Shown in pieces: positions 1 through 45,457 of a stretch of 45,457 nucleotides of DNA. This stretch comes from a virus, in the IMG/VR virus record IMGVR_UViG_3300017593_000447, positions 1-45,457 of that record, one strand, 5' to 3'. Position 1 is the stretch's first letter. Every line of letters begins with the position of its first letter. Below the pieces are notes generated by a model. That model did not search any database and was not told the DNA's origin. It saw nothing but the letters and a program-made list of their open reading frames with translations. The position numbers were made by a program, and so were the translations under genes.

Positions 1-26
1 CATGTATCTAATCTCAGTGAGTACCA

Positions 27-518
27 GTGAGCGAGTTGCCGGTGGCCCAGACGCAGGCTCAGGCTGACTGCCCCATCTGCTCAGCAGGTGAACTCGGGGC
101 GACCTGGACGAGGGACCTGTTGGATGGGCGGCGAACGCTGGCCGAAGCCGCCGAGAGGTTTGCCTGTTCCATCGACCAAGTCTGGAGGCACGTCACAGAA
201 CACGAACTCCCTGAATCCGAGCGCCTGGAACTGGACGTCCGGTCCAAGCTCTGGAAGTGCATCCGCATCGCCGAAGACTGGTTAGCCGAGCTCATTATGA
301 CAACGCGTCCGGACTCCAGGACCGTGCGCCAAGTCGTGAGCCTGTTGGGTGAAATCCGCAAGCTACTGGTAGTATCAGCAGAAATTGAAGGTTCGCTCCC
401 TGTACCCGACGTGCAAGTCGTTCAGATTAACAATATCGTCCAAACAGTCGTCGGGGAGTTGTGCCCGGCCTGCCAAGCCAAGGTCCTTAGGGCATTGGAG
501 GTGGCGCACGTTGAATGA
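27..518 (+). CDS. Putative small terminase subunit (TerS)
   Basis: Protein of 163 residues with a GTG start; an in-frame TGA at 18-20 limits any upstream extension. It sits directly before, and overlaps by 8 nt, the recognisable large terminase, which is the usual place of the DNA-recognition subunit. Residues about 37-58 (LAEAAERFACSIDQVWRHV) look like a helix-turn-helix. A CPIC motif near the N-terminus and a CPAC motif near the C-terminus could bind one zinc ion. The middle is helical, as expected for oligomerisation. The role is inferred from position plus the HTH; small terminases are too divergent to recognise by sequence alone. No Shine-Dalgarno (SD) sequence is visible in the 26 bases before it, so the true start could lie outside the window. 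Confidence 0.6.
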   Translation: MSELPVAQTQAQADCPICSAGELGATWTRDLLDGRRTLAEAAERFACSIDQVWRHVTEHELPESERLELDVRSKLWKCIRIAEDWLAELIMTTRPDSRTVRQVVSLLGEIRKLLVVSAEIEGSLPVPDVQVVQINNIVQTVVGELCPACQAKVLRALEVAHVE

Positions 519-1875
519 CTTAAAAATCGCACTGAAACTGCGTCTGGACCCCACCTGGTTTATTGAAGAGGTGGTAGGGGTACAAATGTTCCCGAAGCAA
601 CGTGAAATCATGCAAACCTTCTACTCCCACAACTACCGTGACTTAGTCCTGGCATGTGGTATGCGTGCGGGCAAATCTGCCCTGGCTGCCATGTTCGCAG
701 TCGTTGAATTCGCCCAGCTCCTAACCTTGCCTAACCCACAAGCCCACTTCCACCTACTCCGCTCACAACCCATCACCATCTCCATCGTTTCCACTTCCGA
801 GTCCCAAGCCCTGGATTCCGTCTTTTCCAATGCCCGCACAATGATTGAGGACACCGACTTCTTCACCCAGTTCAACCTCTCAATCCGTGACCTCGAGGTC
901 CGCGACAAATCCAAGAACCTCTCCCTGAAGACCCTGTCCTCCTGGTCCACCACTGCAATTGGCCGCTCCAACAAAACCGTAATCTTAGATGAGGTCTCGA
1001 ACTTCGAACGAACCGCCGGTCGCCGGGGCGCTTGGCAAGTTTACACCAAACTCCGCAAGAGCACCGACACCTTCAAGGACGCTGGCCATACCATCGCTAT
1101 CTCCTCACCCGTGGACCCCAACGACATCATCATGACCCTGTACAAACGCAACGACCCCAAGACCCTCCGTTACCTACTCCCCACCTGGGAAATGAATCCC
1201 AACTACACTGAAGAAGAACTCCGCCGTGAACACCGCTTTGACCTCGCCGCCTTCTACCGAGACTACGCCTGCCAACCCGGTAGCATCTCAGGTCAAATGT
1301 TCCCCGAACCTCTGCACTTCACTCGTACTACCAACGTGCTTACCTCCGAACCTACCGTCCTAACTACCCGTGTCCTTGCCATTGACCCTGCTGTCCGCAA
1401 CGACTCCTTCGGTGTTGCCACCGGTTACATATCCCCTGACAACAAAATCATCGTAGATGGTGTCACCCGCTTCACCCGCGAGCACGACAAACCCTACATC
1501 TCCCCATCCCTTATCCGCGAATACCTCGAACACAAAATCCACACCCTCGGCATCATCACCGTCATCTTCGACACATGGATGTACCCCGAACTCATCGAGT
1601 TTCTCGATAACATGGGCGTTACGCCGGTGCAACATATTGTGAGGAAAGAGGACTATGATAGGTGGAAGGAGTTGGATGCGGCAGGACAGGTTGAGGTAGT
1701 GTGGGACGAGGTGTTGGAGCATGAGACTGAGAACCTGGTGATTGTGAGTGAGAAGAAAGTGGACCATCCACCCCAGGGCAGCAAGGATGTGGCGGATTGT
1801 GTTGCAAATGTCATTTGGTACCTGGCAACTCAGCCCTTGCCTGTCACTGAGGTAGCTGTGTGCCAGGCATTTTAG
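511..1875 (+). CDS. Large terminase subunit (TerL), ATPase-nuclease
   Basis: DNA-packaging motor of 454 residues that translocates DNA into the procapsid and cuts it. The ATPase part shows Walker A GMRAGKSALA (about residues 50-58) and Walker B KTVILDEVSNF (about 155-164). The RNase H-like nuclease part shows the acidic positions VLAIDPAVRN (about 288), TVIFDTW (about 350) and GSKDVADCV (about 422). I chose the TTG start at 511 because GGAGGTGG lies a few bases upstream and translation then couples to terS. A longer reading from 385 would run through most of terS. Synonymous codon choice changes abruptly near 1620, from C-rich (CTC, CGC) to G-rich (TTG, AGG). Confidence 0.93.
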   Translation: MNDLKIALKLRLDPTWFIEEVVGVQMFPKQREIMQTFYSHNYRDLVLACGMRAGKSALAAMFAVVEFAQLLTLPNPQAHFHLLRSQPITISIVSTSESQALDSVFSNARTMIEDTDFFTQFNLSIRDLEVRDKSKNLSLKTLSSWSTTAIGRSNKTVILDEVSNFERTAGRRGAWQVYTKLRKSTDTFKDAGHTIAISSPVDPNDIIMTLYKRNDPKTLRYLLPTWEMNPNYTEEELRREHRFDLAAFYRDYACQPGSISGQMFPEPLHFTRTTNVLTSEPTVLTTRVLAIDPAVRNDSFGVATGYISPDNKIIVDGVTRFTREHDKPYISPSLIREYLEHKIHTLGIITVIFDTWMYPELIEFLDNMGVTPVQHIVRKEDYDRWKELDAAGQVEVVWDEVLEHETENLVIVSEKKVDHPPQGSKDVADCVANVIWYLATQPLPVTEVAVCQAF

Positions 1876-1887
1876 GAGGTGGTCGGT

Positions 1888-3300
1888 ATGTTTGCCAAGC
1901 TGGCCAAGTGGTTCGTGAAGTTGGCTGGTGTAACTAGCCCGGTGACCGAAGCCCAGAGCATTGGGTCTGAACTCGTGAAGACCCTCGTCGAGCGTAGCAA
2001 CTTCTCCAGCCTGCATCCCTTCCAAGCCTACAGTCTCCTATACCACGACGAACCTGACATCGGGGGTGCAATCGACCGTCTCTCCACACTCGTAGCCCAA
2101 TCCTACCGCGGTGTTAGCCTCACCGACTTCACCGGTTCCGACGCCGAGGTCCGTTGCCTTGAGCTCGCCAGCTCCATTTCCCAGTCCCTCCGCTTCCCCT
2201 CACTCATCGAGCAGTGGACCGAAGGCCTACTCACATATGGCAACGTCTTCATCCGCAAGAAAGACCTCTACACCCTCCCCATCGAACACATAACCCTGCG
2301 CCCCCGGACCCTCGATTCCCTCACCGAAACCATCACTACCGCGGAAATCCTCTACCTCAACGAAGGTGACACTACCCACGAACAAACCTACCCCTACAAG
2401 GACATCTACCACCTCAAGTTCAAGGACACTCCCATCTACTTCACCGACATCAAAGGTCGCCCTACCTACTCCCTCTACTCCCCGTCTCCCCTCTCACGCC
2501 TCCTCCTCACTACCTGGTGGAAACGCCAAACCATGATTATCGATGTCCTATGGCGGTGGCGAATGGTGCCCCATGAGCACCACAAAATCTCCTCCTCCCT
2601 CTTCGACATCTCCCGCTACTCCGGTACCATCGAGGAGCGCCGCCAGAAAGCAACCCAGGATGCCCAGAACACCATCCGAGATTACATCACCAAACTCAAG
2701 ACCCAGGCCCCTGACCAGGGCTACGTGACCACAGACAACATTGAAATCGGGGTCGTAGAATCAAAGACCAAGTTCCTGGAGTCCAACGAGTTGTTAGCCC
2801 AGCTCGACGAGAAAGTCTGGCAAGCCCTGAACCTCCCCGAGTCCACTGTTTCTGGTCGTGCCCGTGGGTCCTATGCCAGTGAGTTGGTGAGTAGTAGTTT
2901 CGTAGGCATTAAGGTCTCAGCACTCATGACAAAGATTGAGCCTGTGTTACTGGATATCTTGAAACGTCGCATCAAGATGGTGGATGCATCCCTACCATAC
3001 GATAAGTTAAGATTGGAGTATGGGTTTGAGTTGGAGGCCGCTAAGATTGAGAAGTTCAGGGCGGCGAGCATCATGGCGAGTCTTGGGGCGTTTACCCTTG
3101 AGGAGATTAGGGCACGGGCTGGGTACCCCGCGGAGGTCAGGGGCAAGTTATTCAAAATTCCCACGACCCGTCCTCCAGGGTCTAAAGCCCCAGGTGATGT
3201 GTTGAGGGATGTTCAGCGGGGTACCGAACCTGAGATTGAGACGCCATGGAGTGAGGATGAGCATAGTGTTAGTTGGCGTAAGACGAAGGAGGTAAGGTAG
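1888..3300 (+). CDS. Portal protein
   Basis: Protein of 470 residues placed right after terL, as portals are. The ATG at 1888 follows TAGGAGGTGG with proper spacing. Sequence features fit an SPP1/HK97-like portal: an N-terminal helical part (VTEAQSIGSELVKTLVERS), a central stretch mentioning bilayered strands and a 'DIYHLKFK' segment, a stem region (GTIEERRQKATQDAQNTIRDYI), then 'LPESTVSGRARGSYASELVSS', similar to the portal motif that precedes the crown helix. The dodecameric portal is the vertex through which DNA enters and to which the tail binds. Codon use is C-rich from about 2000 to 2870 and G-rich afterwards. Confidence 0.85.
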   Translation: MFAKLAKWFVKLAGVTSPVTEAQSIGSELVKTLVERSNFSSLHPFQAYSLLYHDEPDIGGAIDRLSTLVAQSYRGVSLTDFTGSDAEVRCLELASSISQSLRFPSLIEQWTEGLLTYGNVFIRKKDLYTLPIEHITLRPRTLDSLTETITTAEILYLNEGDTTHEQTYPYKDIYHLKFKDTPIYFTDIKGRPTYSLYSPSPLSRLLLTTWWKRQTMIIDVLWRWRMVPHEHHKISSSLFDISRYSGTIEERRQKATQDAQNTIRDYITKLKTQAPDQGYVTTDNIEIGVVESKTKFLESNELLAQLDEKVWQALNLPESTVSGRARGSYASELVSSSFVGIKVSALMTKIEPVLLDILKRRIKMVDASLPYDKLRLEYGFELEAAKIEKFRAASIMASLGAFTLEEIRARAGYPAEVRGKLFKIPTTRPPGSKAPGDVLRDVQRGTEPEIETPWSEDEHSVSWRKTKEVR

Positions 3301-3331
3301 TTATGGTCAAAAAGCTTAGGAGGTGATGTGA

Positions 3332-3730
3332 ATGGGTAGTTTCTCGAACTATTTGGAAAACAAGCTGTTGGACCACATATTTATGAAGACGGCGTTTTCA
3401 CAGCCGTCATACATATATGTGGCGTTGAGCACAGCAGACCCGGGAGAGGACGGCAGTGGTCTCAATGAACCGTCTGGTAACGGCTACGCGAGGGTGCAGA
3501 CCAGTGGGTCAGATTGGAACAATGCATCTGGTGGTCACATCGACAATGCGACCGATATAGAGTTCCCAGAGGCCACTGGCGATTGGGGCACTATCACACA
3601 TTTTGCCCTGATGGACGCAGAGTCAGGTGGAAACATGTTGGCGTATGGGTCGCTGAGTCAGTCCAAGACGATAAGTGCGGGAGACACAGCCAAGTTTAAG
3701 GCTGGGGACTTGGATGTCACATTAGACTAA
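3332..3730 (+). CDS. Tail-fibre/virion-associated protein of a common phage family
   Basis: Protein of 132 residues behind a textbook SD (TTAGGAGGTGATG). The N-terminal pattern NYLENKLLDHIF followed by IYVALSTADPGEDGSGLNEP and then GYARV is one I know from many phage proteins annotated as tail fibre or virion proteins. No enzymatic motif is visible. It opens the accessory block between portal and capsid, which also holds DUF2341 and adhesin-like genes, so a surface or fibre role is likely but inferred. Confidence 0.6.
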   Translation: MGSFSNYLENKLLDHIFMKTAFSQPSYIYVALSTADPGEDGSGLNEPSGNGYARVQTSGSDWNNASGGHIDNATDIEFPEATGDWGTITHFALMDAESGGNMLAYGSLSQSKTISAGDTAKFKAGDLDVTLD

Positions 3731-3760
3731 GCCCCCCGGGTATAACGTTCAGATGGAGCC

Positions 3761-4054
3761 ATGGAAACAGTATATCTGGACCGTGATAATGTTATAGATT
3801 TGCAATTGCTGGTAGACAATGAGCCAGTAGACCTGAGCGGTGTGACTCGCATGGACCTGGTGTTCGATGAAACAGTCATATCGTCCGATGACTACCCCGA
3901 TGTCTTTGATTGGACCATAGGTAATGGTGTTGTGCGTATTAAGTTGTATGGGATGAACATTGAACAAAGATACTATGATGCTCAACTCATTGTGTATGAT
4001 GACTCTACACCCCATGGTATAGTTTGGGGCATTATACCCATTTTGGTGAAGTAA
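3761..4054 (+). CDS. Small virion-associated protein, unknown function
   Basis: Protein of 97 residues, start at an ATG that follows a weak TGGAG SD. It is beta-strand rich and acidic. The layout (a strand VDLSGVTRMDLVF, then an acidic turn, then VVRIKLYGMNIEQRYYDAQLIVYD and a hydrophobic end IVWGIIPILVK) resembles the N-terminal domain of phage baseplate-upper or fibre-adaptor proteins (BppU-like), but the similarity is only by pattern. It ends 1 nt before the DUF2341 fibre gene and probably is co-translated with it. Confidence 0.55.
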   Translation: METVYLDRDNVIDLQLLVDNEPVDLSGVTRMDLVFDETVISSDDYPDVFDWTIGNGVVRIKLYGMNIEQRYYDAQLIVYDDSTPHGIVWGIIPILVK

Positions 4055-4055
4055 C

Positions 4056-5819
4056 ATGGGCTGGCTGAGTGGTTGGGAGTACAGGAAGAAAATCACCATA
4101 CAAGGACAATCTGGCGTGGGTACCAACTACGCGGTACACCTGAAGATTGGGTCATCGTCAGGTGGTGACTTTCACCTTGAGGGTCACTGTCAGAACTTCC
4201 CACACGACATACGGTTTACTAGGTCGGACGGTGAGACCGAACTCAAATACTGGATAGAAGACCTGGGTGCTGACCCAATAGATGTGTGGGTGAAGATTCC
4301 AGATAGCCTGGACAGCAATGTTGACATTTATGTGTATTATGGTAGGAGTGGTGTACAGACCACCAGAAACGGTGATGATACCTTCGACTTCTTCGATGAC
4401 TTTGAAGGTGACAGCGTCGACACCAACAAGTGGATTGACTCTGCGTTCGATGGTGAGGTCGCAGATAGTAAGCTCAGAATCAAACCCTACACTGGCTACA
4501 ACTCCAATGTGCTGTCTCTTACATGTTTCCAAAAACCAAAGCAACTCGTCTTCAAGGGCTTCCTTCGTGCCGAATCCAACCGCTGGGACCACGCCGGTTT
4601 TAACCGCATGATTAAGGACTGCGACAACTCCGAGGCCAATGTTGCCTGCTACAACTACATCGATGCCTACGGCAGATGTGCCTCCATCGCAAACACCGAG
4701 GACGGGACCCGCTACTGCAACTACGTTCACCCTGCCTGGGACTCTGCGGTATGGCGACGGTACCACATTAAGTGGAAGGACGGTGACGTTGGTTTTTGGC
4801 TGACACCCTCCTCCCAATGGTACCACTTCACAGAACACACACCCGCCGGTTGCATGCGCGTCCGCCTCGGTAGTCGTCGCGAATCGGGAGCACCCGATAC
4901 CTACACCGAGATAGACTGGGTGTTCGTCGCTCCTTACCATGACCCCGAACCAACATTTAGTTCTGCCTCTTCCGAAGAGCACTGTGCCGAACTGGCCGGT
5001 ACCTCCGACGCCTCCTCATCTCTTCTGGGCACCGCCAAACGCATCCGTAACTACTCTGGCATTTCCTCCGCCCTCGTAACCATCACCGCCCCTCTCTCCC
5101 TCCTCTGGTCCCTGTCCGCCTCTTCCCCCGCCCAATCCACAACCTCCTCCATCCTCTCCATTACCTTCCCCCTCTCCGGTTCCTCATCCGCCAGTTCCAC
5201 CACATCCTCAGTCCTCAAACCTTTCCGTTCCCTCAGCGCAACTTCCCAAGCATCCCTCTCTACCCAAGCCCTCCTCTCCCCTCTCCGTCGCCTCCTTGGT
5301 AGCTCATCCGCCATCTCATCTACCCAAGCACCCCTCTCCCTCCTCTACATCCTCTCCGGCATCACCCCCTCCCAATCCACAACCACCGCCCACCTCTTCC
5401 GATGCTTCAGCCTCACCAGTCAAATCCCCGCGACCTCCGTTTGCTCCGGTACCCTCTCCCCCGTCCGCTCCCTCCTCGCCAGCTCATCACCCTTCTCTAC
5501 CACCCAAGCCTCCCTCCACCAATCCTTCTCCCTCTCAGGCTACTCCTCTTCAACTACCACCCTCTCCGGTACCTTGTACCCTGTTACCTTCATTTCAGGT
5601 TCCTTCTCTTCCTCCTCATCTACACAAGGTCTCTTGCATCGTTTCCGTTCCCTCAGCTCAATATGCCCCTGCTCCTCTACCCTTACTGGTTCCATTACTC
5701 ATACTTTCAAACTTCAAAACCTTACTAACCTTCACACCAAGTCCCTCGTCACTCTCAGCATCCAATCCACTACACCGCGTCACACATCCGTAATCACGTC
5801 TCGGAGGTCCATCAGATGA
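4056..5819 (+). CDS. DUF2341-domain fibre protein with Ser/Thr-rich repeat tail
   Basis: Protein of 587 residues. The first 110 or so residues (EYRKKITIQGQ, HDIRFTRSDGETELKYWIED, DVWVKIP, IYVYYG) match the DUF2341 pattern, a beta-sandwich domain common in archaeal surface proteins. Residues about 110-300 continue as a lectin/LamG-like beta domain (FFDDFEGDSVDTNKW). From about residue 310 the chain turns into 8-9 degenerate repeats of roughly 30 residues built from a Ser/Thr cluster (such as GSSSASSTTSS), a Leu/Pro/Arg strand (LSPLRSL) and a Gly. That architecture fits a fibrous stalk with an adhesin head, so I read it as a host-binding fibre. The repeat region has strongly C-rich codons. The end overlaps the next gene (ATGA). 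Confidence 0.7.
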   Translation: MGWLSGWEYRKKITIQGQSGVGTNYAVHLKIGSSSGGDFHLEGHCQNFPHDIRFTRSDGETELKYWIEDLGADPIDVWVKIPDSLDSNVDIYVYYGRSGVQTTRNGDDTFDFFDDFEGDSVDTNKWIDSAFDGEVADSKLRIKPYTGYNSNVLSLTCFQKPKQLVFKGFLRAESNRWDHAGFNRMIKDCDNSEANVACYNYIDAYGRCASIANTEDGTRYCNYVHPAWDSAVWRRYHIKWKDGDVGFWLTPSSQWYHFTEHTPAGCMRVRLGSRRESGAPDTYTEIDWVFVAPYHDPEPTFSSASSEEHCAELAGTSDASSSLLGTAKRIRNYSGISSALVTITAPLSLLWSLSASSPAQSTTSSILSITFPLSGSSSASSTTSSVLKPFRSLSATSQASLSTQALLSPLRRLLGSSSAISSTQAPLSLLYILSGITPSQSTTTAHLFRCFSLTSQIPATSVCSGTLSPVRSLLASSSPFSTTQASLHQSFSLSGYSSSTTTLSGTLYPVTFISGSFSSSSSTQGLLHRFRSLSSICPCSSTLTGSITHTFKLQNLTNLHTKSLVTLSIQSTTPRHTSVITSRRSIR

Positions 5820-6070
5820 GTGGGTATAGTTGGGATAGGAGGTATATAAGGAAATTATTGGGTGGTGTGTGCATAGTGAGTGGTAGTTTCTTGTTGTTGG
5901 AGCACTTGTTTACGTTTGGTCACTTTGACATTGAGGTGTTGGGTCACGAGTACTATGGCCTGGTGCTCATTGTGTTTGGGTTTCTACTCAACGTGGATTG
6001 GAGGCAGTTGCGGGATATACGCTCAGTAAGAGATGTCTTTGATGAGGGTCAACGCAAGCATAGGAAGTAA
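5816..6070 (+). CDS. Small two-TM membrane protein
   Basis: Protein of 84 residues whose ATG overlaps the stop of the preceding fibre gene. Two hydrophobic segments are visible, LLGGVCIVSGSFLLLEHLF (about 14-32) and YYGLVLIVFGFLLNV (about 44-58), with charged ends (a Lys/Arg-rich N-terminus and an RKHRK C-terminus). It could be holin-like or a membrane-anchoring accessory protein; nothing decides between these. The base composition switches sharply from C-rich to G-rich at this gene's start. Confidence 0.55.
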   Translation: MSGYSWDRRYIRKLLGGVCIVSGSFLLLEHLFTFGHFDIEVLGHEYYGLVLIVFGFLLNVDWRQLRDIRSVRDVFDEGQRKHRK

Positions 6071-6108
6071 CTTATGTTATGCTCACACAAGCATAGGAGG
6101 TGATGTGT

Positions 6109-6246
6109 ATGCCACATGGCAATGGAACTGGACCCATAGGCTGGGGTGCCCGTGATGGTCGAGGTCGTCGGCTTGGTGGCCGAGGCCAAAGTTCGACTAA
6201 GCGGGGCTCTGGCAAGAAGACGGGTGGAAAGAAAGGTAGTTGTTAA
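6109..6246 (+). CDS. Gly/Arg-rich 45-residue protein, DUF5320-like start
   Basis: A short gene behind an excellent SD (ATAGGAGGTGATG). It encodes 45 residues starting MPHGNGTGPIGWGARDGRG and continuing as a basic Gly/Arg/Lys/Ser tail ending GKKGSC. The N-terminus resembles the DUF5320 pattern (MP-x-G-D/N-x-TGP-x-G) of small archaeal and bacterial proteins. The function is unknown. The chain is probably disordered and nucleic-acid or surface binding by charge; that is inference. It lies between a membrane protein and an adhesin-like gene. Confidence 0.6.
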   Translation: MPHGNGTGPIGWGARDGRGRRLGGRGQSSTKRGSGKKTGGKKGSC

Positions 6247-6265
6247 GCACTGGAGGTGAGGCGTA

Positions 6266-7678
6266 GTGGGTATCAGTTATGACCCAGGAGCTAATTGTAT
6301 TACTGTAGTTGGGTATTCTGAGGATGCGCCATGTACATTTGAGGACATCTACCAGGCTGACAAAGCCGGTACTCTTACACTCATAAACCGTGATGGCATC
6401 ACCGGCGTTGATACTGACCCTGTGGACAACTCGTACCCACTACGCCCCGCCGATGAGATGGTGATGGGTGGAGCGAAGCACGATTTGTGGGTTACAATTG
6501 AGAATTGGAGTGGGTTTACGGATGCTACCATTCGCTTGATAGGAAAGGATGAGGCAGGTAATGACCAGACAGAGGATATCGTGGTCACAGGTAACGGGAC
6601 ATATTATTCGGATGAGTTGTGGACTGAACTGACACAGACGCAGGTAGTGGGTGTGAATGGCAGTGGAAGTTTTGATTATAGTGTGGTGCAGGGGCAGTGG
6701 GGTGTGGTGAGTAAACAAAATGATAATCAGTATGAGTTTAGATGCAAATTGACTATTGCTCATAAAGGCATTGAAACCTGGCTTATAGATACAAATAAAA
6801 TGGTCTATGAGGATGTTGGCATGTTCTTGGAAATAAGGAAGAATGGACATGTTAGGTTCGGAAAAGTAATTGATTCTGAGAAGAAGATGACATCTGGAGG
6901 TTGTTTTATACATGCAAAGAAACAAAATACTTACATAGTTCACGTGTTTCAGTATGCTTCTCTTGAACTTTATTCTACCACACTTTCTGCTGGAGGTAGA
7001 GTATTCTTTGGTACTGCTCCAAACTGTCAAACAAAAATATGGAATTGTAATTTTGAACACATAGATTTCTCTGGGAATCCAGTACAAATGGATGTTTATC
7101 GTCTTTACTTTGTTCATTCACATTACGGTTTAAGGGGTATATTTACTACCGCAGAGGACATTCGCCTTGCTAAAGTAGATTATGCAACAACATGGATAAA
7201 TCAGCACGAACCTATAGTGATGAAGAAAATAGTGACAGACAAAGAAGAACAAAATAGTTTTTATCTTGCGTCTTCCACTGCCGATTTGTACTTCATAGAC
7301 ACTGATTGGAAATGGGTAGGAGCTTTTTGGGATGCATCATCAAAAGTGTATCGTCAATACACATTCAACCTGAAAGTCGTAGATAAAGCAGAAAATCCAA
7401 TACCCAACGCATCCGTAAAAATCTGGGACAAAAACAACACCCTCGTTGTAGACGAAACCACCGATGCCAACGGCGAAATACCCGAACAAACACTCACCTA
7501 CGGCTACTTTGACCAGGACCATTGGGACACTCCCGTGATGCAAACCCCGCATACCCTACTTATTGCGGCGCCAGGTTTCGAGTCTTACCGTCTCTCATTC
7601 GTTATCGACAGACCGACAGTTTGGAAAGTCAAGCTGTCCCGTAAGCCTGTGTGTGTTGACCAGGAGGTGATGATATGA
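6266..7678 (+). CDS. Large adhesin/tail-fibre-like beta protein
   Basis: Protein of 470 residues with a GTG start after TGGAGGTGAG. The N-terminal 150 residues and the C-terminal 120 residues have ordinary composition; the centre (about 6700-7360) is AT-rich and beta-strand rich. The C-terminal part (YTFNLKVVDKAENPIPNAS, KIWDKNNTLVVDETTDANG) matches a carboxypeptidase-regulatory-like/CNA-B type Ig fold, often found on surface adhesins. I read it as a receptor-binding or spike component whose central module was exchanged. The stop overlaps the next gene's ATG. Confidence 0.6.
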   Translation: MGISYDPGANCITVVGYSEDAPCTFEDIYQADKAGTLTLINRDGITGVDTDPVDNSYPLRPADEMVMGGAKHDLWVTIENWSGFTDATIRLIGKDEAGNDQTEDIVVTGNGTYYSDELWTELTQTQVVGVNGSGSFDYSVVQGQWGVVSKQNDNQYEFRCKLTIAHKGIETWLIDTNKMVYEDVGMFLEIRKNGHVRFGKVIDSEKKMTSGGCFIHAKKQNTYIVHVFQYASLELYSTTLSAGGRVFFGTAPNCQTKIWNCNFEHIDFSGNPVQMDVYRLYFVHSHYGLRGIFTTAEDIRLAKVDYATTWINQHEPIVMKKIVTDKEEQNSFYLASSTADLYFIDTDWKWVGAFWDASSKVYRQYTFNLKVVDKAENPIPNASVKIWDKNNTLVVDETTDANGEIPEQTLTYGYFDQDHWDTPVMQTPHTLLIAAPGFESYRLSFVIDRPTVWKVKLSRKPVCVDQEVMI

Positions 7679-8475
7679 GATATCTGAAGACTGAGTCCAC
7701 GTATATTTTGGGTGCCTTTTCATCGGGTGACTCTGTGACCATCTCTGTGTATAGGTTATCTGACAACACAAAGGTTGTGAACTCCGATTCATGTGATGAA
7801 ATTGGGACTACAGGCAAGTTTAAGTATTTGTTCTCTACAACTGTGAGTGACAAGACCGAGTTCCTGTGGGTCATGACTAATGGAACTGAAGAACAATGCG
7901 GTAAGATAATCTTGGGTGGCTGGCCCAATGAGATATGTGACAAACTGCCCGATGACTTTATAGCGGGGAGTGGTGATAAGATGTCGTTGGAGAGTAAGCA
8001 CGGGAGTGGGAGCTGGGAAGGTACTACACCAGAAGACATTGACGCGTTGTTATCGGAGAAGCATGGTACTGGTCCCTGGACAGGTGGCGGGGGTGGTGGA
8101 GGCGCAGGTTGTGTATGGTATCCTCAGGATAAGGAGGAGGTGCTCAAGATTTTAGGTGACCTGAGTGAGAGTAGTAGCAGGGAACTACAACTTCTTGGTA
8201 GCATCCAGTCACTGGTTCAGGAGCTCCGTAATTCTGTCGAGGCACGGGCTGAGGCTTTGGGTGCTGTGGTATCGAAGATTAAAGTGCCTACGGTGAACCA
8301 GATTAGAGCACTATTGAGTGAACTCCCCGAGCCTGTGACGGTGGACCAGATAGTTGAGGTATCGAGGAAGTTGGATGATATTACCCAGATGGTAGTACGG
8401 TTACTGAGGGATGAAGATATTGATGAGTTAATAGGAGGTGATGACGATGAGACCATTGCTGGTGGAATACAATAA
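7675..8475 (+). CDS. Virion protein with HGxGxW motifs, Gly linker and coiled coil
   Basis: Protein of 266 residues coupled to the upstream gene by ATGA overlap. Residues 1-90 form a beta-rich domain. Then come two copies of a motif, LESKHGSGSWEG and LSEKHGTGPWTG, of a type I know from phage baseplate and fibre proteins. A run of glycines follows (about residues 139-146). The C-terminal half is helical and coiled-coil-like (SSRELQLLGSIQSLVQELR, AEALGAVVSKIK), suited to trimerisation. The last 29 nt overlap the start of the ligase polyprotein, so the two may be translationally coupled. Confidence 0.55.
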   Translation: MRYLKTESTYILGAFSSGDSVTISVYRLSDNTKVVNSDSCDEIGTTGKFKYLFSTTVSDKTEFLWVMTNGTEEQCGKIILGGWPNEICDKLPDDFIAGSGDKMSLESKHGSGSWEGTTPEDIDALLSEKHGTGPWTGGGGGGGAGCVWYPQDKEEVLKILGDLSESSSRELQLLGSIQSLVQELRNSVEARAEALGAVVSKIKVPTVNQIRALLSELPEPVTVDQIVEVSRKLDDITQMVVRLLRDEDIDELIGGDDDETIAGGIQ

Positions 8476-11400
8476 GCGTGTGGGAAGACTGCAAGTGTTG
8501 GAGAAGCAGTTGAAGGAAAGGGTTAAGAAGTTATCTAAGCAAGTCGAGGAGTTGGAGTCAAGGAAAGGTGTGAGGTTGTTTAGCTGGAAGACAATTATAG
8601 AAGACCCCGGTGTCCTGAAGAAAGAGTCGGACGCGGGTCTCAGATTAGCCCATGCCTTGGCACATGCGTGGTGGAGGCACAAGGAAAAGCGCCCGGAGGG
8701 TATGACGGAGGAGGAGGTGAGGAAGTACTATGAGTTGGTGGTTGCGGAGATGAAGAGGCGGGGGATGAAGTATACGGAGCTTGGGGCACCGGTGTACAGC
8801 GTGAGGGACAAGCCGTTGGGTGAGCCCATAACATTGGACGAGTTGTACGAGTACTATGCGGAGCCGATTGTGCTGCGGGAAGGTGTCGTCAAGGTCGTGG
8901 GCGGTATTCCGAATTGGGGTGCCAGCAAAGGGGATATTGACCTGATGATTGATATGCCCGACGACACACCTGAAAGTATCTTACATCCCATTCGCTTCAG
9001 GTTAGGTCGGGCACTGCCTCCTGAGCTTAGCTGGCGTATCCAGTTCCACGACCCGAGTACCCAGCATCTCATGGGACCCTTCACCAATCACGCTACCCTC
9101 TATGACCTCGTCCTCGTACCACACCACCGGTTCGTTGAGATGGCTGGTCGCGTAGAGTTGTTCCGCTTTGTCCCTGTGCCCAAGACGAGTGTGGGGTACC
9201 ATGAGGGAGAGGTCACGGAGGTGGAGCAGGTGGTTGCGAGGTTTAAACCTGAGGACTACCCACTCGTGTGCTTTCCGCCAGGTACCGTGGTTGGGTTTGG
9301 TGCACCTATCGAGGATGTGAGAGAAGGTGACGTGACTGTCTCACAGGATGGGAGGACACAGAGGGTGGTTGCGACGATGCACCGGGCGTATGACGGTAGG
9401 TTAGTGTGTGTGAAGGTAGTGGGTCTACCTGAGATTAAGATGACACCTGAGCACCCGGTGTACGTTCGACGATATCGTAGGTGCTGGGATTCTACTGTTC
9501 GATGCTCTCCAGCAGCCCGTCGGGGGTCGTGTTATGGGTGTTGGAGGGAGGATAAGTTCCAGCCAATCTTCGAGGGTTGGGTCCCTGCAGAGGAGATTAG
9601 GAGGTATGATTATGTTAGGGTACCAGTGATTAAGGAGGAGGTTGATGTCGAGTGGGACGAGGATGCATTCGAGTTGTTCGGGTGGTATGTAGCTGAAGGT
9701 TGTGTAGGTAGGGAAGTTGGGACAGGAAGGTTGAGAGAGGTGATATGGACAAACAGTCAGGCATATGAGCATATAGCTGAGCTGGTGCGGAGGGTGTTTG
9801 GCAAAGCAGCAGTTGTAGAGACGCAGACATCGTACTGTGTGAACTTGTATGCGGCGAAACATGCGAGGTGGTTTGCCGAGGAGTTTGGGGCAAGAGCAAG
9901 TGAGAAGAAGATACCGGTGTGGGTGCTACTTGCACCAAAGAAGAAGTTGAGGAGATTTCTCGAGGGTTACCTCAGGGGTGATGGATGCAAGACGGAGTTT
10001 GGCTGGGTGGCGGGTACACAGAGTAAAGTGCTTGCATACCAGTTACGCCTGCTCGGTTTGAAGTTAGGATTCTGGGTTAGGGTGAATAGGTCCCGCTACC
10101 AGTACTTCGTGCACTTCTATCCACATCCGTCACAAAATGTGATTTGTAAAGATGGTGACATTTGGGTCAGAGTAGAAAAGGTATTTTCAGTTGACTACAC
10201 TGGTTTAGTGTATAACTTTGAAACAGAAGACAATACCTATACAACTGGATTCCTGGTACATAACTGCGAAAAGAAGTATGATGGTCTCGTGGTGGAGTGG
10301 CACAAGAAAGGTGACAAGATAGTAGCATTCACAGACTCTGGGAAGCGGTGCGAACATCGGTTCCCTCGGCTGATGAAGGCGTTGCGCCAACACCCTTGTC
10401 CGGAGTTGTTGTTGATGACTGAGACAGAGGGTTGGAGAGATGGTGAGCATATGGGTAGAGAGGAAATTTCTGGCTACGTGAACCAGCGGGGCATCCCAGA
10501 CGACAAATATGTGGTTGCAAATGTATGGGACGTGATTTGGTGCCGGCTACCTGAGAGGCACCATGACCTGCAGCCGGAGGGTGATGTTCACGAGTGGCCG
10601 TTGGAGCAGAGGATTAGGTTGCGCAGTGTGGTGGCTAAGCTGGGTGGATGGCAGGAAACGGATGAGGTACCGGAGCCGGGGTGGAATAATGTGCCGAGTC
10701 ATGTGTTGGAGGAGTTGGATGTGAGGAAGTTGAAGGCATTGCTCCTGAAGATTAGGGACTTACCTGGTAGTGAGGGCGTCATGATAAAGAGTATGCGGGA
10801 CTCGTTCCCCTTGACGGGTCATATCGCGAGTTGGGTGAAGTATAAGAAGAGTGCGGACCTGCATGTGGTTGTGTTGAAGAGGAATCCCACCCGGACAGAA
10901 GGGGTGTACAACTATACGGTGGGACTTTTAGCAGAGAAGGGGATGCCAGCCACAGAGGAGATGGCGCTGGGGAAGACGAAGGCTTGGGTTATGAACGTGG
11001 GGAAGACATCAAATATAGCGAGGCGCTTTGACCGGGGCACCATTTTAACGGTGATACCACATACATTGTTCCAGTATCCTGATGGTCGGGTGTCAGTGTA
11101 TGAGTGTCCAGTGTATGAGTCTCGGCCAGACCAGACGTTGCCAGATACGGTGGAGGAGGCAGTGGAGATTGCGAGGAAGGCTGGGATACTGAGGGTGAAG
11201 GCTCGGGAGTCAGGGGCGTTAAGATTTGTACTCCAACTACATGCACGTGGTAAGAGCATACATGGTGACTTGAGGTTAGAGAAGACGCCGGGTGGGCCAC
11301 TGGAAGGGTGGACACTGAACCTGGATGAGGGCAAGATTGAAGAGCCGGTGCGGGGGCTGGAGGACATAAGGAGGATTGAGAAGCAGTGGAATAGGTATCT

Positions 11401-12277
11401 GGAGCCGTTGGATGAGCCTGGGCACCAGATATTGGCTGAGTCCAAGAAGGATGAGCCCCATGAGTGGTTGGAAGTGGACAATAGGGTTGACCCGCCGGGT
11501 GGGGTAATTGCGACGAAGAACTGGCCTGGGGTCATGGTCATTGTGGATAAGGGTACTTATGAGCGGGGTGCCCAGAAGCCGTATTACAGGGAGTGGTTCT
11601 TTCATGGTAAACGTCTAAAAGGCCGCTATGTAACTCGGCTCTTGCATCTGAGGGGTGAGCCGGTGTGGATGTTTTGGAAGTGCAAGTCAGAGGAACCGTA
11701 TGTGCTGAGCCTGCGGGCGATACGCGAGGGTTGGTATCCGAAGGAAGGAAGTGGGTTGCCGAGCGAGTTGGAGAAGCAGGTGCCGGAGGAGCTGAGGTAC
11801 TGGGAAGTGACGGGTAAGGAAAGGGATGAGAGGAGGAAGAAGCTCAGGAGGTTGTGGCTCAAGAAGTTTGCTGGGAATAGGTGGCTGCTGCAGTACCAGT
11901 GGTGGCGGGGGCAAGTGGTGAAGCGGCGCGGGCCCTCGAGGGACGTGTATATATTTAGGGCGATATTCGGGGACAAGGTTAAGCAGTGGGAGATGACTAA
12001 GGACCCGAGGCAGGGTGCAGTTCCGGGTGTGTATAAGGAGACGAAGTATGATGAGTTCTGGGATACAGAGGAAACGGTAGCTGTTCCGCCGGGTACAGAG
12101 TATAACAGGACTAAGGCAACGCCGTCCTGGTTGATGACACTGGACTCGGGGACGTTGGGTGTGTTGCAAGAGGAACCGTTGGTGGTGAAGTATAAGTTGA
12201 GGAGGGGGCTGACGTTTGTAGCAACGAGGACAGGACCAGATGAGAAGGTGTGGGAGTGTGAGATTGCCCCTGAGTGA
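8447..12277 (+). CDS. NTase - ATP-dependent DNA ligase (with intein) - 3'-phosphoesterase polyprotein
   Basis: A 1276-residue precursor; removing the 332-residue intein leaves 944 residues. The ATG at 8447 is best spaced from TAGGAGGTG. Order of parts: a coiled-coil start; a Pol-beta-type nucleotidyltransferase (VGGIPNWGASKGDIDLMID near residues 150-170, with a third Asp in TLYDLVLV); then the adenylation domain with motif I EKKYDG (catalytic Lys codon 10274-10276), motif IV EGVMIK and motif V WVKYKK. Next is a LigD-PE-like domain (FVLQLHARGKSIHGDLRLE, later FFHGKRLKGRYV and PVWMFWK), then about 200 C-terminal residues that may be a degenerate second copy. The set resembles LigD, with a Pol-beta-type fold in place of the primase-type polymerase. 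The gene sits between fibre genes and the head protease, so it may act on packaged DNA ends or travel in the virion; that is inference. Confidence 0.85.
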   Translation: MRPLLVEYNKRVGRLQVLEKQLKERVKKLSKQVEELESRKGVRLFSWKTIIEDPGVLKKESDAGLRLAHALAHAWWRHKEKRPEGMTEEEVRKYYELVVAEMKRRGMKYTELGAPVYSVRDKPLGEPITLDELYEYYAEPIVLREGVVKVVGGIPNWGASKGDIDLMIDMPDDTPESILHPIRFRLGRALPPELSWRIQFHDPSTQHLMGPFTNHATLYDLVLVPHHRFVEMAGRVELFRFVPVPKTSVGYHEGEVTEVEQVVARFKPEDYPLVCFPPGTVVGFGAPIEDVREGDVTVSQDGRTQRVVATMHRAYDGRLVCVKVVGLPEIKMTPEHPVYVRRYRRCWDSTVRCSPAARRGSCYGCWREDKFQPIFEGWVPAEEIRRYDYVRVPVIKEEVDVEWDEDAFELFGWYVAEGCVGREVGTGRLREVIWTNSQAYEHIAELVRRVFGKAAVVETQTSYCVNLYAAKHARWFAEEFGARASEKKIPVWVLLAPKKKLRRFLEGYLRGDGCKTEFGWVAGTQSKVLAYQLRLLGLKLGFWVRVNRSRYQYFVHFYPHPSQNVICKDGDIWVRVEKVFSVDYTGLVYNFETEDNTYTTGFLVHNCEKKYDGLVVEWHKKGDKIVAFTDSGKRCEHRFPRLMKALRQHPCPELLLMTETEGWRDGEHMGREEISGYVNQRGIPDDKYVVANVWDVIWCRLPERHHDLQPEGDVHEWPLEQRIRLRSVVAKLGGWQETDEVPEPGWNNVPSHVLEELDVRKLKALLLKIRDLPGSEGVMIKSMRDSFPLTGHIASWVKYKKSADLHVVVLKRNPTRTEGVYNYTVGLLAEKGMPATEEMALGKTKAWVMNVGKTSNIARRFDRGTILTVIPHTLFQYPDGRVSVYECPVYESRPDQTLPDTVEEAVEIARKAGILRVKARESGALRFVLQLHARGKSIHGDLRLEKTPGGPLEGWTLNLDEGKIEEPVRGLEDIRRIEKQWNRYLEPLDEPGHQILAESKKDEPHEWLEVDNRVDPPGGVIATKNWPGVMVIVDKGTYERGAQKPYYREWFFHGKRLKGRYVTRLLHLRGEPVWMFWKCKSEEPYVLSLRAIREGWYPKEGSGLPSELEKQVPEELRYWEVTGKERDERRKKLRRLWLKKFAGNRWLLQYQWWRGQVVKRRGPSRDVYIFRAIFGDKVKQWEMTKDPRQGAVPGVYKETKYDEFWDTEETVAVPPGTEYNRTKATPSWLMTLDSGTLGVLQEEPLVVKYKLRRGLTFVATRTGPDEKVWECEIAPE
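9269..10264 (+). mobile_element. Intein with LAGLIDADG homing endonuclease, in ligase motif I
   Basis: In-frame insertion of 332 codons. It starts at Cys (CFPPGTVVGFGAPIEDV, block A) and has the block B-like TPEHPVYVR. Two LAGLIDADG-type motifs are present, LFGWYVAEG and FLEGYLRGDG. It ends with VYNFETEDNTYTTGFLVHN followed by Cys as the +1 extein residue. All splicing residues look intact (C1, TxxH, HN/C), and the endonuclease acidic residues are present, so both activities are plausible. Removal joins DYPLV to CEKKYDG, which restores the ligase active-site motif three residues before the catalytic lysine. Confidence 0.92.
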
Positions 12278-12325
12278 AGTTGGTGAAGTTAGTGAGGTTG
12301 ATTCAGGAAAGTGAAGCTGTCTAAG

Positions 12326-12360
12326 CAAGTATATTAAAGGACCTTAAGTGAAAGATTGTC
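12326..12360 (+). promoter_or_regulatory. Conserved TATA/palindrome promoter-like element (copy 1)
   Basis: ATATTAAAGGACCTTAAG followed by GAAAGATTGTC. The same arrangement, ATATTTAAGG(T)CCTTAAA then GAAAGATTGT, occurs on the opposite strand at 28046-28085 before queD, and related copies lie at 43749-43779 and 44000-44030. The AT-rich part suits a TATA box, the palindrome AAGG-A-CCTT suits an operator, and GAAAGATTGT lies where an archaeal start site would be. It would drive transcription of the hairpin region and the head genes. Confidence 0.55.
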
Positions 12361-12416
12361 ACCAAGATTTGTAAACAGAGTGAACCCGTTTAACAAATTT
12401 ACCAAAGTTTACTCAG

Positions 12417-12530
12417 GAGTCCAGGGGCGTTTCATTTGGGCTGTGATTAGAGAGCAGGGTTGGACCGACGGTTGGACGGTTGAACGGTTGGAATGGTCCG
12501 AACCCTTGGCTTCTCTAATCTTCTGGACTC
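12417..12530 (+). ncRNA. Long hairpin region, candidate structured RNA or recognition site
   Basis: Nested inverted repeats: GAGTCCAG (12417-12424) pairs with CTGGACTC (12523-12530); GATTAGAGA (12445-12453) pairs with TCTCTAATC (12512-12520); AGGGTT and GGACC (12456-12466) pair with GGTCC and AACCCT (12495-12506). The apical loop holds three copies of ACGGTTG at 12468, 12476 and 12484, spaced 8 nt. It lies between an upstream promoter-like element (12326) and a TATA box (12561) and has no convincing ORF. It could be a small RNA, a 5' leader structure, or a DNA site for packaging or recombination. Confidence 0.5.
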
Positions 12531-12554
12531 GCGGGGCGTAGAATAAATACACTA

Positions 12555-12600
12555 ACTACATATAAATAGGTTTTGTAAGTCCCAGCCCGCGTGTTCACAT
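12555..12600 (+). promoter_or_regulatory. TATA-box promoter for the head-gene cluster
   Basis: TATAAATAGG at 12561-12570, preceded by an A-rich stretch and followed by TTTTGTAAG. The distance to the ATG at 12648 leaves a leader of about 60 nt if transcription starts about 25 bases after the box. A second weaker TATA (CTTTATACTA, 12611-12620) follows. The TATAAATAG plus TTTTGTAA combination recurs at 44054-44076. Confidence 0.5.
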
Positions 12601-12647
12601 TACAAAACTACTTTATACTATTCCCCGATATCTATATCCGAGGTACC

Positions 12648-13775
12648 ATGGTTGAGTTTAGCGTGGCACACAAGTCAGATGTGAAGGTTGCAGACGAAAC
12701 ACTGGTAGTTTCGGGACCGTTGCTAAAGCCAGGCACCTTTACTACTGCGGACCGGCAGACAATTACGTTTACGGCAGATACAGTGAGAAAGATATACGAG
12801 AAAATCGACTCGAACATGCCGTTTGTCATCACGCATGGTGGTGACAAGATAGTGGGGTATGCAACCAAGTTTTCGCTGACACCATCAGGTGAGATATACT
12901 ACCAAGGCTATGTGTTCGATGAAAAGGACAAGATATTAAAGGAAGGGTTCGACAGTGTATCCGGGGAGTTTGACGTTGTCATGGATGGTAGTGTGGCGAA
13001 GGATGGTACCCTTGAAAGGATAGCATTTGTTAAGGTACCCGCAGTACCGGGTGCCGAGGTAAAGAAGGCAAAGGAGGTGATGATGGAAGGTATGGCTGAA
13101 GAAGAGGAGATAGATGTGCCTAAGGTAGTTGAAGAAGTGCTGGAAGAGGTCGTAGAGCTGGAGAAGCCAACGTTCAATGAGTTCTTGAAGGCGGTCAGAG
13201 ATAGACTGAAGAAGAAGGGGTTGAACCCAATACAAATTAATACAGTAGTCTCGGTGCTGAAGACATTGATAAAGGTTCCATACCCGTATCCGTATCCGAA
13301 GGCAAAGGCAGAGGGCGAGCGACCCACGATGCAGGAATGGTTGAAGGCACTCAAGGATAAGTTGTCGGCCAAGGGCTTGGACCGGCAAACCATCCAGAAG
13401 GTAGTGGCAGTCATGTCAGATATGATGAAGACGCCGTATCCATACCCATATCCACAGGCTAAGGGCGAGGGTACACTCGAGGAGTTTAGTGCGTTGCAGG
13501 ATGAGTTAGAGCAGGTAAAGGAGCAGTTAGAGGGATACAGGAAGAAGGAGCTGGAGGTGCTGAAGAACGAGGTCAAAGAACTGGGATTGGATGCGGATGG
13601 TATGGTGAAGGACATGGGTGTTGAGGAAGCAATCACGTTCTTGGGTAAGGTTAAGGAAGGTGTTGCATTGAGCAAGCCAGAGAGTTCAGAAAAGTCAGTA
13701 CGGATTGGTGGCACGAGTGTAGCCCAGGAAGTGTTGGATGAGTTGGGATTAGGAGATGAGGTGCAGATTGAGTAG
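12648..13775 (+). CDS. Prohead protease fused to scaffold
   Basis: Protein of 375 residues. The N-terminal 145 residues look like a U35/S78-type prohead protease: strands VVSGPLLKPGTF, a His in FVITHGGDKIVGYA, and a Ser in FDSVSGEFDV followed by IAFVKVPAVPGAEV. His and Ser are the expected catalytic pair. The C-terminal 230 residues are scaffold-like, acidic and helical, ending in a coiled coil (EFSALQDELEQVKEQLEG). In between are two repeats of about 55 residues, each a helical unit (FNEFLKAVRDRLKKKGL; MQEWLKALKDKLSAKGL) closed by PYPYPYP. It lies right before the decoration and capsid genes. I start at 12648 because upstream codons have no initiation signal. Confidence 0.75.
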   Translation: MVEFSVAHKSDVKVADETLVVSGPLLKPGTFTTADRQTITFTADTVRKIYEKIDSNMPFVITHGGDKIVGYATKFSLTPSGEIYYQGYVFDEKDKILKEGFDSVSGEFDVVMDGSVAKDGTLERIAFVKVPAVPGAEVKKAKEVMMEGMAEEEEIDVPKVVEEVLEEVVELEKPTFNEFLKAVRDRLKKKGLNPIQINTVVSVLKTLIKVPYPYPYPKAKAEGERPTMQEWLKALKDKLSAKGLDRQTIQKVVAVMSDMMKTPYPYPYPQAKGEGTLEEFSALQDELEQVKEQLEGYRKKELEVLKNEVKELGLDADGMVKDMGVEEAITFLGKVKEGVALSKPESSEKSVRIGGTSVAQEVLDELGLGDEVQIE

Positions 13776-13788
13776 GAGGTGATGTGAA

Positions 13789-14217
13789 ATGAGTTTGGAG
13801 TTAGATGCGTTGGTAGAGGCATTTGAATCGGAGGATGCACTTGATGACAGCGGGTATGTGTTGACGTTTGGGACGGCAGCAGGTAAGGTAAAGAAGGCGA
13901 CCGCATCGGATGTAGTGTTGGGTTTTGCGTTCGCAAGTACAAAGAACCCGGTGACTGGGACGGCTGAAGCCAACAAGATGGTCGGGGTGATAAAGCCTCG
14001 GAGAGGAATTGTGGTGAGGCTGCGAGTGACACCTAAGGCAAACAGGTCGACGGATATAGCAGTAGGTGACCCTGTAGTTGTTGATGGCACGGTAGCGGGA
14101 ACGATATGCCATGACACTGACTCGTCTGGTCCCCGGGTTGGCTATGCAAGAGAAGCAGTTTCTGCATCTGCAGACCCAGCAGATGGCAAGATAGAGGTAG
14201 AGGTGAATGCAGAATAG
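13789..14217 (+). CDS. Head decoration protein (DUF2190-like)
   Basis: Protein of 142 residues with a strong SD (GGAGGTGATGTGAAATG). The pattern GYVLTFGTAAGKVKKATASD, then PRRGIVVRLRV, VGDPVVVDGTVAG and VGYAREAVSAS is that of small beta-rich capsid cement proteins such as DUF2190 and lambda gpD analogues. It lies between protease/scaffold and major capsid genes, the usual place. It would bind the mature shell and stabilise it against internal DNA pressure. Confidence 0.7.
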   Translation: MSLELDALVEAFESEDALDDSGYVLTFGTAAGKVKKATASDVVLGFAFASTKNPVTGTAEANKMVGVIKPRRGIVVRLRVTPKANRSTDIAVGDPVVVDGTVAGTICHDTDSSGPRVGYAREAVSASADPADGKIEVEVNAE

Positions 14218-14230
14218 GAGGTGAGTGGGT

Positions 14231-15100
14231 ATGAAAATCAATCTTGGTGGTGTGACTACGTCGGATAAGGATATAGTGAAGCGGGAAATTATCAAGAAGG
14301 TGGTGTACAAGAAGGCAGAGGAAATGTTGGTGGGGAAGAATGCAATCCCCCTTGAGTCCAGTGATGCGTTGGACCTGAAGTTTGTGTTGCCGAAGCAGAC
14401 GGAGATAGCGCCAACGAAGGTTGCTGAGGGTGCACGGGCAAAGCGCAAGAGACTGGAGTGGTTCGAGGTGTCGCAGTATCTGGAGAAGTATCAGACGGAG
14501 GTCCTCATTACGGACGAGGCGAAGGCACGACAGTTGGAGAAGCTACAAACCCGGAAGTCCTTGGACGCTGCGTCCCGTGGAATGGCTGTTGCTAAGGACA
14601 AGGACATATTCACGGTGTTGTCTGCGGGTGCTGGTAAATCAGAGGCAGCCACGGCATGCTGGGACACTGCTAGTGCTGACCCCGTAGGCGATATTGCCAA
14701 GGCCATAGCGTACATCATGGACAATACGGTGTTGCTGGAGACGGAGCTCAAGAACATAAATGTGTTCTACCCAGCCCAGTTGTTTGCGCATCTCACGAAG
14801 CTCACGGAAATAGAGAACATACACCGCAGTGTCATAGACTACATGAAGGCACAGTGGGGTATTGGGTTCTTCCCAACGAGGCAACTGGCGGACGACGCAC
14901 TGGTTGTTGTGAACAGTCCAGAGACTGCATTCCACTACACATACACGGGTGCTGATGTGCCTACGAGTGAGGAGGAACGGATACCTGGTGTCGGGGACAG
15001 TTACCTGATAACGCAGTACTTTAAGACGTTCATAATGCCTGAGGAGGAGGGTGGCACCACGAACAAGAGGATATACAAGATAACGAACGTAGTGACATAA
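14231..15100 (+). CDS. Major capsid protein, HK97 fold
   Basis: Protein of 289 residues. The ATG at 14231 is well placed after AGGAGGTGAGTGGGT. The sequence pattern (SSDALDLKFVLPKQTEIAP, a basic helix ARAKRKRLEWFEVSQYL, a long spine helix, then ITDEAKARQLEKLQTRKSLDAASRGMA, INVFYPAQLFAHL, and the end FKTFIMPEEE) fits HK97-like capsid proteins of archaeal and bacterial head-tailed viruses. The order protease, decoration, capsid, neck supports it. Confidence 0.85.
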   Translation: MKINLGGVTTSDKDIVKREIIKKVVYKKAEEMLVGKNAIPLESSDALDLKFVLPKQTEIAPTKVAEGARAKRKRLEWFEVSQYLEKYQTEVLITDEAKARQLEKLQTRKSLDAASRGMAVAKDKDIFTVLSAGAGKSEAATACWDTASADPVGDIAKAIAYIMDNTVLLETELKNINVFYPAQLFAHLTKLTEIENIHRSVIDYMKAQWGIGFFPTRQLADDALVVVNSPETAFHYTYTGADVPTSEEERIPGVGDSYLITQYFKTFIMPEEEGGTTNKRIYKITNVVT

Positions 15101-15107
15101 GCACGAA

Positions 15108-15494
15108 ATGGCAATTAAACCCGAGGACTACGTGCTGCAGGTTCGTAGGGAGTTAGCTGAGGCAACTGAGGACCTGTTGAGTGATGAGACGATAGTGCAG
15201 GAGCTTAAGAAGGCGGCGAAGGTACTGGAGCCGTATGAAGCGGACGAAGACATTAAGGTGCAGGGCATAATCGCCCTTGGCACCTATTTTTCTTATGTTG
15301 CGTATACCTCGATGGCAGAGCGGGCACTTGGTGCAGTGCCTGCGACCAGTGAGTTGCGGGTCAAGCAACTTAAGCAGATTGCGCATATGATTATCTCGCA
15401 GTTCGCCCCGGTGGACGAGGAGCTGAGGTTTAAGGAAGTGGAGTTGCAGGGCTGGGGTGCTGAGCTCAGGGAGTCGGTATTGGAAGTTGAGTGA
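15108..15494 (+). CDS. Head-tail connector (adaptor) protein
   Basis: Protein of 128 residues, all helical, placed immediately after the capsid gene. Small helical proteins here are usually the HK97 gp6/SPP1 gp15-type adaptor that docks under the portal. Helices include PEDYVLQVRRELAEATEDLL and IVQELKKAAKVLEPY. The function is inferred from position and predicted secondary structure. Confidence 0.6.
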   Translation: MAIKPEDYVLQVRRELAEATEDLLSDETIVQELKKAAKVLEPYEADEDIKVQGIIALGTYFSYVAYTSMAERALGAVPATSELRVKQLKQIAHMIISQFAPVDEELRFKEVELQGWGAELRESVLEVE

Positions 15495-15516
15495 TGTGGG
15501 TTACGGAGGCGTAGCA

Positions 15517-16020
15517 ATGTGGGTAAATGTTGAGGTGAAGAGGATTCGGATTCCAAGGTTCGTGAAGAAGTTACCTGACAATGTGGTGCAGGCATTCATG
15601 GGGCGACCAGCCTATAGGATTCAGAGGTCGGTGGGCGAACATCTGCGTTTGTGGTGGCGCCGCATGACCCCCTCATACTTTGGTGTGAGACGTAGGCTGG
15701 GGCTTCCTGTAACTAAGCAGTGGGAGCGAGCACTGACGTATAGGGTGGAGCCTAGGGCAGTGAAGTTTGAGGTAAAGCCGTGCCTTGGACGTGATGGGTT
15801 TAATTATGCGTTGAGTCTTATGTATGGGAGAAAAGGCATTGAGGGCAAGCACTATGTGGTCTGTTTTGATAGGTTGGTCCCAGGTGGTAGGGTGAGAGCA
15901 ACCACGAGTAGGACGTTTGATGATATGATGAAGGCGGCGCGGAAGTATTTCGAGGAAAACATAGGGACGTGGAGCAGGGTGATATTGGAGAGGGCAATTG
16001 CAATTGCGAGGAGAGGATGA
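15517..16020 (+). CDS. Neck protein / tail completion protein
   Basis: Protein of 167 residues. The ATG at 15517 has GGAGG seven bases upstream and is preferred over an in-frame upstream start that would overlap the previous gene. It is a basic protein (pI clearly high: many Arg/Lys, for example LRLWWRRMTPSYFGVRRRLGL) with a C-terminal helix FDDMMKAARKYFEENIGTW. The position third after the capsid suits the HK97 gp10-like or head-closure protein. The end overlaps the next gene (ATGA). Confidence 0.55.
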   Translation: MWVNVEVKRIRIPRFVKKLPDNVVQAFMGRPAYRIQRSVGEHLRLWWRRMTPSYFGVRRRLGLPVTKQWERALTYRVEPRAVKFEVKPCLGRDGFNYALSLMYGRKGIEGKHYVVCFDRLVPGGRVRATTSRTFDDMMKAARKYFEENIGTWSRVILERAIAIARRG

Positions 16021-16358
16021 TAGAGAAGATTGTGCAAGCACTGGAAAGTGAGGGGTTCGTTGTACATGTAAGGCCTCAGGAGAAGGTACCTCGGGGTGAG
16101 GTCATCGTAACTTTGGACTCGTGTCCAGTTAGTGTTGGGGAGTTACGTGCTTATCAGGTAGATTGGACATATGAGGTTACAGTGGTATTGGCGGAAGTGG
16201 AAGAGATTGAGCAGTGGATGAGAAAGATGCTGAGGGCACTGGAGAAGGTAGAAACATCGGAGTTGTATAAGGTGGAGGATACGAGGGTAGTCCTCGAGGG
16301 TGGTTTTTATGTTGTTAGTATGAAGTTTGTGGTTAGTGAGATGGTTGATGTAGAGTAG
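16017..16358 (+). CDS. Tail terminator-like protein
   Basis: Protein of 113 residues, starting at the ATGA overlap with the previous stop. Layout: an N-terminal helix (IEKIVQALESEGFVVHV), strands (GEVIVTLDSCPVS, YEVTVVLA), a helix (IEQWMRKMLRALEKV), then two strands. This alpha/beta order is typical of phage tail terminators (lambda gpU, SPP1 gp17 type). It sits between the neck gene and the tail tube gene. Confidence 0.55.
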   Translation: MIEKIVQALESEGFVVHVRPQEKVPRGEVIVTLDSCPVSVGELRAYQVDWTYEVTVVLAEVEEIEQWMRKMLRALEKVETSELYKVEDTRVVLEGGFYVVSMKFVVSEMVDVE

Positions 16359-16375
16359 TTAGGAGGTGGTGTGAC

Positions 16376-17329
16376 ATGGCTATGGGAAGGTATGCGGCAA
16401 TAGGAAATGAGGCAACGTATGGTACGCCAGCATCGACGAAGAAAGGAATACGGGTACATAGATTTTCAGTGGAAGTGGACAGGGGTGCCATGTATGATGA
16501 GTCTATTGAGTCGTATTTCGCGGGTGCTGCCAGTGGTGGGCCTCTGAAGGTGGGTGGCAGACTCGAGATGTCAGTATACCCGTTGATGATTGGAGAGGTG
16601 TTGATGGCGCTGTTTGGTGAGAACGGCTACACATATACAAATAGCAGTGATGTGCATACACATGAGTTTACGCTGGACGACCCGTCGCCGGTGACGTTGT
16701 GGTTAGGGGAAAACAATGTCGAGTGGGAACTGGCGGGTTGTGGTTTTACGGGGAGTGAGTTCGTATTTGAGGCGAAGGAGTTTGTGAAGTTCTCGACGAC
16801 ATATATTGGAAAGGACATTCAGGAGAAGGCATATTCGGAGCCTACGTTTGCGTCCGGACAGCCGTTTGTGTTTTGGAATGCACGGTTACTGAGTGATGGT
16901 GTAACGGTAGACCATGTGGAGAAGGTAACGGTGAGTATTGATAGGTCGTTGAAGGATGATGTGTTTGTGTTGGATAGTTTTAGAAGGGACGCACTGATAG
17001 TGGATGGCGTCGGTGAGTTGGGTGGTACGATTACGATTACGGAGAAGCATCTGGCGGAGCTCAGAAAGGCGGTTTTTGGGCAGGCAGGTGCAACGAGCAT
17101 ATCGAGTGATAATCCGTTGTTTGAAGCACACCTGAAGGTGCAGTGCGAACAGAAGTGTGGTGGGCAGGTATGTAGTCTGGAGTTCGATATTCCGGTGGGT
17201 GTGTATGTCGAGGGTAGCTGGGAGATGACAGGTCGGGACTATGCGAGCAGGGAGATTCCGTATAGGATACTGGGTAGTGATTTCAAGGCTACGTTGAAGA
17301 ATACGCAGGGAGAGATAATACCGGACTAG
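16376..17329 (+). CDS. Major tail tube protein
   Basis: Protein of 317 residues behind TTAGGAGGTGGTG. It begins GRYAAIGNEATYGTPAS, a start typical of phage tail tube proteins, and continues in beta strands. A Cys pair EQKCGGQVC near residue 260 is a possible local disulfide or metal site. It lies directly before the chaperone pair and the tape measure gene, as in siphoviruses. Length allows for an extra Ig-like domain. Confidence 0.75.
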   Translation: MAMGRYAAIGNEATYGTPASTKKGIRVHRFSVEVDRGAMYDESIESYFAGAASGGPLKVGGRLEMSVYPLMIGEVLMALFGENGYTYTNSSDVHTHEFTLDDPSPVTLWLGENNVEWELAGCGFTGSEFVFEAKEFVKFSTTYIGKDIQEKAYSEPTFASGQPFVFWNARLLSDGVTVDHVEKVTVSIDRSLKDDVFVLDSFRRDALIVDGVGELGGTITITEKHLAELRKAVFGQAGATSISSDNPLFEAHLKVQCEQKCGGQVCSLEFDIPVGVYVEGSWEMTGRDYASREIPYRILGSDFKATLKNTQGEIIPD

Positions 17330-17360
17330 ATTGCATGTTTAGCTTAGGAGGTGATAAGCT

Positions 17361-17684
17361 ATGAAGGTACAAACACCAAGTGGTGTGTATGAGGTTAAGC
17401 GCCCCGTGGGTCGAATTGGTGCCAGGCACATGGCCCTGATGACGAAGTTGTCGGCGGCAAGTGGCATAACTGACGTTGAGAACCTGGACCCGGATGCGGC
17501 ACGCGAGGTGACCGGGGCGTTGGCCAATGTGTTTGAGGAGTGGTCTACAAGTGTGTTGAAGCACATCTTGGTGAGTGGGCCCCATGGATACGATGACATG
17601 CCAGGAGAGGACCAGTATGCGGTGTTCCTGGCGTTGATGTCTGAGTTCGAGGTTAAGGACGACTTCTTTCGGGTCGTGGAGTAA
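17361..17684 (+). CDS. Tail assembly chaperone, G-like frame
   Basis: Protein of 107 residues with SD TTAGGAGGTGATAAGCT. It is a short acidic protein (VKRPVGRIGARHMALMTKLSAA, then FEVKDDFFRVVE) located between tail tube and tape measure, which is where lambda-type G and GT chaperones lie. A second ORF in the +1 frame continues straight after its end with no Shine-Dalgarno start of its own, so part of translation may shift frame near 17660-17684. Confidence 0.65.
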   Translation: MKVQTPSGVYEVKRPVGRIGARHMALMTKLSAASGITDVENLDPDAAREVTGALANVFEEWSTSVLKHILVSGPHGYDDMPGEDQYAVFLALMSEFEVKDDFFRVVE

Positions 17685-17688
17685 GGAG

Positions 17689-17856
17689 TTGTTGGTTGCT
17701 TTGGCCGCAGTAGGCCAGGCATTTGGTACACGACCCTCAGAGTTAGTGGAGTGGAATGACCCTGAGGAGTGGGTTGAGAGGTTGGCGTTTGATTCTATGT
17801 GTTTGGCTGAGTTGCAGAAGGTGGAGGAGAAGGAGCTGAGGAAAGTAGCGAGGTAA
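17689..17856 (+). CDS. Tail assembly chaperone, T-like part of a probable G-T frameshift product
   Basis: Frame +1 relative to the upstream chaperone, open through its end and stopping at 17854-17856. It encodes LLVALAAVGQAFGTRPSELV followed by EWNDPEEWVERLAFD and a basic end. The LAAVGQAFGTRPSEL to EWVERLAF pattern is like the T part of tail chaperones. There is a TTG at 17689 but no proper SD. A +1 slip at TTC-TTT-C (about 17662-17668) or a -2 slip would fuse it to the G-like part. The coordinates mark only the T-like section. Confidence 0.55.
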   Translation: MLVALAAVGQAFGTRPSELVEWNDPEEWVERLAFDSMCLAELQKVEEKELRKVAR

Positions 17857-17860
17857 GGCC

Positions 17861-19447
17861 ATGGCAGAAGAGATACCCGTGAGGATTCGGTTCACACTGG
17901 TTGGGACCCGCGCTGTGTCCCGGGCGATGAAGGAGCTGGCGGGACTGGAGTCTATACAGCGGATTACGCGGCGGACGATGATTACGAATACTCGGGCAGG
18001 GCGGGTGTACACTACGGTGCTGGAGGCCAGTGGGAAGATACCGGCGAAGGCATATGAGGCACAGAGTGCGGCAGTCAAGGACGTGGTGGACAAGGTTTCT
18101 CGGTGGAAGACGGTAACTGGGGCGGCATACAGTTTGGTGGAGAGGTCTGCCCCGGCATACACCCGGTTGGAGGCTGCGATGGCTGGGTTGCGTGGTGCTG
18201 CGGGAGCCCTGCTTCCAGCGGCTCAGCGTCTCAGGGCTACAGCCTGGAGTGTGACCTGGGCGGCAATGAGTATGCTGGGTGTGTTCTTCGGTGGGTTTAC
18301 CACAATACGCATGTTTAGGCGTGGGATTGAGTTGTTGCTCAGACCCCTGGCGGACTTGACCAGTGCGGGTGAGACGTTGGCGAAGGCATATGCGTTTGGG
18401 TTGGCAGTGGGCATTGGGCCGTTTGCCACGGGTATCTTGAACTTGGGTGACTTGATTGCGAGGTTACCGGAAGCGTGGATGAATTTGCAGGCGGTGGTAG
18501 AAGGATTTAAGGCATTGTTGATTGCAATTGCTGTGGAGGTGTTTACCAATGAGGAGTTGATGCAGGCACTGGGTAGTGTGTTGGAGTCCTTGGCGAGGTT
18601 GGTCCCGGTGGTAGTCGAAGCACTGGTACCGTTGGTAGTTGGGGCAGCGAGTGTGGGTGTTGCAGTTGCGGAGAACGTGGATAGGGTGAAGGGATGGTTA
18701 GAACAGTGGCGTGATGTAATTGATGTGATATTGAGAGTCGGGGAGTTTGTGATGGGTCTGGTGTTCCGGATGATGGGTCTGGGCGACATGTTTGATAGTT
18801 TGACCAAGGGCATTGAGCGCCAGGACAGTGCTTGGGGTCGCTTCGGTGCCCGGTTAGCGGTGGTCGGGGGCGGCTTGCTGGTTGCCAGCCTTACTGCCGC
18901 TATATTGTTGCCGATTCTGTCGGTGTTCCAGGCAGTTGTTCTGACGGCGGCAATGGCACTGTATGTGGCACATGGAGCGTGTAGGGCGGCGAGCATAGGG
19001 TTGAAGTTGTTGTCGCGGACGTGGTGGTCGGCACGGATTGCTGGGGCTAGGTACACGTTGATGGTGATAAGGCAGACGCTGGTGTTGGTGAAGAACAGGA
19101 TTGCGGCCTGGATGTCGGTGATGGCACATAGTCGATTGGCGGTGGCATTCATGAGGACACGACTGGGTGCACTGTTGGCATCGGTAGGTGTGCGCATCCT
19201 GAATATGGGGTTGTGGAAAACGATTATTTTGGTTGCAATGTTGACGGCGGGTCTGACACTGTTGCTTGGGCTCATTACCTCGCTGGGTGCGGCGGCAATC
19301 GCCCCCGGGGTAACAGGTGGTGGGCCACAGATTGTGGAGTCCCAGACGGTGTATCAGAGTGTGATGATTGGGACGGTGGAAAAGACAGCAGATGTTGATG
19401 AGGCAGTGGATGAGTTGGCGAGGTTGAGGTATGGGAGATATAGGTAG
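17861..19447 (+). CDS. Tail tape measure protein
   Basis: Protein of 528 residues following the chaperone pair. The N-terminal part is helical and basic (PVRIRFTLVGTRAVSRAMKEL, IQRITRRTMITNTRAG). The middle has several hydrophobic stretches (SVTWAAMSMLGVFFGGFTT; LAVVGGGLLVASLTAAILLP; TIILVAMLTAGLTLLLGLITSL), typical of tape measures that reach the host membrane. Its length would set a rather short tail; at 0.15 nm per residue this predicts about 80 nm, using the usual rule. Confidence 0.8.
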   Translation: MAEEIPVRIRFTLVGTRAVSRAMKELAGLESIQRITRRTMITNTRAGRVYTTVLEASGKIPAKAYEAQSAAVKDVVDKVSRWKTVTGAAYSLVERSAPAYTRLEAAMAGLRGAAGALLPAAQRLRATAWSVTWAAMSMLGVFFGGFTTIRMFRRGIELLLRPLADLTSAGETLAKAYAFGLAVGIGPFATGILNLGDLIARLPEAWMNLQAVVEGFKALLIAIAVEVFTNEELMQALGSVLESLARLVPVVVEALVPLVVGAASVGVAVAENVDRVKGWLEQWRDVIDVILRVGEFVMGLVFRMMGLGDMFDSLTKGIERQDSAWGRFGARLAVVGGGLLVASLTAAILLPILSVFQAVVLTAAMALYVAHGACRAASIGLKLLSRTWWSARIAGARYTLMVIRQTLVLVKNRIAAWMSVMAHSRLAVAFMRTRLGALLASVGVRILNMGLWKTIILVAMLTAGLTLLLGLITSLGAAAIAPGVTGGGPQIVESQTVYQSVMIGTVEKTADVDEAVDELARLRYGRYR

Positions 19448-19449
19448 AT

Positions 19450-19794
19450 ATGACGTTTAGGCTGACGGATGGGACGAATACGGTGGAGCTGAAGGCAAGG
19501 AGTATTATGAGGAGGAAGAAGTGGAGACTGCAGAACATACCGTTGATGGGACAGGACCCGTATTGTTTTGATTTGGGGCTCGAGACAGATGAGGTAGAAG
19601 TAGTATGTATGTTGGACCAGACGACATATGATACGCTTATGGCGATGACGAATCCGGTGGAGGTAACGGAGTCCAGTTATCCGGAGCTACCAGTGGATAA
19701 GTATAGGATGGAGAAGGTGCAGGCAAATAGGAAAGCGGGGTGGGTGAAGTGGCGGGAGTGTACATTGACGCTGATGAGGGATTATTGGGCGTAG
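19450..19794 (+). CDS. Distal tail-like protein
   Basis: Protein of 114 residues, two bases after the tape measure stop. It is beta-rich with a pattern FRLTDGTNTVELKARSI, then ECTLTLMRDYWA. Its place between tape measure and the hub protein suggests a distal tail or baseplate adaptor. No motif confirms that. Confidence 0.5.
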   Translation: MTFRLTDGTNTVELKARSIMRRKKWRLQNIPLMGQDPYCFDLGLETDEVEVVCMLDQTTYDTLMAMTNPVEVTESSYPELPVDKYRMEKVQANRKAGWVKWRECTLTLMRDYWA

Positions 19795-19808
19795 GCACTT
19801 AGGGGCAT

Positions 19809-21530
19809 ATGACGTGGACAGTAAAGATTGCGGGGTCTGAGGTCCCGGTATCGGATTTAAGGATTGATTTGAGACTTGATAGGCTCAACTATGCGAGGGT
19901 CGTGGTACCGGTTACTGTGACCCCGCAGTTGTTTCAGGAGGTAGGGATTTGGTGGGATGGAAGCTTGATTTTTGAGGGGTTTGTGACACGAAGAAAGAGG
20001 AGGCAAGATAAGTACTGGGAGGTGGAGTGCCAGGAGCTGGCTTGGGAGTTGGAACGGCACCTGGTGATGAGTGGGCATAAGAAGAAGATTAAGGTGAAGA
20101 TTGATAACGCGGGTGGGGTACTCAGGGATTACCCGGTGTATGTGCCGGTGTACTGGGAGGAGGGGATGGATGAGAACTTTGGGGACTTGGTATTTGCGGA
20201 TAGTCAGAATGTTGTGTTGCCACATTGGATTGAGGAGTATGTGGCTGGGAACTGGGCAGGGGTTTGGGTGAAGTGTAGTGAGATACCGGCGGGCACGTCG
20301 TATGTGTGGTGTTACTTTGATACGGATGCACCGGCAGGAGGTGTTGGCAGTGGGAGCGCGGTGTTTCCGGTGTTCATTGATTGTGAGTCAGGGACGCCGG
20401 AGGATTGGTTTATGGTGCAGGGTGGTTTTCTGGCGTCTATGGCATTTGAGAATGGATACCTGAAGGTGTGGTTTGAGGATGCCGCTGGGTATAACGTGGT
20501 GACGGTGCGGGGTTTTGATGGAACTGATTATGCGTTGGAGGCAGATGTTAAAACAGAGGGGGATATGGACGTGGGTATGATGGTAAGGCGGGAGAGTTTG
20601 ACGGCGAAGTTTGGGTACTTTGAGATGATGCCCAGTAAAGGAGCGTTGTTCGCAAGTCATATGTCTGGGTATACGACGCTTTGTACTGGGCCGACATATC
20701 CAGTAGATGACTGGTATAAGTGGTCGTTTAGGGTGTGTGGGAATAAGTTGAAGGGTGTACATGAGAATGGTGTGATATGTGATGGTGAGAGCGGGGACTT
20801 TAGTCATGGAGCGTGTGGGTTTACGTTGTATCCACATGCACTGGATGCGGTGCTCTGGGTAGACAGGGTGAGGGTTCGTCCATATGCACTGCCAGAACCG
20901 TCAGTAACGCCCCTGGGGTCAGAGACTGCGGAAGGCAGTCCCTTTTCTTTGGAGGCGACATTCACGGGAAAGACGGCCAGCCAGATTGTGAACTCGGTGG
21001 CGGGTCCTCTGGGTTGGAGTGTAGGGGATGACTTTGAGGATATGACAATTGAGAGATTTACGGTGAAGGACGACAATATCTTAGATGTGGTGACGAAGCT
21101 GGCGAGGGAGTATATGGAGAAGGAAATTTGGTTTGGCCCGGGGCGTAAGATTAACATTGCGGGTGCAAGGTCTGGGGATGCGGTGCAGGTTGCGGAGTTG
21201 CATGTGGTGGCGGATGTGGAGGATGGGACAACACAGTGTGATGGAGTGGTGGTGCGGGGACAGGGAAATGTGACAGGGGTTGCCGGGAACCCGTCGGGCA
21301 AGTGCACGTTGTTGCATGACATGAGGATTAAGACGGTGGAGGACGCAAACGCATTTGCGGCTCGGGAACTTGCGATGAGGAGTGCCCCGGTGCCCTGGAT
21401 AGAGGCGACAACGACGTTGAGGAACCTGAAGGAGGCGATGAAGGTGGATGTACCAGGACACAGTGTGTATAAGGTAGAGAGTGTAGTGATGGATGTGAGG
21501 GATGTGAAGCTGAAGTTGGTGAAGGTATGA
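19809..21530 (+). CDS. Tail hub (gpD-like) protein with inserted DUF2341 domain
   Basis: Protein of 573 residues. The N-terminus (WTVKIAGSEVPVSDLRIDLR, then WWDGSLIFEGFVTRRKRR) and the C-terminus (FTGKTASQIVNSVAGPLGW, IERFTVKDDNILDVVTKLA, IEATTTLRNLKEAM) look like a phage baseplate hub of the gpD/gp27 type. Between them, about residues 90-370, sits a DUF2341-type domain (HKKKIKVKIDNAGG, HWIEEYVAGNWAGVWVKC, YVWCYFDT) followed by a LamG-like part. The insertion suggests a hub that carries its own carbohydrate or surface-binding module. Confidence 0.65.
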   Translation: MTWTVKIAGSEVPVSDLRIDLRLDRLNYARVVVPVTVTPQLFQEVGIWWDGSLIFEGFVTRRKRRQDKYWEVECQELAWELERHLVMSGHKKKIKVKIDNAGGVLRDYPVYVPVYWEEGMDENFGDLVFADSQNVVLPHWIEEYVAGNWAGVWVKCSEIPAGTSYVWCYFDTDAPAGGVGSGSAVFPVFIDCESGTPEDWFMVQGGFLASMAFENGYLKVWFEDAAGYNVVTVRGFDGTDYALEADVKTEGDMDVGMMVRRESLTAKFGYFEMMPSKGALFASHMSGYTTLCTGPTYPVDDWYKWSFRVCGNKLKGVHENGVICDGESGDFSHGACGFTLYPHALDAVLWVDRVRVRPYALPEPSVTPLGSETAEGSPFSLEATFTGKTASQIVNSVAGPLGWSVGDDFEDMTIERFTVKDDNILDVVTKLAREYMEKEIWFGPGRKINIAGARSGDAVQVAELHVVADVEDGTTQCDGVVVRGQGNVTGVAGNPSGKCTLLHDMRIKTVEDANAFAARELAMRSAPVPWIEATTTLRNLKEAMKVDVPGHSVYKVESVVMDVRDVKLKLVKV

Positions 21531-21561
21531 GGTATGTGAGACTAGGTAGGTGGTACTAAGC

Positions 21562-21750
21562 ATGTGGGACTTTAAGTGGTTTATTAGGGACTTAGAAGTA
21601 AAGGAGGGTGAGGGAGCTAAGGTACCGACGGGTGTGCACGAAGTAGTGATGTTGTATGATGATGAGGAATTGGTGGTGAAGGGGGAGTTAGTTGTTGAGG
21701 GTCAGTTGATGGTGTTGAAGAGGGATGAGAGTTGGTGTGATGTGTGTTAG
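21562..21750 (+). CDS. Small tail-region protein, unknown
   Basis: Protein of 62 residues (start MWDFKWFIRDLEVKEGEG), acidic, strand rich, ending SWCDVC. The ATG at 21562 is preferred over an upstream GTG in frame. It lies between the hub and the next virion gene and is closely spaced to both. Possibly a small chaperone or adaptor; there is no evidence for either. Confidence 0.45.
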   Translation: MWDFKWFIRDLEVKEGEGAKVPTGVHEVVMLYDDEELVVKGELVVEGQLMVLKRDESWCDVC

Positions 21751-21762
21751 GAGGTGGTGTAG

Positions 21763-22287
21763 ATGCCGACGAGATTATTGTTGATTGGGAATAAGCCCCG
21801 GGTGCAGTTGCATGGGACAGAGACGAATGGAAAGGCAGTGTCCATCCAGGAGGACGAGGGAGAAGTTAAGGTAGTGGATGAGAGTACGAGTGAGGTAGTG
21901 ACGACGTTGACGAAGCTGAGGACACTGGCAAGTGTGGTGCGCATACCGGAGTGTGGTGCGGCAAGTGATACGTGGGAGAGGGCGTTGCTGTATGCGTGGC
22001 AGGACTTGGAAGTGATAGAGGCAGGAATTGTACCGGACTCAAGCTTTGGACAGGGTTCGGACTATGCGACGTTGGCAGTGGTGAATAAGGGAGCCGATGG
22101 GAGTGGAACCACGGAGTTGTGTAGCAAGGCGTTTGATTCGTCGGTGAATGCGTATGACTTTGTGAGCTTTGGAACAATTAGCAATGGAGATATCAGTCAG
22201 GGTGAAGTGCTGGCACTGAAAAAGTCGGTGACGGGAAATGGGCAGAAGGTACCGGCGAGTGCGATTGTGTTGGTGGTGAGGGTATGA
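21763..22287 (+). CDS. Tail-tip region protein, unknown
   Basis: Protein of 174 residues with SD TTAGGAGGTGGTGTAG. The N-terminal half is acidic and strand-like (VQLHGTETNGKAVSIQ, VKVVDESTSEVVTTL); the C-terminal half resembles decoration or fibre proteins (YATLAVVNKGADGSGTTEL, QGEVLALKKSVTGNGQ). It is coupled by ATGA to the beta-propeller-like gene. A role in the tail tip is inferred from position. Confidence 0.5.
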   Translation: MPTRLLLIGNKPRVQLHGTETNGKAVSIQEDEGEVKVVDESTSEVVTTLTKLRTLASVVRIPECGAASDTWERALLYAWQDLEVIEAGIVPDSSFGQGSDYATLAVVNKGADGSGTTELCSKAFDSSVNAYDFVSFGTISNGDISQGEVLALKKSVTGNGQKVPASAIVLVVRV

Positions 22288-23231
22288 CAATAGTCGCTAA
22301 TAGGGTGGAACGAGCACGATTTGATATAGACAGGGTGCACTTTAGGACGAGGCCTACGTTGCTTCCGGGATACTATGCTATTGTAGGTTTCGGATGGGGA
22401 AACAAGTTGAAGGGTTACAGGTTCATTGGACAAATAGGTCAGAACTGGGAGGAGTGTCCAGAGATAGTAGAGGGTGTGACACCGTCCTTTGACGGTGGAC
22501 ATCCAGAAGTATTTTGGCATAATGGGACTTGGCGGTTAATTGTAGGATTTTTTCCTACAGGTCTTAAAGCGTACACATGGGCCTGGAACAAGTGGATAGA
22601 GGACAATGCACTGTTACAGGGTCTAACCTGTCCTCAAGACCCAGACCATCCAGAAAGAAACATGCAATGGTGGTGGCCAGGAGTAAGGGTATTTTGGATG
22701 GAAGGCGAGTTGTATATTTTGGTGAGTTGTGGATGGTGCTGGTATGACCCTGAGACAGATTTGCACTATGGGCCAAACAGGTACTTCGGGTTCAGATGGG
22801 AGGGGAATGAATGGGTCGAATCTCCAGAAATCGCAGAGGGTCTGCCAATAATTTGGATGTTGAACAATAAGTGTGGGCCGACCTATGCAGATGCTTTTGA
22901 TGTTATATGGTGGGATGGAGTTTTGAGATTGATTCGTGGTAAGAAAGAGGAAGACCCAAATATAAAAATGTTCTACTGGGATACAGACCAGGTACAGTGG
23001 ATAAGAGATACAGACCACGAAAATGGCTTATGGGACCATGGCGGGGGTTCTGCTGGAGTTCAAATAGGACTTGGAATGTTTGAGTTAGAGGGTACAAGGT
23101 ACGTAGTAGATTCGACTTACTTAAGTGATGCTAAAGAATGGGTAGAAGACCATTGGGAGGGCTCAGCTATATGGACGGGGTTAAAACAGGGTAAGTCATG
23201 GCCTTGGCCTACAATCTTTAGGGTGAGGTAA
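22284..23231 (+). CDS. Trp-rich beta-propeller-like virion protein
   Basis: Protein of 315 residues, very rich in Trp, Gly and Asp. It is made of repeating units with a strand pair and a loop like 'NWEECPEIVEGVTPSF', 'WIEDNALLQGLT', 'WVESPEIAEGLPIIW', 'WIRDTDHENGLW'. These follow an aromatic-x(4)-acidic pattern at about 60-70 residue spacing. That is the pattern of a five-bladed or similar beta-propeller, as in sialidase-like or glycosidase-like tail proteins. A receptor-binding or glycan-processing role is inferred. No catalytic set could be assigned. Confidence 0.55.
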   Translation: MTIVANRVERARFDIDRVHFRTRPTLLPGYYAIVGFGWGNKLKGYRFIGQIGQNWEECPEIVEGVTPSFDGGHPEVFWHNGTWRLIVGFFPTGLKAYTWAWNKWIEDNALLQGLTCPQDPDHPERNMQWWWPGVRVFWMEGELYILVSCGWCWYDPETDLHYGPNRYFGFRWEGNEWVESPEIAEGLPIIWMLNNKCGPTYADAFDVIWWDGVLRLIRGKKEEDPNIKMFYWDTDQVQWIRDTDHENGLWDHGGGSAGVQIGLGMFELEGTRYVVDSTYLSDAKEWVEDHWEGSAIWTGLKQGKSWPWPTIFRVR

Positions 23232-23233
23232 GA

Positions 23234-23449
23234 ATGAGTGAAATTCTTGAGGAGTTAGTGGAGTTGGCAAAGCAGGTAGCGCGGATAGAGCAGAGGTTAG
23301 AGGACATGGAAGGGCAGATGAAGGTATTGTGTGGGAAGATTGATGAGGTTAAGGAAGTAACGGAGGCGAGGTTCAGGTTTATATTGAGGATGGTGTTGTT
23401 GGTGTTAAGCACATTAGCGACAGTGGTAGTGAGTTTGGTGAGGATGTGA
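23234..23449 (+). CDS. Coiled-coil plus single-TM protein, holin/XhlA-like
   Basis: Protein of 71 residues. The first 45 residues form an acidic coiled coil (LVELAKQVARIEQRLEDMEG, KIDEVKEVTEARF) and the last 24 a membrane segment (FILRMVLLVLSTLATVVVSLV). That layout matches haemolysin XhlA-type small phage proteins placed at the end of the tail module. It is the last gene of the rightward arm. It may serve host exit or membrane association; no lysis enzyme is seen next to it. Confidence 0.55.
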   Translation: MSEILEELVELAKQVARIEQRLEDMEGQMKVLCGKIDEVKEVTEARFRFILRMVLLVLSTLATVVVSLVRM

Positions 23450-23531
23450 GGAGGTGTATGTGGAGGTGAGGAGTATAGGAAGGAGAACAGAAGGTAGGAC
23501 GTGAGGAGGAACAGGTAGTGACCTCATATCA
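23450..23531. other. Convergent intergenic gap
   Basis: An 82-nt gap where the two transcription arms meet. The plus strand is purine-rich (GAGGAGGTG-type words repeat several times). I see no strong hairpin and no T-run terminator here, so termination of either arm may rely on other signals. Confidence 0.5.
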
Positions 23532-24068
23532 TTAGTCCCAGGGCTTCATGTACTCTTTCAGTCGCACCAGATGTTTCTCCAGGTCGAAATCCGGGAACTC
23601 CTTCCTAATCTCCTCAATCACCTCACCCGCGGACGTCTCTACTACCGACCTATCAAACCCACTGTCCACACAGACCTTGTTCAACGCAATGAACAGCTCA
23701 CTCAGCCTGTTCGCCCGGCGTACCAGCCGCTCCTGCTCTTCCAGCTCCGCCAAATGCGCCTCTAACCTCTGTAAATACTCCTCATTAGCCTTTACCTCCT
23801 CCTTCAGCTCCGCAATCCTCTGGCGGACCCGCAGCACCTGATTTCTGGTTTCCTCCAGTTCCAGCAGAGCAACCAGCGACCGCTCTCCCTGGTCCAAGAC
23901 AATCCTCAGTGCCTCCGTAAACAGCTTAGACTTATTAATCCCCTTCTTCCTCGCCAACTCTAACAGCTCCGGGTCATTTACATACACACTTACCCACGGT
24001 GACCTCCTATACCTCGTCTTAACAACACCCACCGGGCAGTTCTCCGGATACCTCCGTTCCTCGCTCAT
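23532..24068 (-). CDS. RHH-like DNA-binding protein with long coiled coil
   Basis: Protein of 178 residues. The segment VSVYVNDPELLELARKKGIN with following KSKLFTEALRIVLDQ looks like a ribbon-helix-helix (strand, helix, turn, helix). It is followed by a long coiled coil (ETRNQVLRVRQRIAELKEEV, ANEEYLQRLEAHLAELEEQE). An RHH on a coiled coil could be a transcription regulator or DNA-bridging protein. It ends the leftward replication/modification operon and overlaps the upstream gene by 1 nt (TAATG). Confidence 0.6.
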   Translation of the reverse strand: MSEERRYPENCPVGVVKTRYRRSPWVSVYVNDPELLELARKKGINKSKLFTEALRIVLDQGERSLVALLELEETRNQVLRVRQRIAELKEEVKANEEYLQRLEAHLAELEEQERLVRRANRLSELFIALNKVCVDSGFDRSVVETSAGEVIEEIRKEFPDFDLEKHLVRLKEYMKPWD

Positions 24069-24463
24069 TACCTATCGTCCCTCCTTGTCAAAAGGTTACG
24101 CAAGGTCTTCGGATGCATCAACACGACACCCTCAGGTACACTGGCATCTAACCTGGTCTCGACGTCCGGAAATATGTCTGGTCCCGTCATGCCTGTCCCA
24201 GCTGCCAACACCACCTTCCGAATACTCTGCACCAGTGCCACCGCCATCCTACACCCAATCTCAGGTACCACATCACAATATGTACCCTCTATCAGTACCT
24301 CATCAACCATCTGCTGTATCTCACAACTGAAATACAACCGCAGAAGATATGTACCATCGTGTCTACCCTGGACTTTAGCACTTAAGAAATCAACCACATC
24401 TCCGAGCTTCTGTCTTGCCGTCTCCAAACCCTGCATTAACCGCCCATATAAATACTCCTCCAC
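24068..24463 (-). CDS. Unknown 131-residue protein in the replication operon
   Basis: GTG start with SD AGGAGGTGGTAGGTA and a 1-nt overlap with the MCM-like gene's stop. The N-terminal half is helical (YLYGRLMQGLETARQKLGDV) and the rest mixed, with 'SCEIQQMVDEVLIEGTYCDV'. I do not recognise a family. The tight coupling suggests a partner or loader of the MCM-like ATPase, which is only a contextual guess. Confidence 0.5.
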   Translation of the reverse strand: MEEYLYGRLMQGLETARQKLGDVVDFLSAKVQGRHDGTYLLRLYFSCEIQQMVDEVLIEGTYCDVVPEIGCRMAVALVQSIRKVVLAAGTGMTGPDIFPDVETRLDASVPEGVVLMHPKTLRNLLTRRDDR

Positions 24464-25593
24464 TACCTACCACCTCCTATCAAAACAACCTTCTCCTTCG
24501 TTACTCTCACCAACCTCATCCTCTCCATCAGCCTAAGCGTTTCTACCAACTGCTGGAGGTCCCACCCTAACATAAACGCATCCTGCATCAACTTACTCCT
24601 CGTAACCTCTCCTCCCTCGTCCTCAATCAACTTAATCACCTGCCTAAACTCACCACCAATGCTAATCTGCCGCCGCCACGCTATTTCCCTGTTTACCAGT
24701 GCCCTGGCTTCATCATCATCCAGCGCTACAAACACCCTCTTTTCCACACCCTTCAACAGTGTCCATCCCAACAACAACCTATCAAACAGCGTCCCCTCAT
24801 ACGGATATATGCCCAGGGACTTGTACTCCTGTAGCAACCCCTCATCAAACTCCAACCTCTCAATCTGACCTATCTCCGCCTTCCACTGCCTCAGCTTCCT
24901 CCATAACTTCTCCAGCCCTTCCTTATCGGGCGCGACCCCCTTGGACTCGTGCCACGCGGTCAGTAAGTTATCGGCGTCCTGGCGAGTGGGGAGGAAGAGC
25001 AGGAAGCAGAATCGGCGGCCCATGCCAGATGTGAGGTCGTAGCGGGCTGGCTGGACGCCACCCCAAAGTGTGAATTGGGAGTTGTATTCGATTTTGCCAT
25101 GGGCCAGGCGCTTGTAGGCGTAGCCGGAGTCGAGGAGTGAAAGAAGTTGGGTGTCAAGCAGTCCGGAGTGCTGGGTGTTCATCATGCGGGTGATGGCACT
25201 AAACTCATCTACTCCGATGATGCCATCAGCAAACTCTTTGGCTGCCCCTTCCTCTACACACAGCACCCCGTTCACACTGCCTATCGTCCCTATCAACCCA
25301 GCCTCCGTGAGTGTGGCCTCAAAGGTCTTACGCACCGTGTTTCCCAGTATGCAGTAGGGTCCGCGTATCATGGTCTCGAGGAAATAAGTCTTCATGAACC
25401 CCGGGGGCGCTACAAAAATGAGATGCAGGCGTAGAGATGGCAGGTTCCGACCTTCCCAGTAGAAGCGGTGGCGCTGGTTGTGGAGGTTGAAGAAGTGGCA
25501 GGCCACGGAGGCCATGTAGAAGGGGGCATAGACATCGGCAAGGTAGACGTGTCGTTGGTGCAGTTCCTCCAGGACATCATCTATTATAGCCAT
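24463..25593 (-). CDS. MCM-like AAA+ ATPase, putative replicative helicase
   Basis: Protein of 376 residues. Walker A is APPGFMKT (about residues 62-69) and Walker B is GIIGVDEFS (about 124-131). A strand-loop segment follows (HGKIEYNSQFTLWGGVQPARY), then GMGRRFCFLLFLP (about 189-201), similar to the MCM arginine-finger region. The C-terminal 80 residues look like a winged helix. The MCM N-terminal DNA-binding domain is missing, so this is a minimal AAA+ core plus winged helix. It overlaps the nuclease gene stop (TAATG) and starts with ATG at 25593 after GGAGGGTGG. It could also be a helicase loader; no other helicase is seen in the window. Confidence 0.65.
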   Translation of the reverse strand: MAIIDDVLEELHQRHVYLADVYAPFYMASVACHFFNLHNQRHRFYWEGRNLPSLRLHLIFVAPPGFMKTYFLETMIRGPYCILGNTVRKTFEATLTEAGLIGTIGSVNGVLCVEEGAAKEFADGIIGVDEFSAITRMMNTQHSGLLDTQLLSLLDSGYAYKRLAHGKIEYNSQFTLWGGVQPARYDLTSGMGRRFCFLLFLPTRQDADNLLTAWHESKGVAPDKEGLEKLWRKLRQWKAEIGQIERLEFDEGLLQEYKSLGIYPYEGTLFDRLLLGWTLLKGVEKRVFVALDDDEARALVNREIAWRRQISIGGEFRQVIKLIEDEGGEVTRSKLMQDAFMLGWDLQQLVETLRLMERMRLVRVTKEKVVLIGGGR

Positions 25594-26201
25594 TAATACA
25601 CCACCCTCCACCTCTTTACCCGTTCCTTCATCTCCACCAACTTCTTATCGCCAATCCCATACACCAACTTCAACCTCTCTGGTCTCGTCTGCAACGCCTC
25701 AACCACACTCTGTAGCCCCTGATAATTCCTCATCAGGTCCTCTGCAGTCGTAAGACTCACCCCAAACAACTTCGCCACCAACACTACCCCTGGCAACCTA
25801 TGTGGCCGCCCCACTGCCCTCTGCTCCACCTTCTTCATCCACTTCACCATGACCCAGCACCCAAACACCGGGTCCTCCGTGTGCAGCACCCGATACCCAT
25901 ACCGAGCCAGTACCGATGCCAGCAGACCCGCGACCGCTTCCTTTGGCTCACACATACCCGTGACCAGCAACATATACTCCTTATCAGTAGTAAGCCCCTT
26001 ACCCAGCTGCACAAACAACCTGCCCTGCTTACTACTCTGCAACAGGTCCTGTGCCGTCTTCCTCTCACACACCGCGTGCTCGGTGGCATAGTCCCCGATT
26101 TCCAGTGGCCGCTCCTGTACCTCGAATCCCTCATACCTAGCTAACCTCGCTACTATCTTCCTATACTTCTGCTCCCTCGTATCCACATACAGCACGCCCA
26201 T
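25593..26201 (-). CDS. ERCC4/XPF-family nuclease with helix-hairpin-helix
   Basis: Protein of 202 residues. The nuclease motif is intact: VDTREQ (about residues 6-11), IGDY (about 35-38) and CERKTAQD (about 45-52), the GDx(n)ERKx3D signature. The C-terminal 60 residues contain an HhH2 pattern (LPGVVLVAKLFGVSLTTAED, GIGDKKLVEMKERVKRW). XPF-type nucleases cut branched DNA and replication forks. The ATG at 26201 follows GGGAGGTTTGTGTGAG and lies 1 nt after the stop of the cyclohydrolase gene. Confidence 0.85.
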   Translation of the reverse strand: MGVLYVDTREQKYRKIVARLARYEGFEVQERPLEIGDYATEHAVCERKTAQDLLQSSKQGRLFVQLGKGLTTDKEYMLLVTGMCEPKEAVAGLLASVLARYGYRVLHTEDPVFGCWVMVKWMKKVEQRAVGRPHRLPGVVLVAKLFGVSLTTAEDLMRNYQGLQSVVEALQTRPERLKLVYGIGDKKLVEMKERVKRWRVVY

Positions 26202-26202
26202 C

Positions 26203-26928
26203 TCACACAAACCTCCCGCGCCTATTCACCGCTACCATCGAGTGTTGGTGCAGACTCTCCAGGTGTTCTACCTCTACCAAATATTCGTCCATACCCGCCT
26301 CCTCGAGTGCCTGTCCAATCCGCCTTGCTGCATCCTCTGCAAATACCTGGTACTCCCGCTTACTCGCCCTGACACACCACTCCAACTCTTCCTCCCGTTT
26401 CATCACCGTCTTAGGCATCAGAAACAACCCTGCCAACACATCCACCAAATCCTTGTCCCACACTGTCGTTACCTTCATCACTGAGCGTTGCTGGTGTGGG
26501 ATGCCCTCACCCACCACCCTGCACATCTCGGCGGCACATGGACACGTACTCACGTACCCCAGTTCCACTGTCATGTACAAGTCGTCAGAATACTCAACCT
26601 TCCTCTTTACCACCAAGCCCCTCTCTACACACTCCCACTTACACATGTACGTCACAGACGTATGGTGTGTCTGCTCCAGTTCACTGACCAGTGCCCGCAC
26701 ACTTCCCTGACTCAACTCTGCCTCAGCCCACCTCATCAACACCCCCGCCAATCTACTTGCGTGTATACCCCGCCGGTCCGTCAGCCTCACATACGCTGAC
26801 TGCCTCGTCACGACATCACTACCCTGCCAAACCCTCATCACTGGCACATCCTTTACACCCACTATCAATGGCTTCGGCTCCTTTAACCTCTGTGCTGCTA
26901 TGTCCGGGAGTAACTTCGCTGTCGTCAT
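26203..26928 (-). CDS. folE2: GTP cyclohydrolase of the FolE2/MptA type
   Basis: Protein of 241 residues. Hallmarks of the GCYH-IB (FolE2/MptA) family are visible: GIHASRLAG near residue 54, the metal-site segment STCPCAAEMC and the later IPHQQRSVMKV, plus LESLHQHSMVAVN at the end. This enzyme opens the GTP ring, the first step toward preQ0 in the 7-deazaguanine pathway. Its place beside queE and queD confirms that role here. It overlaps the queE stop (ATGA). Confidence 0.85.
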   Translation of the reverse strand: MTTAKLLPDIAAQRLKEPKPLIVGVKDVPVMRVWQGSDVVTRQSAYVRLTDRRGIHASRLAGVLMRWAEAELSQGSVRALVSELEQTHHTSVTYMCKWECVERGLVVKRKVEYSDDLYMTVELGYVSTCPCAAEMCRVVGEGIPHQQRSVMKVTTVWDKDLVDVLAGLFLMPKTVMKREEELEWCVRASKREYQVFAEDAARRIGQALEEAGMDEYLVEVEHLESLHQHSMVAVNRRGRFV

Positions 26929-27542
26929 CTAAAGCCAAACACCTCCTGCATCCGCATCACAAAACCAACGCGCCGGGTCCTCGTCCTAAGGTGCATGACT
27001 AACCGGGCACACTGCTCAATCGGGTTTCGCCCCGGCCTACTCAACGGCATCAACAATGCCGTGCCCCTTACCCTCTCTGCCCACCGTGTTTTCCGCCCTA
27101 CATCCTCAACATCCTCAACATCCACGACCAACTTCACAACTACACCTGTATACCTCGCCCACTTCTCCAACGTCTTCTCACTCTTCGGTGACACTACCAT
27201 AACCGCCCGCCTCATCAACCAGTGACCCGGAAGCACATCTCCATTCGTCTCCACAATTACTGGCTGACCCCGGGGGAGTGCCCGCACCACCTTCTTCAGC
27301 TCCCTCAACTGCAATAGTGGTTCGCCACCCGTAAAGACTACTGGCCCGGGGTACTGCTTGCATAGCCGTGCGACCAGACGCCAAGGTACCTCGAAACCAC
27401 CCTCCGGGTCCAATGCGTACTGGGTATCACACTCAATCGGACAACTGTGTCGTCGGTTGCATCCCTGTAACCTGATGAACAAACACGGTACCCCGGCCGG
27501 AAACTCCCCTTGCCATGACTCGAAGATTTCACATACCTTCAT
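26925..27542 (-). CDS. queE: 7-carboxy-7-deazaguanine synthase, QueE-like radical SAM enzyme
   Basis: Protein of 205 residues, the usual QueE length. The start VCEIFESWQGEFPAGVPCLFI, the FTGGEPLLQ motif, and VETNGD are typical. QueE turns 6-carboxy-tetrahydropterin into 7-carboxy-7-deazaguanine. The [4Fe-4S] cysteines are C28, C34 and C38 (GCNRRHSCPIECDT), that is CX5CX3C, where most QueE proteins have CX3CX2C. This could be an adapted cluster loop. Gene order queD-queE-folE2 supports the assignment. Confidence 0.85.
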   Translation of the reverse strand: MKVCEIFESWQGEFPAGVPCLFIRLQGCNRRHSCPIECDTQYALDPEGGFEVPWRLVARLCKQYPGPVVFTGGEPLLQLRELKKVVRALPRGQPVIVETNGDVLPGHWLMRRAVMVVSPKSEKTLEKWARYTGVVVKLVVDVEDVEDVGRKTRWAERVRGTALLMPLSRPGRNPIEQCARLVMHLRTRTRRVGFVMRMQEVFGFR

Positions 27543-27584
27543 AGCTCATCACCTATGCTTGTTATGTTATGCCTGCAGTGCCTC

Positions 27585-27983
27585 CTACCAACAACCCTTA
27601 CTGCCCACCTGCACACACGCATACGCGTCCTCGCTTTCCCAGACCCTCACCTTAATAAACCTCACACACTCCATCCTCACCCGCAACTCATCCGCGAACC
27701 ACTGTGCCAACCTCTCACACGTAGGTGCCCCATCAAAGACCTCAACGGCCTCACTCGGTAACTTATACCTCATATCGTCGTGCTGGTCCAACAAGCACTT
27801 GTGGTCCAGCCTACGCGCCAGCTCCCCAATCACTCCGAAATCCACTACCATCCCTGTTCCCGAATCCACATCGCCATGTACCCACACCTCTACCTTCCAA
27901 TTATGTCCATGCACCACTCCACACTTCGGGTGCCCAGGCAATCGGTGGGCTGCCGCGAAGTGTGCACACTTATACACATACAT
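27585..27983 (-). CDS. queD: 6-carboxy-tetrahydropterin synthase, QueD
   Basis: Protein of 132 residues starting MYVYKCAHFAAAHRLPGHPK. The three zinc histidines (H13, H25 and H27, in AAAHRL and VHGHNW) and the catalytic Cys21 are in place, and DHKCLLD and APTCERLA follow the family pattern. It converts dihydroneopterin triphosphate to 6-carboxy-tetrahydropterin. I take the ATG at 27983 because ATAGGAGGCG precedes it; upstream ATGs in frame lie within the A-rich leader. It is the first gene behind the promoter-like element at 28046-28085. Confidence 0.88.
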   Translation of the reverse strand: MYVYKCAHFAAAHRLPGHPKCGVVHGHNWKVEVWVHGDVDSGTGMVVDFGVIGELARRLDHKCLLDQHDDMRYKLPSEAVEVFDGAPTCERLAQWFADELRVRMECVRFIKVRVWESEDAYACVQVGSKGCW

Positions 27984-28045
27984 ATTCCCATCGCCTCCTA
28001 TTTTCATTTTATTCATTTTGTTTACTCAAGTTTCATTTTCTTTTA

Positions 28046-28085
28046 TAACAATCTTTCTTTAAGGACCTTAAATATCCTTGCCTCG
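28046..28085 (-). promoter_or_regulatory. Conserved TATA/palindrome promoter-like element (copy 2)
   Basis: On the minus strand, GGATATTTAAGGTCCTTAAA followed by GAAAGATTGTTATA. It nearly repeats the element at 12326-12360, down to the GAAAGATTGT word. It lies about 65-100 nt before the queD start and probably drives queD-queE-folE2-XPF-MCM. The leader between them is A-rich and includes an ACAAAATGA word shared with the queC leader. Confidence 0.55.
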
Positions 28086-28122
28086 TTCTCTTTACCAAAC
28101 TAACTTCACTCACTTTCATCAC

Positions 28123-28839
28123 CTAAAACCATTCCTCTATCACCTGTTCAAACGGACACAACCCACACACTCTCCATTTACCCACGGTACACCGCGCCGG
28201 GAACTCATTCGTCGCTACCGCATGCCTAATCTTTGCAACCAGCCTCGCTACCTGCTTCACAATCTCCTCATCGAAGTCCCATATCCTCACATCCTGCAAC
28301 CGCGGATTTATCATCACCAACCTCTCGACCTCCAGACCTGTTACCGCCGATACCAGCACTCCGTAGAACCCCAGTTGCAGTTTGACCGCTCGCTCATATA
28401 CCTTATGCCCTGTCTTATACTCCACCACAGCCAGTGTCCTCGGATATTCCTGCCAGTCTACCCTGTCAGGATGGCCCTCTATCAACAGGTCCGGCGCCCT
28501 CAACTTCCGCTCGAGCATCACCGGCCTCCTGTACCCCAAGCGCGCGCGCCTCTTTTCCAGAGCCACCGTCCATTCCACCCACTCCGCTACCTCCACACTC
28601 AACCCATCCACCGAGTTCCGTGTTCCCGACAACCACTCTTTCATTGCCCTATGATACTCACTCCCAAGCCTCACCTCCTCCGTCACCTCCCTCTTTACAC
28701 CCTCCAGAAACACATACTCAAAGCATCGGGGGCAAAAATCATACGTCCCCAGCATTCCGCCACTTACATACTGCTTTGGGTCCCCCCTCCGTAATATCCT
28801 ATCCCTCAGGTCCTCATCTTCCAACGCATCCAAACTCAC
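28123..28839 (-). CDS. Cas4/RecB-like PD-(D/E)XK nuclease
   Basis: Protein of 238 residues with the Cas4-type layout: an N-terminal Cys pair FCPRC (C36, C39), LGSEYH, then EGHPDRVDW and VVEYKTGHK as the catalytic D and ExK, QLGFYG, and a Cys-rich C-terminus (C-x(7)-C-x-x-C in CTVGKWRVCGLCPF) that may hold an Fe-S cluster. Such enzymes resect DNA ends, usually to make 3' overhangs. The GTG start overlaps the stop of the polymerase gene. There is no CRISPR context, so a replication or recombination role is likely. Confidence 0.8.
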   Translation of the reverse strand: MSLDALEDEDLRDRILRRGDPKQYVSGGMLGTYDFCPRCFEYVFLEGVKREVTEEVRLGSEYHRAMKEWLSGTRNSVDGLSVEVAEWVEWTVALEKRRARLGYRRPVMLERKLRAPDLLIEGHPDRVDWQEYPRTLAVVEYKTGHKVYERAVKLQLGFYGVLVSAVTGLEVERLVMINPRLQDVRIWDFDEEIVKQVARLVAKIRHAVATNEFPARCTVGKWRVCGLCPFEQVIEEWF

Positions 28840-30956
28840 TTCTCCTCTCCCTCCACAATTTTAACCAACTTCTCAAACTTCTTCAACACACACACTTCCG
28901 CCGTCTTCCGCCAATCTACCTCAATACCCACCCTCTCCAGCTCCTCATCCGTCACACTCTCATCAATACACAGCTCCCTCACCGGTCGCACGCAGTAAAG
29001 CAACCTGGGCTTCCCAAACGGGTCCAACGCCCGGCCCAACAGCACCCTCGCGTTCTTCACTCCCTCCAACCACGGGTTATGCGACTTATACTCCGTCTGA
29101 TGCAACCCTCGCGGCACCGCCACCTCCGTCGCCTTCCTCTTCCCCTCTAAAACCTCAACCAACACCTTCTTCACCAACTCCACCGCTTCCTCCACACGCC
29201 CCTCCCTCAGAACCATCTCCGCGAACTGCACCAACAACTCCTTCGTCAGCCTCGACGCGTCACTCCTCCTAATCTCCATGCCCACCACATCTATCTTATC
29301 CACCTCCCTCCCGTCCTTCCAAACCAACCAACCCATATACCGTTTCTTGGCTTTGAATAACAGCCTCTTGTAGAACTTCTCAAACTTGACCCTACTCCCA
29401 AACTCCACACCCTGGTCCTCCGCCCACCGCTCAATCCTCTCATTAATCTCCCGCTCCAATTCCATCGCCTCCTTCAGGTCCCTCACCTTAATAAACACAC
29501 TATCCGTATCTCCCGCCAGCCACCTATCCTTGAGGGTCGCACCGACCATTTTCACGAGTTCCTGGCCCTTAGCCGTAATGAAACCCGCTAACTCCGGGTT
29601 GTACATCCTAAAGGACACTGAGCCCAACACACCATAGAATGCATTAGCACTAAACTTCAACCCAACTTCCGTAACCTCATCTACCCAGCTCGCCCTCCCC
29701 TCCAACCTCTTCTTCCTCAACTTCTCCCTTTCCGCCAACAACGACCTTATCACCCTCGGAAACACACCCTGTACATCTGGCGACACACCATACGCCATAA
29801 TTATACTCGGGTACAGACTCGCATAATCATAAACCGCCACATTTTCATGCACACCCTTAGGTGGCGGGTGAACATATGCCCCCGTATACTTCTTCTTCTG
29901 CCTCTTCTCCCGCGTAGGCAGAGGCCCCGCGCCGTGCCTCATCATCAGCACCTCAATCATCCTCTGCCTGCTCGCAGTATCAACCAACTTCACGCCGACC
30001 AACTTCCTAAGCGCCTCAAACGTCCACCACATCCTAGTTTCCTCTGCAATCCGGACCATCGCCTCAACGTCATTCTCACAATACTCCCTCAGGACATCCC
30101 ACTCTTCCTTCTTAACCAACTCCTTAATCCGCCCGCCCATATCCTCATACTCAAACCCCGCCACCATCTTAGCCACACTCTTCAACCCATATCCCTCCAT
30201 CTCGCCCATAGGCTTGCTCCACTGCTTAAACATCTCCATCATATCCACCAACTGCCGCCCCGGACAGTGGTATGGACCCGCCGACCCCAGGCGCGCGGGC
30301 AACCTGACACCTAGGCGCCGGGTGCGGAAGTATAGATAGGGGAAATCGAACCCGTGGCGCCTGATTTGGGACCCACTGAACCAGCCAGTGAGGACATCCG
30401 GGTCCGTTTCCCTTACATACCGCACCCAGTCCGCGAGCATAGCCTTTTCGCTAAGGTAGTCACACAACACGAATGCCCGTGCCTTCCGCAAATAACTGTC
30501 CCACGTAGCAATACTTACCACCGGGTACTTGGCCTCAACAACCTCAAGCACCTGGTCCCTGGGCGCCGCCACCTCAGTATCAAAATAGTGGAACCGGGGG
30601 AGTTGCAGGTCTACGTCCACCGGGACTACATCCCCATCTACGTCGCATCCGTACTGCACTCCCTTATCAATCACAAACCTCATATCAAACACCACGTCCG
30701 CCTCCCACGTCCTCGGGTACTTCGCCCTTTCCCGCGGTACATCACTGGGTAATTTCACAAACACCTTGACCGCTGGCGCGCCATCTGCAGTCACTGCCTC
30801 AGGTACCGCGGTCCCGCTAGGAACCCAAAAATATGGCCTGAAACCCTGTACACCCAACTTATACAGGTCCTTGGAGCGTGTGTCTCTCAAAAACAACACT
30901 ACCATTGGACCTCCATTCCTTACTGTCCAGGTTCCATCAATCCAGATATAAGTCAT
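28836..30956 (-). CDS. polB: DNA polymerase, family B
   Basis: Protein of 706 residues. Polymerase motifs: A, DYASLYPSIIMAYG (about 377-390); B, KFSANAFYGVLG (about 434-445); C, AGDTDSVFIK (about 481-490). Exonuclease motifs: Exo I HYFDTEV (D126, E128), Exo II HGFDFPYL (D204), Exo III YCENDVEAM (Y292, D296), so proofreading is probably active although the Asn of Exo II is absent. It is shorter than the 770-residue archaeal enzymes. The start follows AAAGGAGTATAGCAT. It is the only replicative polymerase in the window. Confidence 0.93.
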   Translation of the reverse strand: MTYIWIDGTWTVRNGGPMVVLFLRDTRSKDLYKLGVQGFRPYFWVPSGTAVPEAVTADGAPAVKVFVKLPSDVPRERAKYPRTWEADVVFDMRFVIDKGVQYGCDVDGDVVPVDVDLQLPRFHYFDTEVAAPRDQVLEVVEAKYPVVSIATWDSYLRKARAFVLCDYLSEKAMLADWVRYVRETDPDVLTGWFSGSQIRRHGFDFPYLYFRTRRLGVRLPARLGSAGPYHCPGRQLVDMMEMFKQWSKPMGEMEGYGLKSVAKMVAGFEYEDMGGRIKELVKKEEWDVLREYCENDVEAMVRIAEETRMWWTFEALRKLVGVKLVDTASRQRMIEVLMMRHGAGPLPTREKRQKKKYTGAYVHPPPKGVHENVAVYDYASLYPSIIMAYGVSPDVQGVFPRVIRSLLAEREKLRKKRLEGRASWVDEVTEVGLKFSANAFYGVLGSVSFRMYNPELAGFITAKGQELVKMVGATLKDRWLAGDTDSVFIKVRDLKEAMELEREINERIERWAEDQGVEFGSRVKFEKFYKRLLFKAKKRYMGWLVWKDGREVDKIDVVGMEIRRSDASRLTKELLVQFAEMVLREGRVEEAVELVKKVLVEVLEGKRKATEVAVPRGLHQTEYKSHNPWLEGVKNARVLLGRALDPFGKPRLLYCVRPVRELCIDESVTDEELERVGIEVDWRKTAEVCVLKKFEKLVKIVEGEEK

Positions 30957-31038
30957 ATGCTATACTCCTTTGTATCCAGCCCATGCACCAAGCCCAGAGT
31001 ACGAGTATCAACACGATGATTGCTTCTTCTCTGGTCAT
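30937..31038 (-). CDS. Tiny single-TM protein (33 residues)
   Basis: Small ORF: an N-terminal TREEA, then a hydrophobic run IIVLILVLWAWCMGW, then a short polar tail. Its ATG comes 1 nt after the stop of the preceding tiny ORF and its end overlaps the polymerase start by 20 nt. Such spacing suggests translational coupling. No SD of its own is clear. A membrane-anchored regulator or holin-like role is possible; coding status is supported only by the spacing and hydrophobicity. Confidence 0.4.
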   Translation of the reverse strand: MTREEAIIVLILVLWAWCMGWIQRSIAYDLYLD

Positions 31039-31039
31039 G

Positions 31040-31123
31040 TCACACGAATTTACCTACTAACCAGCCAACCCAGTATGCTATGGACACGAGCAACCATGTA
31101 GTCAGGAACTCTTGCCACGTCAT
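31040..31123 (-). CDS. Tiny single-TM protein (27 residues)
   Basis: Small ORF beginning 1 nt after the stop of the MazG-like gene: MTWQEFLTTWLLVSIAYWVG, then WLVGKFV. It is mostly one membrane helix with aromatic ends. It is followed within 1 nt by another tiny membrane ORF. The two fill the 168-nt gap between MazG-like and polymerase genes, which otherwise would be empty. Coding is plausible but unproven. Confidence 0.4.
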   Translation of the reverse strand: MTWQEFLTTWLLVSIAYWVGWLVGKFV

Positions 31124-31124
31124 C

Positions 31125-31403
31125 TTATCTGTGCCGCAACCCGGGGCGTTGGTCCAAATCATCCAACTTCCGTGCTATTGCCTCCTCAAGGTCCACTCCC
31201 ATGACATTCGCCAGGTCCACCGCCGCTATCACTACGTCCGCCAGTTCTTCTGCCAATCGCCCCCGTTCCCCTTTACTGAAACACTCCAGCACCTCCGCTG
31301 CCTCTTCCGCCACAACCATTGCCGTCTGCCACACCTGCTGTCGTTCCTTCGCCCTACTAATCCTCCAAATCATGAGCCTGTGCTTAAGCTCCGTTAAATC
31401 CAT
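31125..31403 (-). CDS. MazG-like nucleotide pyrophosphohydrolase
   Basis: Protein of 92 residues. The helical core AMVVAEEAAEVLECF, LAEELADVVIAAVDLANVMG, and DLEEAIARKLDDL matches the all-alpha NTP pyrophosphohydrolase (MazG) fold, including the E-x-x-E and E-x-x-D metal ligands. It could trim unwanted or canonical nucleotides, or degrade ppGpp-like alarmones, as proposed for phage MazG. The ATG follows GGAGGTCAGACGCCT and overlaps the DpdA-like stop by 10 nt. Confidence 0.75.
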   Translation of the reverse strand: MDLTELKHRLMIWRISRAKERQQVWQTAMVVAEEAAEVLECFSKGERGRLAEELADVVIAAVDLANVMGVDLEEAIARKLDDLDQRPGLRHR

Positions 31404-32089
31404 AGGCGTCTGACCTCCAACAGTGCTTCCCTCATCCTCTGCTTCTCCTCCTCACTGTACCGTGCCCACAGGTCCACCCTCTTACTGTGTCCTGCATCCA
31501 AACTCTCCCGGGCCAGTGACCTACTACATACAAAGGAACTGTCACACGAGTCTGCCCCTGCCTGCTTCAGATTTAGTAGCTCACTCAAGGAGTCACACCC
31601 AAATGCATGCACATACACATCCGGCGCCATACCCTTGATGTGCTTAACCATTTTTATTCGCTCCAGGTACCAGGGCTCTTGGTCACCTTCATAGGGCGTG
31701 GGCTTAGATACCAGGCCCACGTACCTCAGTGCTCTCTGGTGCAATGACCACAGGTATTTGACGTCACCCTTGAGTATGGTAAGCACCGGGTACCTCGCCC
31801 CTAGTACCAGCACACTCCTAAACACTGTTTCTTGACCACTTGCCGATTCTGGACCAACAACTAAACACCTGTCTGCATCCAGCATCCCCGCAATCTTCTC
31901 AAGAAACCTCACACTCAGTGACTCACCCAATTCATAGTACCCGTTCTCAACTATCACTGTGTCCCAGTGCCTGGACCTAACATACCTGTTATACCGTTCG
32001 TCCAGCATCATATCTGGTAACAGGAACAAACTGTCCCAGTCATCCAGCAAGTCCATACAACTCACAGGAACTATGGGCATGAACTTCAT
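31394..32089 (-). CDS. dpdA: DpdA-like DNA 7-deazaguanine transglycosylase
   Basis: Protein of 231 residues related by pattern to tRNA-guanine transglycosylases: DTVIVENGYYELGES, then VHAFGCDSLSELLNLKQAGA followed by DSCDSSFVCSRSLA. The last motif resembles the TGT/DpdA 'G-x-D-S-x-D-S-S' region. Short TGT-like enzymes in viruses swap guanine in DNA for preQ0 or a derivative. All preQ0 enzymes (folE2, queD, queE, queC) are in the window, which strongly supports a DNA-modifying role. It starts at an ATGA overlap after GGAGGGGATGAGCA. Confidence 0.75.
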   Translation of the reverse strand: MKFMPIVPVSCMDLLDDWDSLFLLPDMMLDERYNRYVRSRHWDTVIVENGYYELGESLSVRFLEKIAGMLDADRCLVVGPESASGQETVFRSVLVLGARYPVLTILKGDVKYLWSLHQRALRYVGLVSKPTPYEGDQEPWYLERIKMVKHIKGMAPDVYVHAFGCDSLSELLNLKQAGADSCDSSFVCSRSLARESLDAGHSKRVDLWARYSEEEKQRMREALLEVRRLWI

Positions 32090-32361
32090 TGCTCATCCCC
32101 TCCTGTGTTCGCGGGCTTAGCCCGTGACCGCCACCTATCCAATAGCACCACAGCATATGCTATCAGGTCCTCCAAGTCATCACACACCGTCCTCATATCC
32201 ACGCCCTGCTGAACCCTGAACACCTTCACCCGCAACATATGCACAAAGTCATCATCACTCATCAACTCCAGAGGCTCTGGTACATTGTATAAATGTTCCC
32301 TCTCTGCAAGTTTCTCCACACACCTTTTTGCCAGATACTCATACTTAGAGTCTCCAATCAC
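32086..32361 (-). CDS. Possible nucleotide-modification-associated protein
   Basis: Protein of 91 residues; the GTG at 32361 is better spaced from ATAGGAGGTGA than the one at 32370. The C-terminal part (DDDFVHMLRVKVFRVQQG, RTVCDDLEDLIAYAVVLLDR) resembles the short helical domain of DUF1599/Nmad1 proteins, which belong near MazG and modified-nucleotide clusters. It lies directly before the DpdA-like gene. A nucleotide-pool role is inferred. A hairpin CGGGCTTAGCCCG lies inside its 3' end. Confidence 0.5.
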   Translation of the reverse strand: MIGDSKYEYLAKRCVEKLAEREHLYNVPEPLELMSDDDFVHMLRVKVFRVQQGVDMRTVCDDLEDLIAYAVVLLDRWRSRAKPANTGGDEQ

Positions 32362-32384
32362 GTCTCTCACCTCCTATGCATACA

Positions 32385-33170
32385 CTACTCATGCTTAAAC
32401 TCATGCCTACACCACTCATGTTCCTCACCCACCGTACTCCTCCAAACATCACACCAGCTCGGGTCCTTGAACACCTCTACCGTATCCTTGAGCCTGTTCT
32501 TCACAGTCCTAAACTCTCTGTGGGTGCCGAGATGACGAGCCTCCAATACCACATCCAGCCAGTGTTCAGTGTCCTTCTGTGCCCTCATCGTATACACTCC
32601 CATGGGCTCACCACCCCGGGTGTACAGTTCCCGTGCCTTTGCGGTCACCACAACGTTCCAGCCACTCAATATCAACCTATACATCTGCTGGGTATATGGT
32701 CTATTGACCTTACCCCACTCTACCCGCAACATTTCTCCGCTCTTCGTAAACCGCGTTGCTCCCTCACTCTCAAGCCAAATCCCATACCAGCCCCAAAGCT
32801 CACTGGCCGTGTCCAAGACTATCGTTCCCCGCTCCTCTGGATGCTCGTGGGCATACCGCGCCGCGGCCTCAATTGCCTGCTCACACTTCCTCAGCGACTT
32901 CACCAAATCCACGTCCCCATACTCATCCGTCTCCAACACATCCGCTACCCTTATGTCCTTGTCTCCGAACGGCGACCCGCGTCTGTGTATCAGGGGCGGT
33001 ACCCCTTTCTCTGTGTCAATCACAAACACGGGTGGTGGTGCCGTCAGTGCAAAGTGCGATTTCCCTGAGCCCGTAAGCCCGAACACCCCGATGCGTAGGG
33101 CTGTGATGTCTTGCTTTGCTGGCTTCGTAAACAAACTCACATCTGCCTTCACCACATCCTTATTCCACAT
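32385..33170 (-). CDS. Sak4-like RecA-fold ATPase (phage recombinase)
   Basis: Protein of 261 residues. Walker A GLTGSGKS (about 31-38) and Walker B GTIVLDTASELW, then a strand-rich end (WNVVVTAKARELYTRGGEPM). This is the short RecA-like form known as Sak4, which works with a single-strand binding protein in phage recombination. A putative OB-fold protein lies immediately upstream. The ATG at 33170 follows GAGGAGGCGTGAG; a longer reading from 33206 would run through that SD. Confidence 0.7.
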   Translation of the reverse strand: MWNKDVVKADVSLFTKPAKQDITALRIGVFGLTGSGKSHFALTAPPPVFVIDTEKGVPPLIHRRGSPFGDKDIRVADVLETDEYGDVDLVKSLRKCEQAIEAAARYAHEHPEERGTIVLDTASELWGWYGIWLESEGATRFTKSGEMLRVEWGKVNRPYTQQMYRLILSGWNVVVTAKARELYTRGGEPMGVYTMRAQKDTEHWLDVVLEARHLGTHREFRTVKNRLKDTVEVFKDPSWCDVWRSTVGEEHEWCRHEFKHE

Positions 33171-33257
33171 CTCACGCCTCCTCGGGAGATGGCATTCGAC
33201 TGCCACTCGGGGCTACCCCTCTCCCGCATGCTCTCCATACCTCGAGGGAAGAAATAG

Positions 33258-33275
33258 AGGGGACACCCGTCCCCT
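33258..33275 (-). terminator. Hairpin at the end of the putative SSB gene
   Basis: AGGGGAC, ACCC loop, GTCCCCT, a perfect 7-bp stem that overlaps the stop region of the upstream gene. On the minus strand a T-rich stretch (CTATTTCTTCC) follows. It would end or attenuate transcription from 34194 before the Sak4-like gene. Confidence 0.45.
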
Positions 33276-34194
33276 ATTCCTCAAACAATATTGCATCCAA
33301 CTGCTCACTCAGCGCCTCGTCCATAACACTCTCGGGGTCATGCACCAGTGCTGCGGTGTCCAGGGCTATTCGCCGTTCGCCCTCCCTGACTGTAGTGAAC
33401 TTCCTACCAACCGCTATTACCCGTGCCTTCTCTGGTATCGACGTAACACCCGAACAGAAACACGCAACCTCTGCACCACTCTCATAGTCCATGACCACTG
33501 CGAACATCCCCTCACTCATTGCCGTCGCATATGCTACCCAGCCCATTATGGCTATGAACGTGTTGTCCTGGACCTGCTCTAAGTCCGCCATGTCTACTGA
33601 CATCGGGGACTTGGCGCATGCCTCCAGTGCCCGCTTCCACAGGTCCTGTGCACTCAGTGCCTGGGCTACAGGAACAAAACTCTTGGCACCCGTTATCCTA
33701 GGCCCACTGCCCTGGCCCCAGAACGTATACTCGACGCCAGGTTCCGCGTCATACTTCCCCTGCACAACCACGACCTCGCCGTCAACCACGAACACCCCAG
33801 TCCTCCGCAATACCTCCTTCAGGGGCTTCCCATAGTTAGGGTTCGTCCTGCCCTCGCCGAATGTCTCGCGGGTATCCAGGGGTATCACCCTCGACCCCTC
33901 TACCCGCACGACACCCTGCGCAATCGCCGCCTCCGGGTTCTCCTGATACATCGCCATTGCGCCTGCTTTAAGCCCCGCGAGTATGTCCCGGAGGGCAGAC
34001 ACACCCAGGCACAACCCTCGCCATGGCTTCAGACCTCGTTTGCTCGCACTCACAAACTCCCTGACCTTCCTCTGGACTATCTTATCCACCTCACTCTCTG
34101 CTACCCCCGCCTCCAGCAAACTCTGCCTCATCTTTTTTACCTTCGCCGCTGGGTCCTTCACGCCTATCTCTGCCAGCTCCTTCTCTACCTCCAT
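33274..34194 (-). CDS. Putative single-stranded DNA-binding protein (two OB-like folds)
   Basis: Protein of 306 residues. An N-terminal helical part (UBA-like: EKELAEIGVKDPAAKVKKM) is followed by two strand-rich segments with the OB pattern: VFVVDGEVVVVQGKYDAEPG and IAIMGWVAYATA to SGAEVACFCSGV and KARVIAVGRKFT. The C-terminus is acidic (DEALSEQLDAILFEE), as in many SSBs. It is the neighbour of the Sak4-like gene, as SSBs often are in phages. Assignment is by pattern and context only. The ATG at 34194 follows GAGGAGGTGAGAGA. Confidence 0.45.
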   Translation of the reverse strand: MEVEKELAEIGVKDPAAKVKKMRQSLLEAGVAESEVDKIVQRKVREFVSASKRGLKPWRGLCLGVSALRDILAGLKAGAMAMYQENPEAAIAQGVVRVEGSRVIPLDTRETFGEGRTNPNYGKPLKEVLRRTGVFVVDGEVVVVQGKYDAEPGVEYTFWGQGSGPRITGAKSFVPVAQALSAQDLWKRALEACAKSPMSVDMADLEQVQDNTFIAIMGWVAYATAMSEGMFAVVMDYESGAEVACFCSGVTSIPEKARVIAVGRKFTTVREGERRIALDTAALVHDPESVMDEALSEQLDAILFEE

Positions 34195-34198
34195 TCTC

Positions 34199-34450
34199 TC
34201 ACCTCCTCGTGTCATCTACCCTCATCAACAACAACTGCTTTCCCTTCTTCCGCACCATAACTGGTGCACCGACCCTCTTCACATACTGCTTCATTGCCAC
34301 ATACAGCTGCCCGATGTCCTTACCCAGCGCCGCATAGTCTACCTCTGCTGCCATCTCTCCGCTCTTCACAAACGCATCCACCAGTTCCTTTGCCTTTGGC
34401 GCCTCCTCCAGTTGGACTGCCTTCAGATAGCTCTCTGCCACGCCACTCAT
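34199..34450 (-). CDS. Small unknown protein
   Basis: Protein of 83 residues. The ATG at 34450 follows GAGGAGGTGATGGGTG. It is helical and ends in a basic strand region (VMVRKKGKQLLLMRVDDTRR). It lies between the palindrome-controlled regulator-like gene and the putative SSB and shares tight spacing with both. The function is unknown. Confidence 0.5.
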   Translation of the reverse strand: MSGVAESYLKAVQLEEAPKAKELVDAFVKSGEMAAEVDYAALGKDIGQLYVAMKQYVKRVGAPVMVRKKGKQLLLMRVDDTRR

Positions 34451-34471
34451 CACCCATCACCTCCTCGGGGC

Positions 34472-34765
34472 TTATGCCCCCGGGCGCAGTATCCATAGGC
34501 GCCCTGTTTCCTCGTCCTTTTCCACCTGGAACGACCGGCGGATGACACCAGTGAACATAGTCCTGTCCACCTTGTCACCCTTCTCCTCGAAATGCTTCGC
34601 AACCGCCTGGTATGCTGCCGCCAGCAATATCTTGTCTGCCTTCAAGTCCTCGAACAACTTCACTACCATCTCTCGTATCTTCGCGCTTTTCCCTGACCTC
34701 CCTGACGAAAGTCGGGCGAGGCTCTCGCTTTCAAACTGCTTATATATTTCCCTTAGGCTTGCCAT
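34472..34765 (-). CDS. Member A of a five-paralogue family, putative winged-helix regulator
   Basis: Protein of 97 residues. The core is IYKQFESESLARLSSGRSG then KIREMVVKLFEDLKADKILL then AAAYQAVAKHF and a C-terminal strand RLWILRPGA. The same plan occurs in the genes at 42127 and 44928 (shared YxxYExxSLxR and IRxxV...LLAA), and partly at 38479 and 39674. A helix-rich core closed by a beta wing suits a winged helix. A perfect 14-bp inverted repeat lies just upstream of the SD, which would fit autoregulation. ATG at 34765 after CAGGAGGTG. Confidence 0.6.
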   Translation of the reverse strand: MASLREIYKQFESESLARLSSGRSGKSAKIREMVVKLFEDLKADKILLAAAYQAVAKHFEEKGDKVDRTMFTGVIRRSFQVEKDEETGRLWILRPGA

Positions 34766-34788
34766 ATACAACACCTCCTGTTCATTTT

Positions 34789-34817
34789 TGTCAATTTGTT
34801 CAATGAACAAATTGACA
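34789..34817 (-). promoter_or_regulatory. Perfect inverted repeat, putative operator
   Basis: TGTCAATTTGTTCA and TGAACAAATTGACA, 14-bp arms with one base between. It lies in the leader of the first gene of an operon (start 34765), next to the SD. Half-site variants, TGAACAAAATGA and TAAACAAAATGA, lie in the leaders of queC (near 38390) and queD (near 28015). It is likely the site of a dimeric repressor. Confidence 0.6.
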
Positions 34818-34858
34818 GTAATTTATTCATTTCATTCATTTAAATAAATTTTGTAAAT

Positions 34859-37564
34859 CTACTCACACCTACTCCACCCACAGCTCGGACACCTCTCACA
34901 ACCCTCGCTCATGACAGTTACTCCATGACACACGGGACACTCGCCGGTGCTCGTGCTCGGTTCACTTGTGACCCCGCTCAAGTACTCCAGTGCCTTGGCA
35001 ATAGCATCGGGGACTGAGGTTATGGTACCCAGGACTTTGTCGTGGGTGAGTGCAGGAGAGCGTATGCCACGGAGTTGGTCGATGATAGCAGCGAGGGGTA
35101 CGCGGTGCTGTAGGCATAGGGAGATTAGGCGGCCGATGGCTTCGGTGAAGGATTGGGTGAGTGAACCTGCACGGCCGATGGTAATGAAGGTTTCGTAGGG
35201 TCGGGAACCTTGGAAGTTCAGGGTCGTAAATAGTTTGCCAGTGCCTGTGGAAGTGCGGAGTGTGCGACCGGAGAGTACAGTAGGCGTAGTGAACTGGGCT
35301 TCCAGCTCTCGGCTACCAATGCGGTAGAGGGTGAGGCCCTTGAGTTTGCGTTGGTAGCCATAGAGGATGGCTTGAGTGACGGTATCGGGGGTGGAGTCAT
35401 GGGGCAGGAGGACGGTCTTGCTGATGGCACCGTCTATGTGTTGTTGCCAGGCTGCTTGCATGTCGATGTGGGTGCGCCAGGGGACCTGGTCGGCAGTGAC
35501 GTCGGACACGGGATACTGGACCTCGATGTTACCCTGGGGCGAGTAGACGGTGTAGCTGGGCGCGTGGATGGGTTCGATGGACGGGGTTGTTCGACATAGA
35601 AGACTGATAGTCCCTGTGGGTGCTATGCTCATGTGCTGGGCACTGTTCGGGAAGTGTGCAGTGAGTACTGTCATCATCATACGAGCAATCTCACCCGCTA
35701 GGTCCAGGGCCTGGGGGTCCAGGTAACTAAGTCCCAGCTCACACAGGCATTCGTGCCAGCCCATCACCCCGACACCAATGCGACGGTTCTTCTTTTCATT
35801 TTCCTCCATCTGGACAAATGGGTACTCGTTTACATCGATGAGGAAGTCCAGAAACTCTCCGAGTTGTAGTGTCACATCTTGGAGGTAGTCCCAATCCATC
35901 TCACTGTCCTTAACACACTTCGCTAAGTTCACACTACCCAGATTGCATACGCCCCATGGGTCAAGTGGTACTTCTCCACAGTTCCCTACGACCACACCCT
36001 CCACAACGAACGTATGGGCTCCCTCTACCGTAATATCATATGTGGGTCGCACGCCTACAGGTCGCTTAGTCACAGGTATCTTACTCGCCCGATAATTCTG
36101 CACATTCTCCGCTGGCCTGACGCGCCGCGTCGGCAATCTAAATTCCGAGGCCGCCCACCCTATGCGATATTCATCATGTTGTCTTCTGCGAGCCCTACTC
36201 TTTGTATGACCCATTTGCCGGGGTACCAGCCCGATGAGGAAGGAGGCATAGAACAGTTGGTTAATGAGGTCGTGGTCGGTGTTGCTGACGACAACGAAGT
36301 TACGGTCTATGCTCCCTTCTGCGTCAGTGATACCAGCGATGAAACCTGCGATGTAAGGGAGTGGGCGACTTGGTAGATTGAGTTTGCTGCGGTCTTTGTA
36401 GTAGTTGTAGATGGAGCGTCGGATGGTGGTGCAGCGGTAGTAGCCTTTCGTGTTTCGCTGGACACTCACGCCCCACCGCTCAGCTACTACTTCTACCAAC
36501 TCACGGTCTTTACTTGCGAACATCACACAACCTACCTTCTTTCCTCTCTCACCCAAGTTCCCAACACCACTTACATATACACTCCCATCTCCATACACCA
36601 GACCATCTACATAGCCTTGCTGGAACCGCGGGTCGCTTTCGTCGCATTGAACCAGGGGCGCCGCTTGATAATGGACAAAGGATACAGTCTCCGCGGGCAC
36701 CTTCCTCATCGTCAAATATGCATGCCTCCACTGCACCACGGGATGGTCAGGCGTAACTATCACCGGCGGCCGGTTCAAGGGCTTAATCTCGATACACTCC
36801 CTGAACCCCGAGAAATACCATGCCGTTACCCGGTGCCACTTACCATCGTGTCCGATGACATAGTCCCCGACCTGTACTTCCTCAATAGGAACCCAACCCC
36901 GGTAGGTCAGCACCCTCTGCCCTGCCGCAACACACAGATTCACACACTTATACGGCGCCATGTGCTCTGCATACAGTACCCCTGGTTCACCCAGCTTCCA
37001 CGTGTGCTTTGCTAACTTCCCCACAAACTCCTTATCTCCTGGGTCCAATAGCCTGACCGAAATATTCATGTTCGCCAGCTCACCTTCCTTATCCTTACAC
37101 GACATAAACTCCCCAATGTCTTCATGGTCCTGGTCCAACACTATCATGTACCCCCCTCGTCTCACACCACTCTGCGAGATAACACCCGCGACAGCATCGA
37201 ACATCCGCATAAACGCCACGGGGCCCGCTGCCGTGCCTCCCGAGCTCAGTGGCGAGTCCCTGGGCCGTAGTACCGAGAAGTTCATACCTACACTACCCCC
37301 GCTCCTAAAGACTACTGCACACCGATGCAATGTTTGCATGATATAGTCCAGGTCATCCTCTATAGGCAGTACATAACATGGGAATAGACACTGACGTTTT
37401 GTGCCTGCGTTCCTGAGTACCGGCCACGCTGGCATCCAGGTATGGGTGCTCATGGCCTTGAACCAGTCCTCCCGACCGAACGACGCCCGCTTATACACAT
37501 CCACAGGTGCCGTATCCCCGGGTGCCATGATGCGACGTAACAATATCACTTCTACTTCATTCAT
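34859..37564 (-). CDS. nrdJ: Class II (adenosylcobalamin-type) ribonucleotide reductase with intein
   Basis: Precursor of 901 residues; 583 after intein removal. Reductase motifs: PVLRNAGTKRQCLFPCYVLP, FRSGGSVGMNFSVLRP, RRGGYMIVLDQDHEDIGEF, CVNL/CGEVPLDPWGVCNLGS, APTGTISLLCRTTPSIEP, and a C-terminal CPVCHG with CPSCGW, as in NrdJ tails. Joining across the intein makes N-L-C-G-E, the active-site Asn, Cys and Glu of the family. It makes dNTPs for replication without oxygen or a small subunit. It lacks the N-terminal ATP cone. ATG at 37564 after GGAGGAGAGTAGAG. C-rich coding patches are scattered in it. Confidence 0.92.
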   Translation of the reverse strand: MNEVEVILLRRIMAPGDTAPVDVYKRASFGREDWFKAMSTHTWMPAWPVLRNAGTKRQCLFPCYVLPIEDDLDYIMQTLHRCAVVFRSGGSVGMNFSVLRPRDSPLSSGGTAAGPVAFMRMFDAVAGVISQSGVRRGGYMIVLDQDHEDIGEFMSCKDKEGELANMNISVRLLDPGDKEFVGKLAKHTWKLGEPGVLYAEHMAPYKCVNLCVAAGQRVLTYRGWVPIEEVQVGDYVIGHDGKWHRVTAWYFSGFRECIEIKPLNRPPVIVTPDHPVVQWRHAYLTMRKVPAETVSFVHYQAAPLVQCDESDPRFQQGYVDGLVYGDGSVYVSGVGNLGERGKKVGCVMFASKDRELVEVVAERWGVSVQRNTKGYYRCTTIRRSIYNYYKDRSKLNLPSRPLPYIAGFIAGITDAEGSIDRNFVVVSNTDHDLINQLFYASFLIGLVPRQMGHTKSRARRRQHDEYRIGWAASEFRLPTRRVRPAENVQNYRASKIPVTKRPVGVRPTYDITVEGAHTFVVEGVVVGNCGEVPLDPWGVCNLGSVNLAKCVKDSEMDWDYLQDVTLQLGEFLDFLIDVNEYPFVQMEENEKKNRRIGVGVMGWHECLCELGLSYLDPQALDLAGEIARMMMTVLTAHFPNSAQHMSIAPTGTISLLCRTTPSIEPIHAPSYTVYSPQGNIEVQYPVSDVTADQVPWRTHIDMQAAWQQHIDGAISKTVLLPHDSTPDTVTQAILYGYQRKLKGLTLYRIGSRELEAQFTTPTVLSGRTLRTSTGTGKLFTTLNFQGSRPYETFITIGRAGSLTQSFTEAIGRLISLCLQHRVPLAAIIDQLRGIRSPALTHDKVLGTITSVPDAIAKALEYLSGVTSEPSTSTGECPVCHGVTVMSEGCERCPSCGWSRCE
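35981..36934 (-). mobile_element. Intein with LAGLIDADG endonuclease, at the RNR active-site cysteine
   Basis: In-frame insertion of 318 codons. Start CVAAGQRVLTYRGWVPIEEV, block B TPDHPVVQW, two LAGLIDADG-type motifs (YVDGLVYGDGS and GFIAGITDAEGS), end ITVEGAHTFVVEGVVVGN with Cys as the next extein residue. The +1 Cys is the residue that in the joined protein forms the radical-carrying C of N-x-C-x-E. Splicing residues are intact. Its DNA is partly compositionally different (36200-36460 is G-rich on the plus strand). Confidence 0.92.
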
Positions 37565-37733
37565 CTCTACTCTCCTCCGACAAGTAATCAGACAAACGAT
37601 AGAACTTAACAGCACCTCGACGCCTGATAATAATTCCGGTGTTGTCATCTGGGTTTATTTTGGTTAGTGGAGAACCTATGTGTATTTGTTCGTGGATTTG
37701 AAATTTAGAGACAAGCTCATCACCTAGTTTCAT
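37557..37733 (-). CDS. Small protein upstream of ribonucleotide reductase
   Basis: Protein of 58 residues (MKLGDELVSKFQIHEQIHIG onward). The chosen ATG follows GGGGTGGTTGCCT; a start at 37751 is also possible. It overlaps the reductase start by 8 nt, so is probably co-translated with it. Strand-rich with SPLTKINPDDNTGIIIRRR. I do not recognise it; an accessory to nucleotide metabolism is only a contextual idea. Confidence 0.45.
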   Translation of the reverse strand: MKLGDELVSKFQIHEQIHIGSPLTKINPDDNTGIIIRRRGAVKFYRLSDYLSEESRDE

Positions 37734-37788
37734 AGGCAACCACCCCTTCATCCTCTTTCCACAATCACTACACTCTCATCCTCAGTGT

Positions 37789-38388
37789 TCATGGTAATAC
37801 CCTCGAGTCACTAGGCGGTATGCCCGCCTGCATAAAACCCTGCACCCGCTCCTTACAACTCCTACACTCTCCACAATGTCGCTCGCCCCTCTCATAACAA
37901 CTCCACGTATGCTTGTAGGGCACACCCAGTTTCAACCCCAGCCGTATTATCTCTGCCTTGGACCACTGCAGAAATGGCGTACCCACTATCACCTTTCTAT
38001 CCGTCAGTTCATACACCAGGTCCTCATACCTCTTCACAAACCTCTCCTGACAATCCAAATACTCCACGTCCATGGCATGTATGCCCGTCACTACCAACGG
38101 AATTCCGTGGGCACTTGCATAATTAGCGGCCAAGGCAACAAACACCAAATTCCTACAGGGCTTTTGCCTCAGGCCCCTCAGCTCAGCACCCCACAACTTA
38201 TCCAATTTATACTCTACAACCTCGATACCCAACCTCTCTGCATGCCACCGCACACTCTCCAGCTCCTTGTCATGTCGCCCCGGGTGAAGGAACGTAATAA
38301 CTGTGCACTCGTGCCTCTGCTCTATGACCTCCGAATACAACACAGTTACACTGTCTATACCACCCGAACAGATTACAAGAGATTTCAT
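37789..38388 (-). CDS. queC: 7-cyano-7-deazaguanine synthase, QueC
   Basis: Protein of 199 residues. The PP-loop ATPase motif is SGGIDSVTV (about 8-16). The zinc-binding C-terminus is SCYERGERHCGECRSC. QueC makes preQ0 from 7-carboxy-7-deazaguanine, completing the pathway with folE2, queD and queE in the window. The start is either this ATG or the GTG at 38400; neither has a strong SD, and the leader has AT-rich, TATA-like sequence (ATTATTTACATTAAAAT on the plus strand). Confidence 0.9.
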   Translation of the reverse strand: MKSLVICSGGIDSVTVLYSEVIEQRHECTVITFLHPGRHDKELESVRWHAERLGIEVVEYKLDKLWGAELRGLRQKPCRNLVFVALAANYASAHGIPLVVTGIHAMDVEYLDCQERFVKRYEDLVYELTDRKVIVGTPFLQWSKAEIIRLGLKLGVPYKHTWSCYERGERHCGECRSCKERVQGFMQAGIPPSDSRVLP

Positions 38389-38459
38389 TTTGTTCACCAC
38401 TTACAATATGTTCATTATTTACATTAAAATAACTTTTGTAAAAAGATTCACAACCCAAA

Positions 38460-38496
38460 TAAAATACACCAGGGAGACCTACACATCCAGGTCTCC
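38460..38496 (-). terminator. Terminator hairpin after the zinc-ribbon regulator gene
   Basis: GGAGACCT, loop of 8, AGGTCTCC: perfect 8-bp stem at 38473-38496. On the minus strand it overlaps the stop codon of the gene at 38479 and is followed by CTGGTGTATTTTATTT. This looks like a real terminator separating the small-gene operon from queC. Confidence 0.55.
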
Positions 38497-38910
38497 CCGC
38501 CATATGTTCTTCATTCCACAGTGCTTGCACTTGTAAATCCCCACTGGTATCTTGTTAATGACCCATTCCTCCGTCTTCTCGATGAACCGCCCGCACCCAC
38601 GACACTTTAGAATATCCGGAGGCGTTTTCTTCTTCCGCGGCAACGCATGCACCACCACCTGCCTCTCTGGTCCGACCTCCACCCACCATCTACCCGTATG
38701 CTGCCTATCCTTCACCAGCCTCACTCTTCCCTCCCTCTTCACACACTGAAACACCTCAATGGCCTGTAGGCGGGCGTACTTCTCAGGCTTCACCATCCTC
38801 AACGTCCTGACCACCGCCGCTATCAACAGTCGGTTCTTCCCAATCTCCTCTGCCAACCGCACAATATCCTGCCTCAGCTCCTCCGAACTAAACTTCCTCT
38901 TCCGCGCCAT
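38479..38910 (-). CDS. Five-paralogue family member with C-terminal zinc ribbon
   Basis: Protein of 143 residues. The N-terminal half has the family core (LRQDIVRLAEEIGKNRLLIA, AVVRTLRMV, then GRWWVEVGPE). The C-terminal half is a zinc ribbon with LKCRGCG and YKCKHCG. This fits a DNA-binding regulator. It overlaps the previous gene and is followed by a terminator. The start is uncertain: ATG 38910 or GTG 38919. Confidence 0.55.
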   Translation of the reverse strand: MARKRKFSSEELRQDIVRLAEEIGKNRLLIAAVVRTLRMVKPEKYARLQAIEVFQCVKREGRVRLVKDRQHTGRWWVEVGPERQVVVHALPRKKKTPPDILKCRGCGRFIEKTEEWVINKIPVGIYKCKHCGMKNIWRGDLDV

Positions 38911-39142
38911 CTCCCTCACTTTCTACAATCGCCCTAATCTTCTCCTTCACCATCTCTTGAACCTCTACCGCAATAGACACTATATCCGCCTCATGCTCCT
39001 CAATGTAATCGGCATCCGAACTATCGTCCTCGCACCGAAGCCTGTCCATTAGGTCCTGCAGTTCACCATACAATATCCAATGGTAGACAGCTTCATCGAG
39101 GAGGTCTGCCCTCCACTCAGCCGTCAGTTTCCTCTTCCTCAT
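38888..39142 (-). CDS. Small acidic helical protein (paralogue of 43072-43296)
   Basis: Protein of 84 residues. The segment LLDEAVYHWILYGELQDL and later EHEADIVSIAVEVQEMVKEK parallels LLYEAVAEWLGKG and ACESEIRRIAEEVEEEIMKR in the gene at 43072. Both are acidic helical proteins of similar size, so probably duplicates. Start at ATG 39142. The function is unknown. Confidence 0.5.
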   Translation of the reverse strand: MRKRKLTAEWRADLLDEAVYHWILYGELQDLMDRLRCEDDSSDADYIEEHEADIVSIAVEVQEMVKEKIRAIVESEGDGAEEEV

Positions 39143-39368
39143 CTTCGCCTTCACCTTTTTCCTCTGCTGCCACTGTTTCCTTGAGCAGTCGTGCTTTTAC
39201 CTCGCTCCACAGCGCCTTCTCCAGGAACTTAGCAACGCCCCACTCCTTTCTCATCCGCCACAGTGCCTCAAACAGTTCTTCCGCCGCGTCTTGCCATCGT
39301 TCACGCTCACTGGACTCAACTCTCAGACTTTCGTAATTTCCCAAATTTATGGTCACACCTATTTTCAT
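39117..39368 (-). CDS. Small conserved-looking protein
   Basis: Protein of 83 residues. The ATG at 39368 follows TAGGAGGTGATGCAT. It begins MKIGVTINLGNYESLRVESS, a strand pattern I associate with small proteins in archaeal and phage genomes, then helices and an acidic tail (EEKGEGEDEEEETDG). The function is unknown. Confidence 0.55.
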   Translation of the reverse strand: MKIGVTINLGNYESLRVESSERERWQDAAEELFEALWRMRKEWGVAKFLEKALWSEVKARLLKETVAAEEKGEGEDEEEETDG

Positions 39369-39386
39369 ATGCATCACCTCCTAACA

Positions 39387-39677
39387 CTACCCAAACATAA
39401 CATCTACATCTGTCTCATCTACCTCTATACACAATGTCTTCACAACACACATATCCAACTCCGTCAACGTGTGTATGCCCGCCTCCTTCATTTCCTCTGC
39501 ACTATCCACCTGATCTGTCGCCATTAACACCGCCAAAGCCTTTGCATCATCCAGCCTCTGACCCACGAACCTCTGCTTCAACTTGCTCTCTAACTTCTTG
39601 ACACCCGTATCCCTCTTTGCTAACTCACCAAACAGCCATAGTGCCTGGTCCCGGGGCGTACTTCCCTGTGCACTCAC
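39387..39677 (-). CDS. Small protein of the early region
   Basis: Protein of 96 residues with a GTG start at 39677 that overlaps the previous stop (GTGA) and follows AAGGAGGTGGTGAAGGA. The start in frame at 39719 is less likely. It is helical and acidic (LFGELAKRDTGVKKLESKLK, MATDQVDSAEEMKEAG). The function is unknown; host takeover is possible. Confidence 0.45.
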   Translation of the reverse strand: MSAQGSTPRDQALWLFGELAKRDTGVKKLESKLKQRFVGQRLDDAKALAVLMATDQVDSAEEMKEAGIHTLTELDMCVVKTLCIEVDETDVDVMFG

Positions 39678-40075
39678 TCCTTCACCACCTCCTTTACCTT
39701 GCTTTTCATCATAATCCACTCCCTACCATCTATCACCACTAACTCCATGTGCTTGAGTCCCTGTACCAACTTTCTCGTTTTCGCTCGCACCCTCTTCTCT
39801 GCCCCGGTCCTCTTTAAATCACACACCGTAGCCACGACTGCATCCAACAGTATCTTGTCTAACTGCTCCTCAAACAATAGCTGACGTATCACCTCATAGA
39901 TTTCTTGCTTACTTACCCGGACTACCCTGTATGACCTCTTGGTCTTCTTCTTCCACACTCCATATCCAACGCGCCGCTTCCACTCCTCTTTGTCCCGTTC
40001 TAACTGCTCTCGCGTTACGTATACAGGTTCTTTCGCACCCACAAACTGCACAGGTATCAGTTCTTTGTTACTCAT
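39674..40075 (-). CDS. Five-paralogue family, distant member
   Basis: Protein of 133 residues. After a basic N-terminus (VWKKKTKRSYRVVRVSKQEI) comes YEVIRQLLFEEQLDKILLDA, which matches the family core IRxxVxxLxxxxxxxLLAA, and a C-terminal strand REWIMMKSK. The start follows GGAGGTAAGGTACC. A putative nucleic-acid-binding regulator. It overlaps the previous gene. Confidence 0.5.
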   Translation of the reverse strand: MSNKELIPVQFVGAKEPVYVTREQLERDKEEWKRRVGYGVWKKKTKRSYRVVRVSKQEIYEVIRQLLFEEQLDKILLDAVVATVCDLKRTGAEKRVRAKTRKLVQGLKHMELVVIDGREWIMMKSKVKEVVKE

Positions 40076-40424
40076 GGTACCTTACCTCCAGTCCGAACAT
40101 CCTACTGTAAATCATCCTTCTAATCTCCTCTCTTTCCTTGTCCAAATCTGGGTCTTCTTCTGGTGGCTCCACTATCAGCACTGCATTTAGTGGGCACGTC
40201 GTTTTTACCGCCCACCTTAGACCCCGTAACTCATCTCGCATGTTTTGCTCTGCATCTGGTATCCTCATATCCAGTGGTAAGTCGTCCCACTGCCTGAGTG
40301 TCTGTTCCAGCTCCTGGATTCGTACATCCGCCTTCTCAAACATTCCCGAACTCAGGAACATCAGGCACCAATGGTGGGTTCGCCGGGGTTCACATAGTTG
40401 CGCCGGCCCGAGTAACTGTCTCAC
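40068..40424 (-). CDS. Small unknown protein, GTG start
   Basis: Protein of 118 residues. The GTG at 40424 overlaps the preceding TGA (GTGA) and follows GGAGGTGAGTGAGCA, so I keep the long reading, although an internal ATG (MFEKADVRI) is possible. The N-terminus is Cys/His rich (LCEPRRTHHWCLMF). The rest is acidic and helical. No family is recognised. Confidence 0.5.
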   Translation of the reverse strand: MRQLLGPAQLCEPRRTHHWCLMFLSSGMFEKADVRIQELEQTLRQWDDLPLDMRIPDAEQNMRDELRGLRWAVKTTCPLNAVLIVEPPEEDPDLDKEREEIRRMIYSRMFGLEVRYHE

Positions 40425-40609
40425 TGCTCACTCACCTCCATTACCACCATGTTTACTGCCTCAAATGGTATCACAATCTGACGTCCGGGGTGTACTACCC
40501 GTACCACCCTATTAGCGTAGTCGATGGTTGTGTTCTCAAACTCTGCTTCTGTTCTGTTTCTGAACTTCACCAATACCCGACTTGCCTTTTCATTCAGTCT
40601 CATCGCCAT
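40421..40609 (-). CDS. Small beta-rich protein (62 residues)
   Basis: MAMRLNEKASRVLVKFRNRT, then RVVRVVHPGRQIVIPFEAV. It is strand-rich, like an Sm or SH3 barrel, and has the same plan as its upstream neighbour at 40590-40805 (VDVLQNRSL ... HKHGEVILTHARGTVTIYD). The two probably arose by duplication. Start at ATG 40609 after GAGGAGGGAAGTAGCA. Confidence 0.5.
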   Translation of the reverse strand: MAMRLNEKASRVLVKFRNRTEAEFENTTIDYANRVVRVVHPGRQIVIPFEAVNMVVMEVSEQ

Positions 40610-40805
40610 TGCTACTTCCCTCCTCGCCTATGTACCTTATCGCCTGCACATCATATATCGTCACTGTACCACGGGCATGTGTTAGTATCACTTCTCCATG
40701 TTTATGTACCTCCAACTTCTCTACGTTCCTGACCACACCAATCAAGCTCCTGTTCTGCAACACATCCACGTCTCCCGTACTCATGTTCCAGCTCAACTCA
40801 ATCAT
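40590..40805 (-). CDS. Small beta-rich protein (71 residues)
   Basis: Starts MIELSWNMSTGDVDVLQNRS after GGAGGGAGGTTAGCACA. Strand-rich, ending in an acidic tail (YIGEEGSSNGDETE). Its core resembles the neighbour at 40421, suggesting duplicated small barrel proteins. The function is unknown. Confidence 0.5.
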   Translation of the reverse strand: MIELSWNMSTGDVDVLQNRSLIGVVRNVEKLEVHKHGEVILTHARGTVTIYDVQAIRYIGEEGSSNGDETE

Positions 40806-41092
40806 TGTGCTAACCTCCCTCCGCACTCAGGGCACTTGTTTAACGTTCCATACACAATGGTGCCGCACTCCACACACACCTTGTATGGCACACTCCCGTA
40901 CTGCACCTTAGGCTGCCACTCCTCTTCTACAATGAAGAAAAAGTCACTGCTCTCGCACACTGGGCATCTCCACTTTGGCTGTAGTCTGTATACCCGTGAA
41001 TACACTACGGTACCGCACCGCTCGCAATACATTCCCCGCTTTCCTTCAATCGTTGCTGGCCACATATGCTTTACCTCCCTCAGTTCACACAT
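40802..41092 (-). CDS. Double zinc-ribbon protein, triplicated set (copy 1)
   Basis: Protein of 96 residues with two zinc ribbons: GMYCERCGTVVYS with WRCPVCESS, and KVCVECGTIVYG with KCPECGG. Between them is FFFIVEEEWQPKVQYGSV. The same plan is in the next two genes. Start at ATG 41092 after GGAGGTGAAGAAC, overlapping the previous stop. Probably a regulator or an RNA polymerase/protein-binding adaptor. Confidence 0.6.
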   Translation of the reverse strand: MCELREVKHMWPATIEGKRGMYCERCGTVVYSRVYRLQPKWRCPVCESSDFFFIVEEEWQPKVQYGSVPYKVCVECGTIVYGTLNKCPECGGRLAQ

Positions 41093-41465
41093 GTTCTTCA
41101 CCTCCAAGTTCACCTCCATCATACCCACACACCGGGCATCTCTCCAGTTTCTCGTTCACAAATACAATCGCTTTGCACCTGGCACAGACTCTCTTTGTTA
41201 CACTACCGAACTGTGCTTTTGGTTGCCAGTTATCCATGATAAAGTACCACCCATAGCTTCCACACCTTGGGCATCGCCCTACAGTCGCCTCCGAATACAC
41301 TATTAAGCCACAGTCCTCACAGTACATCCCTGGTTTGTATCCCGACATCTTTGGCCATCGAATCCGCTCCTTCAGTAGGTCCAGGGCCCGAGTGTTGCCC
41401 GGGCCCATTGCTTCTACGAGCCTTTTCACTTCTACCAGTCCCTCCATATACTCCATCTCATCCAT
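41085..41465 (-). CDS. Double zinc-ribbon protein, triplicated set (copy 2)
   Basis: Protein of 126 residues. An N-terminal helix (YMEGLVEVKRLVEAMG) is followed by IRWPKMSGYKPGMYCEDCG, RCPRCGS, WYFIMDNWQPKAQFGSV, VCARCKAIVFV and RCPVCGYD. All four CxxC pairs are present. It has the helix that copy 1 lacks. Start at ATG 41465 after GGAGGCGGTAGCAC. Confidence 0.6.
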   Translation of the reverse strand: MDEMEYMEGLVEVKRLVEAMGPGNTRALDLLKERIRWPKMSGYKPGMYCEDCGLIVYSEATVGRCPRCGSYGWYFIMDNWQPKAQFGSVTKRVCARCKAIVFVNEKLERCPVCGYDGGELGGEEHV

Positions 41466-41479
41466 GTGCTACCGCCTCC

Positions 41480-41878
41480 CTACTCTGCACGTACTAACTT
41501 ACCCTCACACTTCGGGCACAACTCTATGTCACCATACACTATCGCTCCGCAACTCTCGCATACCTTCCTCTCCACCGAACCATAAAGCACTGGTGGTTGC
41601 CAGTGGTCTGTTATGAAGTACCATTGCTTACTGCCGCATACAGGGCACTTTTTCACACCTCTTGCATACATTACCAGTCCACACTTTTCGCAGTACATCC
41701 CATCTCGTCCTGCCTCTTTCTCTGGCCACAGTACCCTCGCCTTCAATAGTTCCAGCGCTTCCTTCAGGGACTCCTTAACAAAAGTATCAGAGGACGACAG
41801 AAACGCGTCCTCTATCCTCTTGGTTGCCTGTGCCAACCCCTTCATATAATCCCTCTCTTCTGGACTCACACTCCTCAT
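41480..41878 (-). CDS. Double zinc-ribbon protein, triplicated set (copy 3)
   Basis: Protein of 132 residues. N-terminal helices (YMKGLAQATKRIEDAFL), then VLWPEKEAGRDGMYCEKCG, KKCPVCGSK, WYFITDHWQPPVLYGSV, VCESCGAIVYG and LCPKCEGK. Nearly the same plan as copies 1 and 2. Three in tandem suggests duplication within the virus. Start at ATG 41878 after GGAGGTAGGAAG. Confidence 0.6.
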   Translation of the reverse strand: MRSVSPEERDYMKGLAQATKRIEDAFLSSSDTFVKESLKEALELLKARVLWPEKEAGRDGMYCEKCGLVMYARGVKKCPVCGSKQWYFITDHWQPPVLYGSVERKVCESCGAIVYGDIELCPKCEGKLVRAE

Positions 41879-41882
41879 CTTC

Positions 41883-42116
41883 CTACCTCCGCCCCTTGTT
41901 CATCTGCTCCAGCAAGTCCAACAGGCACTGTTTCACTACCACACTCGCACCTATCGCTTCATACGCCGAACTCGTGAATGCCATCAGCAAGAATGTTGCG
42001 ACCCTCAGTGCATGCTGCTGCTGTTCCACCTCGTCCTCGCTTACGTTCTTAATTGCCTGCACCAGCTCCCATACCTTCTCAGCTACCTCTGCCTCTTCCA
42101 GTTCTGCTACCTTCAT
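41883..42116 (-). CDS. Small acidic helical protein
   Basis: Protein of 77 residues, starting MKVAELEEAEVAEKVWELVQ after GAGGTGGTGAAG. Entirely helical with a hydrophobic patch (VATFLLMAFTSSAYEAIGAS). The function is unknown. Confidence 0.45.
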   Translation of the reverse strand: MKVAELEEAEVAEKVWELVQAIKNVSEDEVEQQQHALRVATFLLMAFTSSAYEAIGASVVVKQCLLDLLEQMNKGRR

Positions 42117-42126
42117 CTTCACCACC

Positions 42127-42483
42127 TCACTTGGGGCGTATATACACTACCCCCTGCTCCTTCACCAGTTCATACGCTGCGTTCTTCGTGTCCAGCGCGC
42201 CTACCACCCGTATCCTCAACTGCCCCATCCTCTCTTTCTGTACACCATAGCTCTCGCCAATCGCCCGAACTACCGCCGCCAATACCAGTTGCTTCCGTCC
42301 CTGCATCAGCTCCTTTACTGCACTGCGTATCTGGGCGTTTGTCACACCCAGTTTGTTTTGCCCTCGCCCACGAGCTCGCTCCAAACTCTCCTTCTCATAC
42401 TTCCCATACACCTGCGCCAGGCTCTGAGGGCTTTGTGCCCTCGTGGCAGTACCGCCCACTACCTCTTCTTCCTTTTCTCCCAT
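42127..42483 (-). CDS. Member B of the five-paralogue family
   Basis: Protein of 118 residues. Core LAQVYGKYEKESLERARGRG then QIRSAVKELMQGRKQLVLAA and end VVYIRPK. It shares YxxYExxSLxR and IRxxVxxLxxxxxxxLAA with 34472 and 44928. Strong SD (TAGGAGGTGTGTGTAG) preceded by a hairpin. Putative winged-helix regulator. Confidence 0.55.
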   Translation of the reverse strand: MGEKEEEVVGGTATRAQSPQSLAQVYGKYEKESLERARGRGQNKLGVTNAQIRSAVKELMQGRKQLVLAAVVRAIGESYGVQKERMGQLRIRVVGALDTKNAAYELVKEQGVVYIRPK

Positions 42484-42499
42484 CTACACACACCTCCTA

Positions 42500-42570
42500 G
42501 GGAGCCCAAAGCTCCCAAGCCAGCTGGGTGGTGGTGAGTCACCCAGCCGGTTACGGGACCTAACCCCGTA
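42500..42570 (-). other. Three tandem hairpins in the gap upstream of 42483
   Basis: GGGAGC-CCAAA-GCTCCC (42500-42516), GCTGGGT-11 nt-ACCCAGC (42523-42547) and TACGGG-7 nt-CCCGTA (42552-42570). They lie between two genes, the first immediately before the SD. Possible attenuator or termination/processing structures. Confidence 0.45.
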
Positions 42571-42838
42571 GCACCTCCGCATATTCCTTTGCCAACCGCT
42601 CCACTTCCTCATCTCGCTTTGTCCGCTTGGGTACCGGGGCAGTTTTCTTCGGTCGCTCAGGGTGCTTGGGCTTGTCGTACGCCCACGGTCCCAGGCCCAT
42701 AGATGCACGGTGCTTTCGCCCCAGCTCCCAGATTCTCTGGCGGTCCCTGAACACACCATTTAGGGCCTCGTCCATATCCCTGAACTTACCTTCCTGCACC
42801 ATCTTCTCCAATACCCGGGCCATACACTCCGCTTTCAT
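42560..42838 (-). CDS. Small basic protein
   Basis: Protein of 92 residues with a strong SD (GGGAGGTGATGAGGA). N-terminal helix (MARVLEKMVQEGKFRDMDEA), then a Lys/Pro/Arg-rich stretch (DKPKHPERPKKTAPVPKRTK) and a C-terminal helix. Probably nucleic-acid binding or disordered. It overlaps the next gene's stop. Confidence 0.5.
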   Translation of the reverse strand: MKAECMARVLEKMVQEGKFRDMDEALNGVFRDRQRIWELGRKHRASMGLGPWAYDKPKHPERPKKTAPVPKRTKRDEEVERLAKEYAEVLRG

Positions 42839-43065
42839 TCCTCATCACCTCCCAATACACTTTGTACCACGGCATCCATATCCAATCTCCCATCCTCATA
42901 CACACTCCTCTGCACATGCTCATGCACCAGTTCTACCGCAGTTACCGCTTCCCTCATCAACTCAATCACACAGTCCCTATCCAACACTGTCTTCGCCTCC
43001 TCAAGGCACTTTGTCGTGTGCTTCAGCAACCTTATCACCAACTCCACATCCATGCACATGCACAT
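42835..43065 (-). CDS. Small helical protein with repeated Met-Cys start
   Basis: Protein of about 76 residues starting MCMCMDVELVIRLLKHTTKC (three in-frame ATGs; the start is uncertain). Helical, charged, ending DMDAVVQSVLGGDEE. The function is unknown. Overlaps neighbours on both sides. Confidence 0.45.
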   Translation of the reverse strand: MCMCMDVELVIRLLKHTTKCLEEAKTVLDRDCVIELMREAVTAVELVHEHVQRSVYEDGRLDMDAVVQSVLGGDEE

Positions 43066-43071
43066 GCTCAC

Positions 43072-43296
43072 TCACCTCTTGCATACAACCTTCTCTACCC
43101 TCTTCATTATCTCTTCCTCCACTTCTTCTGCAATTCTCCTTATCTCACTTTCACAAGCCTCTAAAAATTCCACTGCCTCCTTATCACCTTCACCGCAATA
43201 CCAGTCTACTGTGTAGTCGTAGTTTCCCTTCCCAAGCCACTCAGCTACGGCTTCATATAGCAATTCCTTCCTCTTTTCAACTTCTTCCTGTTCCAT
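43072..43296 (-). CDS. Small acidic helical protein (paralogue of 38888-39142)
   Basis: Protein of 74 residues, starting MEQEEVEKRKELLYEAVAEW after AGGAGGTGAGTGCAC. See the gene at 38888: shared LLxEAVxxW and IAxEVxE. The function is unknown. Confidence 0.5.
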   Translation of the reverse strand: MEQEEVEKRKELLYEAVAEWLGKGNYDYTVDWYCGEGDKEAVEFLEACESEIRRIAEEVEEEIMKRVEKVVCKR

Positions 43297-43459
43297 GTGC
43301 ACTCACCTCCTTTTCTCCTAATGCTTCCTCAACATACACTACAACCATCTGAACCACCTCATCCCTGACCAGGAACTTCTCTCGCCCTATCTCCGATACA
43401 ACTTCCTCTCCACACTCGCTCCTCACGACGGTATCCACCACTACAGCCAACTCATCCAT
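43277..43459 (-). CDS. Small protein of the early operon
   Basis: Protein of 60 residues starting MDELAVVVDTVVRSECGEEV after GGGAGGTGAGAGAGC. Beta/alpha mixed, acidic. The function is unknown. Its 3' end overlaps the next gene by 20 nt. Confidence 0.45.
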   Translation of the reverse strand: MDELAVVVDTVVRSECGEEVVSEIGREKFLVRDEVVQMVVVYVEEALGEKEVSAHGTGRS

Positions 43460-43577
43460 GCTCTCTCACCTCCCCTTGCCATCGTATCCCTCGAACAACT
43501 TGCCTCGCTTCCTGGATTTCTATACCCAGTTCTCTTGCTATCTCTTTTACCAACTCCCAATACTCCTCTCTATCCAT
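43452..43577 (-). CDS. First gene of the early operon, 41-residue helical protein
   Basis: MDREEYWELVKEIARELGIE followed by IQEARQVVRGIRWQGEVREHG. Start at ATG 43577 after GGAGGGGAGATGAGCA; it ends by overlapping the ATG of the next gene. Amphipathic helix. It is the leader gene downstream of the AT-rich control region. The function is unknown. Confidence 0.5.
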   Translation of the reverse strand: MDREEYWELVKEIARELGIEIQEARQVVRGIRWQGEVREHG

Positions 43578-43748
43578 TGCTCATCTCCCCTCCATTTCCT
43601 TTGTTTACAGGTCATTTATTTATTTCTCTTTTAAAAGATATTAATTCTTTAAATTTAAATAATTTTTGGTACCTAAGGGAGCATGGGACAGGAGTGTTTG
43701 ACAACTGTAATACAAATCACTGCATTTGTAATACAACAAACAGAAGTT

Positions 43749-43779
43749 AAGGTTCTTAAATATCCTGGCCTGGGTATAC
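43749..43779 (-). promoter_or_regulatory. Conserved TATA/palindrome element (copy 3)
   Basis: On the minus strand it reads CCAGGATATTTAAGAACCTT, like the elements at 28046 and 12326. It lies about 175 nt before the first gene of the early operon (43577). Candidate early promoter. Confidence 0.5.
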
Positions 43780-43999
43780 TGTGTTAACTGGATGTAACAA
43801 CACACACTATGTTCAACTGGATGTACATAATGTAACAATGCTCACCCATGTATACAAAGCCCTCACTATGTTCACTATGATGTATTACGATGTAAGACGT
43901 TAACTTGAAGTTGTGAGCTGTTTGTAATACAAATCGAGAGTGGTCGTAATACAAGTGCTTACAAATCATGCAAAATGTATTAACACTATAATTTTGAGC

Positions 44000-44030
44000 A
44001 AGGTCCCTTGATATACCGGCCTGGGTGACT
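44000..44030 (-). promoter_or_regulatory. Diverged copy of the TATA/palindrome element (copy 4)
   Basis: On the plus strand AAGGTCCCTTGATATACC followed by GGCCTGGGT. It matches copy 3 in the palindrome and in GGCCTGGGT but has a weaker TATA. Duplicated element in the control region. Confidence 0.45.
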
Positions 44031-44053
44031 GGTAACATGTCGCCATGGGTGAA

Positions 44054-44076
44054 TTATAAATAGTTTTTGTAAATGG
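44054..44076 (+). promoter_or_regulatory. TATAAATAG-TTTTTGTAA element
   Basis: TTATAAATAGTTTTTGTAAA, nearly the same as the element at 12561 (TATAAATAGGTTTTGTAAG). Related AT-rich sequences end in TTTTGTAA at 34840-34859 and 38423-38445. It may act as TATA box plus a start-site or regulator element. Confidence 0.45.
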
Positions 44077-44201
44077 ACACATGATTTTCCTCACACCTCG
44101 TTCACGGGGTATGTGGTAACAAGTTAATACAAAATTGATAGGGCGCCCTACCACTATGAGGTGAACCTAATAAGTTGTATGCACACGCCAGTAGGGTCCT
44201 C

Positions 44202-44238
44202 GGCACAGGTAGGGGCTGTTAACCCCGGTGCCTGTGCC
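44202..44238 (-). terminator. Hairpin at the end of the small-gene cluster
   Basis: GGCACAGG and CCTGTGCC arms (44202-44209, 44231-44238) with an inner GGGG/CCCC pair. It overlaps the 3' end of the 38-residue gene. Possible terminator of the transcript coming from the right; there is no clear T-run. Confidence 0.4.
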
Positions 44239-44335
44239 TTCGCCCCCGTAACTCCCACTCAAACCAAGCCTCGTCCATATCTTCCCATACACCCTCGTCT
44301 ACCAGCTCTTCCAGTACCTCCACTACATCTTGCAT
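44219..44335 (-). CDS. 38-residue acidic protein with His/Arg tail
   Basis: MQDVVEVLEELVDEGVWEDM then DEAWFEWELRGRRHRHRG. Start at ATG 44335 behind AGGAGGTGGTAGT. It is preceded by a leader that is repeated upstream of the next gene. Too short for a family assignment. Confidence 0.5.
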   Translation of the reverse strand: MQDVVEVLEELVDEGVWEDMDEAWFEWELRGRRHRHRG

Positions 44336-44340
44336 ACTAC

Positions 44341-44410
44341 CACCTCCTATGTGTCCACTGGCACACCTCGCCGGGGTCTCCAGTCCAGACTACCCGGGTC
44401 ACAGGTCCAC
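44341..44410 (-). repeat. Leader repeat, copy 1
   Basis: About 70 nt upstream of the gene starting at 44335. It aligns with 44551-44619 over most of its length. Both copies keep ACTGG and CCAGT arms, the ACCTCGC word in the loop (plus strand), GTCC, and the SD-proximal GGTG, so this is probably a structured 5' leader. Confidence 0.55.
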
Positions 44411-44415
44411 AGTAC

Positions 44416-44541
44416 TTAGTCTATGTCCCAGACTAAGCGCGCCTTCTCATAGGCCTTTCGTGCTTCTTCCTCATCCTCATCTCCCATGATGGCCCTTGCC
44501 AGGTCATTCCACCACTCCTCTATCTCTGCCTCTGTTACCAT
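44416..44541 (-). CDS. 41-residue acidic protein
   Basis: MVTEAEIEEWWNDLARAIMG then DEDEEEARKAYEKARLVWDI. Start at ATG 44541 after GGTGGTGATGGACAC; the SD is weak. Helical and acidic. It is preceded by the second copy of the leader repeat. The function is unknown. Confidence 0.5.
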   Translation of the reverse strand: MVTEAEIEEWWNDLARAIMGDEDEEEARKAYEKARLVWDID

Positions 44542-44550
44542 GTGTCCATC

Positions 44551-44619
44551 ACCACCTGTGTGTTACTGGCCTACCTCGCTGGGCCCGCCCAGTCCCGAGA
44601 CCCAGGTCATTGGTCCGCT
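44551..44619 (-). repeat. Leader repeat, copy 2
   Basis: Plus-strand words ACTGG, CTACCTCGCTGGG, CCAGTCC and CAGGTCATTGGTCC match the copy at 44341-44410, including the inverted ACTGG/CCAGT arms. It lies directly upstream of the 41-residue gene. Confidence 0.55.
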
Positions 44620-44643
44620 GTGCCCATGTGTTGCCCAGGTGCC

Positions 44644-44796
44644 TTAGAGTTGCCTCTTCGCGTCTACCCACGCCCTATACAATGATGCAGCTACCGCGAA
44701 CGTTTCAACCCTCTCATCACTCACCTCATCAGGGTCCAGTATGCGCAGCACGGCCTCAATCACATTCAGGCGCTCTTCAGGCCTTATCTCCGCCAT
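44644..44796 (-). CDS. 50-residue small protein
   Basis: MAEIRPEERLNVIEAVLRIL then DPDEVSDERVETFAVAASLY and RAWVDAKRQL. Start at ATG 44796 after TTAGGAGGTGATAGGC. Helical, mildly acidic. A hairpin (TGGGC/GCCCA) lies right before the SD. The function is unknown. Confidence 0.55.
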   Translation of the reverse strand: MAEIRPEERLNVIEAVLRILDPDEVSDERVETFAVAASLYRAWVDAKRQL

Positions 44797-44828
44797 GCCT
44801 ATCACCTCCTAACTGGGCCTTAGCCCAA

Positions 44829-44863
44829 GTGCTTAGGGTCCTGCCCTGAGGTGCCCTAAGCAC
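44829..44863. terminator. Hairpin between two small genes
   Basis: GTGCTTAGGG (44829-44838) and CCCTAAGCAC (44854-44863), a perfect 10-bp stem with a 15-nt loop. A second hairpin (GCAGGC/GCCTGC, about 44868-44890) with A/T-rich loop follows. They could end the transcript of the gene at 44928. Confidence 0.45.
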
Positions 44864-44927
44864 CATGCAGGCCAAAAATTGAAAAGCCTGCCATCTTGCA
44901 GTGTGTGTCCCCTATGCCTTTATGCCT

Positions 44928-45269
44928 TTAGCCCTTTATCAGCCAGACGCGGCCTTCGTTGTCCTTGCTGACAGAGATGCCCGAATTCTTCGTGCTGACT
45001 GCCGTCAGTATCCGCATCCTTGTCTGCCTGTATGCCTTCTGCTTGTCGGAGCCTGCCCAATAATTGTCCACATAATACTTCGTAATCGCCGCCAGTAGCA
45101 CCCTGTCTTTCTTCTGCAGTAGCTGGCGCACTGTCTGCCTAATGGACATGCTGCTTGCCTTAAGCACAGTCTGTGTGCGCTGCCTTTTCAGGCTTGCCTG
45201 CTCATAGCTGTCATATAGGGCATCTATGTCAGCCAGCTTGCCTTTGGCCTGCTTGCTTGCTTTTGTCAT
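44928..45269 (-). CDS. Member C of the five-paralogue family
   Basis: Protein of 113 residues. Core IDALYDSYEQASLKRQRTQT, SIRQTVRQLLQKKDRVLLAA, and end GRVWLIKG. Closest plan to 34472 and 42127. The start ATG follows CAAAGGAGGTGATAGC. An AT-rich region upstream (45281-45360) holds probable TATA sequence. Putative DNA-binding regulator. Confidence 0.6.
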   Translation of the reverse strand: MTKASKQAKGKLADIDALYDSYEQASLKRQRTQTVLKASSMSIRQTVRQLLQKKDRVLLAAITKYYVDNYWAGSDKQKAYRQTRMRILTAVSTKNSGISVSKDNEGRVWLIKG

Positions 45270-45280
45270 GCTATCACCTC

Positions 45281-45360
45281 CTTTGCTTTATAATAATATG
45301 TTATCTTAGCTATATTATATTATTTGTGGTCACCTATAAATTTTTGCTTAATTATGTTCA
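45281..45360 (-). promoter_or_regulatory. AT-rich promoter region of the rightmost leftward gene
   Basis: Runs such as TTATAATAATATG, ATATTATATTATT and TATAAATTTTT (plus strand) lie before the gene start at 45269. At least one TATA-like box (AAATTTATAGG on the minus strand) lies at a suitable distance. No operator-like palindrome is obvious. Confidence 0.4.
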
Positions 45361-45457
45361 ATAAAATGTCTGTGTGCACTGCAGCAAAGCGAGTTAAGCC
45401 CCTCTTCACGTCCCGGGGGGCGGTGATTTGGTGGTGGGGGCGGTGTGTGTGGACGGG
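45361..45457. other. G-rich right end with direct repeat
   Basis: No gene. The last 50 bases are G-rich with GGGGGCGGTG twice (45416-45425 and 45436-45445, 20 nt apart). If the genome is circularly permuted or joined to position 1, this lies just upstream of terS and could be a terminase recognition site. Otherwise it may only be a low-complexity end. Confidence 0.4.

Follow-up and report, generated by a model that had tools for sequence, protein, structure and literature searches.

Bacterial LigD, which belongs to NHEJ, has the layout POL-PE-LIG with a primase-type polymerase, and its domain order varies among species, as it does in the viral family described here. In Methanocella paludicola the NHEJ enzymes are separate proteins, the polymerase again being of the primase type, and the ligase and the 3'-phosphoesterase (PE; structure 5DMP) cooperate. 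In eukaryotic NHEJ, Pol X and Lig4 are likewise separate proteins. Polyvalent phage proteins are large multi-domain enzymes encoded alongside virion genes, some of them fused to structural proteins, and their co-injection with the DNA has been proposed; the passages found on them in PMC5512222 mention RNA ligases, and no DNA ligase or LigD PE.

The viral record analysed here (45,457 bases, hereafter the window) encodes a protein in which a nucleotidyltransferase (NTase) core, an ATP-dependent DNA ligase and a LigD-type PE are joined in one chain. This arrangement, proposed in an initial annotation of the same DNA, is borne out by motifs, by profile matches and by the same order in relatives. 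As in bacterial LigD, a nucleotide-transfer domain is linked in one chain to an ATP ligase and to a PE with a His-His-Asp site. Unlike LigD, the viral chain contains a Pol-beta-superfamily core, a degenerate second PE-like domain (PE2), changed equivalents of PE residues His84 and Tyr88 and a setting among head genes; no Ku was detected in 41 viral records, many of them fragments, under conditions where the B. subtilis positive control matched. The viral chain would work in the manner of LigD yet is not one, as it lacks the AEP polymerase and has a different PE phosphate site. The PE is homologous to that of the M. paludicola set, from which the viral version differs in being a single polyprotein. 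Among the weak PDB matches of the NTase, TdT and Pol mu rank first, and in this respect the viral enzyme resembles the Pol X and Lig4 pair of eukaryotes. The combination of ligase and MBL domains in some members recalls Lig4 and Artemis as a combination, without implying SNM1-group membership; the fused MBL domains match Lactamase_B_2/RNase Z models. Unlike eukaryotic Pol X, the viral NTase appears to be palm-size and often lacks the third Asp. Like polyvalent phage proteins, the family has several enzyme domains per chain and either lies among the genes for the head or is joined to a head protein; it differs from them in being centred on DNA-end repair and partly fused to a prohead protease.

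The frame of the enzyme opens at a GTG and is uninterrupted (Table 1); position 8447, formerly taken as its start, is an internal ATG. Direct library searches with the window protein gave weak matches: LAGLIDADG_3 (5e-5), Intein_splicing (3e-4), DNA_ligase_A_M (0.0014) and, in NCBIfam, DNA ligase models (1.5e-6 at best) as well as LigD models (0.003-0.006). A single-sequence search of the PDB yielded one match, the Korarchaeum PE 3p43 (E=0.008). Helices were placed at residues 5-65 of the related locus L001 by a first structure model that was otherwise poor (6 sequences, pLDDT 36). A Pyr_excise (UV-glycosylase) domain upstream of the NTase was considered and rejected, its E value being 1.9 in the window and 9e-5 in L105 across ~29 residues only. 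The intein (residues 278-609) begins with Cys, ends with His-Asn, is followed by Cys and is inserted three residues ahead of the ligase catalytic lysine. The protein of L001, 89% identical, is intein-free at the same site, with PLALEKKYDG against PLV, intein, CEKKYDG in the window. Inteins or intein-sized inserts lie within or beside the ligase part in L108, L128, L138 and L099, and the ribonucleotide reductase ORF of the window (34859-37648, minus strand) also holds an intein (LAGLIDADG_3 3e-7, Hint_2).

Table 1. Features of the enzyme ORF and of the neighbouring head genes in the window
Feature	Coordinates	Strand	Evidence and remarks
Entire enzyme ORF	8438..12277	+	1279 aa with intein; order repeated in L001 and ANMV-1
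N-terminal coiled-coil/helical stretch	8438..8773	+	L001 ORF lacks first ~45 residues
Pol-beta-superfamily NTase core	8774..9214	+	HMM span; motifs D166/D168 and D223; PDB profile matches; model
Intein, 332 aa	9269..10264	+	LAGLIDADG; Cys1 ... His-Asn/Cys; intein-free L001
ATP-dependent DNA ligase core and OB-type part	10265..11164	+	K613, E779, G780; Pfam/NCBIfam (weak); Foldseek
LigD-type 3'-phosphoesterase (PE)	11195..11839	+	H935, H942, D944, R946; PDB profile matches; hhalign
Second PE-like domain, degenerate, metal triad gone	11801..12274	+	3p43 E=2e-4; hhalign Prob 96% against cellular PE
Terminase large subunit-like	385..1875	+	Pfam GpA_ATPase 9e-5, under cut-off
Portal protein	1879..3300	+	Pfam Phage_portal 6e-6, under cut-off
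Prohead protease-like/scaffold	12591..13775	+	Phage_scaffold 0.0017 only; protease part inferred
Major capsid protein	14225..15100	+	Phage_capsid_4 4e-5, under cut-off

A direct homologue with the order NTase-LIG-PE-PE2 is found in the ANMV-1 virus (AJP62006; tblastn E=3e-39, 24.7% identity with 96% of the query covered). Its gene adjoins the portal gene, and the two full proteins align in register throughout the NTase, ligase, PE and C-terminal parts, the ANMV-1 protein being intein-free and shorter at its N-terminus than that of the window. AJP62006 was deposited (KP703175) as 'ATP-dependent DNA ligase' only, and no ligase is mentioned in the main text of the ANMV-1 paper (PMC4372165). A search for close relatives using the ANMV-1 protein returned no additional loci. 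Profile scans retrieved loci L005 and L006, L007 and L008 in a Methanosarcinales MAG, and more contigs from Halobacteriota genomes; a search with the PE-domain profile retrieved 72 viral contigs. Most matches of the family profile in Halobacteriota genomes were to ~560-aa frames with the ligase core only (~profile positions 234-455); these were taken as host replicative ligases and set aside. After clustering at 80% identity over half of the shorter protein in order to remove near-duplicates, 63 distinct loci remained, several of them fragmentary; NTase, ligase and PE are all present in 54, as one ORF in 33. The commonest architectures are NTase-LIG-PE (22), NTase-LIG / PE (20) and NTase-PE-LIG (6), the remaining orders being rarer; in L008 the PE lies in a separate coiled-coil ORF ~3.5 kb downstream. 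Additional fused domains are MBL (7/26), a Dam-type methyltransferase (5/26) and a PNK 3'-phosphatase (PNK3P, 2/26). The domain order recurs in ANMV-1 (~25-32% identity) and in dozens of virus loci with near-invariant catalytic residues, and is therefore beyond chance. The initial annotation, unaware of any virus enzyme described with this order, overlooked AJP62006, albeit labelled DNA ligase, and the large IMG/VR family. A description of the architecture was not found in open-licence PMC papers, and the family is widespread in viruses and apparently undescribed. Individual loci show further peculiarities. In L059 (4578-10485) an ORF with MBL, ASCH-like, NTase and ligase domains is followed by one with a PE and two PE-like units, an arrangement reminiscent of the Artemis-ligase pairing. 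Putative N-terminal ASCH-like domains were also noticed by sequence inspection in L005 (4733-5400), L006 (1386-1990) and L061, and in the Methanosarcinales MAG G001 family members occur on four contigs (C107, C138, C184, C195).

Residue conservation was counted using one representative per cluster, gaps being excluded. The NTase motif of the window, VGGIPNWGASKGDID, spans residues ~154-168 with the DxD at D166/D168, and the third Asp is present as D223 within LYDLVL; the Pol-beta-type motif and later Asp noted at the outset were thus correctly identified. At the scored positions the first G of the GG/GS motif and the DxD are each conserved in 55/55 family members. Comparison of the NTase profile with the PDB gave 23 matches at E<10, each weak singly and all belonging to the Pol-beta superfamily, with TdT ranking best (E=0.05), followed by Pol mu, an NTase-domain protein and an aminoglycoside adenylyltransferase. 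Pfam matches in this part are NTP_transf_2 (7/52 members) and DNA_pol_B_palm (3/52), again with weak E values. The NTase stretch of an AlphaFold2 model follows the order alpha-beta-alpha-beta(DxD)-alpha-beta-beta. No AEP family occurs among the Pfam/NCBIfam domain matches of the window protein and its relatives, and the proposal that the polymerase slot holds a non-primase fold is upheld by the conserved DxD and by the Pol-beta-superfamily matches, weak as these are. The term 'polymerase domain' applies as far as superfamily membership goes, a polymerase function being at most putative. Pfam/NCBIfam searches of the window protein matched no 8-kDa/HhH, fingers or thumb domain of Pol X, the NTase seems confined to a core of palm size flanked by helices, and just 26/55 relatives have the third Asp, so nucleotide addition is probably not retained across the whole family. 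Cellular Pol X palm domains were found neither in 60 related genomes nor in 14 controls, so this negative is uninformative.

The ligase part displays motif I (K613-YDG) and GSEG at 777-780. In the scored rows of the family, the lysine is conserved in 53/54, the glutamate in 55/56 and the two EG positions in 55/56 and 56/56. DNA_ligase_A_M is matched by 23/26 relatives (best 2e-26, Pfam), and their strong NCBIfam matches include NHEJ-ligase and LigD models. The AlphaFold2 model was built from 45 aligned family proteins (pLDDT 85.8, pTM 0.55); the 50 Foldseek matches listed against the PDB are all DNA ligases, alone or within complexes, and among them are the LigD LIG domain and complexes of NHEJ ligation. 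The top 50 listed for this model comprise only ligases, capping enzymes or unnamed entries. On the basis of motifs I, III, IV and V and of the OB part, the protein is a member of the ATP-dependent DNA ligase superfamily, in agreement with the motifs originally reported.

The PE of the window contains the motif H935-ARGKSI-H942-G-D944-L-R946 and GAQKPYYREW at 1044. The profile of 30 members matched five PDB entries (best E=5e-4), every one a PE structure, and a comparison by hhalign with PE sequences from 12 cellular archaeal proteins yielded Prob 97%; the PE-like region is accordingly of the LigD type, as had been supposed. Equivalents of the metal-site residues are conserved in the family: His42 in 54/54, His48 in 56/57, Asp50 in 56/57 and Arg52 in 55/57. 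In the register of the PDB and cellular-PE alignments, the position of His84 is occupied by Gln in 34, Glu in 17 and His in 4 of 60, and that of Tyr88 by Trp in 60/60. The His-His-Asp triad and the Arg thus survive alignment, and His84 and Tyr88 mostly do not: the metal site is kept and the phosphate site rebuilt. The P. aeruginosa LigD PE requires the triad as well as His84 and Tyr88 (PMC8656161). As both of the latter are mostly replaced here, 3'-phosphatase activity is not to be presumed; given also the frequent absence of the third NTase Asp, gap filling and 3'-phosphatase activity remain predictions. The last ~155 residues, included earlier in a single C-terminal PE region, form the second PE-like domain (Table 1). 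Three separate PE2-like fragments occur on the L065 contig (1447-1674, 3299-3790, 14050-14256); two of these are short and carry in-frame stops.

The location of the enzyme among virion genes, as first described, is confirmed by portal and capsid neighbours and reinforced by protease fusions in relatives. Tail-tube gene(s) also lie near the enzyme ORF in the window, and homologues of the 12591-13775 ORF are found directly 3' of the enzyme in L001, L088 and L105. According to our own greedy ORF-based gene calls, the nearest upstream ORF in relatives is the portal in 15/30 and Mu-F in 4/30, and the nearest downstream ORF is the prohead protease in 7/50 and the capsid protein in 7/50. XkdF was detected in 12/41 viral records, in 10 of which (some near-identical) it shares a frame with family domains; examples are L073, L076, L098 and L110, with the order NTase-PE-PE2-LIG-XkdF, and L095, with just PE2-XkdF. 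Separate from these XkdF fusions, L058 encodes ligase-PE-DUF2213-NTase-scaffold in a single frame, its protease part being 31.6% identical to the ANMV-1 'prohead protease' (E=4e-16); the L058 ligase has an internal stop, so this locus may be broken. The 12591-13775 ORF contains two PYPYPYP linkers, and the L058 polyprotein ends in a similar motif. Since enzyme and protease are fused in some members, the enzyme may be packed in the virion, and these fusions are the strongest hint of prohead entry. The head-gene position is insufficient by itself to establish packaging, and the window enzyme is not fused to its own protease.

The reading that we find somewhat probable is that of a virion-linked, NHEJ-like DNA-end repair polyprotein acting on viral DNA around packaging or injection; we infer its activity, virion entry and DNA substrate. 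The intein would remove itself from the chain by splicing. The Pol-X-like NTase core could bind a nucleotide, or add one, at a 3' end. The PE, using its His-His-Asp metal site, would trim or clean 3' ends; the second PE-like barrel would probably bind DNA or protein; and the ligase would seal strands through lysine-adenylate. Produced together with the head genes, the enzyme would probably enter the prohead, as the protease-fused relatives suggest, and would act at packaging or soon after injection by sealing breaks or closing the genome, end joining proceeding without a virus-encoded Ku. A more specific version is advanced tentatively: a Ku-independent, head-carried end-joining machine in one polyprotein (Pol-X-like core, PE, ligase), partly with the maturation protease, that would mend the entering genome or close it into a circle. 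In some lineages, this polyprotein would add MBL and 3'-phosphatase domains.

Repair restricted to the infected cell, where nicks or breaks in replicating or pre-packaging viral DNA would be mended and the head-gene position would merely reflect late expression, is consistent with all the activities and with the enzyme forming a separate ORF, unfused to a structural protein, in the window as well as in ANMV-1 and in many relatives. This reading is nevertheless unlikely, as recurrent adjacency to portal, protease or capsid genes and the XkdF or DUF2213 fusions favour head association. The same domains might instead repair tRNA or rRNA, possibly against host defences: the NTase would put back bases, the PE would trim and the ligase would join the RNA. 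Phage RNA ligases do partner with NTases (RlaP, PMC7824862), a PE can take off 3' ribonucleotides (PMC8656161), the fused MBL domains are RNase Z-like, and Pfam RNA_ligase and 2H-type domains are matched in 4/26 and 1/26, respectively. DNA and NHEJ ligase models match far better, however, and the listed Foldseek structures are DNA ligases, which renders an RNA substrate improbable. Finally, the loss of the PE2 triad, the variable third NTase Asp and the PE2-like fragments carried by themselves in L065 could point to a mainly structural chain, its enzyme domains having become scaffold-like or internal head modules and its NTase and PE2 pseudo-enzymes. We regard this as very improbable, because the ligase lysine, the PE triad and the DxD are near-invariant in highly divergent members, which argues for selection for catalysis.

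If confirmed, the DNA-end repair polyprotein would represent a novel one-chain end-joining architecture, in which a bacterial-type PE and ligase are combined with a Pol-beta-type core as in eukaryotic NHEJ, and would account for a protein so far labelled merely 'DNA ligase'. Through the recurrent prohead-protease link, the idea of a repair kit carried by virions becomes open to direct testing, and the breadth of the family makes it a possible source of new end-joining enzymes.

The virus is of the head-tailed kind and its host is probably an archaeon, given the related loci in the Methanosarcinales MAG, the ANMV-1 homologue and a family-B DNA polymerase (PolB) nearest to those of haloarchaeal viruses. 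Elsewhere in the window, two DUF2341-containing fibre-like proteins are encoded at 4056-5819 and 19809-21530 (plus strand), and the region 25593-30956 (minus strand) encodes an ERCC4 nuclease, a FolE2 GTP cyclohydrolase (9e-28) and the PolB. The FolE2 gene could be a hint of 7-deazaguanine DNA modification.
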